From the NCBI RefSeq assembly GCF_012849095.1, contig NZ_CP051680.1, positions 5,363,501 through 5,427,500 of the forward strand: 64,000 bases of DNA, given 5' to 3'. The notes beneath the pieces were generated by a model. It did not search any database. It was not told the origin of the DNA and saw only the letters and a program-made list of their open reading frames with translations. Both the position numbers and the translations under genes were made by a program. Origin of the DNA: Cohnella herbarum. Lineage in GTDB: Bacteria > Bacillota > Bacilli > Paenibacillales > Paenibacillaceae. Shown here one piece after another: positions 1-64,000 of the stretch (the stretch's first letter is position 1; each line of letters starts with the position of its first letter).

Positions 1-1245
1 ACGGCCGACGGAGAAAATCGCGATCGGGATGCCCGTAAGCTCCGTAATCCGCTCGACGAAACGACGAGTCGTTTCCGGCAAATCGCTTAATGTTTTAGCG
101 CCCGAGATATCTTCGCTCCAACCCGGCAACTCTTCGTACACCGCTTCGCATTCTTCCAGCAGCTTGAGGTTCGCGGGATAGTGCTCCATCAGTTCGCCGC
201 GAAATTTGTACGCCGTACAGATCTTAACCGTCTCAAGGCCTGTCAGCACGTCGAGGGAGTTCAAAGACAATCCCGTGATACCGCTGACGCGACGGGCATG
301 GCGAACGACAACCGTGTCGAACCAGCCGACGCGGCGAGGACGTCCCGTTACCGTTCCGTACTCGTGGCCTTTGTCGCGGATCCATTGACCGAGATCATTG
401 TTCAGTTCCGTCGGGAACGGGCCGTCGCCAACGCGGGTCGTGTAGGCTTTGGCAACGCCGATGACTTCCCGGATCTTGGACGGTCCGACGCCGGAACCGA
501 TGCACACGCCGCCAGCCGAAGGGTTGGAGCTCGTAACGTACGGATAAGTACCTTGGTCGATATCAAGCATGACGCCTTGCGCGCCTTCAAATAGAACCTT
601 CTTGCCCGCATCGATCGCATCATTCAGAATAACCGACGTGTCGGTGACGAACGGACGCAATTGTTCCGCGAGCGCCAGATAGTCCTGGATGATGCTATCC
701 GCATCCAGAGCTTCTCCGTTATACATCTGGGTAATGACTTGGTTCTTATCCGCGATAATCGCGCGCGCTTTCTCTTCGAACGCTTCGGCAACCATCAGGT
801 CGGCGATGCGAATTCCGTTGCGAGCGGCTTTATCCATATAACAAGGCCCGATCCCTTTACGGGTCGTTCCGATTTTGTTGTCCGCTTTGCGGTCTTCTTC
901 CAGAGCGTCCAGCACAAGGTGATACGGCATAATAACGTGAGCGCGATCGCTGATTTTCAGATTGTCGGTAGAAAATCCGTTGTCGCGAATATATTGAATT
1001 TCTTCCACCAACGCACCGGGATTAATAACCATTCCGTTGCCGATGACGCATAATTTATTCTGATTGAATATGCCTGAAGGTACCATCGTCAATTTGTACT
1101 TTTTATTCTCTATAAGGATCGTATGTCCGGCGTTATTACCGCCTTGATAACGAGCGACCACATCGGCCTTCTCCGCTAGGAAATCCGTAATCTTTCCTTT
1201 GCCTTCGTCTCCCCATTGCGTACCTACAACAACGACTGTTGACAA
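1..1245 (-). CDS. purA: Adenylosuccinate synthetase, 3' end cut by the window
   Basis: Makes adenylosuccinate from IMP, aspartate and GTP, the first committed step from IMP to AMP in the cytoplasm. The reading frame is open through 415 codons to the left edge. The N-terminus reads [20 protein letters not shown], the GTP-binding loop typical of PurA, followed by the GGNNAGHT stretch; the last visible residues are AIFSVGR, near the usual C-terminus. PurA is usually about 428 residues, so roughly 15 are missing because of the window edge, not because of damage. The start is a TTG at 1245, chosen because a strong GGTGGAGGGA ribosome site lies just upstream and the family N-terminus begins there. 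It is transcribed separately from dnaB, from its own promoter at 1331-1359 with a PurR-type operator at 1363-1406. Confidence 0.96.
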
Positions 1246-1330
1246 TGCAATCCCTCCACCCGGGGTGTTCTCCACGCCGGCATGATAATGCCACCCGAAA
1301 TCGCATGACTCGCGATCAGGCAGCATGAAT

Positions 1331-1359
1331 AGTGTAGCAACTGTACCCGGGGAAGTCAA
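1331..1359 (-). promoter_or_regulatory. purA sigma-A promoter
   Basis: On the minus strand there is a -35 TTGACT (1354-1359) and a -10 TACACT (1331-1336) with a 17-bp spacer. Transcription should begin near 1324, leaving a leader of about 80 nt before purA. Confidence 0.6.
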
Positions 1360-1362
1360 CGG

Positions 1363-1406
1363 AAAAACGAACAATCCCGCGACCGCCTATATTATCGTTC
1401 GGAATT
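1363..1406 (-). promoter_or_regulatory. Paired PurBox (PurR operator) upstream of purA
   Basis: Two 14-bp boxes in opposite orientation fit the Bacillus PurBox (AWWWCCGAACWWT) with one mismatch each. One reads AAAAACGAACAATC on the plus strand at 1363-1376; the other reads AATTCCGAACGATA on the minus strand at 1393-1406. They are separated by exactly 16 bp, the spacing known for PurR control regions, and lie just upstream of the -35 element. This predicts purine-dependent repression relieved by PRPP. Confidence 0.65.
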
Positions 1407-1424
1407 CAGCCTAACTTTGTCGGT

Positions 1425-2801
1425 TTATGCGCTGCCCGCATAGGCTTCGCCGTGAGATCGATCAAGACTGACGAATTTGTTAAAATTTTTCAAGAACACG
1501 AGCTCGACCGTGCCGACGGGACCGTTCCGTTGCTTGGCGATAATGATCTCGATAATATTCTTCTTCTCCGATTCCTTATCGTAGTAGTCATCCCGATATA
1601 AGAAAGCAACGATATCGGCATCTTGCTCGATCGATCCGGATTCCCGAAGATCCGACATCATCGGACGCTTGTCCTGCCGCTGCTCGACGCCCCGCGAGAG
1701 CTGCGAGAGCGCGATAACCGGAACTTCCAGTTCGCGGGCGATCTGTTTCAAAGTACGGGAAATTTCCGATACTTCCTGTTGACGGTTCTCGCCCGCTTTG
1801 CCCCGCCCTTGGATGAGCTGAAGGTAATCGATGAGGATCATCCCTAGCCCTTTCTCTTTCTTGAGCCGGCGGCATTTGGCCCGAATATCGGACACGGTAA
1901 TACCGGGAGTATCGTCGATATAGATTTGAGCCTCGGACAGCGCACCGATCGCCATCGACAGCTTCTCCCAATCATCGCCTTCCAGATGTCCCGTCCGCAT
2001 CCGCGTCGCGTCCACGTTGGACTCCGCGCAGACGATACGTTGAACGAGTTGAGGCGCCGACATCTCCAAGCTGAAGATGGCAACCGTCTCCGAAGCGCGA
2101 ACCGCTACGTTCTGGGCGACGTTCAAAGCGAAGGCCGTCTTACCGACCGAAGGCCGCGCCGCTACGATAATCAAGTCGCTGCGCTGAAACCCGTTCGTCA
2201 TTTTATCCAGATCGATGAACCCGGAAGGGATTCCCGACACTCCGCCTTTATGGTTATAGAGGAATTCAACCTTCTCGAACACTTCCATAAGCACGTCGCG
2301 GATGCTGATGAACCCGGTCGCGGAACGCCGGCTGGAGATTTCCATGATCCGCGCTTCGGCGTCGTTAAGCAGAACGCCTACGTCGTCTTCCGTCGCGTAA
2401 CCGTTAGAGACGATTTGCGTGGCGGTGCGGATCAGCCGTCTCAGAATGGACTTCTCTTCCACGATCTGAGCATAGTATTCCACGTTGGCCGCGGTTGGAA
2501 CCGAATTTGCCAGCTTAGCCAAATACATGACCCCGCCGACCTCGTCCATCTGCCCCAAATCTTGAAGGCGAGCGGTCAAGGTAACGAGGTCGATCGGCTG
2601 ATTATCGTCGTTAAGAGCCACCATCGCGTCGAAGATGCGTTGATGGGAGACGCTATAGAAGTCCTCGGCCTTCAGGCGTTCCATGGAAGCGATTAGCGCT
2701 TCGGACTCCAGCAGAATAGCGCCGAGAACGGCTTGCTCCGCCTCAAGATTCTGAGGCGGTATGCGATCGTACAGCAGCTGCTGATCCCCGCTTCCGTTCA
2801 T
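1425..2801 (-). CDS. dnaB: Replicative DNA helicase DnaB
   Basis: Hexameric 5'-3' helicase that opens the fork ahead of the replisome (called DnaC in Bacillus subtilis). The 458-residue length is typical. An N-terminal primase-interacting domain (about residues 15-120, beginning PPQNLEAEQAVLGAIL) is followed by the RecA-like motor with Walker A ARPSVGKTAFALN near residue 215, Walker B ILIDYLQLI near 320, and the motif SDLRESGSIEQDAD near 385. The start ATG at 2801 has a GGAGGAA site upstream. It is the last gene of the mazG-like/yybS/gdpP/rplI/dnaB run, four bases after rplI. No intein or frameshift is seen. Confidence 0.97.
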   Translation of the reverse strand: MNGSGDQQLLYDRIPPQNLEAEQAVLGAILLESEALIASMERLKAEDFYSVSHQRIFDAMVALNDDNQPIDLVTLTARLQDLGQMDEVGGVMYLAKLANSVPTAANVEYYAQIVEEKSILRRLIRTATQIVSNGYATEDDVGVLLNDAEARIMEISSRRSATGFISIRDVLMEVFEKVEFLYNHKGGVSGIPSGFIDLDKMTNGFQRSDLIIVAARPSVGKTAFALNVAQNVAVRASETVAIFSLEMSAPQLVQRIVCAESNVDATRMRTGHLEGDDWEKLSMAIGALSEAQIYIDDTPGITVSDIRAKCRRLKKEKGLGMILIDYLQLIQGRGKAGENRQQEVSEISRTLKQIARELEVPVIALSQLSRGVEQRQDKRPMMSDLRESGSIEQDADIVAFLYRDDYYDKESEKKNIIEIIIAKQRNGPVGTVELVFLKNFNKFVSLDRSHGEAYAGSA

Positions 2802-2805
2802 CGGA

Positions 2806-3249
2806 CTATTCCTCCACGACTTGTACGTTTAGCGTGCCCTTTACGTCCGGATACAATTTTACGGTTACTTTCGTTACGCCGAGCACCCGGATCGGATCGT
2901 CAAGCTCGATCTTGCGTTTGTCGATCGATACTTTTTGCAATTCCAACGCTTCCGCGATTTGTTTGCTCGTAATGGCACCGAATAGACGTCCGCCTTCTCC
3001 GGCTTTTGCTTTTATGACAACCGTCATCTCGGACAGGCGATCCGCCAGAGCCTTGAATTCGTTTTTCTCGTTTTCCTTCTTCTTCAGCGCGGAAGCCGTT
3101 TGTTGATTCAACGTCTTCTTCGCTCCCTCGGTCGCTAGCTGAACGACGCCCTTAGGCAATAGAAAATTGCGCGCGTACCCTTCGGACACCTCTTTAACCT
3201 CGCCCTTCTTCCCCTGACCCTTAACGTCTTGCAAGAAAATTACTTTCAT
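2806..3249 (-). CDS. rplI: Large-subunit ribosomal protein bL9
   Basis: Ribosomal protein bL9, an elongated two-domain protein on the 50S surface that binds 23S rRNA and helps keep the frame. The protein is 147 residues, the usual length. The N-terminal domain starts [20 protein letters not shown] and contains the family signature around [11 protein letters not shown]; a long helix rich in Lys and Glu links it to the C-terminal domain. Its start overlaps the end of gdpP by four bases (ATGA), which suggests translational coupling, and dnaB follows after four bases. Confidence 0.97.
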
Positions 3250-5210
3250 TCGAATAACCCCTCTTCCTTCTCGAGTTCTTGTAAAACGTGTTTTAATTTC
3301 GCTAATACTTCCGTTACCGAACCTTGAAGCTGTGCGGCCGCGTTCGTGAAATGTCCGCCTCCGCCTAGCCGCTCCATTACGATCTGGACGTTAATCTGGC
3401 CGAGCGATCTGGCGCTGACCCCGACAAGGCCGTCCTGCCTCAATCCGATAACGAACGAAGCTTTAATTCCCGTCATGTTCAGCAACGTATCCGCCGCTTG
3501 CGCGATCAGCAGTTGCTGCACTTGCTTGCCGGAATCCGCTACCGCAATCGCGATGCAATCCCGATAGGCTTCCGCGTTACGAATAATCTCCGCCTTACGA
3601 ATGTATTCTTCCAGATCTTCTTTCAGCATCCGTTGGATGAGCACCGAATCCGCGCCGTTGCGGCGCAAGAAGGAAGCGGCCTCGAACGTCCGGGAGCCGG
3701 TCCGGAAAGCGAAGCTCTTCGTGTCGACGGTAATTCCCGCGAGCAACGCCGTAGCTTCCCGTACGTCGAGAACGACGCGCTCGTGGATATATTGCAGAAG
3801 CTCCGTTACGAGCTCGCAAGTAGAAGACGCATAAGGCTCCATATAGACGAGCACCGCATCGTCGATGAACTCCTCGCTTCGGCGATGGTGATCCACGATC
3901 ACGATCCGATCGGTGCCTTGCAATAGACGAGGCTCCGCAACCATCGTCGCGCGGTGCGTATCCACCACGACCGCCAATGACCTCTTGCCGATTAAACTTA
4001 GCGCATGCTCCGGAGAGATGAATCGTTTGATCAGCTTCTCGTCCTCTTTCAACATATCCATCATCCGATGAATGGCGGGATTAACGCCTTCCAGAACGAT
4101 ATAGGCTTCTTTGCCGTAGAGCTGCGCAGCCTTCATGACGCCGATGGCCGCGCCGATGGCATCCATATCGGGCATCTTGTGGCCCATGATAATGATATTA
4201 TCGCTTTCCTTCATGAGATCGCGAAGAGCGTGGGAGATTACCCGCGCGCGAACCCGCGTCCTTTTCTCGACGGCATTGCTCTTGCCGCCGTAGAAGCTTT
4301 GACGCTGTCCGAACTTCACGACCGCTTGATCTCCTCCGCGCCCGAGCGCGATATCCAAGCTGCCCTGAACCAGATGTCCCAGTTCGATAACGTTAGCCGC
4401 ACCGGAAGCGAAGCCTATGCTTAACGTCATTGGAAGCTTCTGCTCGATCGTAATCTCGCGTACGTCGTCCAACAGCTCGAACCGCGATTGCTCGAGACTC
4501 TTGAGCGTGATCTGGTTCGTGATGATCATATAACGATCGGAAGATAACCGTCTCAGGAACAGACCGTACTTCAGAGCCCATTCATTGATTTCTCCGGTTA
4601 CCTTGGATAACATCAACGCGCGCTGCTGTTCGTCCATTCCTTGCGCGACCTCTTCGAGATTATCCATCGTCACGATTCCGAGCGCCAGCTTTTCCTCGTC
4701 ATACCGTTTCTTAAGCGTCCAACGCTCGGTAATGTCCACGACGTAAACAATCCGTTCGTTCGCGCGATGCAACAGTTCGAATACGCGGCCGCCTATCGTA
4801 ATCTCGGTTCCGACTTCCTTGTCTTTGACCGGTTGCTGCAAGACGGGGAAATGCGTGTTAAGCGATTCTCCGACGATCGAGGATTTGCCGATAATCGTAC
4901 CGATGAACGGATTATGCCATTGAATGTCCTTCTCTTCGTTATAGATAAGGATGCCGAAAGGAAGATGCCCGATCACGTCATTGCCGGCGTTCTTGATTCG
5001 ATGGGTCAGCGTTAGAACGTAATCGTTCAGGTCATGCCGGAACGCTCTCTCCGCGAGTATCCCGTAGACGGCGACGACTCCCCCAAGCGCCAAACCTAAT
5101 AAACCGAATATCCATTGGTACCAAGCCAATGCAACGGTTAAGATGAAGATGAGCACAAGTGCCCAGACGATATGCATACCGTGCCAACGCTGCACGAGAA
5201 ACTTGGGCAT
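3246..5210 (-). CDS. gdpP: Cyclic-di-AMP phosphodiesterase GdpP
   Basis: Membrane enzyme that hydrolyses c-di-AMP to pApA and so influences potassium balance, cell-wall stress and beta-lactam tolerance. The 654 residues contain two N-terminal membrane helices (about 10-55), a PAS domain (about 75-160) that binds haem in relatives, a degenerate GGDEF domain (about 170-300), and DHH/DHHA1 phosphodiesterase domains (about 340-650). The catalytic motifs are visible as [16 protein letters not shown] near 345, VVDTHRA, and VVDHHRR near 420; the C-terminal [11 protein letters not shown] is the DHHA1 signature. It lies between yybS and rplI, as in Bacillus. Confidence 0.95.
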
Positions 5211-5282
5211 ATCCGCTTTCGCTCCCGTCTAATGATGAAATGGAACAACTTATTCAAGATCCCCGTCGTTCCGGATCGAACC

Positions 5283-6197
5283 TTATTTCACGAAATATTT
5301 ACGCAGCGGGAACGCCGCGTCGATCAGACCGATGATGTGGGCCGGAGGAAGCAGCATTAGCGGTATGCACAGCAACAGCGGAACCACTTTCGGCCATTTC
5401 TTGGCATCCGCCAGGAAGAAGAAAAACCCGATCGCCTGGATAACGAAGACCATCTGCAGAATCGGCACCAGATTCGATACGGCGATCTTCCAATACCCGC
5501 TGTCGCCCTCCGGCATAACGAGCAAAGCAATCATCGCGATTACATAATACAGCACCAAGCTTTTCGGTACTCTCCAAGTCTTCGCTTGCGGCAAGGCAGG
5601 GGCTTGAAAACCTACCGTGCGCAACGCCAAACGGGATAAGGCATGGGTAACGATCGTAAAGAATAGAGCGGAAAGCAGCAGCAGCATCGGCAACAAATTC
5701 ATGATCACGTCGCTATAGGCCGTTGCCATCTCTGCAGCCCAGCCCGAGGTGACGATCTGGGCAGCTTCGAATTGCTTGAAATTGTCCGCCAACATCGCGG
5801 CTAATTCCGCTTTCAGATCGATATCGAACATGACGGAAAATAAGACTAACTCCAGCAGTAACTGAGCCAGAACGATAACGAATCCGACCGTGACCGCCAA
5901 CCTGGCCGTTTTCCCCTTCTTATACAGATGCCCCATCGCGATAGCAGGAACCAGGAAAAAGAAGGCGAGCGTCGCCACGACCGGACCGAATGATCCCGAC
6001 AGGAAAAACGCGATTACCCCGATGGGGATGAGATGCATGATGAACATCTTAGGGTTAAACATCGTATATAGAACAACGAACGGTGTCATCACCAGGAAAA
6101 TCGTGATGAAATTCAAAGGCGTCGCTAGCGTAAGCAGCAACAATACGGCCGCCGCGCTCCAGACCAGCGACTTCCAGCTTATGTTCAACCCATTCAC
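5283..6197 (-). CDS. yybS: YybS family membrane protein (DUF2232)
   Basis: Integral membrane protein of unknown function, conserved next to gdpP in Bacillales. The 304 residues form about eight hydrophobic helices over the whole length, with the central segment (residues 115-165) carrying an acidic loop. The start is a GTG at 6197 whose bases overlap the stop codon of the upstream mazG-like gene (GTGA), so the two are probably coupled. The context (gdpP, rplI) suggests a membrane or envelope role, but nothing in the sequence points to a transported substrate. Confidence 0.85.
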   Translation of the reverse strand: MNGLNISWKSLVWSAAAVLLLLTLATPLNFITIFLVMTPFVVLYTMFNPKMFIMHLIPIGVIAFFLSGSFGPVVATLAFFFLVPAIAMGHLYKKGKTARLAVTVGFVIVLAQLLLELVLFSVMFDIDLKAELAAMLADNFKQFEAAQIVTSGWAAEMATAYSDVIMNLLPMLLLLSALFFTIVTHALSRLALRTVGFQAPALPQAKTWRVPKSLVLYYVIAMIALLVMPEGDSGYWKIAVSNLVPILQMVFVIQAIGFFFFLADAKKWPKVVPLLLCIPLMLLPPAHIIGLIDAAFPLRKYFVK

Positions 6198-6496
6198 CTC
6201 TTGCGGATATGTTCGGACAATTCGGTTAAATCTTGGTACTGATCTTCCAACTGATGTCCTTCTTGCTTAAGCTTCGCTAACTTGTCCGAAATCGCCTTAT
6301 CGAGGTCGCGGTAGGGAATACCTAATCGGCGGCCCAGAATATACGTGCTTGCGATCAAACCCGCCAGACCGTCGACGACCCGGGACGTGCTGCCATCCCA
6401 CATCGCCTTGAATAGCCGGGACGTCTGATCGACGACCTCGGTTTTCAGCCACTCGATCATCCGTGCCCTAGTCGCGACATCCAAGTCTCGTTCCAT
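6194..6496 (-). CDS. MazG-like family protein
   Basis: A 100-residue helical protein resembling the short MazG-like proteins of Paenibacillaceae. The helix around residues 10-60 (ARMIEWLKTEVVDQTSRLFK and the following GLIASTYILGRRLG) fits the all-alpha MazG fold, but the acidic EExxE/ExxD metal ligands of true NTP pyrophosphohydrolases are not evident, so I would not infer catalysis. It is the first gene of the run leading to dnaB, has a GGAGGAG site before its ATG, and overlaps yybS by four bases. Confidence 0.7.
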   Translation of the reverse strand: MERDLDVATRARMIEWLKTEVVDQTSRLFKAMWDGSTSRVVDGLAGLIASTYILGRRLGIPYRDLDKAISDKLAKLKQEGHQLEDQYQDLTELSEHIRKR

Positions 6497-6557
6497 CGCT
6501 ACTCCTCCTACGCTTCAACTCGTCTTAGCTGTAGAAGTCCAGAAAGCTGCAAACTTC

Positions 6558-6588
6558 ATTATATCATAAAACCCGCGTCCCACGACAA
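6558..6588 (-). promoter_or_regulatory. Candidate sigma-A promoter of the mazG-like/yybS/gdpP/rplI/dnaB operon
   Basis: Minus strand -10 TATAAT at 6558-6563 with a poorer -35 TTGTCG at 6583-6588 and a long 19-bp spacer. The -10 match is perfect; the spacing makes the call tentative. Confidence 0.45.
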
Positions 6589-6595
6589 GCCAACA

Positions 6596-6628
6596 AAAAC
6601 CCGGAAACGATGATCGTCTCCGGGTTTT
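6596..6628 (-). terminator. Rho-independent terminator after the amidohydrolase gene
   Basis: AAAACCCGGA at 6596-6605 pairs with TCCGGGTTTT at 6619-6628, with an inner ACGA/TCGT pairing. On the minus strand the stem is followed by a T-run. It lies 20 bp after the stop of the gene at 6649-8640. Confidence 0.75.
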
Positions 6629-6648
6629 CTATCCGCTTATGGCAATAC

Positions 6649-8640
6649 TTATGCTGCATCCAGCTTGTAGTCGCTGCTTTCTTTCGTCAACTTCCATCCT
6701 TGGGACTTCAGTGCCGATAAAGGGACGTAATTACGATCTCCAACGGACAATAGTTCCGTCGAGACGCCATTTTCCCACGCAAGCTGGTAACCCCGCTCCA
6801 GAATCAACTCGCCGACTTGAGGCTTCGGCACGTTTACTTTACTTGCGGTGCCTCCGCTAATCGCCGTGCCTTTGCGAGCGATCTTATCCCATGTCACTTC
6901 ATAGCCATGAGCCTTTAACGATTCAAGATCTACATAGTTCGCGCCGCGATATTCCAACAACGATAACGGACTGCCTTCCCAAGTCAGCGTCGACCCGCCC
7001 GCTTTCACGCGGAGGAACTCGCTCTTGATCGGTTGCCCGACGTGAACGTCCTTATGAATGCCCTTCTCGTCTAGCGCCACTTGGCCGTTCACGAGTACGT
7101 ACTCGATGCCCGCGGATACGATCTCCGGCTTCTCGACCGTCGACTTGTCGTTAATCGTGTTATAGTCGAACACGACGATGTCCGCGTCCATTCCTTTGGC
7201 GATCCGGCCTTTCTTCTGCAAGGCGGGAGCTTGCTTCTCCAACCGTTGAGCGGGCATAAGCGACATCTTCGCGATCGCGTCGGAGAGCGAGATCACCTGC
7301 TCCTTCCGAACGTACAGACCGATCGTTCTGGCGAACGTTCCGGAAGCTCTCGGATGATTATTGAAGCCGGGCTCAAGAATCGCATCGCTTCCGATCATAA
7401 CGTAAGGCGCTTTCAGCGAATCGATAACGTCCTGCTTCGGAATCGCATACGCGACCGCGAGCTTGCCTTCCAGTTGATACTTTCTGAATGTTTCCGCCGT
7501 AAGCCGTTCATTCGTTCCCGCGATCTGCAGATCCTTGTAAGTGATGCGGAACCGTTCTTGCCAACCTTCATCGAACCTTGCCGAATTCAAGTACGTTCCC
7601 CAATAATCGTATGGATAGATACAAGACGTGATGTCCAGTCCTTCCGCGATCGCGTCCGCGACCATCTTAAGCGATTGCGTCATGGAGAACGTGCCGCCGG
7701 TGCTGTTAATATGGTCGATATGGACCGCCGCGCCAGATGCGCGCGCATACCCGATCAATTCTTTGATCGCATCGATGTTCGTCCCCGGCTCTTCCATGTC
7801 GGAATATCTCGCGTGGAAGTAAACCGGTACGTTATACTTGTGAGCCAGCTTCATCAGCGGCAAGATTTCCTTATCGTTCACGCCCGGTACGTATTCCAAG
7901 CTGAATGAAATCCCGAGCACTCCGTTATTCAACGCCTTCTCCGCCTGATCGACCAACGTCTGCGTTTGCTCAGGCTTAGCGGTATCGTATCGGCTCAGCT
8001 TAAACTGATTGCGGGCTTGGGTATAGAAGAACGATGCGCCGAAATGCACCGGTGTCCGGTTGCGCTCGTAGTACGGATACCATTTCTCCGGACTTGACGT
8101 TCCGCCGTGCATCGCAATGTTCGCGGTCACGCCGTCGGCAATCTTATTCCATACGCCGATCGGATTCGGGTCATAGCTCAGGTTGTCTATGAAACCCGGC
8201 GCCACTACGAGGCCGGTTGCGTCAATGACTCGCTTGCCCTTAAGCTTCTGATCCGTCACTAGAACGATTTGACCGTCTTGAACGGCAACGTTGAGCCCTT
8301 CCCGATCCAGCTTCGTCTCGGGATTAATGACGCGACCGTTGGAGATGACCACGTCATAGGTTTTACCCAGTTCGGAAGCCGTCGGCACGTCGATCATGCC
8401 CGCTTCCTCCTCCACCGTCGTCGGTGTAGAGGCGGTTGGCTCGTTACTCTCTGGCGTATGGGAGTTCGAGGCGTCTTTTGTCGCTTTCGCGCTCGGACCG
8501 GCGGATGACACCCGGTCCGTATCCCGGTCCGCGAATAAAGTCGTCGCGGCCCATGCCCCGCCTGCGACGATCGCGATCGCAATCACGATCATGAACGGGA
8601 AAATCCTGCGTTTAGGTCTATTATGCCGGCTGTAGCTCAT
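6649..8640 (-). CDS. Membrane-anchored amidohydrolase of the N-acyl-D-amino-acid deacylase type, metal site altered
   Basis: 663 residues: a single N-terminal membrane helix (13-36), a Ser/Thr/Glu-rich linker (44-82), then an amidohydrolase barrel (about 94-530) and a C-terminal region (about 555-663) with two repeats resembling stalk or copper-amine-oxidase N-like modules (LEYRGANYVDLESLKAHGY and VGDRNYVPLSALKSQGW). The barrel resembles D-aminoacylases: APGFID at 147-152, YFHARYSD at 274-281, HIDHINSTGG at 307-316, VMIGSDAI, then NNHPRASGTFARTIG. The usual HxH after GFID is replaced by NLSY (153-156), and the usual zinc Cys after GVTT appears as His178 (AMHGG). It may therefore bind a single metal or act on a different substrate. 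Its extracytoplasmic placement suggests peptidoglycan or D-amino-acid derivatives, an inference only. Confidence 0.75.
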   Translation of the reverse strand: MSYSRHNRPKRRIFPFMIVIAIAIVAGGAWAATTLFADRDTDRVSSAGPSAKATKDASNSHTPESNEPTASTPTTVEEEAGMIDVPTASELGKTYDVVISNGRVINPETKLDREGLNVAVQDGQIVLVTDQKLKGKRVIDATGLVVAPGFIDNLSYDPNPIGVWNKIADGVTANIAMHGGTSSPEKWYPYYERNRTPVHFGASFFYTQARNQFKLSRYDTAKPEQTQTLVDQAEKALNNGVLGISFSLEYVPGVNDKEILPLMKLAHKYNVPVYFHARYSDMEEPGTNIDAIKELIGYARASGAAVHIDHINSTGGTFSMTQSLKMVADAIAEGLDITSCIYPYDYWGTYLNSARFDEGWQERFRITYKDLQIAGTNERLTAETFRKYQLEGKLAVAYAIPKQDVIDSLKAPYVMIGSDAILEPGFNNHPRASGTFARTIGLYVRKEQVISLSDAIAKMSLMPAQRLEKQAPALQKKGRIAKGMDADIVVFDYNTINDKSTVEKPEIVSAGIEYVLVNGQVALDEKGIHKDVHVGQPIKSEFLRVKAGGSTLTWEGSPLSLLEYRGANYVDLESLKAHGYEVTWDKIARKGTAISGGTASKVNVPKPQVGELILERGYQLAWENGVSTELLSVGDRNYVPLSALKSQGWKLTKESSDYKLDAA

Positions 8641-8668
8641 CGTTCCTCCATGGTTGTCCCATATTTTC

Positions 8669-9109
8669 CTACGCTTCCCTCTTCAATCCTTTTTCATCCG
8701 ACTGAATGGGGAGAAGCAACTTCTCGCAGTAATCGATAATATCGCTCCGGCGCACGATTCCGATGAAACGGTTCATATCGTCCACGACGGGAACGAAGTT
8801 TTGCGTCTTGGCCAAGGAAATCAGATCTTCCATGTTCGCGTCGATGCGGACCGCCAAGTTATTCATTCTTAATGGAACGTCGCAAAGCGACGCGCGATGA
8901 AGCTGATCGAAGCTAAGATCCGGGTTTGCTTTCAAATACCACAGCAAATCTCCTTCGGTTACGGTCGATTTGTACTCTCCCGTTTCGCTAATGACGGGCA
9001 CGGCCGTATAGCGATGGCGTTCCATTTTCTCCAACGTCTGTCGTAAGGTCGCATCTTCGCTTACGCAGACGACCTCTTGCTTAGGCAGCAAGAAAAAAGC
9101 AATGTTCAT
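8669..9109 (-). CDS. Two-CBS-domain protein
   Basis: 146 residues made almost wholly of a CBS pair: CBS1 about 8-62 (VSEDATLRQTLEKMERHRYTAVPVI) and CBS2 about 78-135 (IDANMEDLISLAKTQNFVPVVDD, then GIVRRSDIIDYC). CBS pairs bind adenosine nucleotides, and stand-alone ones in Bacillota include c-di-AMP receptors (DarB/CbpB). I cannot tell from sequence whether this one does; it does not closely resemble DarB at the N-terminus. A strong GGAGGAGG site precedes the ATG. It follows the LCP gene on the same strand after 95 bp, and a TATAAT upstream (minus strand, about 9153-9158) may give it its own promoter. Confidence 0.8.
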   Translation of the reverse strand: MNIAFFLLPKQEVVCVSEDATLRQTLEKMERHRYTAVPVISETGEYKSTVTEGDLLWYLKANPDLSFDQLHRASLCDVPLRMNNLAVRIDANMEDLISLAKTQNFVPVVDDMNRFIGIVRRSDIIDYCEKLLLPIQSDEKGLKREA

Positions 9110-9204
9110 TAATTAGTCCTCCTCCGTCCGAATCAAACGGCAGTGACCCCATTATATCATGTTGAGCTCTAGATTCACCATTGGAGATGCCACATCTTGT
9201 CATT

Positions 9205-10239
9205 TTATGCGGCTTGATTGTTGGATGTCTTCTTGTCCGTAGATTCATCCGGGTCTCCCGGAACCGTTAATTGATCCTCGGGCGTTTCCGGATTCAACCA
9301 AGCCGCGACCGTTGTGCGAACCTGATTCAGATCGTCCTCATCCGTAACGAAGTACCAAAGATTTTGTCTCCCCATCCGTTTTCCGTCGCCTTTTAACGTA
9401 TAGCTTTGGATGTTTTGGCCGGTTTGCAGGAACTGCTTGGCCAGATCGCTCATCGACGCGGGCGGCAGATCCGTGATGAAATTATCGCCGACGATATCCA
9501 ATACTTCCGGGATGTTGTTCCATTGCTTCAGGGAAGCCGCCTTATGAACCAATTCCTCCAGGAATACGCGGTTACGTTCGGTTCTGGACATATCTCCGCC
9601 GGCATCTTCGCGATAACGCACATAGTTCAACGCCTCTACGCCGCTATAACTATCCTTATTCGCTTTGACGGTAAACTTCTCATGATCCGCGCCTTTGTTG
9701 ACGATGTCTTTGCCGATCGGCAGATGGATGCCTCCCAGCTTATCTACGACTTTAATGAAGCCTTGAAAATTGATGGACGCATAGTGGTCGATCTTCGCTT
9801 CAAGCAGCTTCTCCACGCTGTCTACCGCCATTTCGGGTCCGCCGAAAGCGTACGCGTGCGTGATTTTATCCATTTTATCCTTCCCGACGATGTCCGCATA
9901 CGTATCCCTCGGAATCGAAATCATCAGAACGTTGCCGTCTTTGGGACGAACGACCGTATAGATAAGCGTGTCCGAACGACCCCGTTCGCGCGCACGCGCG
10001 TCAACTCCCATAAGCAGCATGCTGAACGGATCCTCGACCTGAGGAGGCTCGCTGGCGGTCGGCCGGTTCGTAAGCGGTTTGTAAGAACCCGCGAAGCTTT
10101 TCTCGACTTTATCGGACAGAAACCAATCATATCCTAGCGCCGACAGCGCTCCCCTATTCGCATAACCGACCCCGACCAATACGATTAGAGCCATGACCGT
10201 AGATACGACGGCAATTTTAAGACGACGATGTTTTTTCAT
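9205..10239 (-). CDS. LytR-CpsA-Psr (LCP) family cell-wall glycopolymer ligase
   Basis: LCP enzymes move anionic or capsular glycopolymers from undecaprenyl phosphate onto peptidoglycan at the outer face of the membrane. The 344 residues show an N-terminal basic stretch and membrane helix (about 7-28), then the LCP domain (about 75-240) with the family blocks MLLMGVDARARERGRSDTLI, SIPRDTYADI, KITHAYAFGGPEMAVDSVE, and LNYVRYREDAGGDMSRTERN, the Arg/Asp residues of which bind the pyrophosphate head group. The C-terminal tail is hydrophilic. The ATG at 10239 has a GGAGAGGGAGAG site. No neighbouring wall-polymer genes are seen. Confidence 0.92.
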   Translation of the reverse strand: MKKHRRLKIAVVSTVMALIVLVGVGYANRGALSALGYDWFLSDKVEKSFAGSYKPLTNRPTASEPPQVEDPFSMLLMGVDARARERGRSDTLIYTVVRPKDGNVLMISIPRDTYADIVGKDKMDKITHAYAFGGPEMAVDSVEKLLEAKIDHYASINFQGFIKVVDKLGGIHLPIGKDIVNKGADHEKFTVKANKDSYSGVEALNYVRYREDAGGDMSRTERNRVFLEELVHKAASLKQWNNIPEVLDIVGDNFITDLPPASMSDLAKQFLQTGQNIQSYTLKGDGKRMGRQNLWYFVTDEDDLNQVRTTVAAWLNPETPEDQLTVPGDPDESTDKKTSNNQAA

Positions 10240-10712
10240 GTTTCTTCTCTCCCTCTCCTAATTCCGCTATCTATTATCTCTCTATTTATCTCAATTTCTC
10301 TGAACGTCAAATAGAGGTTGTTCAAAAATTCCGATTTTGATCACGAAGCCGACCTAGAAGCGTACTCGACATCGAATCTTGAATTCAGCCGGCCCTTCCG
10401 GTACTCACGTAGGTTCTTCCTACGCTCCGTTCCTCAGTCCCTAAGCTTCATCCAACCTTCTCGGTGCTGAAAACCGAACTTTTTGAACTCGCACATATAG
10501 ACGATTTACAAGATATCATTGTTACATATTCACCTTAATCTTTCATTAACCGGTAAAAATAAAATTGAAAAGCTTCCTCCCGATCCAAGTTCAACCATGC
10601 GATACTCGACTAAAGTATAGGTTGCAAACTCTCCTCAAGACCATGATGGAACGGACCTTTTATTCGTTATACTCAGTCTTGCAAGCGAAACAAATTGGGA
10701 GGTTAGTCGAAC
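10240..10712. other. Intergenic region with a mobile repeat and promoter sequence
   Basis: This 473-bp gap separates the divergent LCP gene and ABC exporter. It holds one 175-bp repeat (10320-10494, see separate entry). The remainder is AT-rich; a TATACT hexamer at about 10667-10672 may be the -10 of the exporter promoter, but no good -35 is seen. No coding region is supported. Confidence 0.6.
10320..10494. repeat. MITE-like dispersed repeat, long copy
   Basis: Bounded by the inverted repeat GTTCAAAAA (10320-10328) and TTTTTGAAC (10480-10488), then CTCGCAC-type end. The right half (from about 10437) is nearly identical to the short copy at 24310-24382, which lacks about 100 bp of the interior. 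The flanks AAATAGAGGTT and ATATAGACGAT agree at 8 of 11 positions, which may be a worn 11-bp target duplication. No open frame of interest lies inside. Confidence 0.65.
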
Positions 10713-11639
10713 ATGCAAGAAGCCGTGTTACAGCTTCGTAACGTATCCAAAACGATCGGCAAACGCACTATCGTCGACGGTTTGTCCTTTGATGTACCCG
10801 CGGGAGAAGTATTCGGATTTCTAGGCCCGAACGGTGCCGGTAAAACGACAACGATTCGGATGATCGTCGGATTGATCTCGATGACGAAGGGCGAGGTTTT
10901 CGTAAAAGGAGTCTCCGTCCGCAAGCAGTTCGAGCAAGCCATGACTCATATCGGAGCTATAGTAGAAAATCCCGAGATGTATAAGTTTCTCAGCGGATAT
11001 CAGAATTTGATCCATTTCGCGCGTCGCCATTCCGGCGTGACGAAGGAACGCATAGATGAGGTCATCAAGCTCGTCGGCTTGCAGAACCGTATTCATGAGA
11101 AGGTCAAGCGTTATTCGCTTGGGATGAGACAGAGGCTCGGCGTCGCTCAAGCCCTTCTGCATCGTCCTTCCGTCTTGATCCTCGACGAACCGACGAACGG
11201 TCTAGATCCTGCCGGGATTCGCGAATTGCGCGATTACTTGCGCAAGCTCACGCAGGAGGAGGGAATCTCCGTTATCGTGTCGTCCCACTTGCTGTCGGAG
11301 ATGGAATTGATGTGCGACCGCGTGGCGATTATCCAGGGGGGCAAATTAATCGACGTTCGCTCCTTGCAGGAAGAGGGAACGGGGGAATCGGCGCAGTTGA
11401 AGGTTACGATCGACGTGAATAATCCTCAACTGGCCTTACGGGTTCTATCCGAGTCCTTCCAGGATTTGAAAATCTCGATTTCGGGAGCTCAGCTTGAGCT
11501 CATGACCGATAAATCGCGTATCCCTGACATCGCGAGGCGCCTGGTTCTGGCGGATCTTGACGTCTACGGCATCTCCGCATCCCAAAAATCTCTGGAGGAC
11601 AGATTCTTGGAAATGACCGGAGGTGAGATGGTTGTCTAA
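10713..11639 (+). CDS. ABC transporter ATP-binding protein (ABC-2/bacitracin-exporter type)
   Basis: 308 residues with the full set of nucleotide-binding motifs: Walker A GPNGAGKTTT (about 43-52), Q-loop region, signature YSLGMRQRLG (about 135-144), Walker B VLILDEPTNGLD (about 155-166), and switch His in SSHLLSEMELM. The C-terminal 80 residues form the extension common in exporters of the BcrA/EcsA type. A GGGAGG site precedes the ATG. The permease gene overlaps its 3' end by eight bases. Such pairs export antimicrobial peptides or act in membrane homeostasis; the cargo cannot be told from the sequence, and no sensor kinase lies nearby. Confidence 0.9.
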   Translation: MQEAVLQLRNVSKTIGKRTIVDGLSFDVPAGEVFGFLGPNGAGKTTTIRMIVGLISMTKGEVFVKGVSVRKQFEQAMTHIGAIVENPEMYKFLSGYQNLIHFARRHSGVTKERIDEVIKLVGLQNRIHEKVKRYSLGMRQRLGVAQALLHRPSVLILDEPTNGLDPAGIRELRDYLRKLTQEEGISVIVSSHLLSEMELMCDRVAIIQGGKLIDVRSLQEEGTGESAQLKVTIDVNNPQLALRVLSESFQDLKISISGAQLELMTDKSRIPDIARRLVLADLDVYGISASQKSLEDRFLEMTGGEMVV

Positions 11640-12588
11640 ACTAGGAAATCTAATACGTAACGAGAACATGAAGATTTACCGTCGTCCCCGTACATGGATG
11701 ATGATCGGATTCCTCTTGCTCGCCGTAGGACTGATGAGCGGCTTGATGAAATGGGACGAAAGCCGGAGCGACCATTCGAACTGGCAGCAAAGCTTAACCT
11801 CGCAAAATCAACAAATGCAGAAGCAATTGCAAGATGACAAAGAGATCGACACCGATTATCGGGAATATATGACCGACTCGATCAAGATCAACGAGTACTA
11901 TTTAGCCAATAACATCAACCCTAACGAACAATCGTTATGGGATTACGTGAATAGCTCGGCCTCGATGGTCATGCTGGTCACGATCCTGACCGTCATCGTC
12001 GCCGCCGACATGATCGCGGCGGAATTCACCTGGGGTACGATCAAGTTATTGCTCGTCGGACCTGCTTCGCGGATGAAAATCATGATGAGTAAATATATCT
12101 CGACGATGATCTTCGCCCTATTGCTGCTCGTTATCATGTTCGCGGCCGCCTTCGGAGCAGGCGCCGTTCTTCAAGGCTTCGACGGATTGACGCTGCCTCA
12201 TCTTACGATAGGCGCGGATGGACTCGTTCAGGAAACGTCCATGATCGCGGATTCGCTTCAGAAATACGGCTATGCCGTCGTCTCGCTGTTCATGTACGTC
12301 ACGCTCGCCTTCATGATCTCGGCTGCGTTCCGCAGCTCTTCGATGGCGATCGCCTTCTCGCTCTTGTTCATGCTCGTCGGCAACACGCTCACGATGATCC
12401 TCAGCAGCTACAGTTGGTCGAAATATTTGCTCTTCGCGAACATTGACCTGACGCGGTATTTACCGGGCTCCGAGCCGATCCGGCCCGAGATGACGCTCGG
12501 ATTCTCGATCTCGATGCTCGTCGCTTATTACGTCGTATTCCAGTTCGTCTCTTGGCTGTTGTTCACGAAACGCGACGTCGCGGCTTAA
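11632..12588 (+). CDS. ABC-2 type transporter permease
   Basis: About 318 residues with six membrane helices: one near residue 20-40, then a 100-residue extracytoplasmic loop rich in Gln and Asp, then five helices between about 110 and 315. This matches ABC-2 permeases that pair with BcrA-like ATPases. I place the start at the TTG at 11632 because GGAGG lies eight bases upstream; the in-frame GTG at 11623 overlaps that ribosome site. The gene overlaps the ATPase gene by eight bases, so the two are translationally coupled and form one exporter. A terminator follows directly. Confidence 0.85.
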   Translation: MSKLGNLIRNENMKIYRRPRTWMMIGFLLLAVGLMSGLMKWDESRSDHSNWQQSLTSQNQQMQKQLQDDKEIDTDYREYMTDSIKINEYYLANNINPNEQSLWDYVNSSASMVMLVTILTVIVAADMIAAEFTWGTIKLLLVGPASRMKIMMSKYISTMIFALLLLVIMFAAAFGAGAVLQGFDGLTLPHLTIGADGLVQETSMIADSLQKYGYAVVSLFMYVTLAFMISAAFRSSSMAIAFSLLFMLVGNTLTMILSSYSWSKYLLFANIDLTRYLPGSEPIRPEMTLGFSISMLVAYYVVFQFVSWLLFTKRDVAA

Positions 12589-12596
12589 ATTTTAGG

Positions 12597-12644
12597 AAAA
12601 CCCCTTGCGGGCCTACATTTCTAGTAGGTACGCAAGGGGTTTTT
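12597..12644 (+). terminator. Terminator after the ABC exporter
   Basis: ACCCCTTGCG near 12600-12609 pairs with CGCAAGGGGT at 12631-12640, extended by an inner CCTAC/GTAGG, and is followed by TTTTT on the plus strand. Confidence 0.85.
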
Positions 12645-12722
12645 GATTTCTTCTATGTTTTCCAGCGCAATAAATGCCGCTTTCTAATGGGGAAAGTTGC
12701 TTTCCGGGAAGAGACGCCGGTG

Positions 12723-15464
12723 CTATCGCCCCAGACGTTCCAGCAATCGCAGCATGGTGACCGCGCTTTCCGCGCGGGTAGCGGGCGCTCCCGGGACGAA
12801 TCGGTTGTTTCCCGTGCCGAGCAGGATCCCCTTCTCATAGGCGGCTTGAATATAAGGCTTTGCCCAAGAAGGGATATCCCGGTCGTCCGAGAAAACCGTC
12901 GAGACGGCAGTCGTCGTCCACTTCATCGCCCTAGCGATCATGGCGGCCATCTCGGCTCTGGAGACCGGCTCGCCCGATCGGACAGAGCCGTCGGGATATC
13001 CCGTCAGGATTCCGTTCGCTGCGGCATAACGGATAGCGGAAGTTGCCCAAGCCGGAATGTCTTCGGCGTCGACGAACGGGATACCGGGGGGCCGCCCGTT
13101 GTCGGAGGAATTTCCTAGCGTCCGCGCGAGCATGGCCGCGAATTCCGCCCGCGTGACGGGGCGATCAGGCTCGAAAGCCTCGGCGGAGACGCCCTGAACG
13201 ATGCCGCTCTTCGTGGCATCGCAGAGCCGGGCCTTGGCCCAATGGCCGTCAAGGTCGGCGAAGGAGCAAGCCTTCTCCGCGGGGGCCGGAGGAATTCGCT
13301 CGATTCGGATCGCGATCTTCTTCAACGTTCCGTCTTGCGCCTTCAAGGAAAATTCGATCGGATTGATTCCCATCCGCAGAGAGAGCCTTTTCGTGCCGAG
13401 GATGATCGCGTTATCTAACTTGACGACGGTAGATTCCTCTTCCGGCGTTAGTCGGATTTCGATCTCTTCCGCATCCGTGGTCGCCGTATACTCCGCGATG
13501 CGGCTTGCGAACTCGGGGGTCAGCGGCAGCGGTTTGCCGTTCGCGAACAGAACAAGCTCTCTTGCGTTCGCGTTGCCGGACAACGGAGCGGCAGTGCCGT
13601 TAGTCCCGCCCGGAGCGGAAGGAGGGATCGCGGCCGTTGAGACCGTGCGGCTTAGCCCGGAGCTCTCGTTGTTCGCCGCATCCTTGGCCACGACGGTAAA
13701 GGCATATTCCGTTCCCGACGTTAACCCGGAGACGGGGTAGGCATAAACGCTCCCCGTCACGGTAGCGATCGGAGCGGGATTGCCTCCGACATAAATCTCG
13801 TAAGCTTCGACGCTTACGTTATCCGACGCGGCCGGCCAGCCGAGAGAGAGGCTCGTTGACGCGATGCCGGTCGCGTCGAGCGAAGCGCCGGCGGGCCATG
13901 TCGGCGCTTCCGTATCCGGGAGCGGAGCGGACGGGTCGTCGTCCACGATCGTCGCCGCGGCGGATGCCGGGGTGCCGATCGCGGCTCCTTCCGACGGATT
14001 GGACAGCGACAGCGTAAACGTTTCGTCCGTTTCATGAACGGAGTCGTCCAGGATCGGAACGGAAATCGTCCGTAAAGTTTCCCCTGGGCCGAAGGCGAGC
14101 GTGCCGTTAGAAGCCTCGTAGTCGCTTCCCGCCGTCGCCGTTCCGTCCGCCGTCGCGTAATCTACAGTGGCCGTGCCGTAACTGCCTCCGTCGCGATAAA
14201 CCGCGAAGGTAACGGAGCCGTCTCCCTCCGCCGCCGAATAAGCGGAAGACGAGAGCCGGAACGTCCCCGGGACGACCGAGTTAAAAACGAGAAGATGCGA
14301 GGATGAATTGTTCAAGGACGTCAGGACGGCGATATCGCTTCGGTTGTCGCCGTTAAACATCTCGCTGACCGAAGAACCGGGCTGGATAGAGTGGCCCGCT
14401 CCCGGCGCGTATACGTCTGCCGTCGAATACGCGCCGTCTTCCCTTCCGAGCAAGAGGGAAATCCGGTCTTCGCGGACGAGGGCGATATCGGTTCTGCCGT
14501 CCTCGTCGTAGTCGCCATGGCTGAGACCTTGGGCGTCGATGTCGGTCAGAAAAGAGGAGGACTGATTCAATATCCTGTCTCGGCTGCCGAAAACGATGTA
14601 AATTCCCGGCGCCGAGGAGTCGGAGACAACGACGTCGCCTAGGCCGTCTCCGTTAACGTCGTAGCTGTCCAGGGCGACGGGAGATGCTCCGGCCCAGATG
14701 TCCGGAGCGACGGCGAAGGTGCCTTCGCCGTTGCTGTACAGGGCCGTAAGCGTTCGCGGGGCGGTGTCGCTTATGCAGACCAGATCCGTTTTCCCGTCTC
14801 CGTCCAAGTCGGACGCTTGGCAATCTTTGATCGCCGAAGTGATCTGCGGAGTAAGGTGGGAGAGCTTGAGCGAGCCGGTTTCGTCCCCGAGGGCAACCGC
14901 CACCCACCCGTTCAGCGTAACCGCCACGTCGGATTTCCCGTCGCCGTTGAAGTCTCCGACGATCGGAATGGAGTCGGTTGGCGGAAAGATTCCCGTTTGC
15001 GGAAAGAAGGGAACCGGGTTTGCGAAAGTTCCGTCGCCGTTTCCAAACAGAGTCGTCCCGTATGGAGTCGTCACATAAATCCCGCCACCGGACTCGCCGT
15101 TGTTGGTCGTATGTATGTGGTAGGTGAAGAGATCGAGCTTCCCGTCCCCGTTGAAATCCCCCGTTGCAAGATTGGCGGGAAATTCCACCGCGTAAGATTC
15201 CCCGGTCCGAAAGGTGCCGTCCCCGTTGCCCAACCGGATTTGTACCGTATTCGTTCCGTAGACGCCGACGGCCAGATCGGCCAAGCCGTCCCGGTTAAAG
15301 TCTCCGACGGTCATTTCGTAGGACACGGAAGCCAAGCGATAATCCTCCGCCTCCTGCAACAATCCCGCCGCGAAAGCGCCCGCCGGAAGCGCCAACATCC
15401 CCGACAACAGGCCGGCGATTAGCGCAAGCGGCCTCCGTGCGCGCTGATGAATCCCTTTCGACAT
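12723..15464 (-). CDS. Large secreted surface protein: VCBS/FG-GAP repeats, Calx-beta, FN3 and SLH domains
   Basis: 913 residues. A signal peptide (basic start, hydrophobic core 12-30, AFA-A cleavage site near 32) is followed by about seven FG-GAP/VCBS repeats (about 45-385) with calcium-type DxNxDG loops such as DFNRDGLADLAVG and DFNGDGKSDVAV. Next come a Calx-beta domain (about 400-510, ending TIVDDD), a fibronectin type III domain (about 520-610), a cadherin-like beta sandwich (about 630-725) and three SLH domains (about 735-913) with ITGYPDGS-type motifs that bind pyruvylated wall polymer. It is probably a wall-anchored, calcium-stabilised adhesin or propeller-like scaffold. No catalytic domain is evident. 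It lies 72 bp downstream of the MalT-like regulator on the same strand. Confidence 0.9.
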   Translation of the reverse strand: MSKGIHQRARRPLALIAGLLSGMLALPAGAFAAGLLQEAEDYRLASVSYEMTVGDFNRDGLADLAVGVYGTNTVQIRLGNGDGTFRTGESYAVEFPANLATGDFNGDGKLDLFTYHIHTTNNGESGGGIYVTTPYGTTLFGNGDGTFANPVPFFPQTGIFPPTDSIPIVGDFNGDGKSDVAVTLNGWVAVALGDETGSLKLSHLTPQITSAIKDCQASDLDGDGKTDLVCISDTAPRTLTALYSNGEGTFAVAPDIWAGASPVALDSYDVNGDGLGDVVVSDSSAPGIYIVFGSRDRILNQSSSFLTDIDAQGLSHGDYDEDGRTDIALVREDRISLLLGREDGAYSTADVYAPGAGHSIQPGSSVSEMFNGDNRSDIAVLTSLNNSSSHLLVFNSVVPGTFRLSSSAYSAAEGDGSVTFAVYRDGGSYGTATVDYATADGTATAGSDYEASNGTLAFGPGETLRTISVPILDDSVHETDETFTLSLSNPSEGAAIGTPASAAATIVDDDPSAPLPDTEAPTWPAGASLDATGIASTSLSLGWPAASDNVSVEAYEIYVGGNPAPIATVTGSVYAYPVSGLTSGTEYAFTVVAKDAANNESSGLSRTVSTAAIPPSAPGGTNGTAAPLSGNANARELVLFANGKPLPLTPEFASRIAEYTATTDAEEIEIRLTPEEESTVVKLDNAIILGTKRLSLRMGINPIEFSLKAQDGTLKKIAIRIERIPPAPAEKACSFADLDGHWAKARLCDATKSGIVQGVSAEAFEPDRPVTRAEFAAMLARTLGNSSDNGRPPGIPFVDAEDIPAWATSAIRYAAANGILTGYPDGSVRSGEPVSRAEMAAMIARAMKWTTTAVSTVFSDDRDIPSWAKPYIQAAYEKGILLGTGNNRFVPGAPATRAESAVTMLRLLERLGR

Positions 15465-15536
15465 GATTCTCGCTCATCTCCTAATCGTTCGATTAGGGAT
15501 AAGTATATCGGACAAGCTAGCGCCGCAAGAGTTATA

Positions 15537-18233
15537 TTAGGGGTTATATTCTTTTGGATAGCCACCCTTGACCGGCGGTTCGCGAAGCCGCTTTTCCCGA
15601 ACGGCCCAACGGATCGCTTGTTCGCGGTTGTCCACGTTCAGTTTCTTGTAAATCCGGTTCAAATGGATTTTGAGAGTCCCCACGCTGATGAACAAGTCGT
15701 CGGCGATTTGCTGGTTCGTAGCCCCGGTCGACACGCGATCGAGAATTTCCCACTGCCTGGCGGACAATTCCTCCGACGCATCGGGGGGGATCGCGGCGGC
15801 ATTGCGGGGGTTTGACACGCGTCCGGATTCTTCCGGGGTCGCTCCGCCGAAGGCGGACAAAAGCATTCGGATATACCTCGCTGACACGTGCCGCAGCTCG
15901 CCGGAGACGACCCGGTCCAGCGTATGCCGCAGCAGGTTCGCCATCGGTACGCCTTCGTCGGTGTACAGGTGGACGTAGCCTTCCCTCTCGGCGAGACGAA
16001 GCCCGTCGCTCAACAGTTCCGTTGCTCGTTCGACTCTCCCTTCCGCGCCGTGGATCATCGCTTGCAAATTGACGAACTCGACATGGCTGAGCGTACGGCC
16101 CTCTTTTTCCGCGGACAGCGACAGCCTCTCCGCGTTTTCTAGCGCCATCGGCAAATGGCCGAGAGCCCGGAGCGACCGTATCCGCACCGTATGCTCATAT
16201 TCGCGGACAACCTGGGCAGTATCGCTTAAATAAACGGCTGTCCGCTTCAGCCACTCGGCGGCCTCCTCGCGACAGGCTTCCGCTAACCGCCGTTCGACCA
16301 AGAACGCCCCGACGACCCTGGACCATATGGAAGAGCCGGCGGGAATAGGGCTGCGGGAAAGCTCGTGCAGAAGATCGGCGGCTTGCCCGCGATGGCCCAG
16401 CTTTGCCTTGAGCTTAATCAGGCTCATCATGGCGGGAACCCAGAGGCCCGGATTGCGCGACGATTCGCCGATCCGCACGCCCTTAAGCAAGCTTTCTTCG
16501 GCCGCGGGCAGACGATTCCATTCGTACAGAATCTCGCCGAGCACGGCGTAGCTGTAACCGGTAGCCAGCGTATTGGCAGGATCGGCCGCGACGTCCGGCT
16601 CCATTTGCTTCAAGTAGGCGGCGGCTTTGCGCAGATGTCCGTTCATGCCGAGTAAGCCTCTGGACAGCCTGGCCTCGTGCGTATTGAAGTCGATTCCGAT
16701 TCGGATGAAGTCGCTGATCGCCGTTTTCCGTACGACGGATTCTTTGGCGTAGGCCAGGGCGGATCGCAAGTCTCTACGGTAAAAGGCCGACATCATCCGC
16801 ACAAGAGCGGCTTCCCCGAGCCAATCGTTCAGCGATTCGGAGTCATCGGCTCGCGAGGCGGATTTCAACAGGGTCCGGCCCGACTTGCGCAGCCCGCTCT
16901 CTGCTTCGACGCTTAGACCGGACAGCAGGGCGGACCAAGCGTATGCGATGGAGAGGCGCTCCGAGCCGTGCACCATTCGGGAAGGGAGTTGATCCAGCCA
17001 GCTTTTGAGCAAGCTCCAGGAGCCCTCCTTGAGCAGATAGGGCGCAAGTTCGCCGATGCGAGACCCCGCTTGGACATATTCGGCCGCGCGGAGCCAATAA
17101 GGAACCGCTTCGCGTTCATACCCGGTTTCCTGGAGCCATAGCGCTGCTTGGCGCGTCAAGTCCAAGTCGAGCCTTTCGTCCAGCCTACGGAGCTTGTCCC
17201 GCAGAAATTCGGCGAAGAGGGGATGGTATCTATACCATTCTCCTCGGTCGTCCAGCGGAACGATGAACAATCCCGACTTGACCAAACGCTCCAGACTCTC
17301 TCCCCCGTCCGTCCTCCCGGTCAGCCGGTTGCACAGGGGGGCCGACATTCGGTCCAAGACGGACGTGCGAAGCAGAAAATGCCGAAGCTCCTCCGATTGC
17401 CCGGCAAAAACTTCTTCGGCTAGATATTCTTTAATATGGCGCCGTCCGCCGTTCACCGAATCGATGAATTCCGAACGATCGTCCCGAACGTCCAGCGCCA
17501 GGGCGAACAGCTTGATTCCGGTAATCCAGCCTTCCGTCTTCCCGACGAAGCTGGCTACGTCGTCCGGGGAGAGGCCGAGCTTCAGCCCGTCATTCAAATA
17601 AGAGGACGCTTCCTCCGGTCGAAAACGCAAATCGGAAACGCCGAGCTCGAGCAGCCGGCCGTTCGCGCGCAGCCGAGCGACCTGGAATCCGGGGTTGGAG
17701 CGGCTGAGGACGATCAGACGGACGAACGGTGGTAGTCGATCGAGCCATTTTTCTAGCTGTCGATGGATTTCCGGGTTGCCAATATGGTGATAGTCGTCCA
17801 GTACGACGGCCAGATTTTTATTAAGCCGGTACAGACTTTCCGTTAGCCGGTCGATGCGGACTTCTAGCGGCTGGAGGGAGGCGTCCATGTCTAGAATGTA
17901 AGAATCGTCCTTGAACACGGTCGACTCCCGGATGGAAGCGGCGACTCCGTTCCAGAATCGGACGGCGTCGTTATCCTCCGGATCGAGGGACAGCCAGCCG
18001 ACGGGGATAAGCGAACGGCGGGCCCAATCGGAGACGGCGGTCGTTTTACCATAGCCGGATGGCGCCGTTACGAGCGTTAATGATGGCCCCGAATCGGCGC
18101 TCAATATATTGTCCAAGCGCGGTCGGGGCCGATTTCCCTCGTTCAGCGGGGGAATCCTGATCTTGCCGGTCGGAATGAACATGGCGGAATCTGCGCGGCT
18201 CCTTGTTAAGGCGTTCAAGTCTACTGCTTCCAT
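15537..18233 (-). CDS. MalT-like STAND ATPase transcriptional regulator with LuxR-type HTH
   Basis: 898 residues. The NB-ARC/NACHT-like domain starts with Walker A TAPSGYGKTTAVSDW (about 56-70) and has a Walker B-like LAVVLDDYHHIGN (about 140). A long all-helical tetratricopeptide-like sensor (about 350-800) follows, and a LuxR-type helix-turn-helix ends the protein (about 822-885, ELSARQWEILDRVSTGATNQ). MalT-type regulators oligomerise with ATP when an inducer binds the repeat region. The gene sits just upstream of the SLH protein gene on the same strand and may activate it. The start at 18233 has no clear ribosome site; an in-frame ATG at 18179, with AAGGAG 14 bases upstream, is an alternative and fits the family start MFIPTGKIRIPPL. 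Confidence 0.85.
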   Translation of the reverse strand: MEAVDLNALTRSRADSAMFIPTGKIRIPPLNEGNRPRPRLDNILSADSGPSLTLVTAPSGYGKTTAVSDWARRSLIPVGWLSLDPEDNDAVRFWNGVAASIRESTVFKDDSYILDMDASLQPLEVRIDRLTESLYRLNKNLAVVLDDYHHIGNPEIHRQLEKWLDRLPPFVRLIVLSRSNPGFQVARLRANGRLLELGVSDLRFRPEEASSYLNDGLKLGLSPDDVASFVGKTEGWITGIKLFALALDVRDDRSEFIDSVNGGRRHIKEYLAEEVFAGQSEELRHFLLRTSVLDRMSAPLCNRLTGRTDGGESLERLVKSGLFIVPLDDRGEWYRYHPLFAEFLRDKLRRLDERLDLDLTRQAALWLQETGYEREAVPYWLRAAEYVQAGSRIGELAPYLLKEGSWSLLKSWLDQLPSRMVHGSERLSIAYAWSALLSGLSVEAESGLRKSGRTLLKSASRADDSESLNDWLGEAALVRMMSAFYRRDLRSALAYAKESVVRKTAISDFIRIGIDFNTHEARLSRGLLGMNGHLRKAAAYLKQMEPDVAADPANTLATGYSYAVLGEILYEWNRLPAAEESLLKGVRIGESSRNPGLWVPAMMSLIKLKAKLGHRGQAADLLHELSRSPIPAGSSIWSRVVGAFLVERRLAEACREEAAEWLKRTAVYLSDTAQVVREYEHTVRIRSLRALGHLPMALENAERLSLSAEKEGRTLSHVEFVNLQAMIHGAEGRVERATELLSDGLRLAEREGYVHLYTDEGVPMANLLRHTLDRVVSGELRHVSARYIRMLLSAFGGATPEESGRVSNPRNAAAIPPDASEELSARQWEILDRVSTGATNQQIADDLFISVGTLKIHLNRIYKKLNVDNREQAIRWAVREKRLREPPVKGGYPKEYNP

Positions 18234-18463
18234 TATACAATACTATACATTCGCGTATTTCCGGCCTTAACTTATTTAAACCGAAACGCCTGCTTCCCCG
18301 AATGAAGGGAAACGACGTTTCGACTTTGAGACAGGCATGCACTGGATGTCCGATCAAGCGAAGTCGAGGTTTGGAATCTAGCACCCGTCGATGGTATGCT
18401 ATCCAAAAGGTTCGTTAGCGCTCGTCATCCAGAACCCTACTATTATACGAGAAGAGGTCGAGC

Positions 18464-19579
18464 ATGTTCGTCTTATTCGCTATTTTAGCCCTAATCGTCT
18501 ACGGTTTTCTTGTTTTCTATATCGGCTGGAGCGGATGGCGCTGGATGAAACCGAGAGAATTCGCCTCGTTCAAAACCGTCTATATCGTTGCGATCGTTTT
18601 TCTAGCCCTTTCATTCGTATTCGGTCGGTTGTTGCCCGATATCGCGTTCCTGAGCATGATCGGGTCGTACTGGATCGCCATATTCGCGCTGCTAGTCATG
18701 CTGTTGCCGATCGTTCATGTCATCCTATGGTTGCTTAGGCTGACGCCGCTACCTCGCCATCGCGCGCAAAAGTGGGCAGGCTTCCTCACGTTGGCCGCGC
18801 TCGTGGCGCTAATCGGATACGGTACGTTTAACGCATACAGTCCGGTCGTGCGCGCTTACGATGTCAACATCGACAAAGACGTTCAAGGATTGGACAAGCT
18901 GAACGTCGTCATGGTGGCGGACACGCACTTCGGCCTGCTATCCGGTCCTTCGCATGCCAGACGCATGGTAGAGGAGATCAACAAATTAGAACCCGATATC
19001 GTCTTGTACCCGGGCGATATTATCGACGACAATTTGGACGCTTATCTGGATAGCGGAATCGACGATATTATAAGCGAAGTTAAATCGAAGTACGGAGTAT
19101 ACGCGACTCTCGGCAATCACGACAAGTTGGACGGTCCCGTCGAGAAGCTGATCGAAGCATTGGAACGCAGCAATATGAACGTGTTGTACGACGAAACGAT
19201 AACGATTATGGACGACAAGCTAACGCTGATCGGCCGCAAAGACCGGACGGAAACCGACCGATCCGACGTGGCGGCGCTCGTAAATGGCGTCGATGTGAGC
19301 CGGCCGATGATTTTGTTGGACCACCAACCGTACGACCTGGATATCGCCGCGCAGAACGGCATCGATTTAATGGTGTCCGGACACACTCACCGAGGACAGA
19401 TCGCCCCCGGTCACCTGCTCACCCGGGCCCTCTACGAGAATGACTGGGGACATGTGCGGAAGGGCTCATTCCATTCCATCGTCACTTCCGGTTACGGCTT
19501 CTGGGGCCCGCCGATCCGGATCGGCAGCCGTTCCGAAATCGTCCGGATCAACCTTACTTTTTCCTCGACGACCGGTTGA
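18464..19579 (+). CDS. Membrane-anchored metallophosphoesterase (YaeI/YkuE-like)
   Basis: 371 residues: four N-terminal membrane helices (about 2-24, 38-58, 64-86, 100-120) and a calcineurin-like phosphoesterase domain (about 138-365). The metal motifs are in order: VADTHFG near 150, PGDIIDD near 185, LGNHD near 222, and VSGHTHRGQ near 308. Relatives act on UDP-diacylglucosamine or on phosphate esters near the membrane; the substrate here is unknown. It is a single gene, divergent from the MalT-like regulator. Confidence 0.88.
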   Translation: MFVLFAILALIVYGFLVFYIGWSGWRWMKPREFASFKTVYIVAIVFLALSFVFGRLLPDIAFLSMIGSYWIAIFALLVMLLPIVHVILWLLRLTPLPRHRAQKWAGFLTLAALVALIGYGTFNAYSPVVRAYDVNIDKDVQGLDKLNVVMVADTHFGLLSGPSHARRMVEEINKLEPDIVLYPGDIIDDNLDAYLDSGIDDIISEVKSKYGVYATLGNHDKLDGPVEKLIEALERSNMNVLYDETITIMDDKLTLIGRKDRTETDRSDVAALVNGVDVSRPMILLDHQPYDLDIAAQNGIDLMVSGHTHRGQIAPGHLLTRALYENDWGHVRKGSFHSIVTSGYGFWGPPIRIGSRSEIVRINLTFSSTTG

Positions 19580-19608
19580 AGCAATTCCGCCAACCCAGCC
19601 GCCAGCCG

Positions 19609-20304
19609 TCATAAGAACAAATACAAAGGAACTGCATAAATAGAAGTCAATATTCCCGCAACGCCCATAGCGAACCCGCTGATGCCGCCGACCAATTCCG
19701 ACTCGCGCATCACCCGGGCGGTGCCGATGCCGTGCGATGACGTGCCGATAGCCGTGCCCATGGACATCGGATCGCCGAAACCGGCCATTCGCAGCAGCTT
19801 CGGCCCGATCATGCTGCCGAGCAAGCCGGTAAGCACCGTTAATACCGCCGCCAACTCCGGCTGTCCGCCGAGCTGGCGAACGACTTCGATCGAGATCGGC
19901 GCAGTCGCGGACTTCGGCATCATCGTAAGCATCAGCTCCCGCGTGCCTCCCAGCCCCCAGACCAGCGCGCCGGCGCTAGCCATGGCGCTCATCGTTCCGA
20001 CCGCGATTCCGCCGAGGATCGCGGGCAATTGCCGCCGAATATACGCGGCGTGTTTATAGAGCGGAACGCCAAGCGCCACAGTAGCCGGGCCGAGCCAGAA
20101 CTCGATCCAGCGGCCGCCGACCGCATAGGATTCATAGGGAACATCGAGCAACGCGAGCAGAGCCATAACGCCTACGCTAGCCGCTAGCAAGGGATGGAGC
20201 CACTTCCATCTGGCATGCAGCCCTTCTGCGCCTAAGTAGATCAGCACTGTGACCGCGATAGCGAATAGCGGCTCCGCGAACAACATCTCTTTCCAATCAC
20301 TCAT
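19609..20304 (-). CDS. lrgB: LrgB/CidB family membrane protein
   Basis: 231 residues spanning the membrane about seven times, with the family blocks PKSATAPISIEVVRQLGG (about 145-162) and GTSSHGIGTARVMRESE (about 190-206). LrgB proteins work with LrgA; in other Bacillota the pair has been linked to murein hydrolase control and to pyruvate or other three-carbon acid transport. It overlaps the lrgA stop by eight bases. No LytTR or LysR regulator is adjacent. Confidence 0.9.
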   Translation of the reverse strand: MSDWKEMLFAEPLFAIAVTVLIYLGAEGLHARWKWLHPLLAASVGVMALLALLDVPYESYAVGGRWIEFWLGPATVALGVPLYKHAAYIRRQLPAILGGIAVGTMSAMASAGALVWGLGGTRELMLTMMPKSATAPISIEVVRQLGGQPELAAVLTVLTGLLGSMIGPKLLRMAGFGDPMSMGTAIGTSSHGIGTARVMRESELVGGISGFAMGVAGILTSIYAVPLYLFL

Positions 20305-20647
20305 TGGCTTCCTTCTCTCCCGCCGTCCACGCCTTAGTCGCCCACCCTGTCACGAACAACGCGATTAAAGTGCTACCGAGCCAGCTCAACCCGATCGCCA
20401 GCCACTGCTCCTTCATAAAAGGAAAGAACAATTGGCTCGCCACGATGATCGGAATGAAGAACAACATCATGTGCCTTAGCAGGAAGTTCGCCGATACCTC
20501 CACCCACTCCAGCTTAATCCAACCTGCGAACAGGGAAACAACGAACAGTAAAAGCCCCAGCACGTTGGCGGGTAACGGAAGGGATAAAGCATGTTGCAGA
20601 ATCATACCAAGAAGATGAAAGCCTAGTAAGATACCTATTCCTAACAT
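20297..20647 (-). CDS. lrgA: LrgA/CidA family holin-like protein
   Basis: About 116 residues with four membrane helices and the family motif LPANVLGLLLFV. I choose the ATG at 20647 (MLGIGILLG) because AGAAGGG lies upstream and the family starts at this helix; an in-frame ATG 27 bases earlier would add a hydrophilic MCSEKGDCS tail and has a poor ribosome site. It is followed by lrgB with an 8-base overlap. Confidence 0.85.
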   Translation of the reverse strand: MLGIGILLGFHLLGMILQHALSLPLPANVLGLLLFVVSLFAGWIKLEWVEVSANFLLRHMMLFFIPIIVASQLFFPFMKEQWLAIGLSWLGSTLIALFVTGWATKAWTAGEKEANE

Positions 20648-21065
20648 GCTGCAATCACCCTTCTCCGAGCACATATATTCTCTCAACTTGAATTTAGAAT
20701 TCAGCCTGCGCTCCTAGTATACACACCGAATCCCGGGATGGATAGACTTGGGATCGCAAGTATATCGTCAATAATTTAAGGCTCCAACCCAAAATCAGTA
20801 TTTGACCTTCATTCGAAGTTGATTGTGGAAGTCTGCAATAGACAAACAATGTGGGGTAGAATCTATCGGTTGTGATTGAACCATTTTCACCCTGTATTAA
20901 TGACGAAAACGGAATTCCGTTCCGCTATTGCGATATTTCAGATGAGTTTGAGGCGAATAGCGGAATGGTGTTCCGTTATTTCTTTGGGATTGGTGTGTTT
21001 TTTGTTTTGTGTGGCGAGATAGCGGAATTCCGTTCCGCTATTGCGGTATTCCAGGTGACTATGGG

Positions 21066-22473
21066 ATGATGTAAAGTAGTCTGTGTACCAACATTTGGAG
21101 CCTTAACAGGCAACAAAAAAGTAGGGTATCCTCGGGATTACGACATCACCAAGAAGGAGCCCTACTCGATGACTACTATATCCGAAAATGCGTACGACAA
21201 TCTACTTGAAAATGCTGTAAAAAAGCTGTTGCAGGAGAAACTAGAACTGCTCATGCGTGAAGAAATTAAGAACTACATGCTTAACGAGCAACAGGATCAG
21301 CGAAACAGTCGTAATGGTCACTACAAGCGTACGTTCCAAACCCGTTACGGAACCATAAACGAACTCCAAGTTCCTCGCGACCGTAAAGGGACTTTTCAAA
21401 CACGTTTGTTCCAACCCTACCAACGTAGGGAAGGCTGGCTGGAAGAGGCCATCATTCATATGTACAAAGGCGGAATGAGCACACGCGAAGTTGCCAAGTT
21501 CATCGAGAGCATGTTCGGTACTCAGTATTCTCCGACCACCATCAGTAACATTACTCAGACGGTTATGGAGGACATCGAACAGTGGCAGAAGCGCCCGCTA
21601 GAGAAACGCTACTCCGTTATCTATTTGGACGGCCTCTATGTTAAGCTCAAACGTAATACAGTCAGTAGCGAGGCTGTTTACTTGGTCATGGGTATCGACG
21701 AGAAAGGGATACGTCAAATTCTAGGATTTTACGTCGGTGGCCAAGAGAGTTCTAACGTTTGGAAAGAGGTCTTAATTGACTTAAAGAACCGCGGAGCAAC
21801 CGAAGTACTAGTTGGCGTTTTTGACGGACTACCTGGACTTGAGGAAGCTTTTCGAGCAGTGTATCCTCAAGCCGATGTGCAGCATTGTATCGTCCATAAA
21901 GTGAGAAGTACCTTTCCAAAAATTCGAGTCAACGATAAAACCGAGTTTCTCGAAGATTTGAAGGGTGTATACACGGCATTCGATGGCGATGTAGCTTTGG
22001 CGGTCTTCGATGGGTTCAAAGCCAAATGGAGCAAGCAATATCCGAAGGAAGTGAAGTCGTGGGAGGAACAACTCCCGACGTTACTGACCTTCTACAAGTT
22101 CCCAGCACTCACACGACCTGCGATTTACACTTCGAACCCCATTGAACGGACGAACAAAGAGTTACGCAAGCGCCTGAAGCCAATGAATAGTCTAACTAAC
22201 ATTGAAGCAGCAGAGAAAATCATCTACCTCCAATCCCTAGACTACAATGAGAAATGGTGCGGAAGAGCAATTCGAGGCTTTGTAGACCCGGACACCAAAG
22301 CAGCATTTGAGAAGATGTACACTGAGAAATATTCAAGACAAAGGACATAAAGCGGTAGCTCCCGCGCCTTCGCTTGAGCTACGCGCCTCAAGTCACACGA
22401 CCTTAAACAAATTGATTTTTTCTATCCATCGTCCCGATGGAAAAACCTACTACACAGACTACTTGACGCTACC
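21066..22473 (+). mobile_element. Complete IS256-family insertion sequence (~1408 bp)
   Basis: The ends carry inverted repeats: GTAAAGTAGTCTGTGTA near 21071 on the left and, on the complementary strand, GTCAAGTAGTCTGTGTAG at the right (about 22449-22466). The 9-bp sequence GACTATGGG is present directly outside both ends (21057-21065 and 22474-22482) and is the target duplication; IS256 elements typically duplicate 8-9 bp. The transposase inside is intact, so the copy may be active. Removing the element restores the regular spacing of the repeat array. Confidence 0.88.
21169..22350 (+). CDS. IS256-family (Mutator) transposase
   Basis: 393 residues, the standard length. The catalytic DDE triad is visible: Asp in YLDGLYVKLK near 158, Asp in VGVFDGLPGLEEAF near 224, and Glu in NPIERTNKELRKR near 332; the CIVHKVRSTF block near 247 is also a family signature. 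A zinc-finger-free N-terminal region with RNSRNGHYKRTFQT near 45 contacts DNA in relatives. AAGGAG lies upstream of the ATG. The frame is uninterrupted. Confidence 0.96.
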   Translation: MTTISENAYDNLLENAVKKLLQEKLELLMREEIKNYMLNEQQDQRNSRNGHYKRTFQTRYGTINELQVPRDRKGTFQTRLFQPYQRREGWLEEAIIHMYKGGMSTREVAKFIESMFGTQYSPTTISNITQTVMEDIEQWQKRPLEKRYSVIYLDGLYVKLKRNTVSSEAVYLVMGIDEKGIRQILGFYVGGQESSNVWKEVLIDLKNRGATEVLVGVFDGLPGLEEAFRAVYPQADVQHCIVHKVRSTFPKIRVNDKTEFLEDLKGVYTAFDGDVALAVFDGFKAKWSKQYPKEVKSWEEQLPTLLTFYKFPALTRPAIYTSNPIERTNKELRKRLKPMNSLTNIEAAEKIIYLQSLDYNEKWCGRAIRGFVDPDTKAAFEKMYTEKYSRQRT

Positions 22474-22819
22474 GACTATGGGGCGAATAGCGGAATGGTG
22501 TTCCGTTATTTCATTGGGATTGGTGTGTTTTCTATTTTGTGCGGCGAGATAGCGATACGAAATAACGTTATTTCGATTCGCCGGGCGCTTCGGAGTCACC
22601 TAGCGGTATCGCATAACGTTATTTCCTTGGAATGAGTCCTTTTTCTTCTTCTGTTACGAGATAGCGTTATCGTGTAACGTTATTGCGGTTCTCAGGGTAA
22701 CTTTTGGGACGAATAGCGGTACGAGATAACGTTATTAGTTGCTGTTGAGCGTTCGACTCGCGTTCGATCGGAACCGGATCTCTGAATGAGACAGCGCCAG
22801 AGTATCGTAAAAATAAAAC

Positions 22820-22849
22820 AGCGATCACAGAAAATAATCTGTAATCGCT
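22820..22849 (-). terminator. Terminator after the ADP-ribosylglycohydrolase gene
   Basis: AGCGATCACAGA (22820-22831) pairs with TCTGTAATCGCT (22838-22849); on the minus strand it is followed by a T-rich stretch. It marks the end of the nucleoside operon. The 38 bp to the stop codon and the sequence back to 22351 hold only the IS end and the repeat array. Confidence 0.85.
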
Positions 22850-22888
22850 GCTGCTTCAGATGTGCCAATTTGTTAGCCGATGGAATGA

Positions 22889-24280
22889 TTACTGGACTTG
22901 ATGCTTCCGCACCGCAGCAACCGTCCACTCGGACAATTCGGTAATTTTCATTTTCTTCATCACGCGTAAATACGTGTCGAGCACGTCTCCGATCGGATCG
23001 GTCCATTTGCTGTCGATGGAAGAAAGTCCATTCATGATGCCCAGCGCGGTAACGATTTGCGCTGCATTGCAATCGACGTCCTGACCCGCCATCGCAATGA
23101 TGTGCAGTGTCTCGTCGAAGTCGCCGTTGCCGTACCACAGCGCTACCACTTCGGCCATCGCGTTCGGGTAAGCGTGTATCCAGTTGTATTGTTTGAACTT
23201 TTCCTCGCACAGCTTCCAAGTTTCCCGCCAATCGGCATGCTGACGGCACCATTCCAGGGTGGTCGATACGAATGCGTAATATTCGCTGTCGGATGGAATC
23301 GCGTCTACCGATAACTCAACGATTTTCCGAATATCCTTCTCGACGAAAGCGAGCGATACGAATACCGCGTTGAAGATTTCTCCCAGCACGCCGTTGTTCG
23401 CATGCGAGACGACCGCGTCCTTCCAAGCCAGCTTCGCCGCTTCCTTCGGGTTGCCCGGAGCAACCATGCCGCAGATCGCGCCGCGCATCTGAGCGCCGAT
23501 CCATTCCCGGAACGGATTGTTGAAATATCCGCTTTCAGGCGGATAGATTCCGCTCCGGATGTTCTTCAAGGCGATATCTTCAGCGGACCAGCCGCTTGGT
23601 ACGAGAGCTACCCATTCCTCCGCGATCCCCGCGGACGAAACCTCGTATCCAAACTTATCGAACGCGCTCAAGAAGGCGATCTCGAACGTAATGTCATCGT
23701 TATACGTATTCGGCTTACGCACGTAACTCCGAATTTCGCCGAACTTCTCCTGCAGCTTCTGCGACGTATACCCTTCGATCGCGGTTCCGAGCGCGCCGCC
23801 GACGATCTGGGCTAGCCATCCCGCGTACATGCGCGATGCGAATTCTTCCGCATGTACATTGTACGACCCGTAAGCAGGGAACTTCGCCTTAGCCTCGTAC
23901 GCTTCCCATGTCTCGTAAGCTTGATAGCGCCAATAATCGGCTCCTTCGTCTTTCGGTAGACGGGACATCTCGTTCATCAGCCGCGCGGTAATCCGCTGAA
24001 GCTCCATCATGTCTTTCTTCTCGAACGCCGCTTCTCCAGCCTCGAGCAGAGGGAGCAGATGGTCGGTCTGATAGCCCATATTGTGCATCGATTGGACCGC
24101 CGCGACCGCCAGCATTTCCGGTGCTCCGGAGCCTGGAACGTTGCTGTGCCAGAACATTTTCAAAGTCATATCGTAGAATTCTTCCACCTGGTTCATCGCA
24201 AGCCAGGTTTGCTCTTCCTCGTCCAGAACGACCGGATTCGCGTTTTGCATCAAATGGTATGCTTTCTCCCATGCTTTCAT
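22889..24280 (-). CDS. ADP-ribosylglycohydrolase family protein, divergent
   Basis: 463 residues. The ADP-ribosylglycohydrolase fold occupies about 155-440: YAGWLAQIVGGALGTAIEG (in place of the usual GxxxGDALG), TYNDDITFEIAFL (the TDDT metal site, here NDD) and GQDVDCNAAQIVTALG (for the usual GGDTDTxAAxxGAL). The two-magnesium Asp residues are largely kept, so it is probably an active hydrolase, but the substitutions suggest an unusual substrate. The first 150 residues form a helical extension not typical of the family. It is downstream of two nucleoside hydrolases, a nucleoside-type ABC transporter and ribokinase, which points to an N- or O-ribosyl compound such as ADP-ribose or an ADP-ribosylated molecule. 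GGGGGAGG precedes the ATG. Confidence 0.82.
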   Translation of the reverse strand: MKAWEKAYHLMQNANPVVLDEEEQTWLAMNQVEEFYDMTLKMFWHSNVPGSGAPEMLAVAAVQSMHNMGYQTDHLLPLLEAGEAAFEKKDMMELQRITARLMNEMSRLPKDEGADYWRYQAYETWEAYEAKAKFPAYGSYNVHAEEFASRMYAGWLAQIVGGALGTAIEGYTSQKLQEKFGEIRSYVRKPNTYNDDITFEIAFLSAFDKFGYEVSSAGIAEEWVALVPSGWSAEDIALKNIRSGIYPPESGYFNNPFREWIGAQMRGAICGMVAPGNPKEAAKLAWKDAVVSHANNGVLGEIFNAVFVSLAFVEKDIRKIVELSVDAIPSDSEYYAFVSTTLEWCRQHADWRETWKLCEEKFKQYNWIHAYPNAMAEVVALWYGNGDFDETLHIIAMAGQDVDCNAAQIVTALGIMNGLSSIDSKWTDPIGDVLDTYLRVMKKMKITELSEWTVAAVRKHQVQ

Positions 24281-24534
24281 ATCATAATTCCTCCCCCGTT
24301 AATGTAGTTGTTCAAAAAATCCAATTCCCTAAGCTTCATCCAACCTTCTCGGTGCTGAAAACGAGACTTTTTGAACCCGCACTTAATGTAGTTCATGACA
24401 GTAGTTGCAATCTCGGGAAAAGCTTACTTGACCAGGATCAACATGAGCACCCCATATTCTGCTGGGTTCCTCGCGCGCTATGGTGCGCGTAAGTACCAGC
24501 CCAATCGTGCGCTTAACTTAGCTCTATGGCAGCC
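24281..24534. other. Intercistronic region with a mobile repeat and a hairpin
   Basis: A 254-bp gap inside the nucleoside operon. It contains the short MITE-like repeat (24310-24382) and, at 24461-24500, a stem-loop with outer arms GCTGGGT/ACCAGC and inner arms CGCGC/GCGCG. No T-run follows, so the hairpin is more likely an RNA stability or REP-like element than a terminator. No gene is seen. Confidence 0.5.
24310..24382. repeat. MITE-like dispersed repeat, short copy with 11-bp direct repeats
   Basis: 73 bp from GTTCAAAAA (24310-24318) to TTTTTGAAC plus CCGCAC (24368-24382). It shares its left end and right 55 bp with the 175-bp copy at 10320-10494. The 11-bp sequence TTAATGTAGTT flanks it exactly on both sides (24299-24309 and 24383-24393), the mark of a recent insertion. 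Confidence 0.8.
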
Positions 24535-25467
24535 TTAAACGACCCGGCTCATAAAATGCCCAAGGAACCGGTCCGCGTCCACTTCGAGACAAACTTCTAT
24601 GCTTGGCCGTTCGTCCGGAAGGGCGTCACGGTTGGCATAGGTTTGACCAGCAGTATCCCGCTCCTCCGTGACGACCCTCACAGGCATCGATTCCGTCCGG
24701 CAGAACGTAGGGTCGATGACCATACCTACCGCCAACGGATCATGCAGGGCACAGCCGCCGATCCCGGGGCTGAACCTCTCGTAAGCATCGATATAGAAAT
24801 CCGTCGCGTCCGCCAGGAAGCGCGATATCTTGGTGTCTTTATCGCGCCATTCTTGCAGCCTAGTACGCGGCAGCAGCGTCTTCATCGTTACGTCTAGCCC
24901 GACCAGCTTTATCGGCAGTCCCGAGCCGAACACAATCTCGGCTGCTTCGGGATCGCTATGAATATTCGCTTCCGCATGCACAGTAACGTTACCGGGTACG
25001 GTGACAGCCCCTCCCATGATGACCACTTGTCCGACCAGCTTCACGAATTCCGGATCCAACCGAATAGCCGTGGCCAGATTGGTCATCGGACCTACGGCAA
25101 CGATGTTTAATTGTCCGGGCATCCTCCGCACCTGCTCCACCATGAATTGCGCGGCGGTTAGCGACTCGGCTTGACCTCTTGGAAGAGCGTCAAGTAATGC
25201 GCCGCCCAAGCCGTCTTCGCCGTGCACGTGCTTGGCATACGAATCCTTATTCCGAGCCAACGGCTTGTCCGCTCCGGCGTACACCGGCACATGTTCGCTA
25301 TCCAGCAACTCGAGCACGTACAGCGTGTTGCGAGTCGCTTCCTCAACGGTTACATTTCCGAACAGCGTCGTGATGCCGATCAGCTTCAATTCAGGAGAGT
25401 GCGTCGCATAAGCGATCGCCATCATGTCATCAATACCCGTATCCACGTCCAGAATCATCGGTTTCAA
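24535..25467 (-). CDS. Nucleoside hydrolase (IunH family), first copy
   Basis: 310 residues. Nucleoside hydrolases split ribonucleosides into base and ribose. The calcium-binding Asp cluster DVDTGIDDMMAIAYA is at 7-21; VGPMTNLATAI (about 120) and the HDPLAVG block near 240 (Asp ligand and catalytic His region) are also present. The start is a TTG at 25467 preceded by a GAGGCG site; an ATG nine bases inside would shorten the end next to the Asp motif. It follows the second nucleoside hydrolase by 25 bp. The two are only moderately alike, so they probably differ in base preference (purine versus pyrimidine or inosine/uridine). Confidence 0.92.
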   Translation of the reverse strand: MKPMILDVDTGIDDMMAIAYATHSPELKLIGITTLFGNVTVEEATRNTLYVLELLDSEHVPVYAGADKPLARNKDSYAKHVHGEDGLGGALLDALPRGQAESLTAAQFMVEQVRRMPGQLNIVAVGPMTNLATAIRLDPEFVKLVGQVVIMGGAVTVPGNVTVHAEANIHSDPEAAEIVFGSGLPIKLVGLDVTMKTLLPRTRLQEWRDKDTKISRFLADATDFYIDAYERFSPGIGGCALHDPLAVGMVIDPTFCRTESMPVRVVTEERDTAGQTYANRDALPDERPSIEVCLEVDADRFLGHFMSRVV

Positions 25468-25492
25468 GTTTTTCGCCTCGCTGTCTTATCTG

Positions 25493-26443
25493 TTATAGGG
25501 TCTTGGAGTAATTCGACATCGTGCCGATCATCATATCCCAGAATTTGTCCTGATCGAGTTCTAACGCCACGTTTACGTTCGGTTCCTTGCCCGTTACCCC
25601 GAGCATATCGACCACGGTCATCCCGTAGCTAAATTCGCCCTTCGTCTCGATATCTACATGAAGCTTGCGGCAGGTAAATATGGACGGATCAATGCAATAC
25701 GCGACGCAGCAGGCGTCATGGACAGGCGCGCCATCGAAGCCGAATACTTCCTTGTACGTGTGCATAAAAAATTGCAACAGTTCCACCACGAAATCGGAAA
25801 CCGGATTGCCGATCTGCTTAAACCGCTCCTGAATTTCCGGAGTCGCCTGCGCTTTATGCGTCAAATCGAGCCCGAACATCGTTAGCGGCACGCCGCTCTC
25901 GAAGACGACCTTAGCCGCCTCGGCATCTACGAAAATGTTGAATTCCGCCGCAGGCGTCCAGTTGCCGAACGTGCCTCCGCCCATGAGGACGATTTCGCGA
26001 ATTTTCGGTACGATCGCGGGTTCTTTGCGCATCGCCATCGCAATGTTCGTCAGCGGCGCAACAGGGATGAGCGTAATATCCCCATCGGAAGCAAGCAGCT
26101 CTCGAATAATAAAATCTACCGCATGCTCGGCCGCGATCGTCTTCGTCGGAGCCGGAAGCGAAGGACCGTCCATTCCGCTGTCGCCATGAATGTCTGCCGC
26201 CGTCTCCCGCTTACGCACGAGCGGTTGTGCCGAACCTTTAGCGACCGGAACATCCTTTAATCCTGCTATTTCGCATACCTTCAACGCGTTAATGGTCGTT
26301 TTATCGACTTCCGCATTGCCCGCCACGGTCGTAATTCCGATCAATTCAACCTTCGGGTTCGCTCCCGCCAGCAATATGGCAATGGCATCGTCATGCCCCG
26401 GATCGCAATCGATAATAATTTTCCTAACTTCTGTCTCCGCCAT
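25493..26443 (-). CDS. Nucleoside hydrolase (IunH family), second copy
   Basis: 316 residues with the calcium site DCDPGHDDAIAILLAG at 13-28, the VAPLTNIAMAM block near 130, MGGGTFGNWTPAAEFNIFVDAEAA near 155-178 that shapes the ribose pocket, and HDACCVAYCIDP near 245. It is closer to classical inosine-uridine hydrolases than its neighbour. It lies 16 bp after the second permease gene, so uptake and cleavage of nucleosides are made together. Confidence 0.93.
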   Translation of the reverse strand: MAETEVRKIIIDCDPGHDDAIAILLAGANPKVELIGITTVAGNAEVDKTTINALKVCEIAGLKDVPVAKGSAQPLVRKRETAADIHGDSGMDGPSLPAPTKTIAAEHAVDFIIRELLASDGDITLIPVAPLTNIAMAMRKEPAIVPKIREIVLMGGGTFGNWTPAAEFNIFVDAEAAKVVFESGVPLTMFGLDLTHKAQATPEIQERFKQIGNPVSDFVVELLQFFMHTYKEVFGFDGAPVHDACCVAYCIDPSIFTCRKLHVDIETKGEFSYGMTVVDMLGVTGKEPNVNVALELDQDKFWDMMIGTMSNYSKTL

Positions 26444-26459
26444 CGTGTTCTTATCCCCT

Positions 26460-27395
26460 TTAGGCTATAGTAGCGAGCTTTCTCTTCTGTCGCATTGCGA
26501 AAAATACAAGCGCTGCAATCGTCACGACATAAGGAATCATTTGAATGAATTGACTCGGAATCGGAGCATCCGGCACCGTCTGCACGATCGTAGCTAACGC
26601 GCTGGCGAGACCGAAGATCAGCGAGCCTAACAGTATGCCGATCGGGTTACGGTTACCAAGAAGTACGACCGCTAGCGCGAGGAACCCTGTTCCGCCGGTC
26701 ATGTCTTTAACGAACATATTCGTCAGCCCGTTGGACATGAAGGCACCCGCTAGACCAGCGAAGACGCCGCTCCAGGCCAGCGCGGAATATTGAATCCGCT
26801 TGACCGGAATACCGAGCGATTGCGCAGCCTGAGGCGCTTCGCCAACGGATCGAAGATGCACGCCATAAGGCGTCTTGTAGATCAGAACCATGCAAAATAC
26901 GACGGATAAGAAGGCGATCCAGACCATAAGGCTGTGTCCGCTTAGCAGCTTGCCCAGCACGGGCACGTCTTCTAAGAACGGGATATTCACAGTCGGGATC
27001 GGCGCAGCCTTGCTTGGGGAGTAGTTCCCGGTCACGCCGAAAATCTTGCTCATCAGGAAAATCGTAAAGCCCGAGCCGAAGATATTAACCGCGAAGCCCG
27101 TAATGATAATATCGACCTTCATCTTGAGCGAGAAGAATCCCATCCCGTAACTGACCAGCATGGATACTCCAACCCCCGCCAGCACGCCGAGCGCCCAGTT
27201 TCCGGTGCTGGATCCGACTGCGATAGACGTGAACGCCGACAACAACATGAGTCCTTCGAGCCCGATGTTGATGGCGCCTCCGATATCCGAGATGAGCCCG
27301 CCCAAGGCGGCCAGCAGGATCGGCGTCATCACTCGAAATAGAACAGCGATTAACGACAGGTCAATGATCTGGTTCCATATCGTTTGCCACACCAT
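26460..27395 (-). CDS. BMP-type nucleoside ABC transporter permease (YufQ/NupQ-like)
   Basis: 311 residues, hydrophobic throughout, with eight to nine membrane helices and the BPD_transp_2 signature GGLISDIGGAINIGLEGLMLLSAF near 32-55. The block IGIPVKRIQYSALAWSGVFAGLAGAF (about 190-215, numbering approximate) is the coupling-helix region. It pairs with the second permease directly upstream (one base apart), forming the heterodimeric membrane part of the transporter. Confidence 0.9.
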   Translation of the reverse strand: MVWQTIWNQIIDLSLIAVLFRVMTPILLAALGGLISDIGGAINIGLEGLMLLSAFTSIAVGSSTGNWALGVLAGVGVSMLVSYGMGFFSLKMKVDIIITGFAVNIFGSGFTIFLMSKIFGVTGNYSPSKAAPIPTVNIPFLEDVPVLGKLLSGHSLMVWIAFLSVVFCMVLIYKTPYGVHLRSVGEAPQAAQSLGIPVKRIQYSALAWSGVFAGLAGAFMSNGLTNMFVKDMTGGTGFLALAVVLLGNRNPIGILLGSLIFGLASALATIVQTVPDAPIPSQFIQMIPYVVTIAALVFFAMRQKRKLATIA

Positions 27396-27396
27396 C

Positions 27397-28455
27397 TTAC
27401 TTCACCGCCTTTTGCTCGGTTTTGGCATACCTTTGTTTAAGGAAGGTGAAAATCGCCTGGGCTGTTACGAGCAACACGAGCATGACTTGAATAATGACGG
27501 CAACCTCGCGAGGCATATCGCTCCCGTATTGCATCGTTTGGGCGCCTACCTGGATATACGCGTAGAATAATCCGGCGACGAGCACGCCCACTGGGTGGTT
27601 TCGAGCGAGCAACGCAATGATAATTCCGTCAAAACCGAGCCCCGCCGAGAAGTTTTGCTTAAACGTTTGTTGAATCCCGAGAATTTCCACGATTCCGGCT
27701 AATCCTGCCAGCGCACCGCTGATCATGACGCTGATGACAATGATTTTGCGCGTTGCGATACCGCCATAGCGGGCAAAATGTCCATTTTTCCCGACCAGTC
27801 GAAGTTCGTATCCGATCGACGTTTTATAGAGGAGCAAGTATACGAGAACAACTGCCGCTAGCGCGATCAGAATACCGGCGTGGGCGCTTGTCCCCGGAAT
27901 GATTTTCGCTAACAAAATGTTCTTGTCGATGTTTTCCATTTTCGCGTAGCCGCCGCCTTGCGACTTGAACTGATTATTCACGAAATAAGAGGTGAGCAGT
28001 ATCGCCACGAAATTAAGCATCAGCGTGGTGACGATCTCATTGGCGTTCATATAGGCTTTCAATAACCCCGGAATCGCCCCGTAGATGGCCCCCCCGATAA
28101 GCGCGGCTATCAATACGAGCGGCAGATGAATCCATGGATTCAAGCCCGGCAAGTACACCGCGGTGAGCGCGGCGAGAAAGCTGCCGATGTAAAGCTGGCC
28201 TTCGGCTCCCATGCTGAATACGCCCGATTGGAAAACGACGGAAAGCGCTAGACCCGTTAAAATCAAAGGAACCGCTTTGTTTAATATCGTGCCGACGTTA
28301 AACCAACTGGACAACGGGTCGAGGAACAAGGCGCTAACGGCCGCAAACGGTTCGCTGCTGGTTAGAAAGATAACGACGAATCCGCACAGCAGCGCGGTTA
28401 CAACCGCCATCAGAATTCCGCTGACTTCCAGCACTAACATTCTGGACGATTTCAT
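27397..28455 (-). CDS. BMP-type nucleoside ABC transporter permease (YufP/NupP-like)
   Basis: 352 residues with about ten hydrophobic helices and the BPD_transp_2 motif SVVFQSGVFSMGAEGQLYIGSF near 75-95. Its ATG overlaps the stop of the ATP-binding gene by four bases. The length and position match NupP in the Bacillus nupNOPQ guanosine transporter. Confidence 0.9.
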   Translation of the reverse strand: MKSSRMLVLEVSGILMAVVTALLCGFVVIFLTSSEPFAAVSALFLDPLSSWFNVGTILNKAVPLILTGLALSVVFQSGVFSMGAEGQLYIGSFLAALTAVYLPGLNPWIHLPLVLIAALIGGAIYGAIPGLLKAYMNANEIVTTLMLNFVAILLTSYFVNNQFKSQGGGYAKMENIDKNILLAKIIPGTSAHAGILIALAAVVLVYLLLYKTSIGYELRLVGKNGHFARYGGIATRKIIVISVMISGALAGLAGIVEILGIQQTFKQNFSAGLGFDGIIIALLARNHPVGVLVAGLFYAYIQVGAQTMQYGSDMPREVAVIIQVMLVLLVTAQAIFTFLKQRYAKTEQKAVK

Positions 28456-29996
28456 CGTACCGCCTCCTGTTCCTGTTTCTTGATGCCTAACATGTAATAA
28501 CCGATTTCTTGTTCCGTCAGGTCCGGAGTGTTGTCCAGAAGCGCCACGATCTCGCCGTTGTACAGAACGGCAATTCGGTCGCTCAGCGCCATGACTTCCG
28601 ACAGTTCGGCCGAGACGACCATAACCGCCGCGCCGCCGTCCCGACGCTTGATAATTTCCCTATGGATGAACTCGATCGCTCCAATATCGACCCCGCGAGT
28701 CGGTTGGGAAGCGATGAGCAGCTTCGGATTTTTCGACAACTCCCGCGCCACGACGACTTTCTGAAGATTGCCGCCCGACAGTGCGCCTGCCAGAATTTCC
28801 TCGTTCTGCGCGCGTACGTCGTACGTCTGCATCATCGTCTGGGTGAACTGCTTGATTTTTTTCTTATTTAGAAAAATCCCCCGTTTGAACTCGGGATTCC
28901 GATAGTGGTCGAGAATCAAATTTTCCGCAATCGTAGAAGTCAGGCTGGCTCCGGAGGTTTGCCGATCTTCCGGGATATGGCCGACTTTCATCCGGCGAAT
29001 CTCCGCTACGCTCGTACCGAGCAATTCCTTGCCCAGATAGCTTATATTGCCCGCAACCGCTTTGCGAAGTCCGGTAATCGTCTCTACCAGCTCGGTCTGT
29101 CCGTTGCCTTCCACGCCTGCAATGCCGAGAACTTCCCCGCTGCGAATGTTGAAAGAAATCCCCTGCAACGCCTTCGTACCCTTGTCGTCCAGCGCCTCAA
29201 GATTACGGACGCCAAGCACGACATCCTTAGGTTCTGCCGGTATTTTGTTCACTCGGAACAGTACTTCACGCCCAACCATCAGTCGGGAAATTTCTTCTTG
29301 ATTCGTGTCCTTCGTCTGCAAAGTCGCGATCGATTTGCCTGCTCTAAGCACGGTTATACGGTTGGAAATGCGCATGACCTCGCGCAGCTTATGCGTAATG
29401 AAAATAATCGTATGGCCTTCGCTGATCAGCGCTTGAATCGAGTCGAACAGCTCGTCCGTCTCTTGCGGCGTCAACACCGCCGTCGGCTCGTCCAGAATGA
29501 TCAGCTTCGCACCCCGGTACAACACCTTCAGTATCTCCACCCGTTGCTTCTGTCCAACCGGAATCGTCTCGACCTTTGCCTGCAGATTTACCTTCAAGCC
29601 GTACGTCGCGACCAAATGCTCCACTTCCCGATATTCCTTCGCACGATCGCGGAACAACGAAAAAGGGCCTTTCTTCGGTTCGTCGCCGAGCACGATATTT
29701 TCCGAAACCGTCAAGGAAGGCGACAACATAAAATGCTGATGTACCATACCCATACCTTGCTGAATGGCGTCCTTCGGTCCGCTAAAGCTAACCGGTTGTC
29801 CTTTGTATTCAATCGTTCCGCTCGTCGGAGCTTCCAGCCCGAACAGGATCTTCATCAAGGTCGACTTACCTGCCCCATTCTCTCCGACTAGCGCGTGTAT
29901 TTCTCCCGCGTGTACGGTCAGATCGACGCCCCTGTTAGCGGCGGTTCCGTTAGGATACACTTTATGAATGTCTTTCATCTCTAGTAAAATCGGCAT
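28452..29996 (-). CDS. BMP-type nucleoside ABC transporter, double ATP-binding protein (YufO/NupO-like)
   Basis: 514 residues holding two ABC domains. The first (about 5-235) has Walker A GENGAGKSTLMK near 38 and Walker B LIILDEPTAVLTP. The second (about 260-500) has a degenerate Walker A, GVEGNGQTELVE, the signature LSGGNLQKVVVARELS and a Walker B-like LLIASQPTRGVD, as usual for this sugar/nucleoside (CUT2-like) class. It sits 109 bp downstream of the binding-protein gene and overlaps the next permease gene. Confidence 0.92.
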   Translation of the reverse strand: MPILLEMKDIHKVYPNGTAANRGVDLTVHAGEIHALVGENGAGKSTLMKILFGLEAPTSGTIEYKGQPVSFSGPKDAIQQGMGMVHQHFMLSPSLTVSENIVLGDEPKKGPFSLFRDRAKEYREVEHLVATYGLKVNLQAKVETIPVGQKQRVEILKVLYRGAKLIILDEPTAVLTPQETDELFDSIQALISEGHTIIFITHKLREVMRISNRITVLRAGKSIATLQTKDTNQEEISRLMVGREVLFRVNKIPAEPKDVVLGVRNLEALDDKGTKALQGISFNIRSGEVLGIAGVEGNGQTELVETITGLRKAVAGNISYLGKELLGTSVAEIRRMKVGHIPEDRQTSGASLTSTIAENLILDHYRNPEFKRGIFLNKKKIKQFTQTMMQTYDVRAQNEEILAGALSGGNLQKVVVARELSKNPKLLIASQPTRGVDIGAIEFIHREIIKRRDGGAAVMVVSAELSEVMALSDRIAVLYNGEIVALLDNTPDLTEQEIGYYMLGIKKQEQEAVR

Positions 29997-30105
29997 CGCT
30001 ATCCCCCCAGCCAGAAAATGACTTCATTCGTATACGGGGCCCCAGTGAAACGAAGGAGAGATGAGGTTAACCTCACCCCTCCTTCAATTCTTATAGCCAG
30101 TATTC

Positions 30106-31203
30106 TTATAAAGAAGATTTTACGGTGATCTCGCCTTTACCCAACTTGTCCTCGATCTCGGTCATTTTATCTCTGATTGATTGCGGAACGTATTTCTCGT
30201 ACATCTCGTCTTTAGCGATACCTACGCCGCCTTCTTTGATACCCAGCACTTCGCCGCTGCCGAAAGCCAATTCGCCTTTGACCATCAATTCGAATGCGCG
30301 GAAGATCGATTGGTCAACGTTTTTCATCATGGATGTCAGAACGCTTCCCGGGTAAAGCGGATTTTGGTTGGCGTCGACTCCGATCGAGTACACGCCTTTC
30401 TCGTTCGCGCCTTCCAGCGTGCCAAGACCCGCTGCGGACGCTACGCCGAATACGATGTCGGCTTTCTGCGAATCGATTTGCGCCAAGCCCAATTCTTTGC
30501 CTTTAGGAGCGTTAACGAAATCTCCTACATAAGAAGTAACGACTTTCACGTCTTTGTCTACATAAGCTGCGCCTTGCTCGTAACCCGATTTGAAGTCATT
30601 GATGATCGGGATATCCATACCGCCGACGAATCCGACGACTTTCTCCGGGTTTGCCCCTTTGAGCTCTGTATTCGTCGTTACCAATGCCGCGAACGCGCCG
30701 GCAAGGAACGAACCTTCGCTTTGCGAGTAAAGCATCGAATAAACGTTAGGAACGCCTTCGATTAAATCATCGAAGAAGATGAACTTGATATCGGGATAGC
30801 GTGAAGCCAAATCCTTCGTCACATCGATCATTTGGCTCGTACCGACGACAACGACGTTATATTTATTGCTAGCCACTACGGCTTCCAGACCGGATGCCCA
30901 GTCCGCGGAGTTAGCTCCGCCTTCAACCGTTTTAGCTTTAATTCCAAGTTCTTTGACTGCTTTATCCATACCCGCTTGCGCAGAGTCGAAGAAGCTCTTG
31001 TCGCCAAGCGTACTGTTTACATAGTAAAGGGCGTTAATGTCAGAAGCCGGCGCCGGTGCAGACCCGTTAGACGCAGACGGCGAAGCTGATGGAGATGCTG
31101 CCGGAGATTCACTGGATTTATTATTCGAATTGCCGCATCCCGAAATAACCAAAACGATTGAAAGAACGATTACGCTTAGCAAGCTGAATTTTTTAGTCTT
31201 CAT
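30106..31203 (-). CDS. BMP family nucleoside-binding lipoprotein (YufN/NupN-like)
   Basis: About 365 residues. A lipoprotein signal ends in the lipobox VISGC (Cys23), followed by a Ser/Ala/Pro linker. The rest is a periplasmic-binding fold of the BMP (PnrA) family, with GTSQMIDVTKDLASRYPDIKF, SEGSFLAGAFAALVT and VGFVGGMDIPIINDFKSGYEQGA. PnrA-type proteins bind purine and pyrimidine nucleosides. I start at the ATG at 31203, eight bases after GGGGAG; the longer frame to 31227 would put a hydrophilic tail before the signal peptide. It follows rbsK after 20 bp. Confidence 0.93.
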   Translation of the reverse strand: MKTKKFSLLSVIVLSIVLVISGCGNSNNKSSESPAASPSASPSASNGSAPAPASDINALYYVNSTLGDKSFFDSAQAGMDKAVKELGIKAKTVEGGANSADWASGLEAVVASNKYNVVVVGTSQMIDVTKDLASRYPDIKFIFFDDLIEGVPNVYSMLYSQSEGSFLAGAFAALVTTNTELKGANPEKVVGFVGGMDIPIINDFKSGYEQGAAYVDKDVKVVTSYVGDFVNAPKGKELGLAQIDSQKADIVFGVASAAGLGTLEGANEKGVYSIGVDANQNPLYPGSVLTSMMKNVDQSIFRAFELMVKGELAFGSGEVLGIKEGGVGIAKDEMYEKYVPQSIRDKMTEIEDKLGKGEITVKSSL

Positions 31204-31223
31204 GTTGTAGAACTCCCCTTTAA

Positions 31224-32156
31224 TCACTGGTTGTGTGCTGCTTGTTTAATGAATTGCTCGGCTTCCTCAAGCAACGGCATGGAAGCTTGCGCTCCCTTGC
31301 GCGTCGTTGTCATCGCGCCGATGGCGGAGGCGAATTTCGCTGCCGCCCAGATGTCTTTCCCGCTTACGATCGCCGCTCCTACCGCACCGGCAAAAGCATC
31401 GCCGGCCGCCGTAGAATCTACGGCATTCACTTTGTAAGCTTCCACGAAGAAGGTTCGATTCGCCCCTACGACGACTACGCCTTTTTCCCCTAGCTTAGCA
31501 AACACGGTCGATACGCCTTGGTTGATCAATTCGACAGCCGCAAGCTTCGCGGTTAACTGGTCGGAAACTTTAACACCCGTCAACTGGGTAATTTCCTTCT
31601 CGTTAGGCAGAATATAATCCACCATCGCCAGTAACTCTTCCGGCAGCGGTTGCGCAGGCGCAGGATCCAGCAGTACCGGAACCTGATGCCGCTTCGCGAT
31701 CGTAATCGCTTCCTTCACGGTTTCAAGCGGAATTTCAAGCTGCACCATGAGCAGCTTAGCCTGCTTAATCAGATCTTCTTGCTTGCGCACGTCCTCCGGA
31801 GTTAGCAACAGATTGGCCCCCGCAGCAACGACGATGCTATTGTCCCCTTGCGGATCCAATGTGATGAACGCGACGCCCGTCGCTTCCCCAGCCACTTTCT
31901 CGATTACGCTACAATCGACTCCGACCTCTTCCAGATTGGCAAGCAGTTGGTCGCCGAACAAGTCGCCGCCCACTTTTCCAATCATGGCCACGTCAGCCCC
32001 GAGCTTGCAGGCCGCGACTGCCTGATTGGCGCCTTTACCTCCTACGTTCATGAAGAAATCGGTACCTAATACGGTTTCTCCCCGATCCGGACGATGGTTT
32101 AGGCTGACCACCATATCCATATTCAGGCTCCCCACAACCACAATACTTGCACTCAT
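31224..32156 (-). CDS. rbsK: Ribokinase
   Basis: Phosphorylates D-ribose to ribose 5-phosphate. The 310-residue PfkB-fold protein has the N-terminal motif GGKGANQAVAACKLG (about 38-52) and the C-terminal motif NAVDSTAAGDAFAGAVGAAI (about 245-264), whose GD Asp is the catalytic base; the first position is the AVDSTAAGD variant of DTxGAGD. Since no ribose transporter is present, the ribose presumably comes from the two nucleoside hydrolases. Its start overlaps the LacI-type gene stop (ATGA). Confidence 0.94.
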   Translation of the reverse strand: MSASIVVVGSLNMDMVVSLNHRPDRGETVLGTDFFMNVGGKGANQAVAACKLGADVAMIGKVGGDLFGDQLLANLEEVGVDCSVIEKVAGEATGVAFITLDPQGDNSIVVAAGANLLLTPEDVRKQEDLIKQAKLLMVQLEIPLETVKEAITIAKRHQVPVLLDPAPAQPLPEELLAMVDYILPNEKEITQLTGVKVSDQLTAKLAAVELINQGVSTVFAKLGEKGVVVVGANRTFFVEAYKVNAVDSTAAGDAFAGAVGAAIVSGKDIWAAAKFASAIGAMTTTRKGAQASMPLLEEAEQFIKQAAHNQ

Positions 32157-33151
32157 TTCTGGTCCACCCCATTACATGATTCTCTGTGTATAAGCTTATG
32201 CTCCAAAATCACGTTCTTTGAGCCCGACCTCACCCCCTTCATCTGATCATCTAACAGCTGCACAGCGGTGACTCCAATCTGATAGGCAGGTATCGAAATC
32301 GTGCTCAGCGTTGGTCGCGACATGGCGCAGAACGCAATGTCATCGCAACCGATGATCGAAATATCCTCGGGCACTCGCAATCCACGGCGATGGATTTCCT
32401 GCATCGCGCCTAGCGCCAATAGATCGTTCGCCGCGAAAATGGCCGTCGGCGCATACTCGTCAATCACGGCGCCCATCTGGTGCACGCCCGACTCGTAGCT
32501 GAATGTGCCTACGCTGACGAATGGTTCAAGATTTGCCGCATGCATAGCATCCATATAACCCGTTCTTCGACTTACCGCCGATTGAATATTTTTAGGACCG
32601 GCGAGATGAGCGATTCGGGTGTGCCCCCGCTCGATCAAGTAGTTGATCGAATCTTGTGCCGCTTTATAGTTATCGATCGACACCGCGTCGAACGGCTTGT
32701 CCTCAATGAGTCGGTCGCAGAGTACGATTGGCGTATGCAGACTAGTCAGCTCGTTGACCGTCTTCTCATCGAGCGTCGAAGAGATCAGCACAATCCCCCC
32801 TACCTGTTGTTCCACCATTTTGTAAATAATATCCTGCTCTATTTTCGGATCATTATCAGTATTGCCGATAAAAAGCGTATAACCGAGTCTGTGGGCAGCA
32901 TCCTCGATCCCGCGAGCCAGTACTGGAAAGTACGGGTTCGTAATATCCGGAAGGATCAGTCCAATGTTATTCGTCCGGTTCGTCGCCAAGTTTCTCGCGA
33001 TAACGCTAGGACGGTAACCGAGCTCTTCTATCGCGCGAAGTACGCGTTCTTTGATCTCCCCCTTGACTTGAGGATTGTTGTTAAGCACTCGGGACACGGT
33101 CGCCTTGGATACTTGCGCTCGCTCCGCGACGTGGTCAATATTTGGTTTCAT
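32153..33151 (-). CDS. LacI family transcriptional regulator (RbsR-like)
   Basis: 332 residues: an N-terminal LacI helix-turn-helix (about 4-55, HVAERAQVSKATVSRVLNNN, then the hinge YRPSVIARNL) and a periplasmic-binding-like effector domain (about 62-325, GLILPDITNPYFPVLARGIE). It is the first gene of the nucleoside operon. Three LacI-type operators lie in and around the promoter just upstream (33193-33281), so it probably represses itself and the whole operon until ribose, a nucleoside or a phosphorylated form binds. Confidence 0.92.
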   Translation of the reverse strand: MKPNIDHVAERAQVSKATVSRVLNNNPQVKGEIKERVLRAIEELGYRPSVIARNLATNRTNNIGLILPDITNPYFPVLARGIEDAAHRLGYTLFIGNTDNDPKIEQDIIYKMVEQQVGGIVLISSTLDEKTVNELTSLHTPIVLCDRLIEDKPFDAVSIDNYKAAQDSINYLIERGHTRIAHLAGPKNIQSAVSRRTGYMDAMHAANLEPFVSVGTFSYESGVHQMGAVIDEYAPTAIFAANDLLALGAMQEIHRRGLRVPEDISIIGCDDIAFCAMSRPTLSTISIPAYQIGVTAVQLLDDQMKGVRSGSKNVILEHKLIHRESCNGVDQK

Positions 33152-33192
33152 TCGCCCTGTTCACCGTCGTTTCTTGTATCCGATTTCATTTC

Positions 33193-33281
33193 AGAAACCG
33201 GTTACACAATTTCTTGTGTTTCAGAAAGCGGTTTCTGATTCAAACTATAACATGTCGAAAATAAATTTGCAACCGGTTTCA
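33193..33281 (-). promoter_or_regulatory. Nucleoside operon promoter with three LacI-type operators
   Basis: On the minus strand a -35 TTGCAA (33267-33272) and -10 TATAGT (33244-33249) are 17 bp apart. Operators: O1 AGAAACCGGTTACA at 33193-33206, O2 TCAGAAAGCGGTTTCTGA at 33221-33238 (near-perfect palindrome) and O3 TGCAACCGGTTTCA at 33268-33281. O3 overlaps the -35 and O2 covers the start region. Centres are 30 and 45 bp apart. CcpA could also recognise the cre-like O2. Confidence 0.7.
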
Positions 33282-33355
33282 TTTGGTCGAAGATGCCACT
33301 TTATGTAAGCGTTATCTCTCTTTAGTAAAACTCATCTATCTGTGAAAAACAAAAA

Positions 33356-33391
33356 AGCTCCCGAATCTACGGAAACCGTAGAACGGGAGCT
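33356..33391 (-). terminator. Terminator of the rpsF-ssb-rpsR operon
   Basis: AGCTCCCG (33356-33363) pairs with CGGGAGCT (33384-33391), with an inner TCTACG/CGTAGA. The minus strand continues into TTTTTTG. It begins 10 bp after the rpsR stop. Confidence 0.88.
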
Positions 33392-33401
33392 CTCGAAACG
33401 A

Positions 33402-33743
33402 CTACTCAGTCGTGTAAGGAAGCAAAGCCATTTGACGTGCGCGTTTGATCGCCACAGTCAACATGCGTTGGTATTTCGCTTTCGTTCCGGTCACGCGACG
33501 TGGCAAGATTTTGCCGCGCTCGCTGATGAACTTACGAAGCAAGTCCAACTCTTTGTAATCCACGTGAGTGATTTTATTTACAGTGAAGTAACAAACTTTC
33601 TTACGTTTGTTACGGCCGCCACGGCGGAATTTACGGGGCTCACGTTCGCCACGGTCTCCACCGCGATCTCCGCCACCGCCGCCTGTACGGCTGTGCGCAG
33701 GGCGCTCTTCACGTGCTGGTGCTGCTGTTTGTTGTTCGCTCAT
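33402..33743 (-). CDS. rpsR: Small-subunit ribosomal protein bS18 with N-terminal extension
   Basis: bS18 binds bS6 and the 16S rRNA platform. The core (about 45-113) reads [20 protein letters not shown] and continues through [22 protein letters not shown]. The total of 113 residues exceeds the usual ~75-90: residues 1-40 are a Gly/Arg/Asp-rich tail ([17 protein letters not shown]). The ATG at 33743 has AAAGGACGG upstream, and no good internal start is present before the core, so the tail seems real. It follows ssb by 20 bp. Confidence 0.93.
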
Positions 33744-33763
33744 TTGTTATCCGTCCTTTCCAG

Positions 33764-34264
33764 TTAAAATGGCAAATCATCGTCCGATATATCTATCGGT
33801 CGCCCGTCATCGGCGAAGGGATCACTATTGTTGCCGCTGTTGCGAGAGCCAGAGCTGCGGTTGCCGCCTCCGTACCCGCCTCCGCCTGCACCCGGGTTGC
33901 CGCCGGAACCTTCTTCTCTTCCTTGTCCTCCGCCGCCCTCGCGGTTGGCTGATTCCAGGAATCGAACGTTATCGGCGATAACTTCCGTTACATATACGCG
34001 TCGGCCTTCGTTGTTCTCGTAGTTGCGCACTTGAATGCGGCCTTCCACGGCGGCCAAACGGCCTTTACGAAGATAATTCGCACACGTCTCGGCTAACTGT
34101 CTCCACGTTACGATCGGGATAAAATCCGCTTCGCGCTCTTCTTTACTGCCGGAGAACTGACGGTCTACCGCTAAAGTAAATTGGGTAACGGCTACGCCTG
34201 CAGGCGTGTAACGCAATTCGGGATCCTTGGTCAGGCGCCCTATGAGAATAACTCGATTCAACAT
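33764..34264 (-). CDS. ssb: Single-stranded DNA-binding protein
   Basis: 166 residues. The OB fold (about 1-105) starts [20 protein letters not shown] and includes [12 protein letters not shown]; a Gly/Ser/Asn-rich disordered linker follows (about 112-155), and the acidic tip DDDLPF at the C-terminus is the docking site for replication and repair partners. GTGGAGGG precedes the ATG. It sits between rpsF and rpsR, the standard Bacillota order. Confidence 0.97.
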
Positions 34265-34332
34265 CGCGGCTTCCCTCCACTAGACATGACATTAGGCTTG
34301 CGGCGGTTATCCGCCTGGTACAGTGTGGCTAC

Positions 34333-34620
34333 TTACGCGATTTGTTCTCTGACGACCATATGACGGATAACTTCATCCGTAATCTTCAGAACGCGTTCCA
34401 ACTCCGTCACAACATCTGACGTCGCCGAGAAATGAACCAACACATACGTCCCATCGCGGTGTTTGTTGATTTCGTAAGCTAAACGACGTTTACCCATAAT
34501 GTCGTGCTTCACGATCTCTCCGCCGTTCCCGATGATGCCCTGGAATTTTTCCACGACAGCTTGAACGGTTTCTTGTTCCACGTCCGGACGGATGATGTAC
34601 ATCAACTCGTAGTTGCGCAT
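34333..34620 (-). CDS. rpsF: Small-subunit ribosomal protein bS6
   Basis: 95 residues, full length, starting MRNYELMYIIRPDVEQE and containing KHDIMGKRRLAYEINKHRDG. It pairs with bS18 on the 30S platform. AAGGAGGTG lies eight bases before the ATG. First gene of the operon rpsF-ssb-rpsR; ssb follows after 68 bp. In Bacillota the bS6:bS18 complex can bind the leader of this operon; a leader hairpin is seen at 34699-34719 but I cannot identify the protein site. Confidence 0.97.
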   Translation of the reverse strand: MRNYELMYIIRPDVEQETVQAVVEKFQGIIGNGGEIVKHDIMGKRRLAYEINKHRDGTYVLVHFSATSDVVTELERVLKITDEVIRHMVVREQIA

Positions 34621-34698
34621 CTTCCGTTCACCTCCTTAAGGTCTTTGGCCCCCCACTTGGTATACCGATGAGCTTGTCAACCGGCTGGGAAGCAAGGA

Positions 34699-34719
34699 GC
34701 ATGCGTTAAATTCGCATGC
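34699..34719 (-). promoter_or_regulatory. rpsF leader hairpin and upstream promoter
   Basis: GCATGCG (34699-34705) pairs perfectly with CGCATGC (34713-34719). Upstream on the minus strand TTGCGG (about 34748-34753) and TAAAGT (about 34725-34730) are 17 bp apart and could be the promoter, placing the hairpin at the very 5' end of the rpsF transcript. Confidence 0.4.
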
Positions 34720-34797
34720 CTGAATACTTTATCACAATAGCCCGAATACCGCAAGAAGTTTCGCGCTACACTATCCTTTAGACAGGGGGTGATGACA

Positions 34798-34986
34798 ATG
34801 GGCGAACAGACGCAGTTCGAACCCGGACAGCGTGCTCCGAATGACGGAGAGTATATGGAGGTCGGAGAAGATGCCTTCCATATGGGGATTAACGACCCCC
34901 AGCATGTCGTATTGCGCAAAGGTCAGAAATTCCCCAAAACCTCTAACCACAATCGCAAGTGGAAAAAAATGAAACAGTTCCATTAG
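34798..34986 (+). CDS. yjzC: YjzC family small protein
   Basis: 62 residues starting MGEQTQFEPGQRAPNDGEYM; the FEPGQ-AP-N-G and GDxFPxTS-N-RKW blocks (here RKGQKFPKTSNHNRKW near 42-57) are typical of YjzC-like proteins of spore formers, whose role is unknown. I start at the ATG at 34798 because GGGGGTGA lies five bases upstream; a start nine bases earlier overlaps that site. It is divergent from rpsF. A terminator lies downstream at 35258. Confidence 0.75.
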   Translation: MGEQTQFEPGQRAPNDGEYMEVGEDAFHMGINDPQHVVLRKGQKFPKTSNHNRKWKKMKQFH

Positions 34987-35257
34987 AACTTTATTTCATC
35001 GGCATGCATATTGCGGGAGGATTTAAGCCATTCTATATCTCGGCGACGGAAAACGAGAGGTGTGGTTCCCTTGAACGACTGGGCGCAACAACCGCAAGAG
35101 GAAACGTTCCAATCGGAGTAGGCTACGGAAGCGAGGCGTTGTGCTAAAGACTATTCGTCTGCAACACAGGGTTAACAATTTCCGGACAACCGAAGCGCTG
35201 AGTTAAATCAGCAACGTCATGGTTACGAATTTCGAATGCAACTCATTAAACGTCGCC

Positions 35258-35283
35258 CGAAGAACCCTGTGAAGGGTTCTTCG
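35258..35283 (+). terminator. Strong hairpin, probable yjzC terminator
   Basis: CGAAGAACCCT (35258-35268) pairs perfectly with AGGGTTCTTCG (35273-35283) around a GTGA loop; the plus strand continues TTATTTTGCTTTT. The T-run is interrupted. Confidence 0.65.
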
Positions 35284-35371
35284 TTATTTTGCTTTTATCT
35301 TGTTGCTCCTACACACGTTTGCTCGTCGTATCAATACTCAGACTTACTGCTCTTACAACACTAGCTTACAG

Positions 35372-35556
35372 CTTACGGAAGCTACGGACGTTATTTTGCT
35401 CAAAAAAGCGTTTTTCAAAATCTAACGGAAATGGACGCTCTTATTTGTATGTTTTCCAGTGAAATCATGCCATTTGGGTATAAATAACGCCGTGCAGCTC
35501 CGTTAGGTTTTCAAAACAATTGTTTCCGACGAAATAGCGGCTGCGGCCGCCGTTAG
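35372..35556. repeat. Second array of spaced dyad cores (50/62/50-bp spacing)
   Basis: Four ~23-bp cores of the form AATA(A/G)CG...CCGTTA occur: two on the minus strand (about 35374-35396 and 35423-35445) and two on the plus strand (about 35484-35506 and 35533-35555). Their reference C residues are at 35376, 35426, 35488 and 35538, giving spacings of 50, 62 and 50, the same alternation as in the array at 20902-22738 though the spacer sequences differ. Confidence 0.65.
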
Positions 35557-35649
35557 AAACTAATCCCATTAATCCACAACGGACTAAAGGCAGCCATACG
35601 TTCAAAATGATCGATATGCGTACTAGGTTGCGAATTAGTCCCCTTTTCC

Positions 35650-37272
35650 TCATTCAATATCGTTCGACCTGATCGCCAATTGAAGCAGCAGCTTGGTTTC
35701 CGGGTCATCCAACCTTAAGCCTAGCTCGTTCTTGATCCGGTCGAGCCGGTAGTTGATCGTATTGTAGTGAAGGTACATCCGCTCGGCCGTTTCTTTCGCG
35801 TTGCAGTTGCAATCGAAGTACGTCCGAAGCGTATTCAATAGCGCCCCCTGCTGTTTGGCGTCCAATTCTAGCAAAGGATTCAAGTAAAGTCGCTGAAACT
35901 CTTCCATTTCGTCGGTTCCTTGCAGCCGATAGAGCAACAAGTAGACGCCAAGCTCGTTGTACCGAAGCGTCTCATCCTTCAGCCTGCAGACGCGCCTGAT
36001 GTCGGCGGCTCGTTTCGCATCGCGATAACTGCCGGACACCTCCGCTTGACGGCTAACCTCTCTGCCTAAGCACAACGATACCTGCTTCTCTTGAATCATC
36101 GGTCTCAAGATCGTCCATAAGTTCCCGGTCAGCTGTTGTCTAGCATGGAGTCCTCCGATCTCCTCGCTCCTCAGCGTAAATAGAACGACTAACTCCCCTT
36201 CCAGCACCGTCCACTTCAGATCGCTTCCGCGGGAATCGCTTTCCCAATTAAGCCGTTTCGCCAGCTCTTGCAGCGATTTGACCTCCGGCTTCCGCTCCCA
36301 GAACGACACGACCCCGGCTAAATAGACTGCGTCCTCCGCTAGCGGCCATCCGCAAGCTTCCGCGCGAAGCCTCAGATCGACCGTCGACACGATGCGCCCC
36401 GCCAGCCAATCTTGCAGAAACTGATCGAAATATTTGACCTCGATATTTTTCCTCGCCTGCATGTTGCTGATCTCGAATCCAAGCAACCGTCCCGCCCAGT
36501 TGATCGTAAGCGTATCGACCGCTCCGTATTCGGCCGAATATTCGAGAATCAACAAGAGGTACGAACGGACTTGTCCATCCGGTACCGTCGCGACATGAAC
36601 GCGAACGCTCCGTTCTCCGATCTGCAACACGTTCGTCTCCGGCGTCTGATCCTCGCGGAATTTAACCCATTCCGTTTCCTCAATGAGCTCGAACAGTTTC
36701 TCCGCATCCGGAGATCCCGTTCTGCGGTTATGAGGATCCAGCAGGATTACCGGATTGCGGATCATGACCTGCAAATGATTCAAATACGAGGAAAGCCCGT
36801 CCCCGTGTAGCAGCACGTGGGACAGGCGTTGAACGCGACCTTGGAGAATCGTAAGATCTTTCGATTCGGAGACGAGCACCCGCTCCATGACTTCGCGAAC
36901 GACATCCGAGAACGTCGTGCCCGGCGGCAGCTCGATTAGCGGCATGCCGTACCGGTTGGCGGCTTCGATCGCGGCGGCAGGCACTTCGTCGAAGAAACGT
37001 TTCGTCTTCACGCCGAGCGCTGCGACGCCCTTGCTCGCCAATTGCTCGATGAGCGGCACAAGCACTTCGGGGTCGTGCTTAAACGGATATCCCGTCGTCA
37101 TGAGCAGTTCGCCGGGCCGCACCCAGTCGATGACGTCGGGAACCTCCATTACGTTGATGCGGCTAATCAAGCTGTTTAAGCCCGCTTCGCCGCCTAGAAG
37201 AACGGCATCCTTGAATTGAGGAACATCGAACAAGGATTTGACCGTAAAGCCTTCTCTGATCGGGTCGTCCAT
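35650..37272 (-). CDS. PucR family transcriptional regulator
   Basis: 540 residues: an N-terminal PucR sensory domain (about 8-125, with VPDVIDWVRPGELLMTTGYP), a GGDEF-like CdaR middle domain (about 280-430) and a C-terminal helix-turn-helix (about 478-535, NCNAKETAERMYLHYNTINYR, then LDRIKNELGL). PucR of Bacillus controls purine degradation. Here it is last in a run with amidases and a BMP transporter, 156 bp after the isochorismatase-like gene, and probably senses the substrate or nitrogen status. The gap upstream is rich in GATGA repeats, and no clear promoter is seen. Confidence 0.9.
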   Translation of the reverse strand: MDDPIREGFTVKSLFDVPQFKDAVLLGGEAGLNSLISRINVMEVPDVIDWVRPGELLMTTGYPFKHDPEVLVPLIEQLASKGVAALGVKTKRFFDEVPAAAIEAANRYGMPLIELPPGTTFSDVVREVMERVLVSESKDLTILQGRVQRLSHVLLHGDGLSSYLNHLQVMIRNPVILLDPHNRRTGSPDAEKLFELIEETEWVKFREDQTPETNVLQIGERSVRVHVATVPDGQVRSYLLLILEYSAEYGAVDTLTINWAGRLLGFEISNMQARKNIEVKYFDQFLQDWLAGRIVSTVDLRLRAEACGWPLAEDAVYLAGVVSFWERKPEVKSLQELAKRLNWESDSRGSDLKWTVLEGELVVLFTLRSEEIGGLHARQQLTGNLWTILRPMIQEKQVSLCLGREVSRQAEVSGSYRDAKRAADIRRVCRLKDETLRYNELGVYLLLYRLQGTDEMEEFQRLYLNPLLELDAKQQGALLNTLRTYFDCNCNAKETAERMYLHYNTINYRLDRIKNELGLRLDDPETKLLLQLAIRSNDIE

Positions 37273-37428
37273 CGCCGCGCATTCCTTTCCCTGTAAAAGC
37301 TGTCCTTGTTGTCATCACCGGCACACCATCTGCATCGTTTCATCAATTTCACCGGCGCAATAATCTCATCATTTTCTCTTCTCATCTTCTTCATCGGCGC
37401 ATCATTTCCATCATTCATCGCCCTTAAA

Positions 37429-38100
37429 TTACCGCTCTATTACCGCAATAAGAGACTCCGCCCCCGACGTCCATCCGAAAATACCGCCCTGTTGCCGCAC
37501 CATATGAATAGCGGCTTGATGATCGCTTTGATCGAATGCGGCCGTCGCGTCTTCCAACACTAGACAGCGATACCCCCGATCGTTCGCCTCCCGCAGCGTC
37601 GTATGCACGCATACATGAGTCGTAACGCCGCACAGCACCAGAGACTCGATTCCGTTCCGTTCTAGCAAATGCTCTAGTTCCGTCTTGTAGAACGCGCCTT
37701 TGCCCGGCTTGTCGATAATCGCTTCGTCTTCAAGCGGCGCTAACTCCGCGACGATCGCGTGACCCTGCTCCCCGCGAATCAAGATTCGGCCCATCGGACC
37801 TTCGTCCCCGATTCCCGCTCCCATCCTCTTGCTCCGCTCGAGCTTAGCCGGCGGGCAATCGGACAGATCCGGCAGATGTCCTTCCCGCGTATGAACGATC
37901 AGGATACCTGCATCGCGGGCAACTTGAAGCAGCTTCTGAATGACGGGGATAATCGCTCGAGTAGGCGTGATGTCGTTGCCGAGCTTTTCCCCGAATCCGC
38001 CAGCCGAGCAGAAATCGTTCTGCATGTCGATGACGACTAGCGCCGTTCGTACCGGGTCAAAATCAAACGCATAAGGAAGAGCCTCCCTCACCGTCTTCAT
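37429..38100 (-). CDS. Isochorismatase-family cysteine hydrolase, biuret-hydrolase-like paralogue
   Basis: 223 residues with the catalytic triad in place: Asp25 (VVIDMQNDF), Lys131 (IIDKPGKGAF) and Cys164 (GVTTHVCVHTT), plus the cis-peptide before the Cys. It is clearly related to BiuH at 49702-50409 (shared HTREGH.PDLSD, RGE.G, DKPGKG, REANDRGY) but differs in the N-terminus and the loop ERSKRMGAGIGDEGPMG, so it may act on another amide or ureide such as a carbamoyl or ureido compound. It lies 37 bp after the cupin gene in the formamidase operon. Confidence 0.85.
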   Translation of the reverse strand: MKTVREALPYAFDFDPVRTALVVIDMQNDFCSAGGFGEKLGNDITPTRAIIPVIQKLLQVARDAGILIVHTREGHLPDLSDCPPAKLERSKRMGAGIGDEGPMGRILIRGEQGHAIVAELAPLEDEAIIDKPGKGAFYKTELEHLLERNGIESLVLCGVTTHVCVHTTLREANDRGYRCLVLEDATAAFDQSDHQAAIHMVRQQGGIFGWTSGAESLIAVIER

Positions 38101-38137
38101 CTGGCATCCCTCTCCCTCTCCCTCTTCCCTATCCTTC

Positions 38138-38578
38138 CTACTTTCCGCCTTGCAACTGCCGTTCGGTCGGAATCGGTACCTTCGTCGTTTCGAAGAATCG
38201 ATTACCAGGTGCTTGCTCCTCTACTGGTAGGAAGATGCTAATCTGCTCCGTCGGCACCGTATCGTCGTTGGCAACCGAATGGACGACTCCCGCAGGCACA
38301 AGAAACGTATCCCCTGCCGCGTAAGATTTCCACTCCCCGTTACATAGCAGCCGTACTTTGCCTACCGTAATATGAATGATCTCCGCTACATTATGATAAT
38401 GAGGAAGAACGGCGCCGCCGACGCCGATCTTCTCCCATAATACCGAGCTAGCCCGTACCCCCATCTCGTCCGCATCGGCAGCCGACAGAATCTCGCGATG
38501 ATAGAGGGCGACGTGATCCGGCATCGGCGACCATTCCATCGCTTCCGCCGTTTTCACCGTTGTGTGTTTTTCCGTCAT
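38138..38578 (-). CDS. Small cupin-domain protein
   Basis: 146 residues with one cupin barrel (about 50-130). Motif 1 is LPHYHNVAEIIHITVGK (His, His, Glu metal ligands) and motif 2 is GDTFLVPAGVVHSVAN, an exact fit to GxxxxxPxGxxHxxxN. A metal is likely bound. The function is unknown; single-cupin proteins in ureide clusters can be isomerases, hydrolases or sensors. It overlaps the formamidase gene by four bases, which ties it to that pathway. Confidence 0.8.
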   Translation of the reverse strand: MTEKHTTVKTAEAMEWSPMPDHVALYHREILSAADADEMGVRASSVLWEKIGVGGAVLPHYHNVAEIIHITVGKVRLLCNGEWKSYAAGDTFLVPAGVVHSVANDDTVPTEQISIFLPVEEQAPGNRFFETTKVPIPTERQLQGGK

Positions 38579-39597
38579 GATTCCCGTACCCTCCCTGCAT
38601 ATTTACGCACCGGCTTCGGATACCCTTCCGATGTCCCGTCTTTTACGACAACCTCGTCTTCCCAAGGCAATCTATAGCGCTCGTTCACTAAATCTTTCAT
38701 GTACGTGTACGGACAATCTCCCGCGCCGCCATCTACCGCAACGTACCCGCGGTGCGCAAACTGATACATATTGTTCTCCACGCCCCATAGGCGCCGCGCT
38801 TCGCGGACAAGCGACGGACGAACCTCTCCCGCGACGATCTCGTCCGGCCTGCCTCCGCCCGTAACGAGCGGTACGCCGTCGAAACCGACGATCATCGCTT
38901 CGCCCATCGAATCGAACGTGCCGTCGCTCCCGCTCATGCACACCGACGCGGTATACATGAGATTGCAAAAGGCGTTCGCTTGATTCGTGATTTGCCAAGA
39001 GTGGCGAATCGGCGCGGTGTATCCAGCCGTGCGAATCATAATATCCGCGCCGATATACGCGCACTCCCTAGCCATCTCCGGGAACATTCCATCGTGACAA
39101 ATAATAAGAGCGAGTTTACTTCCGTTAGGCCCGTCACATACCGGAATACCGAGATCTCCGGGCTCCCAAGGCTCAACCGGAACCCAAGGATGCAGCTTGC
39201 GATAATTCAGCTTGATCTCGCCCTGATCGTCAATAATAAGTCCCGTATTGTATGGGTTGCCGTTCGGGTTCGCCTCCATGATCGAAAAGCAACCCCAAAT
39301 CCGGTTGTCCCGGCAAGCTTGACGGAAAGCCTCAACCTCCAGACCGTCGACCCGGCACATAATGGCCGGATCCGTATTCATCGACAGGCCATGCAACGAG
39401 TATTCCGGGAACACGACGAGATCCATGTTACGCAATCCGCGCTTAGCCTTCGCCGTTAGTTCTACGATTCTCCGAGTCTGCTCCTCTAGCTGCGCCGGCG
39501 TCTCCACGACGGGAAGCTTCATTTGCACCAAACCGATGACAACGCCATCCGGGCTCTTGTTCAGCCCTCCCAGTCCACTCATAAGCGATTGCTCCAA
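38575..39597 (-). CDS. amiF: Formamidase (AmiF-type aliphatic amidase)
   Basis: Hydrolyses formamide to formate and ammonia. The 340 residues are of nitrilase-fold type, with the catalytic Glu65 (FPEYSLHG), Lys134 (NYRKLHPW) and Cys167 (ICHDG); these positions match Glu60, Lys133, Cys166 of the Helicobacter AmiF. The AmiF-like blocks SIMEANPNGNPYNTG, PWVPVEPWEPGDLGIPVC and ENNMYQFAHRGYVAVDGG are present. AmiE (acetamide, propionamide) is the main alternative. It lies 22 bp after the BMP lipoprotein gene and overlaps the cupin gene. Confidence 0.88.
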   Translation of the reverse strand: MEQSLMSGLGGLNKSPDGVVIGLVQMKLPVVETPAQLEEQTRRIVELTAKAKRGLRNMDLVVFPEYSLHGLSMNTDPAIMCRVDGLEVEAFRQACRDNRIWGCFSIMEANPNGNPYNTGLIIDDQGEIKLNYRKLHPWVPVEPWEPGDLGIPVCDGPNGSKLALIICHDGMFPEMARECAYIGADIMIRTAGYTAPIRHSWQITNQANAFCNLMYTASVCMSGSDGTFDSMGEAMIVGFDGVPLVTGGGRPDEIVAGEVRPSLVREARRLWGVENNMYQFAHRGYVAVDGGAGDCPYTYMKDLVNERYRLPWEDEVVVKDGTSEGYPKPVRKYAGRVRES

Positions 39598-39619
39598 TCC
39601 ATTTCGCGACTATGTCCCG

Positions 39620-40804
39620 TCATTTAGGAATGCTGCCGATAACGCCTTCTACGAGATAATCCGAACCTTCCAACGCCTCGACGGTCGGCGTTTCCCCTTC
39701 CGCGATCCGCACGGTTCCCGATTGATCTTTAACCGGACCGATGAACGGTTTCAACGTGCCGCCCAACAACTCGGCCTTCTTGTCCTCTACGAACTGAACG
39801 ACGTCCGCCGGAACCTTGGCGCCGAAGGAACCCATTTGCACGACGTTGTCCGCCAGCGTTCCGCGATACTTTCCGTCGTATTTACTGCCTTTAAATCCGC
39901 CTTCTTGCGCTGTTTTGACCATATCGACGAACAGGTCCGGCCAGTTCCATAACGAGCCCGTAATCCATCCGTTCGGAGCAAGCGAAGAAGCGTCCGCATG
40001 GTAGCCTACCGTCATCACGTCGCGGCGTTCCGCGGTTTCGATCACCGTCTTCATGCAATCTTGATGTAAGCTAAGCACGTCGATGCCGCTATCGATCAAC
40101 GAGTTGGTCGCATTCGCTTGTTGGCCCGGATCGCACCAGCTTCCCGTGAACACGACGGACGTCGTCGCTTCCGGATTAACCGATCTGGCACCGAGCGTAA
40201 AGGCGTTAACGTTAAGCAACACTTGAGGAATCGGAACGGAGACGATGTAACCGAGCTTACCTGTTTTGGACATTTTGCCTGCCGCTATCCCCGCAAGGTA
40301 TACCGGTTCCCAGATCGTGCCGAAGTACGTACCGACGTTGTTGGCCGTCTTCAATCCGCCTTGGTGGAAAAACACGACGTCCGGGTGGCGCTTGGCCACG
40401 TTAAGAGCCGGTTCCAGATGTCCGTACGAGGTCGGGAAAATGATTTTCGCGCCGTCTTTGATCATTTGCTCCATGACGCGTTCCGCTTCCGCCGTCTCCG
40501 GCACGTTCTCCGCGCGCAGCACCTTCATGTCGGGATAAGCTTTCTCCACCGCCACGCTTCCGAGATAAGCCGCTTGGTTATACCCGTAGTCGTCTTTCGT
40601 TCCGACGAAGATAAAGCCGATCGCGCTTCCTCCCGTTCCCATCTTGCTATCCTGCTCCGCGTTTGCCGTTGCCGAACCTTCCGGAGAGCCGCTTGCCGAG
40701 CCGTTGCTTTCGTTTCCTGGCTGACTGCAACCGGTGATCAACATAATAAGGGCCAAGGTGCCAAGAAAAAGACTTCTAGCTTTTCTTTTTACGATTTTGT
40801 TCAT
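39620..40804 (-). CDS. BMP family substrate-binding lipoprotein of the nitrogen operon
   Basis: 394 residues. The signal peptide ends in the lipobox LITGC (Cys26), and a Ser/Gly/Glu linker leads into a BMP-family binding fold: FIFVGTKDDYGYNQAAYLGS, FPTSYGHLEPALNVAKRHPD, TYFGTIWEPVYLAGIAAGKM, GSWCDPGQQANATNSLIDSG. It is only distantly like the nucleoside-binding protein at 30106, and the WCDP and WNWPD stretches suggest a different ligand, perhaps a ureide, purine base or amide. The ATG at 40804 is preceded by GGAGGG. It lies 96 bp after the second permease gene. Confidence 0.9.
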   Translation of the reverse strand: MNKIVKRKARSLFLGTLALIMLITGCSQPGNESNGSASGSPEGSATANAEQDSKMGTGGSAIGFIFVGTKDDYGYNQAAYLGSVAVEKAYPDMKVLRAENVPETAEAERVMEQMIKDGAKIIFPTSYGHLEPALNVAKRHPDVVFFHQGGLKTANNVGTYFGTIWEPVYLAGIAAGKMSKTGKLGYIVSVPIPQVLLNVNAFTLGARSVNPEATTSVVFTGSWCDPGQQANATNSLIDSGIDVLSLHQDCMKTVIETAERRDVMTVGYHADASSLAPNGWITGSLWNWPDLFVDMVKTAQEGGFKGSKYDGKYRGTLADNVVQMGSFGAKVPADVVQFVEDKKAELLGGTLKPFIGPVKDQSGTVRIAEGETPTVEALEGSDYLVEGVIGSIPK

Positions 40805-40900
40805 GATGGTTCCCTCCACTTTGTTTTTTCTATTTAGGTTAGTGCGTCATGCCATCGTCTCTTTGTGCCGGTTCGGCAGTTTTCTTCGCTTCTTCGGCAG

Positions 40901-41812
40901 TCATCCGCCCGCTTCCCCTGCGAACACCCTGCCTAGAGCCTCCGGCGTCTGACTCTTCTTCCTTCGCTCCACGATCAACAGAGCAAGCAACGTTAATAGA
41001 TAAGGAACCATGAACAGGAAAAACGGAGAAATCGCGAGCCCTTGCTGCTGAACGGTCAATTGCAACGCCTGCGCGGCTCCGAACAAGTAAGCTCCCAGCA
41101 TCGCTCTTGCCGGTTTCCATGAGGCGAAAATAACAAGAGCGACGGCGACTACACCCCGGCCTGCGGTCATATTCTCAACCCAGCTATGCGTATAAGCGAT
41201 CGATAACTGCGCGCCGCCGATTCCGGCCAAGAATCCGCCCGCCAATACCGCTAAATAACGAACGAGCTTAGGGTTCACGCCGCTGGCGAACAACACTTCC
41301 TCCCGTTCCCCGGCGGTTCTTAGCATAATGCCGACCCGGGTACGAAAGATCACGTACCACAAGAGAGGAACAAGCAAGATGGACAAGTAGGTCAACGGAT
41401 CATGGTTAAACAAAATCGGTCCGATGAACGGAATGTCCGACAACCCCGGAAGTGCAACGGGGTTAAAGCCGACGATCTGTTGACTGACGAAATCCCGTCC
41501 GAAGAACGCCGTCACCCCCATTCCGAAAAACATAATCGTAAGGCCGGTAGCCAATTGATTGGCTCCGCAGCTTAAGACGAGAAAAGCATGGATCGATGCG
41601 ATCAACAAACCGCATAGCCCTCCCGCCAATGCCCCGAGCCAAGGATTCCCGGTCCATACCGTCACCGCGAAGCCTCCTAACGCTCCCGCCAGCATCGAAC
41701 CTTCCGTACCGAGGTTGATGACCCCGGCTCTCTCGGATACGAGTTCGCCCTGACTTGCCAGCATAACCGACGTTCCGGACCGAATCGCTCCGGTCAAAAT
41801 ATCCGCAATCAT
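40901..41812 (-). CDS. BMP-type ABC transporter permease (second system)
   Basis: 303 residues, about eight membrane helices, with the BPD_transp_2 block SERAGVINLGTEGSMLAGALGG near 26-47. It overlaps the upstream permease gene by four bases. With the other permease it forms the membrane channel of the nitrogen-operon transporter. Confidence 0.88.
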   Translation of the reverse strand: MIADILTGAIRSGTSVMLASQGELVSERAGVINLGTEGSMLAGALGGFAVTVWTGNPWLGALAGGLCGLLIASIHAFLVLSCGANQLATGLTIMFFGMGVTAFFGRDFVSQQIVGFNPVALPGLSDIPFIGPILFNHDPLTYLSILLVPLLWYVIFRTRVGIMLRTAGEREEVLFASGVNPKLVRYLAVLAGGFLAGIGGAQLSIAYTHSWVENMTAGRGVVAVALVIFASWKPARAMLGAYLFGAAQALQLTVQQQGLAISPFFLFMVPYLLTLLALLIVERRKKSQTPEALGRVFAGEAGG

Positions 41813-42882
41813 CGCTTAGCCCACCTTCCGCTGCCGAGAATGAAGAACAGAACGAGCGCCATCAGAATGTTAACGGAGGAGGACGGCAATCCCGAGCTGA
41901 TCTCGAGCGTGTTCCCCGCAACGCTGATCATCCCGAGCAGGAACGCCGTTACGATCAGTCGCAAAGGTTTGTTCCACGCCATCATCGCGGCTAGAAAGCC
42001 GAGATACCCGAAGTTGGCTCCGGTAGAGGCGCGCAGCCTTCCTTCTATGCCGGCAATTTCAATCATCCCCGCTATGCCTGCCAGCATTCCTGCGGCAATG
42101 AGTACCCAGAAATACATCTTGTTGATGTTCATGCCGGCGCGCTCTGCCGCAAGCCGATTGCTGCCGAGCACTCGGATGCGGAATCCAAGTCGCGTCCTCG
42201 TTAAGACGTACCAGACGAGCACCGCAAGTACCAATGCGACAACGAAGCCGATGTGTAACCGAGTCCCGTTAATAATCGGAAGCCTAAGGGATGAAGCGAT
42301 CTCCGGGGAGAAAGGCCAGTTAAAGGACTCCTTGTCTTTCAACAGACCGTGTACGAAGAACCCGACGGTGAACGTGGCGACGTAGTTAAGCAGAACGCTC
42401 GTTATCGTTTCGTTCAGACGGCCTTTCACCTTCAATACGGCAACCAAGCCCGCCCAGACGGCTCCGCCTAACGCACCGGCGATCATCATGAGCGGAATGC
42501 CGAGCCACGCCGGAAAATCATTCAGATAAAATACCGCGAACCAAGTCGCGAATAATGCCCCGATGGCAAGCTGTCCTTCGCCTCCGACGTTTACCAAACC
42601 CGCTTTGGCCGGAAGGGCCGCCGCAAGACCCGTCAGAATGAACGGAGTGGCTTTTAACAACACTTCCCCGAACCCGTACAGATCGCCGAACGTGGATTTC
42701 ACCATCGAAACGTACAACTCGACCGGGTTAACTTCATAACAGAGCAAGAACAATCCATAAACGACGAACGGCGCGATCATAATTAAAGCTTGAATCGCCC
42801 AAGGCTTGACGCGGGCTAGAAAGGAATAACTTCCGGCGGACAACGCGATCGTATTCGTGCTTGTGCTCGCTTGTTGTTTCAC
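41809..42882 (-). CDS. BMP-type ABC transporter permease (second system)
   Basis: 357 residues, about ten membrane helices, with LPAKAGLVNVGGEGQLAIGALF near 90-111 and the coupling block RVLGSNRLAAERAGMNINKM near 235-254. Its start overlaps the ATPase stop (ATGA). The arrangement ATPase, permease, permease, binding protein differs from the first system, in which the binding protein comes first. Confidence 0.88.
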   Translation of the reverse strand: MKQQASTSTNTIALSAGSYSFLARVKPWAIQALIMIAPFVVYGLFLLCYEVNPVELYVSMVKSTFGDLYGFGEVLLKATPFILTGLAAALPAKAGLVNVGGEGQLAIGALFATWFAVFYLNDFPAWLGIPLMMIAGALGGAVWAGLVAVLKVKGRLNETITSVLLNYVATFTVGFFVHGLLKDKESFNWPFSPEIASSLRLPIINGTRLHIGFVVALVLAVLVWYVLTRTRLGFRIRVLGSNRLAAERAGMNINKMYFWVLIAAGMLAGIAGMIEIAGIEGRLRASTGANFGYLGFLAAMMAWNKPLRLIVTAFLLGMISVAGNTLEISSGLPSSSVNILMALVLFFILGSGRWAKR

Positions 42883-44411
42883 GCAGATTCTCCTTTCAAC
42901 ATGCGGTATCCGATTTCGGTAACGTCGGTTTCGGAAGGAAGATAGGGTCCGATGAGCCGCTTCCCGGACAAAACGACCAATTGGTCGGATAGCTTAAACA
43001 ATTCGTCCAAGTCTTCGGAAAATAAAATAATCGCTGTTCCCTGCTCGGCAAGCTCGATGAGATGCTGCTGGATCGTGCGCGTCGTCCCGATATCAAGCCC
43101 CCTGCTCGGATAACTGACGATCAAGATTTCCGGCTTGCGGATCAGCGCCCGCGAGAGCACCATCCGTTGCACGTTGCCGCCGGATAACGTATCCGCCCTC
43201 CGGTTGCCATCCGCGAGAGCAAGTGCTTTCGCTTCTTCGCTACCGTCTAGTTCGCCTTTCACTTCTTTCCAATCGATTCCGGCTCCTTTAGGTTTAAGCC
43301 GGATTCCGTCGAGCACCATATGCTCCATAATGGTAAATCCGGGGATGACCGACTCCTTGATCGGATCTTCCGAGACAAAGCTCACCCCCGCGTCCATGAA
43401 CGCTTTGGCGTTCGCTTGCATCTCTTTGCCGCCGATGGAGATCTGACCTGTAGTCAGCTTTCTTAATCCGAATAACACCTCCGCCAGCTCGCGCTGCCCG
43501 CTTCCGGATATTCCGGCGACCCCGATAATTTGACCTTTCGGCAATGTCAGACGAAGATCTCCGAGTACCGACTCGCCATGGTCTCCGCTAATCGTCCCGT
43601 TCGTAATCTGCAACGCGACTTCCGATTTTCTATCGCCATCGGCGCTCGGTTTGACGACCGGCTTTAATGTCTTGTCGCCCATCATGGCGGCGATTAGGGC
43701 GTCACCCGCCAAGCCCTCTTCGCGATTTGCCGTATACGTGATTTGCCCGCTTCTTAGCACGCTTACTCGATCCGCGCAGGCGAGCACCTCGTTAATCTTG
43801 TGCGTAATAAGCAGAATGCCGTAACCGTCTTGGCGGAGCAGGTCGAGCATCTTCAGGAAAGCCTCTACTTCTTGGGGCACTAATACGCTAGTTGGTTCAT
43901 CGAAAATAATGATTCGAGTTCCGGGAGCGAGAAGCACCTTCACGATTTCCAGCCTTTGCCGTTGACCGAGATCCAACTGCCAGACATAGGCGTCGGGATC
44001 GACCGCAAGCCCGTATTTAGCCGAAGTGTCCACGATCCGTTGACGAAGCTTCTTCCGGTTGAATCGCCATCCCGACTCTACCGCGAGCGCGATGTTATCC
44101 AATACCGTCAATGCCGGCACGACCCGGAAATCTTGAAACACCATTCCGATGCCCCTTGCTCGGGCTTTCGTCGGCGGATGAAGGGACACCCGTTCTCCGT
44201 CCATGAACACTTCGCCTTCGTCGGGCTCGTATACGCCGTAGAGCATTTTCATGAGCGTACTCTTCCCTGCCCCGTTTTCCCCTAGAATCGCATGGATCGT
44301 CCCCGGATTAACCTCCAAGTCTATGTTGCGGTTAGCGACGAGCGATCCGAATCGTTTGGTGAGTGCCACTGCTTTGAGAAGATAGGGAGCATGAACGTTG
44401 TCATTTTTCAT
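42879..44411 (-). CDS. BMP-type ABC transporter double ATP-binding protein (second system)
   Basis: 510 residues with two ABC domains: Walker A GENGAGKSTLMKMLYG near 42, Walker B IIIFDEPTSVLVP near 165, then the second domain with degenerate Walker A GISGSGQRELAE near 290, signature LSGGNVQRMVLSRALI and LIVSYPSRGLDIG. First gene of the operon running to pucR. AAGGGGG precedes the ATG, and a GlnR/TnrA box (44430-44446) lies 20-35 bases upstream of it. Confidence 0.92.
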   Translation of the reverse strand: MKNDNVHAPYLLKAVALTKRFGSLVANRNIDLEVNPGTIHAILGENGAGKSTLMKMLYGVYEPDEGEVFMDGERVSLHPPTKARARGIGMVFQDFRVVPALTVLDNIALAVESGWRFNRKKLRQRIVDTSAKYGLAVDPDAYVWQLDLGQRQRLEIVKVLLAPGTRIIIFDEPTSVLVPQEVEAFLKMLDLLRQDGYGILLITHKINEVLACADRVSVLRSGQITYTANREEGLAGDALIAAMMGDKTLKPVVKPSADGDRKSEVALQITNGTISGDHGESVLGDLRLTLPKGQIIGVAGISGSGQRELAEVLFGLRKLTTGQISIGGKEMQANAKAFMDAGVSFVSEDPIKESVIPGFTIMEHMVLDGIRLKPKGAGIDWKEVKGELDGSEEAKALALADGNRRADTLSGGNVQRMVLSRALIRKPEILIVSYPSRGLDIGTTRTIQQHLIELAEQGTAIILFSEDLDELFKLSDQLVVLSGKRLIGPYLPSETDVTEIGYRMLKGESA

Positions 44412-44429
44412 CTTGGTCCCCCTTTTGTA

Positions 44430-44446
44430 TGTTATATAACTTTACA
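44430..44446. promoter_or_regulatory. GlnR/TnrA box upstream of the formamidase/BMP-transporter operon
   Basis: TGTTATATAACTTTACA fits the GlnR/TnrA consensus TGTNA-N7-TNACA exactly. It lies 18 bp before the start codon, downstream of a -10-like TATAAT (minus strand, 44475-44480), a position expected for repression by GlnR under nitrogen excess. The TATAAT has no good -35, so the promoter is tentative. Confidence 0.65.
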
Positions 44447-44692
44447 TATATTTTTAATTCCCTTTGCTAATACGATTATATATCAGTTTTATGTCATTAT
44501 CTTTATACGATAAGAACAAAATATTGGACTATTTTCTGTGTATGAGTAACAAACATTACATATACATAACATTAAATTGGCATGATGAAGGAGGGAATTA
44601 AAACCCAAGGGGGGTGTTGTTAAGGAGGGATGAAGAGAGGATGTACCGGCCCCCATGGGCCTTTCGCCTTGAAGAAGGGGCCTGTATCCGTT

Positions 44693-47600
44693 TTAGAATT
44701 TCGCCTTTTTTACCATGAAAATGATTGTCGTGCCGCTACCGGGGGAACTGATAATCCGCAAACCTTGACCATATAACTGCTTAAGCCGCCGATTCGTATT
44801 GCGCAAGCCGATTCCCCGATCTTGGCCGCCATGGTCGTCCAACAACCGCCGCCGGGTGCTCTCGTCCATCCCCACGCCGTCGTCCTCGATTCGGACTTCC
44901 GCGCAATCCTCGTACTCGACGATTCGGATTCGGATCTTGCCGCCGCCAACGCGCTTCATAATGCCGTGTCGGACCGCGTTCTCGACGAGGGGCTGGATCG
45001 AAAGGGGCGGAACCGTTAAGTGAATACTTTCATCGACATCCCATTCCACTTGTAATCGATTCTCGAATCGTTCTTTCTCTATGTACAGGTAAGATCGAAC
45101 GAGATCCAACTCATGCCGCAAAGGCACGATCCGCTCCAAATTCCGCGGATCGAAGCTCGCCCGTAAATAATTGCCGAATACTTCGACCAACGTGCGCATC
45201 CTTACCGTATCCAGCTCGCTTAACGCGGCGATCGAAGTGAGCGTGTTAAACAGGAAATGCGGCTGGATTTGAGCTTGAAGCCATGCGGCTTCCATCCGTA
45301 ACCTTTCGCGGAATGATTTCTTGCCGTCCGTTAACGCCCGTACGCGGGATTTCAATTCCATAGCGTCCACCGGTTTAACTAAGTAATCGTTTGCCCCTGC
45401 TTGGAAGCCGGCTTCGATATCTTCCGGTTGACCCCGAGCGGTCAGAAGCAAAATCGGAAGTTCAGCTATTTTATAACGTTCGCGGATCGCGCGAGACAAT
45501 TCGAACCCCGACATTCGCGGCATCATGACGTCCGCGATGACCAGATCCCACTCTTTCGTCGCCAGTATAGCTATGGCTTCATTCCCGTTCTTCGCCTTGG
45601 TGATCTCGTAGCTTTCCATCGCGAGAACCTCTTCTAGGACGCGTAAATTCACCGGGTCGTCATCGACGACCAGAATATTCGCTATGTCCGCAGGATCCCG
45701 TTTGTAAAGTTCCGGACCCGAAGCCAGCAACGCCGCGGCGGTCTCTTTCATAACGTCCGGCATTACTAAAGCCTTCGCGGGAACTTCCTCCCGAGTAACT
45801 TCATCCTGCGGTACGTCCTCATCCGATATCGGTAGAGTAAAGGTAAACTCCGATCCTTCGTTCGGAGATGAAGTTACCGATATCGTGCCCCGATGTAACT
45901 CCACCAGTTGCTTGCAAATGCTCAGCCCTAGCCCAAGTCCGCTCACATCTCCGGCTTGAATCGGGCCGCGCCCCTGCTCGTAAGGCTCGAACAGGACTTG
46001 CTTCGTGTCCTCGTTCATGCCAATGCCGGTGTCCGACACCGCAACATAGGCTTGTCCATTGCGAAAGGATGCGTCGACCGCGATGTATCCTTCGTTCGTA
46101 AACTTCGCCGCGTTGTGCAGAAGGTTAAACAAGATTTGAACGAGGCGATTCTCGTCGGCGACCACGGGAGGGAAATCGTCCGGAACCCGATTGATCAATT
46201 GAATCGGCTTTCCTTCCGTCATAAACCTCACCATGTCCAGGACGCCCGAAACGACGCCTTGGACGTTGACCGCGCGAAGTTGCAGATTGATGCGGTTCTC
46301 TTTCAGCCTTGCGAGGTCGAGCAAATCGTTCAGCAACAACGACATTCTTTTGCCAACGGAGACCAATAGCTCCATGTTTTCGCGATTAGCGGTTTCGTCA
46401 TAGTTGCCGTTGCCTCTAAGCAGCGAATGGCCTATGTTCAGCATAGCGTGAAGCGGATTGCGCAATTCATGGGACGTTCTGGCCAGGAACTGGTCTTTCA
46501 GCCTATCTTCCTCCATCATTTTCATGGCATGCTTGACCGTTTGCTCGGATGTCCTAAGGTATCTCTTGAACCAGTACGATGCAAAAGCAACAAAAGCGGC
46601 GATCATATCCATCGGGTAAAAACCCATTTCCTGCCAAAACGATGCTCTGATGAGTCCCCAGATGATGTTAAACGTTACGGCGCTTACTCCCATCAAAATA
46701 AAGATCGTGTCTTTATTCCCTTTCGTCACGCTCCGGAAAGCGAGCACGGAAATGACCAAATAAGGGATCATGATGATGATAGTATGAAGAGCATCCATCC
46801 TCGTCAGCCAATTAACGGGCAAGAATAGAGCAGCCAACGAATATGCGACGCAGACTGTCGTATAGGCTCGCAAACCCCGCTTTCTCCCGCTTCCTGGCAT
46901 AAGATAACTCATGAATTGCATAAGAAATCCCGCAATCCCAAGATAGACGATATAAAAAATCCTATAGCTCCAGTCGTTGTCGATCGGAAACCACACGAGA
47001 AGCAGTTGACTATCGTCGATCAAGGTAGAGATCATCGCGCAAACGACAAGTCCGAAAAAATAAAGCAACCCACGCTGGCGGACTCCCATGAAATATAAAA
47101 TGACGGAATAGGCTGCATGTACCAATAAAATCAGACATAAGCTTATTTGCAGCCAGGAAGACATTTGCGCATTCTGACTAATCGAGATGCCGTCGCCGAA
47201 TACAATCGGCCCGAAGATTCCTCCCCCCAACCGGTCATCGAAATTCGCCACTTGAACGACGATCTCGATTTCCTCCCGATCAGATGCGAAGATTGCCGTG
47301 TAAGGAACGTTCCTCGCCGTATAGTCGTCCGCGCTTTCGCCCGTCTCGCCCGAACGCCCCAACATTTTCCCATTAACGAACAATTCCGATGACGAGGGGA
47401 TCATCGGTACCTTAATTCCGTATATTTGCTCCGCGTCGCCGTTAACCAACACTCGCAGCCGATAAGAGCCGTAACCGAACGGCGGTCCATTCCATTTTCC
47501 GGGCACCTGCAACATGGTTCTCTCCGTCGGGGACGGAAGCGCTCCGTTATTATCCATGATCAATTGATTCTGGTAAAACTCCCATTCGCCCCTCAGCGAG

Positions 47601-47764
47601 ATTAACCCTTCCGAATCGAGTTCCCGATCTCTCAGATCCGCGACACCTTGGACGGTCTGAGCTATATTCTGCGGAGTGAGATAAAATATCCAGACGAGCC
47701 GCACGCCAAGCAGAACTAATAAGAACGATATGAGGATGAGAACTACTCTTCTAGACGTTAGCAT
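44693..47764 (-). CDS. Hybrid sensor with two histidine-kinase modules and a receiver (7TMR-DISM type)
   Basis: 1023 residues from the ATG at 47764, chosen for the GGAG six bases upstream. Order: one membrane helix (5-27), a DISM-like extracytoplasmic domain (about 35-195), seven membrane helices (about 205-410), HisKA with SHELRNPLH (about 430-495), HATPase with GTG-type boxes SDTGIGM and GLGLGLSICKQL (about 535-650), a receiver (about 700-815) with phospho-Asp in VIADVMMPRMSG, then a LytS-type kinase core with QIQPHFLFNTL (about 845) and a second HATPase with DDGVGMDE and GIGLRNTNRRL (about 925-1015). No separate response regulator lies next to it. It lies between the biuret genes and the transporter operon and may sense a sugar or nitrogen compound outside the cell. 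The partner regulator is unknown. Confidence 0.88.
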   Translation of the reverse strand: MLTSRRVVLILISFLLVLLGVRLVWIFYLTPQNIAQTVQGVADLRDRELDSEGLISLRGEWEFYQNQLIMDNNGALPSPTERTMLQVPGKWNGPPFGYGSYRLRVLVNGDAEQIYGIKVPMIPSSSELFVNGKMLGRSGETGESADDYTARNVPYTAIFASDREEIEIVVQVANFDDRLGGGIFGPIVFGDGISISQNAQMSSWLQISLCLILLVHAAYSVILYFMGVRQRGLLYFFGLVVCAMISTLIDDSQLLLVWFPIDNDWSYRIFYIVYLGIAGFLMQFMSYLMPGSGRKRGLRAYTTVCVAYSLAALFLPVNWLTRMDALHTIIIMIPYLVISVLAFRSVTKGNKDTIFILMGVSAVTFNIIWGLIRASFWQEMGFYPMDMIAAFVAFASYWFKRYLRTSEQTVKHAMKMMEEDRLKDQFLARTSHELRNPLHAMLNIGHSLLRGNGNYDETANRENMELLVSVGKRMSLLLNDLLDLARLKENRINLQLRAVNVQGVVSGVLDMVRFMTEGKPIQLINRVPDDFPPVVADENRLVQILFNLLHNAAKFTNEGYIAVDASFRNGQAYVAVSDTGIGMNEDTKQVLFEPYEQGRGPIQAGDVSGLGLGLSICKQLVELHRGTISVTSSPNEGSEFTFTLPISDEDVPQDEVTREEVPAKALVMPDVMKETAAALLASGPELYKRDPADIANILVVDDDPVNLRVLEEVLAMESYEITKAKNGNEAIAILATKEWDLVIADVMMPRMSGFELSRAIRERYKIAELPILLLTARGQPEDIEAGFQAGANDYLVKPVDAMELKSRVRALTDGKKSFRERLRMEAAWLQAQIQPHFLFNTLTSIAALSELDTVRMRTLVEVFGNYLRASFDPRNLERIVPLRHELDLVRSYLYIEKERFENRLQVEWDVDESIHLTVPPLSIQPLVENAVRHGIMKRVGGGKIRIRIVEYEDCAEVRIEDDGVGMDESTRRRLLDDHGGQDRGIGLRNTNRRLKQLYGQGLRIISSPGSGTTIIFMVKKAKF

Positions 47765-47832
47765 ACGATTCTCCGTTCGGGCTCGACCTAGCTTGATCAA
47801 GCGTTACCCAAACTTTACCACAAAACAAATAA

Positions 47833-47860
47833 GACCGGATATCGGAACCCGAATCCGGTC
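47833..47860 (-). terminator. Terminator after atzF
   Basis: GACCGGAT (47833-47840) pairs with ATCCGGTC (47853-47860); the minus strand continues TTATTTGTTTT. It separates biuH-atzF from the sensor gene. Confidence 0.75.
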
Positions 47861-47937
47861 GATCGCTTTAAGGTAATTTGGGAGATTGGGGAACGATTTT
47901 GCCCGCATCCTTATCTAGCGCGCCTCACGCGGATCAT

Positions 47938-49698
47938 TCACTTTACTGATTTCCAGCCCCCATAGTCGGTGATATCCTCGGATCCTCTAGTCGAATAGGG
48001 TTCGCAGACGAACCCGGGAACTTCCGTTCCATCTTCTAGTTCGACCTTGCCTATCCCAAGAGGTGCCGGTATGTTAGCCACGAAATGCCCGAACTTATCG
48101 AGCGGCATTTCCCACACCTCAAGAGCAATGGATTTGCCGTCTTCGGGTCGTTTAACTAAGCCTGGCTTAGCCGGGTTGGTCGATAGCTTAAACATCCTGT
48201 ACTTTTCAACCGTTCTGTCTTCGCGTAAAAACCTTGCTCCGTATTGCAGCATCTGCGTCTCAAGTGCCAATCCCCTCATGTGTAAGCCGCAAACTGCCAC
48301 AAGCGTATGTTTAGGCGTTGGTTGCATCGTTGTTTTATGTCCTTCTCCGCTTACGAAGAACTGTGCCGCTCCAATCGCATAACCTTCGTTAGAAGCTAGA
48401 GAGAATATCGTAATTCCGAACGGCAGCTTCTCATCCGCAGCTTCCGCGGGTACGGCCACCCCGAACAAATCCAGCAGATTACAATGATTCGTATAGGTTC
48501 CCATTTCCGTATTCGTCTTAATGGGGTCATTGCGAACTTGCTCCCGCGTCCAGGTTCCACCCGCCGTCGGCATGATAAGCACCGCACCCTTCAACAGCTT
48601 GTTCGTCTCAAGCTTAATCGACTGAAGAGCATGCATGGCGCGGAACACCGATGCTCCATCGTATTTCGAAGCCGATCCCGAGCGCAATATTCTTTCCGTA
48701 ACCGGCAATACGCTGTTGGGATGCGCATCTATGAAGCTACCGAGACCCGCCCATCTTTCCTCGACGAACGGCCCTCCGTACAACAAGTTCGCCGCCTGGT
48801 GAAAACCGCGAACATCCACATACTCAATTGGAATCCTTAATTGCTCGAGACGTCGGACCGCCTTCTTCCACGCTTGTTCGTATTCACTTGCATAGGGTCC
48901 GTAAAAGTGTAGCGACCCTTCCGGCAATAACAACTTGCAAGGAATAGCCGCTTGAGGCAATGGCAGTTCCTTCGACCATGGATCCGACTCATCCGGTCCT
49001 CGTACGATGCGGTCGACTTCCAGCGCATCTTCCAGGCTATTCGTGAACGCCGTTACGCAATCCAAGCTTGCGCTTGCCGGCACAACTCCTCGGATCGGCC
49101 AAGAGCCAAGGCTGGGCTTATATCCGAATATCCCGTTTAACGATGCAGGAACGCGCCCTGAACCGGCCGTGTCCGTTCCCAGGGAGAACGCGACGTGTCC
49201 GCGGGCGACCGCCACTGCCGAACCGGAGCTAGAGCCTCCGCTAATAAGTTCGCCCCTTAAAGCGTTGTGCGTTTCGCCATAAGGACTTCTGACGCCTACA
49301 AGACCCGTCGCGAACTGGTCCATATTCGTCTTTCCGATCGGGATAGCCCCAGCCGCTATTAGTCTCTCGACGACCGTGGCGTTGTCCTTAGGCACATATT
49401 GATAATCCGGACATGCAGCCGTAGTCGGAATGCCCGCCCAATCGATGTTGTCTTTGATCCCGAACGGTATGCCCCATAGCGGACAGACGGACGGATTTAG
49501 TTCGGAGAGCCGATCGAGGTACGGGCGGATACGCTCCATGCGCGGCGGAGTAATCCATATGTTCTTGTCGGCGTCCTCTTCGGCGCGCCGAATGATTTCC
49601 GTTACGACTTCTTCCGGAGAGGTTTCACCGGATCGATAGGCGTTGCGCAATTGCTCAATGGACAATGGAGTAGATTGATCCTGCAATTGGAGTTTCAT
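47938..49698 (-). CDS. atzF: Allophanate hydrolase
   Basis: Splits allophanate into ammonia and CO2 (two ammonia per allophanate once N-carboxycarbamate is decarboxylated). The 586 residues comprise an amidase-signature domain (about 15-440) with Lys82 (FGIKDNI), cis-Ser156 in GGSSSGS and nucleophile Ser180 (TDTAGSGRVP), plus the C-terminal allophanate-hydrolase domain (about 465-580, with ALETQMLQYGARFL, MFKLSTNPAKPGL, APLGIGKVELEDG). That two-domain form is AtzF-like and lacks the biotin-dependent urea carboxylase subunits. It lies three bases after biuH, so biuret and then allophanate are degraded by one operon. GAGGCGG precedes the ATG. Confidence 0.92.
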   Translation of the reverse strand: MKLQLQDQSTPLSIEQLRNAYRSGETSPEEVVTEIIRRAEEDADKNIWITPPRMERIRPYLDRLSELNPSVCPLWGIPFGIKDNIDWAGIPTTAACPDYQYVPKDNATVVERLIAAGAIPIGKTNMDQFATGLVGVRSPYGETHNALRGELISGGSSSGSAVAVARGHVAFSLGTDTAGSGRVPASLNGIFGYKPSLGSWPIRGVVPASASLDCVTAFTNSLEDALEVDRIVRGPDESDPWSKELPLPQAAIPCKLLLPEGSLHFYGPYASEYEQAWKKAVRRLEQLRIPIEYVDVRGFHQAANLLYGGPFVEERWAGLGSFIDAHPNSVLPVTERILRSGSASKYDGASVFRAMHALQSIKLETNKLLKGAVLIMPTAGGTWTREQVRNDPIKTNTEMGTYTNHCNLLDLFGVAVPAEAADEKLPFGITIFSLASNEGYAIGAAQFFVSGEGHKTTMQPTPKHTLVAVCGLHMRGLALETQMLQYGARFLREDRTVEKYRMFKLSTNPAKPGLVKRPEDGKSIALEVWEMPLDKFGHFVANIPAPLGIGKVELEDGTEVPGFVCEPYSTRGSEDITDYGGWKSVK

Positions 49699-49701
49699 CG
49701 T

Positions 49702-50409
49702 TCATCCGCCTCTCTGCTCGCTGAGGGATAACGATGCAAGCGACTCCGCCACCTTAACCGAATCGGATACGCTACCGAACACCCCGCCTTGCATGGTCAC
49801 CATCTTAAGTGCGGCTGAATGGTTATCGGGATCCGTTGCGCCCGTACAGTCTTCTAAGATCAAACATTCGTAACCCCGATCGTTCGCTTCGCGCATGGTC
49901 GTATGCACGCACACATCGGTCGTAATTCCCGTTAAAATCAAGTTCTGAATTCCCCTCGTTCGTAGTACGAGATCGAGATCCGTCGCGTAGAAACTGCCTT
50001 TACCCGGTTTGTCGATAATGATCTCGCCGGATATCGGAGCTAGCTCTTCGATGATCTGCCAGCCGGGCTCGCCCCGAACGAGAATTCGTCCCGCCGGTCC
50101 CGGAGATCCGATCTCCGCTCCGATTTGTTTGCTGCGCCACCTCTTATTGTCCGGTAGATCGGATAAATCCGGACGATGACCTTCCCGAGTATGAATAATC
50201 GTGAAACCCGGAATCTCTCTCGTCAGCTTTAACAATCGCTTGATGGGTTCAATCGCCCGACGAGTTAGCGATAAATCGTATCCCATTCGGTCGACATAAC
50301 CCCCTTTGCCGCAAAAGTCGATTTGCATATCGATCACGATCAGAGCCGTATTATCGGCTCTCAGCTGGCCATTATAAGGGTACGCGTAAGGATTTGCTTC
50401 AATAAACAT
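49702..50409 (-). CDS. biuH: Biuret amidohydrolase
   Basis: Hydrolyses biuret to allophanate and ammonia. The 235-residue isochorismatase-fold enzyme has the triad Asp27 (VIDMQIDFCGKGG), Lys134 (IIDKPGKGSF) and Cys167 (GITTDVCVHTT). The stretches PYNGQLRADNTALIVIDMQ, YVDRMGYDLSLT, HTREGHRPDLSDLPDNKRWR and MQGGVFGSVSDS agree with the Rhizobium BiuH group as I recall it, not with nicotinamidases. Substrate assignment also rests on the atzF neighbour. No cyanuric-acid hydrolase (AtzD/Bar) is present here. AAAGGAG precedes the ATG, and a GlnR/TnrA box lies upstream. Confidence 0.9.
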   Translation of the reverse strand: MFIEANPYAYPYNGQLRADNTALIVIDMQIDFCGKGGYVDRMGYDLSLTRRAIEPIKRLLKLTREIPGFTIIHTREGHRPDLSDLPDNKRWRSKQIGAEIGSPGPAGRILVRGEPGWQIIEELAPISGEIIIDKPGKGSFYATDLDLVLRTRGIQNLILTGITTDVCVHTTMREANDRGYECLILEDCTGATDPDNHSAALKMVTMQGGVFGSVSDSVKVAESLASLSLSEQRGG

Positions 50410-50456
50410 CGTTCCCGCTCCTTTGCGTTATGATTATGTTATATATATCATTTATT

Positions 50457-50473
50457 TGTTATATTATATAACA
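50457..50473. promoter_or_regulatory. GlnR/TnrA box and promoter upstream of biuH
   Basis: TGTTATATTATATAACA is a perfect palindromic match to TGTNA-N7-TNACA. On the minus strand it includes a -10 TATAAT (50463-50468), with a possible -35 ATGACT 17 bp upstream. A site overlapping the -10 suggests GlnR repression in nitrogen excess. The transcript leader would be about 45 nt. Confidence 0.7.
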
Positions 50474-50600
50474 TCATTGATGAGGAGTCATTGTTTAAGG
50501 ATCATAATCAGAATCGAGCATTTTTGTGTTCTGATCATAGGTTTGATGAACGCAAAAAATACGACGAACCATAAATAGACCCTCTACATATTCCGTAGAA

Positions 50601-51076
50601 GGCCCGTTCTCATCCCACTCCCCATATGCAAAAAACCGATTCCTTTTCAGGAATCGGGCTCGTTTTTCTTATATGGCGGAGAGAGTGGGATTCGCTCCGT
50701 CTCTGCGTATTAGTGGCCTTCGGCACATTCACGCTCAATGCGACTATCACGCCGGGGCCTACGAACATGCCTTTTGGCATGTTCGCTTAACGGCCCGTTC
50801 TCATCCCACTCGCCATACGCAAAAAACCGATTCCTTTTCAGGAATCGGGCTCGTTTTTCTTATATGGCGGAGAGAGTGGGATTCGCTCCGTCTCTGCGTG
50901 TTAGTGGCCTTCGGCACATTCACGCTCAATGCGACTATCACGCCGGGGCCTACGAACATGCCTTTTGGCATATTCGCTTAACGGCCCGTTCTCATCCCAC
51001 TCGCCATATGCAAAAAACCGATTCCTTTTCAGGAATCGGGCTCGTTTTTCTTATATGGCGGAGAGAGTGGGATTCG
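50601..51076. repeat. Tandem 191-bp units containing the 3' end of tRNA-Ser and a terminator
   Basis: Two full units (50601-50791, 50792-50982) and a 94-bp partial unit (50983-51076) that runs into the real tRNA-Ser. The units differ at only a few positions. Each holds, on the minus strand, a 3' copy of the last 21 nt of tRNA-Ser including CCA, the CCGATTCCT/AGGAATCGG terminator, and an inverted-repeat element with the arms GGCGAGTGGGAT and ATCCCACTC..CGCC. A perfect hairpin GAACATGCC-TTTT-GGCATGTTC (50763-50784) lies inside. The leftmost end carries a related hairpin (50583-50602). The 90 bp to 50601 hold no gene. Confidence 0.8.
51018..51039 (-). terminator. tRNA-Ser terminator
   Basis: CCGATTCCT (51018-51026) pairs with AGGAATCGG (51031-51039); six T follow on the minus strand. 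Copies exist in the two tandem units upstream. Confidence 0.85.
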
Positions 51077-51146
51077 AACCCACGCACGCCTCGCGACGCC
51101 TAGTTGATTTCGAGTCAACCCCCTTGGGCCTCTTGGGTACCTCTCC
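51056..51146 (-). tRNA. tRNA-Ser (anticodon CGA)
   Basis: Acceptor 5' GGAGAGG pairs with 3' TCTCTCC, then discriminator G and encoded CCA. The anticodon stem GTTGA/TCAAC surrounds CTCGAAA, anticodon CGA, reading UCG. The T arm GTGGGTTCGAATCCCAC is perfect, and a long variable arm (GGCGTCGCGAGGCG) identifies a class II tRNA-Ser. A terminator follows. Confidence 0.95.
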
Positions 51147-51220
51147 GCAGCAAGAATAATAATATCAAATAATGGACGGACATGCAACTGGATCGTTCAT
51201 CCATATTTTCGCTCCGTTGT

Positions 51221-51439
51221 TTACTCCCCTTCTCCCTGTGGATCCCCACCGGCCGACTTCAAAACCTTCTTCAGGCTCTTCTCGAACTTGGCGCGAGGAA
51301 GAAGAATACTATGTTTGCACTTTACGCACTTGATCCGGATATCCATCCCCATACGGATGATCTCCATCTCATTCGCTCCGCATGGATGCTGCTTCTTCAT
51401 TAGCACGATATCGCCGAGTTCAAACTGTTTCCGCTCCAT
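51221..51439 (-). CDS. DUF951 family small protein
   Basis: 72 residues with a fixed Cys pattern: HPCGANEMEI near 18-27 and IKCVKCKHSILLPR near 35-48, suggesting a small zinc-bound or DNA/RNA-binding fold. The family is conserved near parAB in Bacillota and has no known function. GGGGAGGG precedes the ATG. It follows mscS after 46 bp on the same strand. Confidence 0.85.
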   Translation of the reverse strand: MERKQFELGDIVLMKKQHPCGANEMEIIRMGMDIRIKCVKCKHSILLPRAKFEKSLKKVLKSAGGDPQGEGE

Positions 51440-51485
51440 TAAGTTTCCCTCCCCCGACCCCGCATGTTCGATCCTATTGACGACA

Positions 51486-52349
51486 TTACGTAGTCGCTTC
51501 CGTCCTTGACGTTTCGAATGCCTTCTTAAGCTCCGTGTTAATTAACCGGGTCACTTCTCCGGTCGTGTTCGGTTTACACCTGGCCGTAATTCGTATCGTC
51601 ATCTGGTTCAGCGCCAACGTCTGGATGCCTAGCACTTCGGGTGTAGCCGTAATGTTAGCATCGTTAATTTGGACGAGAACGCCCCGGATCGTATTCATCA
51701 TTTCTTCAATCGTGTTCTCATAAGCAATCGTTATGTCGATAACCGCGAGCAAAGGATTAACGGAAAAATTCGTCACTTCATTAATGAGGCCGTTAGGAAT
51801 GATGTGAACCTCGCCCGTCCAATTTCTTATCCTTGTGGCGCGCAGTCCGATCATCTCGACCGTCCCTTTGAAATCCTTCGACTGAATGACGTCCCCTACG
51901 GCAAACTGATCCTCGAAAATAATGAAAAATCCGGTAATGACGTCTTTGACCAAACTTTGAGCTCCGAAGCCGATGGCCAGCCCGATTACACCCGCGCCGG
52001 CGAGTAAAGGCGCAATCTGAATATTAAACTCTCCTAGGATGAGGAGGATCGCTATGAAATTAAAGATATACGAAGCCGTATTTTTCATCAACCTGGCCAT
52101 CGTCTGAACGCGTCTTACTCTCAGCTTTAACCGCTTCGATTTTTTCTCGTGCGTCACATGATCGATGAATCGGTTGACGACGATCAAGACGAGCCGGGTG
52201 ATGACAAAGATCAAAATAATCCGCAGAAGTACCATAGACGCCGACGTCCACATTTCCGTATCGCGAATCATATCCCATATCTGATCAATGAATTGATTCC
52301 ACGGGTTTTTGTGGGGGACAACTTGTTCTACTGCATATAAAGAACGCAT
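51486..52349 (-). CDS. Small-conductance mechanosensitive channel (MscS family)
   Basis: 287 residues: three membrane helices (about 33-53, 83-102, 108-130), with the pore helix Gly/Ala-rich segment LAGAGVIGLAIGFGAQSLVKD near 112-132, and a cytoplasmic beta domain with the signature FIIFEDQFAVGDVIQ near 138-152. The C-terminal alpha/beta domain ends in a helix. The channel opens under membrane tension to release solutes. AAGGAGA precedes the ATG. Confidence 0.92.
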   Translation of the reverse strand: MRSLYAVEQVVPHKNPWNQFIDQIWDMIRDTEMWTSASMVLLRIILIFVITRLVLIVVNRFIDHVTHEKKSKRLKLRVRRVQTMARLMKNTASYIFNFIAILLILGEFNIQIAPLLAGAGVIGLAIGFGAQSLVKDVITGFFIIFEDQFAVGDVIQSKDFKGTVEMIGLRATRIRNWTGEVHIIPNGLINEVTNFSVNPLLAVIDITIAYENTIEEMMNTIRGVLVQINDANITATPEVLGIQTLALNQMTIRITARCKPNTTGEVTRLINTELKKAFETSRTEATT

Positions 52350-52392
52350 ACTTCAAATCTCCTTACTAAAAAAACTATTCTTGCGTATCGTA

Positions 52393-52638
52393 TCAAGCAA
52401 TCTCCGAATATCCGTCCGGCGTTTTCTCGAACAAACCCCTGATCTCTACGTTTTCCGATAGAATAATTAGTTTGACTTGATCCAATTCGAGGCTAGGAAA
52501 CGCAATCGATAAAGCGCACCCCGCCGTGATTTCTTTCGGTGTCGGACAAATGTCGATTTCGATATCCGCATACTCGAGGAGCATCTCCGCTCGCAGCGCT
52601 TGTTGAGTGGAATCGAAGGCGATTAAGAGAGTGTCCAT
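52393..52638 (-). CDS. DUF3343 (putative Se/S carrier-like) protein
   Basis: 81 residues matching the DUF3343 pattern: a start MDTLLIAFDSTQQALRAEML, then ICPTPKEITAGCALSIAF near 31-48, whose Cys residues resemble the sulfur-relay TusE/YedF-type site. A class V aminotransferase (cysteine desulfurase-like) is encoded nearby at 53968, so a role in sulfur or selenium transfer is plausible but unproven. GGAGG precedes the ATG. Confidence 0.8.
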   Translation of the reverse strand: MDTLLIAFDSTQQALRAEMLLEYADIEIDICPTPKEITAGCALSIAFPSLELDQVKLIILSENVEIRGLFEKTPDGYSEIA

Positions 52639-52770
52639 CGCGAATACCTCCTGCTTACAAGTATAACAAACTTACAATCCTTATCCTTTCTAAGCGATTC
52701 GGAATTTATTGGTTTTTCGTCGTTATTGGCCGTCCCAGGTCGGCCAAATCTATTTATGCTTGTCGTCCAA

Positions 52771-52800
52771 GTATAAATACGCTCTTTCGTCCATATACTA
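52771..52800 (+). promoter_or_regulatory. Candidate forespore (sigma-F/G) promoter of yyaC
   Basis: GTATA at 52771-52775 and CATATACTA at 52792-52800, 16 bp apart, resemble forespore promoter elements. This would fit the sporulation role of yyaC. The -10 match is partial. Confidence 0.35.
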
Positions 52801-52833
52801 GTAACATACTAGGGTAGGAGGCGAATCGGACGA

Positions 52834-53466
52834 ATGAACGGCGCGTGGGAGAAACGTCCGGGCTCCGCACCGGATTCAGCGGCGCTCTCTTTAAAGATTC
52901 CTTTTAACGAACCAACCGTCTTAAACCGACTGTCGCAGAATCTTGAATATTATTTAGATGCGTTACCGCAAGATCGTCGGATCGTCATCGTATGCGTAGG
53001 TACCGATCGCTCCACGGGAGACTCTCTAGGACCATTAGTCGGCACGGCACTAGCTAGGGAATACAGCACTTCCTTCGATCTCTACGGCACCCTGGAGGAG
53101 CCGGTACACGCCATGAACCTAGGGGATACCTTGCTTAAGATCTCGAGAAGCTCGCGGCAACCCTTCGTCATCGCCGTAGACGCCTGTCTTGGACAAGTAT
53201 CCAGCGTCGGATGCATACAAGTCGGATCCGGTCCCGTAAGGCCCGGAGCAGGCGTTAACAAGGAGCTGCCGCCTGTTGGAGATATCCATATGACCGGCAT
53301 CGTGAACGTCGGAGGATTCATGGAATATTTCGTCCTTCAGAACACCCGCTTAAATCTCGTCGTGAAGATGTCGGAAATCATTGCTCAAAGTCTATTAAGC
53401 GCTGTACATAAGACACGCAGTAACAGTAGCAGTAGTTCGGTTATCCCTTTTGCGTTGCCAGATTGA
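52834..53466 (+). CDS. yyaC: Spore protease-like protein YyaC (DUF1256)
   Basis: 210 residues with the GPR-related fold: CVGTDRSTGDSLGPLVGTAL near 51-70, LYGTLEEPVHAMNLGDTL near 80-97 and AVDACLGQVSSVG near 112-124. Homologues are expressed in sporulating cells and resemble the germination protease GPR, though the activity of YyaC is not clear. It is the only plus-strand gene in this core block, convergent with the DUF4446 gene, which it overlaps by 26 bases. GGAGG lies 12 bases before the ATG. Confidence 0.9.
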   Translation: MNGAWEKRPGSAPDSAALSLKIPFNEPTVLNRLSQNLEYYLDALPQDRRIVIVCVGTDRSTGDSLGPLVGTALAREYSTSFDLYGTLEEPVHAMNLGDTLLKISRSSRQPFVIAVDACLGQVSSVGCIQVGSGPVRPGAGVNKELPPVGDIHMTGIVNVGGFMEYFVLQNTRLNLVVKMSEIIAQSLLSAVHKTRSNSSSSSVIPFALPD

Positions 53467-53932
53467 TCGCGATCTTCTCTTCCGGCGTCAGCATGTAGGC
53501 AGATTGTCCTTTGTCGATCGGCTTCGCGTACAGGAACGTTTGTTCCCGACCATGAATGCCGGTGATGACGACCCCGTCTTGATCATCATTAATGAAGGCT
53601 ACCGAGAAGCTAAGATCGCTTCCGGAATCCGAGAACGCGTTAAACCGATGAACGCCGATTCGCCCTTTCAAGGTCGATAGGCGTTTTTCTTGTTGCTCCA
53701 GCTTCTCGCCTTGAACAAGCTGCCGATTATCCATGGACGAGATTCTTTCATGCAATGCGTTCATAACCTCTTCCATGTTGTGTACGCCCGTATCTCCAAC
53801 GATCTTGCGCTGAGCTTCTTTTAACTTCCTCAATTTACTTGTGACGACTATGAGCCATATGAATAATATCAAGAGCAGCAGACCTACACCTGCCGCAATG
53901 GCGATCACGATTTGTTCATTCCAACCTTCCAT
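53441..53932 (-). CDS. DUF4446 family membrane protein
   Basis: 163 residues from the ATG at 53932, chosen because GGGGGAG lies nine bases upstream; the frame extends seven codons further without a ribosome site. One membrane helix (about 6-30) is followed by a coiled-coil stretch (about 33-85) and a C-terminal domain (about 95-160, VHRFNAFSDSGSDLSFSVAF, and NDDQDGVVITGIHGRE). The family is common near soj-spo0J in spore formers; the function is unknown. Confidence 0.82.
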   Translation of the reverse strand: MEGWNEQIVIAIAAGVGLLLLILFIWLIVVTSKLRKLKEAQRKIVGDTGVHNMEEVMNALHERISSMDNRQLVQGEKLEQQEKRLSTLKGRIGVHRFNAFSDSGSDLSFSVAFINDDQDGVVITGIHGREQTFLYAKPIDKGQSAYMLTPEEKIAINLATQKG

Positions 53933-53967
53933 GTTTCCTGTCTCCCCCGTCATCCCTTGCTCTGATC

Positions 53968-55143
53968 TTATTTTCCGTTTCTCAGGTTCCGGCTGATCTC
54001 CTCGACCGCCTCTATCATTGATACGATTTCCGATTTTTCCGTAAAATATCCGGGACTGGCGCGTACGGCCCCCGTCTCGTATGACCCTGCAGTCTCATGT
54101 CCTAAAGGCGTGCAATGAAATCCTGCCCTCACCGCTATCCCGAATTGTTGATCTAACAGAAAAGCCATTTCCGACGGATCAACGCCCTCCAACAAGAATG
54201 ACACAATGGCCGTACGCTCCACCCCGATATCCGGACCGAGCAATGTTATTCCCGGAATGCCCTGCAGCCCCTCCATGAGTTGGAAGGTTAATCGTTGCTC
54301 TTGGTTGTGAATAACTTCCGTCGTTTCTTTTAAAATAAACCCGACGCCCTCCGACAGTCCCGCTAGACCGACCGTATTCTGAGTTCCTGCTTCATATCGA
54401 TCCGGTCGAATCGTCGGTTGCTCAGGCGCTTCCGACTTACTCCCCGTCCCTCCGTGCATCAGAGGCTCAAGCTCCAGATTAGGGTGGATGTACAACCCTC
54501 CCGTCCCTTGCGGACCCATCAGACCTTTATGACCCGGAAAAGCTAACAGATCGATTCCCATGCCCTCAACGTCAATCGGCAACACCCCTGCGCTTTGAGC
54601 CGCATCAACAAGCAGCTTGACGTTCCTTCGGCGCGCGATTTCACCGATCTCCGCAACGGGAATGATAGAACCTAGCAAATTCGAGCTATGCGTAACTACG
54701 ATCATTTTCGTATTCGGAAGGATTGCACGCTCTACTTCTTTTACATTCAATAACCCTTTGGCATCCGTACCGATATAAGTAACTTGAATGCCCAGCTTCC
54801 TTTTCAAAGCTTCGAGAGGCCGTCTGACCGAATTGTGTTCTACCGTCGTCGCAATTACATGGTCCCCTTGCTTCAACATCCCTTGAATAGCAAGATTTAA
54901 TGCATGCGTCGTATTCAACGCGAATGCAATATCGTTGGGATTACTTATTCGGAACAACCTAGCTAACCGTTTGCGGGTCTCGAACAGCACCCTACTCGCT
55001 TTAACGGCCATCGCATGACTGCCGCGCCCCGGATTGGCCGCGCTCTCTCTCATGCTGCGCTCCATAGCTTCCGCTACCGTCGGAGGCTTCGGCCAGCTTG
55101 TTGCGGCATTGTCTAAATAGATTATTTTTTTCGATTCCATCAT
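53968..55143 (-). CDS. Class V aminotransferase / cysteine desulfurase-like protein
   Basis: 391 residues, a PLP enzyme of the IscS/SufS-like branch. The PLP Lys lies in FPGHKGLMGPQGTGGLYI near 225, the His/Asp contact region is TVEHNSVRRPLE near 105, and the active-site Cys is in VRAGFHCTPLGHETAGSYE near 345, so desulfurase activity is plausible. Related genes (class V aminotransferase fold, CsdA-type) occur at this site in Paenibacillaceae. Its role in iron-sulfur or thio-tRNA pathways is not shown by neighbours, apart from the DUF3343 gene. Confidence 0.88.
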   Translation of the reverse strand: MMESKKIIYLDNAATSWPKPPTVAEAMERSMRESAANPGRGSHAMAVKASRVLFETRKRLARLFRISNPNDIAFALNTTHALNLAIQGMLKQGDHVIATTVEHNSVRRPLEALKRKLGIQVTYIGTDAKGLLNVKEVERAILPNTKMIVVTHSSNLLGSIIPVAEIGEIARRRNVKLLVDAAQSAGVLPIDVEGMGIDLLAFPGHKGLMGPQGTGGLYIHPNLELEPLMHGGTGSKSEAPEQPTIRPDRYEAGTQNTVGLAGLSEGVGFILKETTEVIHNQEQRLTFQLMEGLQGIPGITLLGPDIGVERTAIVSFLLEGVDPSEMAFLLDQQFGIAVRAGFHCTPLGHETAGSYETGAVRASPGYFTEKSEIVSMIEAVEEISRNLRNGK

Positions 55144-55170
55144 TCGTTTTTCACCGTCCTAAACGCAACA

Positions 55171-55225
55171 ATAGCATACCTTAGTTTAATGCTTCCTTAG
55201 GAAGATTACAACTTGGGTATGCTAT
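55171..55225 (-). terminator. Probable terminator after spo0J
   Basis: ATAGCATACC (55171-55180) pairs with GGTATGCTAT (55216-55225) across a loop that contains CTTCC/GGAAG. It lies just after the spo0J stop on the minus strand. The T-run is weak. Confidence 0.5.
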
Positions 55226-55238
55226 CGATTATTCCATA

Positions 55239-56093
55239 CTATGCCAACGCTTTAAGCAATTCTAGTAGACGCTCCAAATCGTTCTTCCCGAAATAGGAAA
55301 GCTCGATTTTACCTTTATCTTTATTCGCTTTAATGCGAACCGTCGTTTGAAATTTTTCGCGAAGCGACTCTTCGAGTTCCTCCAGGAATGGATCCCGTTT
55401 CTTCGATTTCGCCTTGGCTTTCGCTTTTACGTTGACCTTGGCCTCCGTATTCTGAACCGCCTCTTCCAATTCGCGCACGCTCCACTCGGAAGCCACGGAT
55501 TGTTTCGCCAATTCGCGTTTAACGGACTCGTCTTTAATTCCCGCCAACGCTCTCGCATGACCCATCGATAATGTTCCACGTGAAACATAATCTTTGATTT
55601 CATCGGGAAGTGCTAACAACCGGAGAAAGTTTGCGATGTGGGAACGCGATTTCCCTACCTTAAGGCTCAGTTCTTCTTGCGTAAGTTTGAACTGATTCAT
55701 GATCCCTTGATAAGCGACCGCCACTTCGATAGAGTTCAAATCTTCCCGTTGCACGTTCTCTATTAATGCAATTTCCATGACTTGCTGATCATTGTATGTT
55801 CGGACAACCGCAGGCACGGTTGCATTGCCCAGTAATTGAGAAGCTCTGAACCTTCTCTCTCCCGCGATTATCTCAAATCCAACCAATGCTTGACGTACAA
55901 CGATCGGTTGAATGACGCCATGCTCGCGTATCGATTCCGCAAGCTCTTTAATCGCATCCGGATCGAACGTTTTACGAGGTTGATAGGGATTGGCGCGGAG
56001 CTGCGTTAACGGAATTTCAACGACCTTATCGTCTTCTTTAATAGAAAGAGAAGTAATTAGCGCATCTAACCCTTTACCTAGCCGCTTGCTCAT
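55239..56093 (-). CDS. spo0J: Chromosome partitioning protein ParB (Spo0J)
   Basis: 284 residues: ParB/CTPase N-domain (about 20-110) with PYQPRKTFD and the clamp motif [16 protein letters not shown], a central helix-turn-helix (about 135-205, LTQEELSLKVGKSRSHIANFLRLL) that binds parS, and a C-terminal dimer domain (about 230-284). It loads on parS and spreads as a CTP-dependent sliding clamp, recruits SMC and controls Soj. It overlaps soj by 20 bases. A parS site lies within this gene at 55572. Confidence 0.97.
   Translation of the reverse strand: MSKRLGKGLDALITSLSIKEDDKVVEIPLTQLRANPYQPRKTFDPDAIKELAESIREHGVIQPIVVRQALVGFEIIAGERRFRASQLLGNATVPAVVRTYNDQQVMEIALIENVQREDLNSIEVAVAYQGIMNQFKLTQEELSLKVGKSRSHIANFLRLLALPDEIKDYVSRGTLSMGHARALAGIKDESVKRELAKQSVASEWSVRELEEAVQNTEAKVNVKAKAKAKSKKRDPFLEELEESLREKFQTTVRIKANKDKGKIELSYFGKNDLERLLELLKALA
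55572..55587. other. parS site inside spo0J
   Basis: TGTTCCACGTGAAACA, the 16-bp parS consensus (TGTTNCACGTGAAACA). A parS within spo0J is known from Bacillus subtilis. Confidence 0.93.
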
Positions 56094-56847
56094 AAGAGAT
56101 CACTTCCTTCGCCAACTCGAGATACACTTCTGCACCTTTGGACTTCGGATCATAAGTAATAATCGATTGTCCGTGAGACGGAGCTTCGCTAAGTCTTACG
56201 TTACGCGGAATAACGGTCTGATACACCTTTTGTTGAAAATACTTCTTTACCTCTTCAATAACTTGAATACCTAGATTCGTGCGAGCATCGAACATCGTCA
56301 ACAACACGCCCTCGATCTGCAACGATGTATTCAAGTGTTTCTGAACGAGTCGAATCGAGTTAAGTAACTGGCTTAACCCTTCCAATGCGTAATACTCGCA
56401 TTGAATCGGTATTAGCACCGAATCCGCCGCCGTGAGTGAATTAATGGTCAATATCCCCAAGGATGGTGGGCAATCGATCAGAACGTAATCGAAATCGCCG
56501 CGAACAAGCGCCAATGCCTTCTTAAGACGAATTTCCCGCGACATCGTTGGCACCAGTTCGATTTCCGCTCCAGCCAATTGAATCGTTGCCGGAATAATCT
56601 TAAGATTCGGGATTTCCGTATCCGAAACCGCTTGTTTAGGATGAACTTCGTTGATTAACACGTCGTAAATACAATAATTCACGTCCGCTTTATTAATTCC
56701 GATTCCGCTTGTCGTATTGCCTTGGGGATCGATATCGACAATCAGAACTCGTTTGCCAAGAGAAGCAAGACAAGCGCCGAGATTAACCGATGTCGTGGTT
56801 TTACCGACCCCGCCCTTCTGATTGGCAATCGCTATTATTTTAGACAA
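56074..56847 (-). CDS. soj: Chromosome partitioning ATPase ParA (Soj)
   Basis: 257 residues with a deviant Walker A KGGVGKTTTSVNLG near 11-24, Walker A' VDIDPQGNTTSG near 39-50 and the Walker B-like DYVLIDCPPSLGIL near 112-125. Soj acts with Spo0J on segregation and on DnaA. The start is a TTG at 56847 with GAGGTGA upstream. It overlaps spo0J by 20 bases. Confidence 0.96.
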   Translation of the reverse strand: MSKIIAIANQKGGVGKTTTSVNLGACLASLGKRVLIVDIDPQGNTTSGIGINKADVNYCIYDVLINEVHPKQAVSDTEIPNLKIIPATIQLAGAEIELVPTMSREIRLKKALALVRGDFDYVLIDCPPSLGILTINSLTAADSVLIPIQCEYYALEGLSQLLNSIRLVQKHLNTSLQIEGVLLTMFDARTNLGIQVIEEVKKYFQQKVYQTVIPRNVRLSEAPSHGQSIITYDPKSKGAEVYLELAKEVISYEQAAR

Positions 56848-57008
56848 CCTAATTCACCTCAATATTAATGAAACAAATATCAAACACCTTCATAGACGCC
56901 GGATGAAGATTAAACGAATGTTCGAAAACAAAAAACGGACCCCCGCAACGCTTACCAACTTCCGCTCAATGGCAGCGTATATTTCTAACAAGGGCATCCG
57001 CAAATGAA

Positions 57009-57821
57009 TTAACGCTTAGGAATTCGGATGATAATCTCATAATGATCATCGCAGTCTTTTTCGCTAGCCTTAATCGGTATCCCGGATCCGTTAACCATAT
57101 CGACGGATTGCCGAATCGTATTCAAGGCAAGACGTACATCCTTCGTGAAGGAAATGCGTTTTTTCTTAGGTTTTGCAACTTCCAAGTAGAACGCGATCCG
57201 GATTTCCGTCTGTTTAACGTTAAGTTCCTTCTCGATGATCTCGTTTAGTACTTTATTTTGCATTTCTTCGTCTGGCAGAGAAAGAAGCGCTCTTCCGTGA
57301 CGTTCCGTAATTTTTCTTTCCAACAAGGCAAGCCTTACCGTTTCGCCTAATTGCAGCAATCGTATCTTATTGGCGATCGTGGATTGGCTCTTGCCCAATC
57401 GTTGTGCCAAGCTTTCTTGCGTCAACTGGTGTAAATCGATAAGTTTTTGATAGGCAATGGCTTCCTCAAGAGCAGTTAATCCTTCACGTTGAAGATTCTC
57501 TATTAACGCTACAGAAGCAGCTTGCGAATCATTGATTTCTCTAACGATTCCCGGTATGTAATCCATCCCAAGCTTCGTTACCGCTCGCCAACGACGTTCG
57601 CCGGCAATGATTTCGAACTTCCCGTCACGTACTCTAACTACGATCGGTTGTATAATCCCATGAGTCTTGATCGTTTGACATAACTCATCGATCCGATCGT
57701 CATCGAACACCGTTCTCGGTTGATAAGGACTCGGCACGATCTCATGTATCGGTAATTGTTTAACTTCTTCCTGATTGCTGCGGTCAGATAAACCGAGCAG
57801 TCTTGAGAATTGCTCTTTCAT
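57009..57821 (-). CDS. noc: Nucleoid occlusion protein Noc
   Basis: 270 residues, ParB-family. [16 protein letters not shown] near 31-46 and [18 protein letters not shown] near 70-87 form the CTPase domain; [27 protein letters not shown] near 135-161 is the HTH. The position directly after rsmG and before soj is that of noc, and it differs from Spo0J in the recognition helix and C-terminal part. No perfect ATTTCCCGGGAAAT Noc site was seen in the window. The gap of 161 bp to soj holds no gene. Confidence 0.92.
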
Positions 57822-58067
57822 TTCTCTCGGATCACCACATTAAGTAAGATAGGCGGATATTTGGTCCATAGCGACGAAAAAGCGCCGACAATATGCGTCG
57901 TGAGGCGCATAAGCGGCACGCTGATCTGTTATTCTATTATATTCGCTATTCCAACCCGATTTCCTGCTTGAGAAAAAACTTTCAAGCCCGAAATCGTTAA
58001 GATACAACCTAATCTAGCAATCCTATTCTAGGATATCACGTTTAAATAGTCTCCGTAAACGTAAAAA

Positions 58068-58083
58068 TGTTCCACGTGAAACA
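58068..58083. other. parS site upstream of noc, first of an inverted pair
   Basis: TGTTCCACGTGAAACA, a full match to the parS consensus. With the second site at 58105 it forms arms of a large inverted repeat. Confidence 0.95.
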
Positions 58084-58104
58084 TTGTCCCCCTTTCCGGA
58101 GGGA

Positions 58105-58120
58105 TGTTTCACGTGGAACA
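58105..58120. other. parS site upstream of noc, second of an inverted pair
   Basis: TGTTTCACGTGGAACA is parS in the opposite orientation. The whole sequence 58066-58122 can pair as AATGTTCC...GGAACATT with an inner CCCT/AGGG, so on the minus strand it may also serve as the rsmG terminator. Confidence 0.94.
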
Positions 58121-58139
58121 TTCGTTAAACGTATCTATT

Positions 58140-58892
58140 CTAGTTGAAATTCAAAGAGGAAGACGACTTAATTAACGGACTCTTAAGCGGTATTCCAGCT
58201 TTGCGAGGATAAGCTGCGGGAGTCGGGTCTTTCTTCGAACAAATGACTAAATGTCGTTCCGCGCCCTCTGTTGGTAACGTTAGTTGCTTGACGTTCTGAA
58301 TTTTCCCGTTTAACTTCGCTAAACTATAACGACCTTCATCCACTTCGGCGGAAATGTCCGTGCCTTTCATGGCAATGAATAATCCGCCCGGACGTACGAA
58401 AGGTAAACAAAATTCGTTGAGTACGGCCAAGCGCGCTACGGCTCTTGCGGTTACGACATCGTAATGATCACGATGCTCTCTCTTACGAGCTGCATCCTCC
58501 GCGCGGCTGTGTAAACAAAGTACTTTAGTTAGCCCTAACTGCGAAGTCACTTCCTCCAAAAACTTAATTCTCTTCGCTAGCGCGTCAATGATCGTCACTT
58601 GCAAATGTGGATACACGATCGCAAGCGGAATAGAAGGAAATCCTGCGCCCGAACCGATGTCCGCTAGCGATTGCATTTTATCAAATTGTACAGCTCCCGC
58701 AATCGTTAGCGAATCGTAAAAATGTTTCTCATAAACGGCATCCCGTTCCGTTATTCCTGTTAAATTCATTTTTTCGTTCCACTCAACCAATAGATTGAAG
58801 TAGGTTTCGAATTGAGCGTGTTGGCGATCCGTTAATTGAATCCCTAATCCTGCGGCCTGCTGCGAAAATTGCTGCTGAATAGCGTCCGTCAT
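58140..58892 (-). CDS. rsmG: 16S rRNA (guanine527-N7)-methyltransferase
   Basis: 250 residues. SAM-binding motif [17 protein letters not shown] near 70-86, [17 protein letters not shown] near 92-108 and [15 protein letters not shown] near 137-151 are RsmG signatures. It methylates G527 in the 530 loop; loss gives low-level streptomycin resistance in relatives. Its start overlaps the mnmG stop by four bases, and an inverted parS pair lies just downstream. Confidence 0.95.
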
Positions 58893-60790
58893 GATCCGTG
58901 AGCCGCCGCGGTAACTCGGTTGTAATGTTCCAAGTGAACGAGGAGGATCGACAGATCAGCAGGCGTTACGCCGGAAATCCGCGAAGCCTGACCGATGGAA
59001 AGAGGTCTAACCTTGCCGAGCTTCTCTCTTGCTTCCATCGCTAGCCCGTGAATGATATCGTAATTGATATTGTCGGGAATACGCTTTTTCTCCATTTTCT
59101 CCATACGCTCGACTTGCAACTGCTGTTTCTCGATATAACCCGTGTACTTCACTTGAATTTCGACTTGTTCCTTCACGTCATCAGATAGTTCGATTGGAGA
59201 AGGATCCAGCGATTCTAGATGTCCGTAGGTAATCTCCGGACGACGAAGTAACGTTAATCCATCAACCGTATTATTCAAGGGTGTTGATCCTGCTTCGGCT
59301 AGCATCGCTTGCACCGCTTCGTCCGGACGGAACCGCGCTTCTTTCAGTCGAACAATCTCGTCCTCTACTCTGCCCTTCTTCTCAAGAAACTTCTCGTAAC
59401 GGGCTTTGGTAATCAGTCCAATCTCATAACCTGTTGGAGTTAAACGCAAATCCGCGTTATCATGGCGCAGCAACAAACGGTACTCCGCACGGGAAGTAAG
59501 CAGACGGTAGGGATCATTCGTTCCTTTGGTTACCAAATCGTCGATCATAACGCCGATGTACCCTTTCGAACGATCGATAATAACCGGATCGGCTCCTTGA
59601 ACTTTACGCGCTGCGTTAATGCCGGCCATAACCCCTTGCCCTGCAGCTTCCTCGTAACCGGATGTACCGTTAATCTGACCGGCCGTGAACAAATTTTGAA
59701 TAAGCTTCGTCTCTAATGAAGGCCACAATTGAGTCGGTACGACCGCGTCATATTCGATGGCGTAGCCGGGACGCATCATCTCGACCTTTTCCAAACCGGG
59801 GATCGATCGAAGAATGTTGACTTGAACTTCTTCGGGCATGCTCGTAGACAAACCTTGCACGTAATATTCTTTTGTGTGTCTGCCTTCAGGCTCTAAGAAA
59901 ATCTGATGCTTCGGTTTATCCGCGAAGCGGACGATTTTATCTTCGATTGATGGGCAATAGCGCGCTCCCGTTCCTTCAACCAATCCGGAGAACATCGGAG
60001 CCCGGTACAAATTATCATTGATAATCTGATGCGTTTCTTCCGATGTGTACGTTAGCCAGCATGGGAGCTGGTCGTTGGAATGAGCCATATACTCCGTCTC
60101 GTAGGAGAAATATTTCGGTTTGTCATCTCCAGGCTGGATTTCCGTTTTGCTGAAATCGATGGAATCCTCATGCACGCGCGGCGGAGTTCCCGTCTTGAAA
60201 CGCGCCAATTGAAATCCGTGACGCAACAAAGCTTCCGAGAGTTTGACGGCCGGTTGTTGATTGTTCGGACCGCTCTCGTATTTCAATTCGCCTAGAATGA
60301 CTTTTCCGCGCAAATAGGTTCCCGTAGTCAATACGACCGACTTGGCTCCGTATTCAGCCCCTGTTTTCGTGACCACTCCGATGCAAACCCCGTCCTCGAT
60401 TAACAAATCCTCCACTAAACCTTGACGAAGAGTTAATCTGTCCTGTAACTCGATTGTTTGTTTCATCGTATGCTGATAAAGAAATTTGTCCGCTTGCGCT
60501 CTCAGCGCATGAACTGCAGGTCCTTTTCCCGTGTTCAGCATTCTCATTTGAATGAAGGTTTTGTCGATATTGCGTCCCATTTCTCCGCCCAAAGCATCGA
60601 CTTCCCTGACGACATGCCCCTTAGCCGGTCCGCCAATCGACGGATTGCAAGGCATGAACGCAACCATATCCAGGTTAATCGTTAATAATAGCGTCTCGCA
60701 TCCCATTCTCGCCGCGGCTAATGCCGCTTCGCAGCCCGCATGTCCGGCACCGATAACGATGACGTCAAAATCTCCTGCACGATAAGACAT
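58889..60790 (-). CDS. mnmG: tRNA uridine-5-carboxymethylaminomethyl modification enzyme MnmG
   Basis: 633 residues. FAD-binding [19 protein letters not shown] near 11-29, [14 protein letters not shown] [22 protein letters not shown] near 49-70 and the Cys-containing stretch [14 protein letters not shown] near 276-289, all MnmG signatures. It works with MnmE to add the (carboxymethyl)aminomethyl group to U34 of certain tRNAs. Gap to mnmE 51 bp; overlaps rsmG. Confidence 0.97.
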
Positions 60791-60841
60791 TATGTTTCCC
60801 TCCTTGTTCGATTGTACTTCTACGCCCTACGTTACAAATAT

Positions 60842-62218
60842 CTATTTACCTAAGCAGAACTGCGAAAAAATCTGATTCAGCAATGAATCGCCGGCCGCGT
60901 CGCCTAGGATCTGTCCTAACGATTCCCAAGATGCGGCTAGATCGATTTGGATCAAGTCGATCGGAATGCCTTCATACGTTGCCTGGATTGCATCTTCTAA
61001 CGATCGTTTCGTCTGATGCAGTAAAGCGATATGGCGAACATTACTCACGTAAGTAATATCCCCGGACTCGACCGCCCCGCTGAAGAACAGACCGGATACG
61101 GCCTTCTCTAGGTCTTCTATCCCGCTGCCATCCTTAGCCGACAAGAAAACGATACGATCCTTCGCATAATCCCGTTCGATCTCGGCAAGCTCCAACTGAC
61201 CTGGTAAATCGATTTTATTCACCACGATAATCGTCGATCTATCCTTGAGCTGCTGCAACAGCTTTTTATCGTCCTCGTGCAAGCGCTCATGATGATTCAA
61301 TACGAGCAGAACTAAATCCGCATCGTTTAAAGCCCCATGGGAGCGCTCGACTCCGATTTGTTCGACCTTATCGTTCGTTTCCCGAATTCCGGCCGTATCT
61401 AGAAGCCTTAACGGAATGCCGGATAAAGATACCGACTCCTCTACAATATCACGAGTCGTACCCGGAATGTCAGTCACTATCGCTTTATTATCGCGCGCAA
61501 GCGCGTTAAGCAACGAAGATTTGCCCGCGTTCGGCCGACCGACGATTACCGTAACGATCCCTTCTCTTAGTATCTTTCCTTCATTAGATTTAATTAACAA
61601 GTCATTGACCTGGGCAAGAACGGAACTACAATTGTCGCGAATGAGATCCGCGGTCACTTCGTCCACGTCATGCTCGGGATAATCGATATTTACTTCGACA
61701 TGCGCCACCAATTCGATCAACTGCTGCCGAAGGGGAATGATTTGTTTGGATAATGCTCCGTCCGCCTGCTTGCGAGCCACTTGAAAAGCACGATCGGATT
61801 TAGAACGAATGAGATCGATTACCGCCTCGGCTTGAGCCAGGTCGATCCTGCCGTTCAGAAAAGCACGTTTCGTAAATTCTCCGGGTTCGGCCATTCTGGC
61901 TCCATGTCTCAGCACCAATTCCAGCACCGATTTAACCGCGACGATCCCCCCATGCGTACTAATCTCCACGACATCTTCCGCCGTGAAGGAACGCGGGCCT
62001 TTCATCACCGTAACCAACACTTCATCTAATATCAGATCCTCTTGCGGGTCCGCGATCCAACCATATTGAACGGTATGGGAAGGCACTTCCCTTAAATCAA
62101 GTTTGGATTTGAATATTTTCGCTACCGTTCCTACCGCGTCCTGCCCGCTGACCCTAACGACGGCGATGCTGCCTTCGCCGAGCGCGGTCGCGATCGCGGC
62201 TATCGTATCTTCGTTCAT
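60842..62218 (-). CDS. mnmE: tRNA modification GTPase MnmE
   Basis: 458 residues from the ATG at 62218, chosen because GAGGTGG lies just upstream and the family starts with the helix DTIAAIATALGEGSIAVVR; an upstream in-frame codon at 62245 lacks such a site. A formyl-THF-binding N-domain (about 1-118), helical domain, and G domain (about 215-375) with G1 GRPNAGKSSL, G3 DTAGIRE and G4 NKID are followed by the C-terminal FCLGK, the catalytic Cys motif. Partner of MnmG. Confidence 0.97.
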   Translation of the reverse strand: MNEDTIAAIATALGEGSIAVVRVSGQDAVGTVAKIFKSKLDLREVPSHTVQYGWIADPQEDLILDEVLVTVMKGPRSFTAEDVVEISTHGGIVAVKSVLELVLRHGARMAEPGEFTKRAFLNGRIDLAQAEAVIDLIRSKSDRAFQVARKQADGALSKQIIPLRQQLIELVAHVEVNIDYPEHDVDEVTADLIRDNCSSVLAQVNDLLIKSNEGKILREGIVTVIVGRPNAGKSSLLNALARDNKAIVTDIPGTTRDIVEESVSLSGIPLRLLDTAGIRETNDKVEQIGVERSHGALNDADLVLLVLNHHERLHEDDKKLLQQLKDRSTIIVVNKIDLPGQLELAEIERDYAKDRIVFLSAKDGSGIEDLEKAVSGLFFSGAVESGDITYVSNVRHIALLHQTKRSLEDAIQATYEGIPIDLIQIDLAASWESLGQILGDAAGDSLLNQIFSQFCLGK

Positions 62219-62488
62219 ATATCCACCTCGAGAAGACTTTTGCATGCAAGCTTAAACGACCTACGCCGTCCATTGGGATGGCGGGGGAACGTTTATGTCG
62301 GAGACGTTTCAGAAAAATAGAGCGAATGATATACTTTCTGAAACGATAAAACGGCTTCGCCGTCCATGAATTGGACGGCGGCATACCTTCATATCTGATC
62401 TTACTACAACTTGCTTACACCAAACGAATCATGTACAAAAACGCAATGACCCCCAACGTTGCGGAAGCCATTGCGCGGTAACGATATG
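62219..62488. other. Intergenic region between mnmE and jag
   Basis: 270 bp with several inverted repeats: GCCGTCCA/TGGACGGC near 62358-62380, TTTCAGAAA/TTTCTGAAA near 62309-62344, and the jag terminator. The promoter of mnmE must lie here, but I could not fix it. Confidence 0.4.
62442..62475 (-). terminator. Terminator after jag
   Basis: CGCAATG (62442-62448) pairs with CATTGCG (62469-62475); GTTTTTG follows on the minus strand. Confidence 0.7.
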
Positions 62489-63106
62489 CTACTTCAAAGC
62501 AATTACGATTCGACGATTCGGTTCGTCCCCTTGGCTGAAAGTTTTCACGCTCGGGTTCGTTTGCAACCTGGCATGAATAATCTTTCTTTCCTGGGACGTC
62601 ATCGGTTCAAGCATGATTTCCTTCCGCGTTCGAATGACCCTCATGGCCATCCGCTCCGATAGAGCTTCTAAAGTCTGACGGCGACGCTCACGAAATTGCT
62701 CGGCATCGAGCACGATGCGAAGATGATGGTTCGAATGGCGATTCGCCACGATGTTCGTCAAATATTGAAGAGAATCCAAAGTCTGTCCACGTCTACCGAT
62801 TAGAATGCCCAAGTCGGAACCTGTAATGTTAATCCGCACTGCATCATTCTCATCAACCCGTTCAACAGAAACGGTTAGGTCCATTGCCGCGGATACTTCG
62901 CGAAGAAACAATACCGCTTCTTCTACGCCATCCGGCAACAATTCCAATTCCACCTTCGCTTCTCTGGCTCCAATGAGCCCGAACAAACCTTTACTGGCTT
63001 GTTCCAATACCGTGACGTTCACTCGGTCTTCTTGTACGCCCAACTGGGCAAGACCTTTACGAACCGCATCTTCTACCGTTTTTCCCGATGCCAGGAGCTT
63101 TTTCAT
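62489..63106 (-). CDS. jag: Jag/KhpB RNA-binding protein
   Basis: 205 residues: Jag N-domain (about 1-50, ASGKTVEDAVRKGLAQLGV), a KH domain (about 80-140, DLGILIGRRGQTLDSLQYL with the GxxG loop) and an R3H domain (about 145-205, ERRRQTLEALSERMA, HARLQTNPSVKTFSQGDEP). KhpB binds many RNAs and affects cell elongation in relatives. It overlaps yidC by four bases, the usual arrangement. Confidence 0.94.
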   Translation of the reverse strand: MKKLLASGKTVEDAVRKGLAQLGVQEDRVNVTVLEQASKGLFGLIGAREAKVELELLPDGVEEAVLFLREVSAAMDLTVSVERVDENDAVRINITGSDLGILIGRRGQTLDSLQYLTNIVANRHSNHHLRIVLDAEQFRERRRQTLEALSERMAMRVIRTRKEIMLEPMTSQERKIIHARLQTNPSVKTFSQGDEPNRRIVIALK

Positions 63107-63951
63107 TTTGAGCGCGCCTCCTTACCTTTACCTTTACCTTTGCCATTTTTGGGTTTTGGTTGAGGAGCTTCTTCTACCACAGCAGCTTTAGGCGATTTTC
63201 TATACATGAAGTAGTTTTGAACGATTGTATAGATGTTACTGTAAATCCAGTACAACGGCAAAGCCGATGGGAAGTTAATCGCCATTACGAAGATCATGAC
63301 CGGGAAGATATACATAAGTCCCTTCATCGGTCCGACCATTTGCTGTTGCGAAGACATCATCTTCGATTGAACGAATGTAGTGATCGCAGCGATAATCGGT
63401 AGAAGATAAGTAGGATCCTTCTCTCCTAGGTGCAACCAAAGGAAGCTGCTCTCTTCGATTCCTAACGATTCATTTCCGCGAATATGCGCGTTCGTGTAAA
63501 TCGAGTTATACAATGCGATGAAGATCGGCATTTGAACGATAAGCGGCAAGCAACCCGCCAACGGGTTCACTTGATTCGTCTGATACAGCTTCATCATTTC
63601 TTCTTGCTGTTGTTTCGGATCGTCCTTGTATTTCTCCCGGATCTTCTTCATTTCCGGTTGCAAAGCCTGCATCGCTTTCGTGTTCTTATATTGCTTAATC
63701 ATTAGAGGAAGAATAATTGATCTTACAATAATGGTCAGTACCAAAATCGCTAAACCATATTGTCCTCCGAACCAGTCAGCAAAAGTATCCAACATCTTCG
63801 AGAACCAATAAACGACGTTACGGGTCCACCATGAACCGCTTTCAGCCATGTCTTCCGTAAGTATTGCAGTAGCTGCCGGAGTACAACCCGCGAGCAGTGT
63901 CATCAGCGACAAACCGCCGATAACGGTCCACCATTTGCGATTTCGCAACAA
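63103..63951 (-). CDS. yidC: Membrane protein insertase YidC (SpoIIIJ-type)
   Basis: 282 residues. Lipoprotein signal ending in LLAGC (Cys23), then five membrane helices (about 55-80, 130-150, 175-195, 215-235, 235-250), the conserved Arg in VRSIILPLMIKQYKNTKAMQ near 77 and a Lys/Gly/Pro-rich basic C-terminal tail. In Bacillus two copies exist, one (SpoIIIJ) important for sporulation; this one is at the SpoIIIJ site. The start is a TTG at 63951 with GGGGAG upstream. Confidence 0.96.
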   Translation of the reverse strand: MLRNRKWWTVIGGLSLMTLLAGCTPAATAILTEDMAESGSWWTRNVVYWFSKMLDTFADWFGGQYGLAILVLTIIVRSIILPLMIKQYKNTKAMQALQPEMKKIREKYKDDPKQQQEEMMKLYQTNQVNPLAGCLPLIVQMPIFIALYNSIYTNAHIRGNESLGIEESSFLWLHLGEKDPTYLLPIIAAITTFVQSKMMSSQQQMVGPMKGLMYIFPVMIFVMAINFPSALPLYWIYSNIYTIVQNYFMYRKSPKAAVVEEAPQPKPKNGKGKGKGKEARSK

Positions 63952-64000
63952 AACTAAAAACTCCCCTCTTAAACGCCCGCATGCCGTAATGTTAACATCT

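Follow-up and report, generated by a model that had tools for sequence, protein, structure and literature searches.

Urea and uric acid give rise to triuret and biuret, both rich in nitrogen. A described route for their breakdown is the Herbaspirillum pathway, in which TrtA works with BiuH and AtzF; according to the accessible part of its description, TrtA and AtzD alike produce carboxybiuret, formylurea is the second-best of the TrtA substrates tested (Table 2 of that paper), and residue E160 of TrtA contacts a water that touches triuret (PMC7948467). On the uptake side, the BMP-type binding protein AtzT of the Pseudomonas ADP atrazine operon binds guanine, which is hydrogen-bonded by Glu165, and 2-hydroxyatrazine, and the accessible text reports no ureide among the compounds tested (PMC6834077). 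In addition, trtA-biuH-atzF-bmp clusters have been described in nitrifiers (PMC12625717). An earlier reading of the present locus, made from the sequence only, held that the known BMP transporters serve nucleosides rather than ureides, which overlooks both AtzT and these clusters.

The window analyzed here is a 64,000-nucleotide stretch of DNA from the soil-type bacterium Cohnella herbarum. The block at 35650..50473 (Table 1) probably encodes a Bacillota triuret mineralization pathway under GlnR-type control with a PucR-type specific regulator (probability about 0.74). Support for this pathway comes from gene content, family and branch membership, a conserved operon with its boxes, pocket changes in the binding protein, and gene swaps among relatives. 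The BMP-type ABC importer would take up triuret and/or biuret, and the TrtA-type hydrolase (His160) would convert triuret to 1-carboxybiuret and ammonia. Carboxybiuret would then lose CO2, spontaneously or by action of the cupin, to give biuret, which BiuH would convert to allophanate and AtzF, in turn, to ammonia and CO2. The formamidase-like amidase may act on a small amide connected with these substrates; formamide, liberated as the hydrolases process formyl-capped ureides (e.g. formylurea), is one possibility. The sequence-only reading had proposed a nitrogen-scavenging system for small amides or ureides; the nitrogen-type control, the enzymes leading from biuret to ammonia and the non-nucleoside-like pocket agree with this, with triuret now the likely entry compound.

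Table 1. Features of the block, in window coordinates.
Feature	Position	Strand	Basis
GlnR/TnrA-type box 5' of biuH (start codon 50409)	50457..50473	.	exact motif; conserved in relatives
biuH, biuret hydrolase	49702..50409	-	NCBIfam BiuH score; 6/6 BiuH discriminating residues
atzF, allophanate hydrolase with AH_C domain	47938..49698	-	TIGR02713; PF21986
7TMR-DISM hybrid sensor kinase	44693..47800	-	PF07695, HisKA, HATPase_c, response regulator
GlnR/TnrA-type box 5' of importer operon	44430..44446	.	exact motif; conserved in relatives
ABC importer ATPase	42879..44411	-	open frame and family match
ABC importer permease A	41809..42882	-	open frame and family match
ABC importer permease B (BPD_transp_2)	40901..41812	-	family and domain match
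BMP-type lipoprotein, ureide-cluster clade	39620..40819	-	PF02608; PDB matches AtzT, 3S99; clade and pocket
Formamidase-like amidase, ureide-cluster subfamily	38575..39597	-	PRK13287 score; E60/K133/C166 retained
Cupin_2 protein, candidate carboxybiuret decarboxylase	38138..38578	-	PF07883; slot statistics
TrtA-type hydrolase, His160 subclade	37429..38100	-	fails BiuH cut-off; best PDB match TrtA 6XIX; residues FNAHFI; tree
PucR-family regulator	35650..37272	-	PF07905, PF13556; found in syntenic loci too

All genes named for the block are intact minus-strand open frames with the coordinates of Table 1, and they belong to the expected families; the real start of the lipoprotein is probably near 40804. 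The BMP importer, formamidase, cupin and PucR regulator belong to the operon as had been listed, while the second hydrolase is of the TrtA type and the intervening sensor kinase is an insertion. This kinase is missing between atzF and the ABC gene in six syntenic same-genus loci, so it was rejected as a member of the system and is probably a local insertion outside the pathway. Apart from it, a comparative search for the gene set, as the sequence-only reading had suggested, found the core and its boxes conserved in syntenic relatives.

For the last two steps, the proposed enzymes pass their family cut-offs, as expected from the earlier assignment of biuret conversion to allophanate and then ammonia: BiuH scores 411.9 (cut-off 370) and carries all six BiuH discriminating residues (YYSDTV), and AtzF scores 610.7 against the TIGR02713 cut-off of 511, with both amidase and AH_C domains. 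The reported lack of a cyanuric-acid ring hydrolase was borne out, as AtzD (PF09663) had no match in the whole genome (G000), while the same search found it in relatives G012, G017 and G036. The second hydrolase differs from what had been supposed. It scores below the curated BiuH cut-off (301.9 vs 370) and, at the six positions that discriminate TrtA (F35, N41, A134, E160, Y187 and I205; positions from the accessible part of PMC7948467), has the TrtA consensus at 4/6 and the BiuH consensus at 0/6, departing from TrtA by E160H and Y187F. On these grounds, its identification as BiuH was rejected. The catalytic Asp24, Lys129, Cys162 and Gln202 of TrtA are all present, and the protein reads DFFNEKKATHCFQI at TrtA positions 24, 29, 35, 41, 72, 129, 132, 134, 158, 160, 162, 187, 202 and 205. 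TrtA-type loci were collected by a contig search with a TrtA alignment, keeping the best 80 of 588 matches. In a tree of 157 sequences, the 85 TrtA-type sequences form one clade (support 0.71) with BiuH apart, and the 19 His160 sequences, mainly from Bacillota, form a single clade on the TrtA side (support 0.93). Pairwise identity fails to separate the two types, as the protein is 53% identical to Rhizobium TrtA and 54% identical to the BiuH of the window. By score and residues, this protein is not a biuret hydrolase, and by branch it is a TrtA-type hydrolase with predicted triuret activity. Triuret is therefore the likely point of entry, and not biuret or a precursor of it as first suggested. 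As E160H and Y187F differ from TrtA-defining residues, its substrate could nonetheless have shifted.

Both transcription units had been said to have an exact GlnR/TnrA box, and this holds: the window has two exact matches to TGTNAN7TNACA, at the positions in Table 1 (0.38 expected), and at least two occurred in 7 of 100 window shuffles. Allowing one mismatch gives no excess in the window (5 vs 11.1 expected), and enrichment of the exact motif across the genome is weak (62 vs 50 for a reversed control). The motif match alone is thus modest evidence; we rejected the box count as sufficient proof and used conservation instead. Of 11 syntenic loci scanned, 10 have an exact box −5 to 168 bp from the start called for biuH, the ABC gene or both, and the eleventh (L026) has one-mismatch boxes at both places. 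Boxes lie upstream of biuH in L027–L030 (and, with one mismatch, L026), and upstream of the ABC gene in L030–L034, L050 and L051, at 4–30 and/or 141–168 bp (−5 in L031). This conservation is a stronger point for nitrogen-type control than the motif match, and a predicted operator at a conserved promoter position fits a GlnR/TnrA regulon.

The amidase passes the formamidase model PRK13287 (556.9 vs 406) and retains the catalytic Glu60, Lys133 and Cys166 of AmiF, as its earlier naming implied, and formamide is a candidate substrate for the ureide-cluster subfamily. There are 33 positions at which 90% or more of the 27 cluster-type rows depart from all four other formamidases; several of these positions are near Glu60 in sequence. 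Among 60 relatives, the amidase is present in 7/10 genomes with a TrtA-type gene and 0/50 without. It belongs to a subfamily tied to ureide clusters, for which "formamidase" is best taken as a family label only. Because L028 has only a decayed amidase gene and L027, L031 and others have none, its role as an obligatory partner was rejected; with the cupin missing in L030, both are dispensable. Among 99 loci examined, 57 carry BiuH and a carboxybiuret producer, and these have only the cupin (35), only an AtzH-like protein (15), neither (7) or both (0), a pattern that follows lineage, in loci that are not independent and in some cases cut by contig ends. In L080, the TrtA-type gene is cut by a contig end. 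The cupin was found in 0/10 BiuH loci without a counted carboxybiuret producer. The cupins of Bacillota (Cupin_2) and of Rhizobium (Cupin_7) show no detectable relationship (E 0.16), so "cupin" in these counts covers two families. TrtB is reportedly a known carboxybiuret decarboxylase, and the idea of a cupin decarboxylase would be less new should TrtB turn out to be the AtzH-like protein or a member of either cupin family. Among the matches listed in a search of open-access literature, with subscription papers mostly outside its scope, none tied the breakdown of biuret or triuret to a formamidase or a cupin. The co-mentions listed were of "formamidase" and "biuret" in a biosensor review and of "biuret" and "cupin" in a seed-protein paper.

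In relatives, the BiuH/AtzF/cupin/PucR core has one of two sets of partners: TrtA and the BMP importer, or AtzD and another ABC importer. All 8 loci of the 60-relative set that have BiuH without a TrtA-type gene carry AtzD, the other ABC system (with an NMT1-type binding protein in both checked), cupin, AtzF and PucR. This set was used since a phylum sample of 299 genomes was too sparse for association statistics (amidase in 1, TrtA/BiuH-type genes in 4). The pairing indicates triuret or biuret as the ligand of the BMP importer. The swap is not absolute, with AtzD inside the BMP cluster in Rhizobium L047 and L192 and AtzD-like genes near it in L106, L117 and L120; in those loci, cyanuric acid may be a further cargo of the importer.

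The binding protein is, as had been noted, far from the nucleoside-type one at 30106 (19% identity over 303 aa, E 0.005), and its closest solved structures are AtzT and 3S99. Its pocket, assigned from sequence alignment to AtzT alone, reads Y-S-Y-V-Q165-N169-W-H-D in AtzT numbering: of the AtzT pocket residues Y45, S97, E165, W194, N218 and N220, it keeps Y45, S97 and W194 and has Q165, H218 and D220. Of 44 binding proteins encoded no more than 12 kb from TrtA/BiuH-type genes, 41 have Gln165, vs 1/41 of those encoded elsewhere. The Gln165/Asn169 pocket also occurs in a paralog of the same genome beside cytosine-deaminase-like genes, so this change is not restricted to ureides. As aligned, the clade has a changed purine pocket, unlike its solved purine and nucleoside relatives. 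A tentative joint proposal, to which we give somewhat less than even odds, is that this clade of BMP importers, now labeled nucleoside/purine transporters (nearest NCBIfam models "B6"), are dedicated acyclic-ureide receptors, that the linked formamidase finishes formyl-capped ureides and that the cupin is an unrecognized carboxybiuret decarboxylase. Such receptors would derive from the purine type by Glu165 to Gln and differ from the adenine type by Arg139 to Val/Gln and Gly169 to Asn. Under this proposal, receptors, amidase and cupin would together form a route for fragments of uric acid and nucleobase oxidation, beyond fertilizer impurities.

Other readings of the hydrolase were considered. 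It is doubtful that enzymes of the His160 branch have moved on to a different planar ureide (e.g. formylurea or formylbiuret), with the formamidase-like enzyme as the next step and triuret a side substrate at most: the water-contacting E160 of TrtA is His here, formylurea ranks second among the TrtA substrates tested (both PMC7948467, accessible part) and the amidase is confined to genomes with a TrtA-type gene in the 60-genome set, but His160 and Glu160 branches share the same two gene contexts and several His160 clusters lack the amidase (L027, L031–L033, L050). General scavenging of biuret, formamide and small amides, with a redundant BiuH as the second hydrolase, would account for the genuine BiuH and AtzF, the formamidase model score and the nitrogen-type boxes; given the missed BiuH cut-off, the lack of any BiuH discriminating residue and a TrtA branch that stands apart and has a linkage of its own, we consider it unlikely. 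A GuuH-like hydrolase, with guanylurea as the entry compound, would yield a product that feeds AtzF. GuuH has also been placed in one hydrolase tree with TrtA and BiuH (PMC12625717, accessible part), but the gene contexts fit TrtA, making this reading highly improbable.

For the importer, AtzT and 3S99, the nearest solved structures, have guanine and adenine as their respective ligands (PMC6834077, accessible part), as would be expected of a purine importer in an operon mixing purine uptake with ureide breakdown. However, the guanine-bonding Glu165 is replaced by Gln in nearly all proteins of the linked group and the operon has no purine enzyme, so this is very unlikely. With triuret mineralization as the preferred reading, a vague "small amide" operon becomes a testable triuret pathway, with a hypothesis, at the level of single residues, of how ureides could be served by a family of purine receptors, and the cupin and formamidase-like amidase are named as two proteins lacking an assigned job. 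If it is right, "nucleoside/purine binding protein" genes in such clusters probably serve ureides.

Rhizobium johnstonii 3841, the source of the crystallized BiuH, has most of the gene set and carries a BMP importer, formamidase, BiuH, AtzD, TrtA-type hydrolase and cupin together on pRL10 (L192). The order is BMP-formamidase-BiuH-AtzD-ABC-TrtA-type-cupin, identical in R. leguminosarum (L047), to which the Cohnella amidase (73%), BiuH (73%), TrtA-type hydrolase (53%) and binding protein (46%) are identical to these extents. The importer type is the same, with Gln165 in its pocket, whereas only the Rhizobium cluster has AtzD and a GntR regulator, with no AtzF in the stretch shown, and the Cohnella block has AtzF, a PucR regulator, GlnR-type boxes, the other cupin family and a His160 hydrolase. 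The AtzD loci of relatives (L035–L042, L184) share BiuH, AtzF, cupin and PucR with the block but have AtzD and an importer with an NMT1-type binding protein (two checked) in place of TrtA and the BMP importer. AtzT is 39% identical to the binding protein over 334 aa, and both are BMP-type with the Tyr/Trp sandwich and Ser97, whereas Glu165, Asn218 and Asn220 of AtzT are Gln, His and Asp in Cohnella (PMC6834077, accessible part). Herbaspirillum shares the chemistry and the hydrolase branch, with E160/Y187 instead of H160/F187 (PMC7948467, accessible part). The trtA-biuH-atzF-trtB-bmpA-nupABC clusters of ammonia oxidizers likewise place TrtA, BiuH and AtzF beside a BMP importer, there described as a nucleoside transporter, in a main text without "formamid" or "cupin" (PMC12625717, accessible part). 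The gene combination is thus not special to this Cohnella genome. The pathway is already known, the jobs of the importer, cupin and amidase being candidate roles, and the R. johnstonii gene set and the nitrifier clusters mark the Cohnella block as a variant of it.

By gene content and sequence, the operon in the window reads as a variant form of the triuret pathway already described. Its genome comprises 8.52 Mb in two contigs, and the gene order and families expected from the sequence-only reading were confirmed, with minus-strand transcription running through biuH, atzF, a sensor kinase, an ABC ATPase, two permeases, a BMP-type lipoprotein (the binding protein, SBP), a formamidase-like amidase, a cupin, a second isochorismatase-like hydrolase and PucR. 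Six same-genus loci (L026–L031) have the order biuH-atzF-ABC-permA-permB-SBP-(amidase)-(cupin)-TrtA-type-pucR, with 206–282 bp between atzF and ABC in five and 1107 bp in the sixth. Loci from three further families of the order (L032–L034) and two named Paenibacillus (L050, L051) have ABC-permA-permB-SBP-(amidase)-biuH-cupin-TrtA-type-pucR. The sensor kinase is probably a local insertion and is rejected as part of the system, as it is absent from the block in 6/6 of the same-genus loci.

Coordinates of features in the window and in compared loci
Feature	Location	Coordinates	Strand	Description
Second hydrolase	window	37429-38100	-	isochorismatase-like
Cupin	window	38138-38578	-	
Amidase	window	38575-39597	-	formamidase-like
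Binding protein	window	39620-40819	-	BMP-type lipoprotein
Sensor kinase	window	44693-47800		large 7TMR-DISM hybrid; an insertion that separates atzF from the importer genes in an otherwise continuous block
Tandem repeat	window	50587-51159		191 bp unit, three copies (100, 95, 66% relative to the first), upstream of the biuH promoter region
Decayed formamidase-like gene	L028	6505-7089		lies between the SBP and cupin genes; fragments in different frames, middle missing
TrtA-type hydrolase with permease-like genes	L045	12394-21156		
Paralogue of the binding protein	L165	G000:C1:6637000-6652000		in the window's own genome

The second hydrolase had been described as BiuH-like, which did not hold. 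Its BiuH score of 301.9 is below the curated cut-off of 370, and among solved structures it comes closest to 6XIX, the TrtA of Tassoulas et al. (PMC7948467). At the six positions named there as separating TrtA from BiuH, it agrees with TrtA at four (F35, N41, A134, I205) and with BiuH at none, the remaining two being His160 and Phe187; BiuH was rejected on this score and these residues. Among the best 120 of 8000 matches, the closest named relatives are Cohnella and Paenibacillus, and 119, the window protein included, carry His160, the remaining one being gapped there. A tree of 157 hydrolases places 85 TrtA-type sequences, the window protein on their side, in a single group (support 0.71), within which the 19 carrying His160 make up a subgroup (support 0.93), whose named members are all Bacillota but one (the L055 contig, labelled Spirochaetales). 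Both TrtA-type subgroups share the same two gene contexts; a TrtA-type gene occurs with BiuH in 49/99 loci (36 of these with a BMP importer) and without it in 32/99 (28 with xanthine-permease-like genes). Considering residues, tree and contexts, we therefore interpret the second hydrolase as a triuret-cleaving TrtA variant, though a shifted substrate is possible for the His160 form.

At L045, L052, L054, L056, L090, L182, L183 and the E. coli plasmid locus L048, a TrtA-type hydrolase adjoins xanthine- or cytosine-permease-like genes, along with FdrA, DUF1116 and carbamate kinase (mostly DUF2877 too; AllFGHK-like). These loci lack BiuH and a complete AtzF (a small protein in L048 resembles part of AtzF at 43%), and possibly perform ATP-yielding phosphorolysis of biuret made from triuret.

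The best evidence on the importer comes from an exchange of genes. In the 60-genome set, BiuH occurs without a TrtA-type gene at eight loci (at L042 its frame is split in two). Each of the eight also has AtzD, AtzF, cupin and PucR and adjoins a different ABC system, with an NMT1-type binding protein in 2/2 checked. L184 is a ninth locus of this make-up. TrtA and AtzD both give carboxybiuret (PMC7948467). Because first enzyme and importer are exchanged together and the rest is kept, the BMP importer would be expected to carry triuret or a close ureide. The swap is not absolute, as Rhizobium has AtzD within the BMP cluster, and L106, L117 and L120 have AtzD-like genes close to that cluster. The lack of a cyanuric-acid ring hydrolase was borne out: AtzD had no match in the window genome or two TrtA-type relatives in a search positive for three AtzD relatives.

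The closest solved structures to the binding protein are AtzT (39% over 334 aa) and 3S99 (36% over 333). AtzT holds guanine by Ser97, Glu165, Asn218, Asn220 and a Tyr45/Trp194 sandwich (PMC6834077); by alignment, Tyr, Ser and Trp are retained in the window protein, the other three positions being Gln165, His218 and Asp220. Gln165, which unlike Glu gives as well as accepts a hydrogen bond, would suit an -NH-CO- edge. Where TrtA/BiuH-type genes lie within 12 kb, binding proteins have Gln165 in 41/44 and Arg139 in 0/44; those not near such genes have Glu165 in 32/41, Arg139 in 30/41 and Gln165 in 1/41, the latter group being a sample of one phylum since it was drawn from Bacillota stretches (37/40 fetched) in the phylum-sample match list plus own-genome paralogues. 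In that phylum sample, 76/299 genomes have a protein of this type (E 1e-60 or better) and 4/299 have TrtA/BiuH-type genes. Eight plasmid-borne proteins were added: Gln165 is present in the three from ureide clusters and not in the other five, one of which (L195) has the exact AtzT pocket and adjoins an atzD-atzG-atzE-hpxZ-atzF operon. Two Bradyrhizobium second copies (L096, L119) and L057 lack Gln165 despite their cluster, and the smallest clade uniting the window and Rhizobium proteins (49 members, support 0.85) includes four without it. The sole Gln165 protein of the 41, the L165 paralogue (Gln165/Asn169 pocket), adjoins PucR and two cytosine-deaminase-like amidohydrolases and may be a pyrimidine importer.

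Two exact GlnR/TnrA-type boxes were found in the window, one upstream of biuH and one upstream of the ABC gene, as had been claimed for both transcription units. Across 11 syntenic loci (L026–L034, L050, L051; L057, of the same kind, was left out), exact boxes lie -5 to 168 bp from the called start of biuH and/or ABC in ten, and L026 has one-mismatch boxes at both places. Such a box is near biuH in 3/8 AtzD-type loci (L035–L042) and, in the same scan, in neither L053 nor L056. As the exact motif occurs 62 times genome-wide vs 50 for the control, and the window has no excess with one mismatch allowed, conservation rather than the bare match carries this argument. Judged from these comparisons, the operon is real and conserved with nitrogen-type boxes, and the proposed scavenging of small amides or ureides is partly supported; its entry compound is revised, most likely to triuret, the second hydrolase being TrtA-type.

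Among 26 other cluster-type amidases (two duplicates), Proteobacteria and Cyanobacteria included, 25 are 70–93% identical to the window amidase and one 65%; four other formamidases are 43–51% identical. The gene (72% identity or more) is present in 7/10 genomes with a TrtA-type gene and 0/50 without (Fisher 3e-7, without correction for relatedness; a 38% match in G052 was excluded and the decayed L028 gene counted absent), away from the cluster in two of the seven (G038, G046). The best 60 of 514 matching plasmid records form two groups, at 68–74% and 37–45% identity: in 3/3 annotated records examined from the former (P. oryzihabitans, C. freundii, E. hormaechei) a BMP importer, two hydrolases and AtzF surround the amidase, and two members of the latter adjoin iron-uptake or urea-transport genes. 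Two Rhizobium plasmid records have the amidase with importer, BiuH, AtzD and a TrtA-type gene; a further Rhizobium record is unannotated. Because TrtA is weakly active on formylurea (0.3% of triuret; Table 2, PMC7948467), a reaction that would leave formamide after CO2 loss, we propose that the amidase is linked to formyl-capped ureides. Nothing relevant linking formamidase to biuret was among the literature matches listed, and the words transporter, formamidase, cupin and operon are absent from the available portion of the BiuH structure paper (PMC5806882). Citrobacter and Enterobacter plasmids (L187, L188) carry atzF-BMP-formamidase-hydrolase-ABC-hydrolase-GntR clusters; as these plasmids are IncR-typed and IS1 flanks the cluster on one side in L187 and both in L188, the pathway is probably mobile.

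BiuH accompanies a carboxybiuret producer, either TrtA-type or AtzD, at 57 loci, which share ancestry and so are not independent; of these, 35 have only a cupin, 15 only an AtzH-like gene (HpxZ), none both and 7 neither. Ten loci with BiuH and no counted producer (several lie on short contigs, and in L080 a TrtA-type gene is truncated) show cupin in 0/10 and HpxZ in 1/10, and TrtA-type loci without BiuH show each in 1/32. The cupins counted belong to two families not detectably related, Cupin_2 in the window and Cupin_7 in Rhizobium. By eye, the window cupin has HxH...E and a later His, which we take to be the metal-cupin pattern. An AtzH-like match was absent from the window genome in a search positive for a control genome. 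PMC7948467 names a known carboxybiuret decarboxylase, TrtB.

The components that merit an assay are the importer ligand, the cupin and the amidase. A trtA-biuH-atzF-bmpA-nupABC arrangement has been published for ammonia oxidisers, the importer being named a nucleoside transporter there (PMC12625717).
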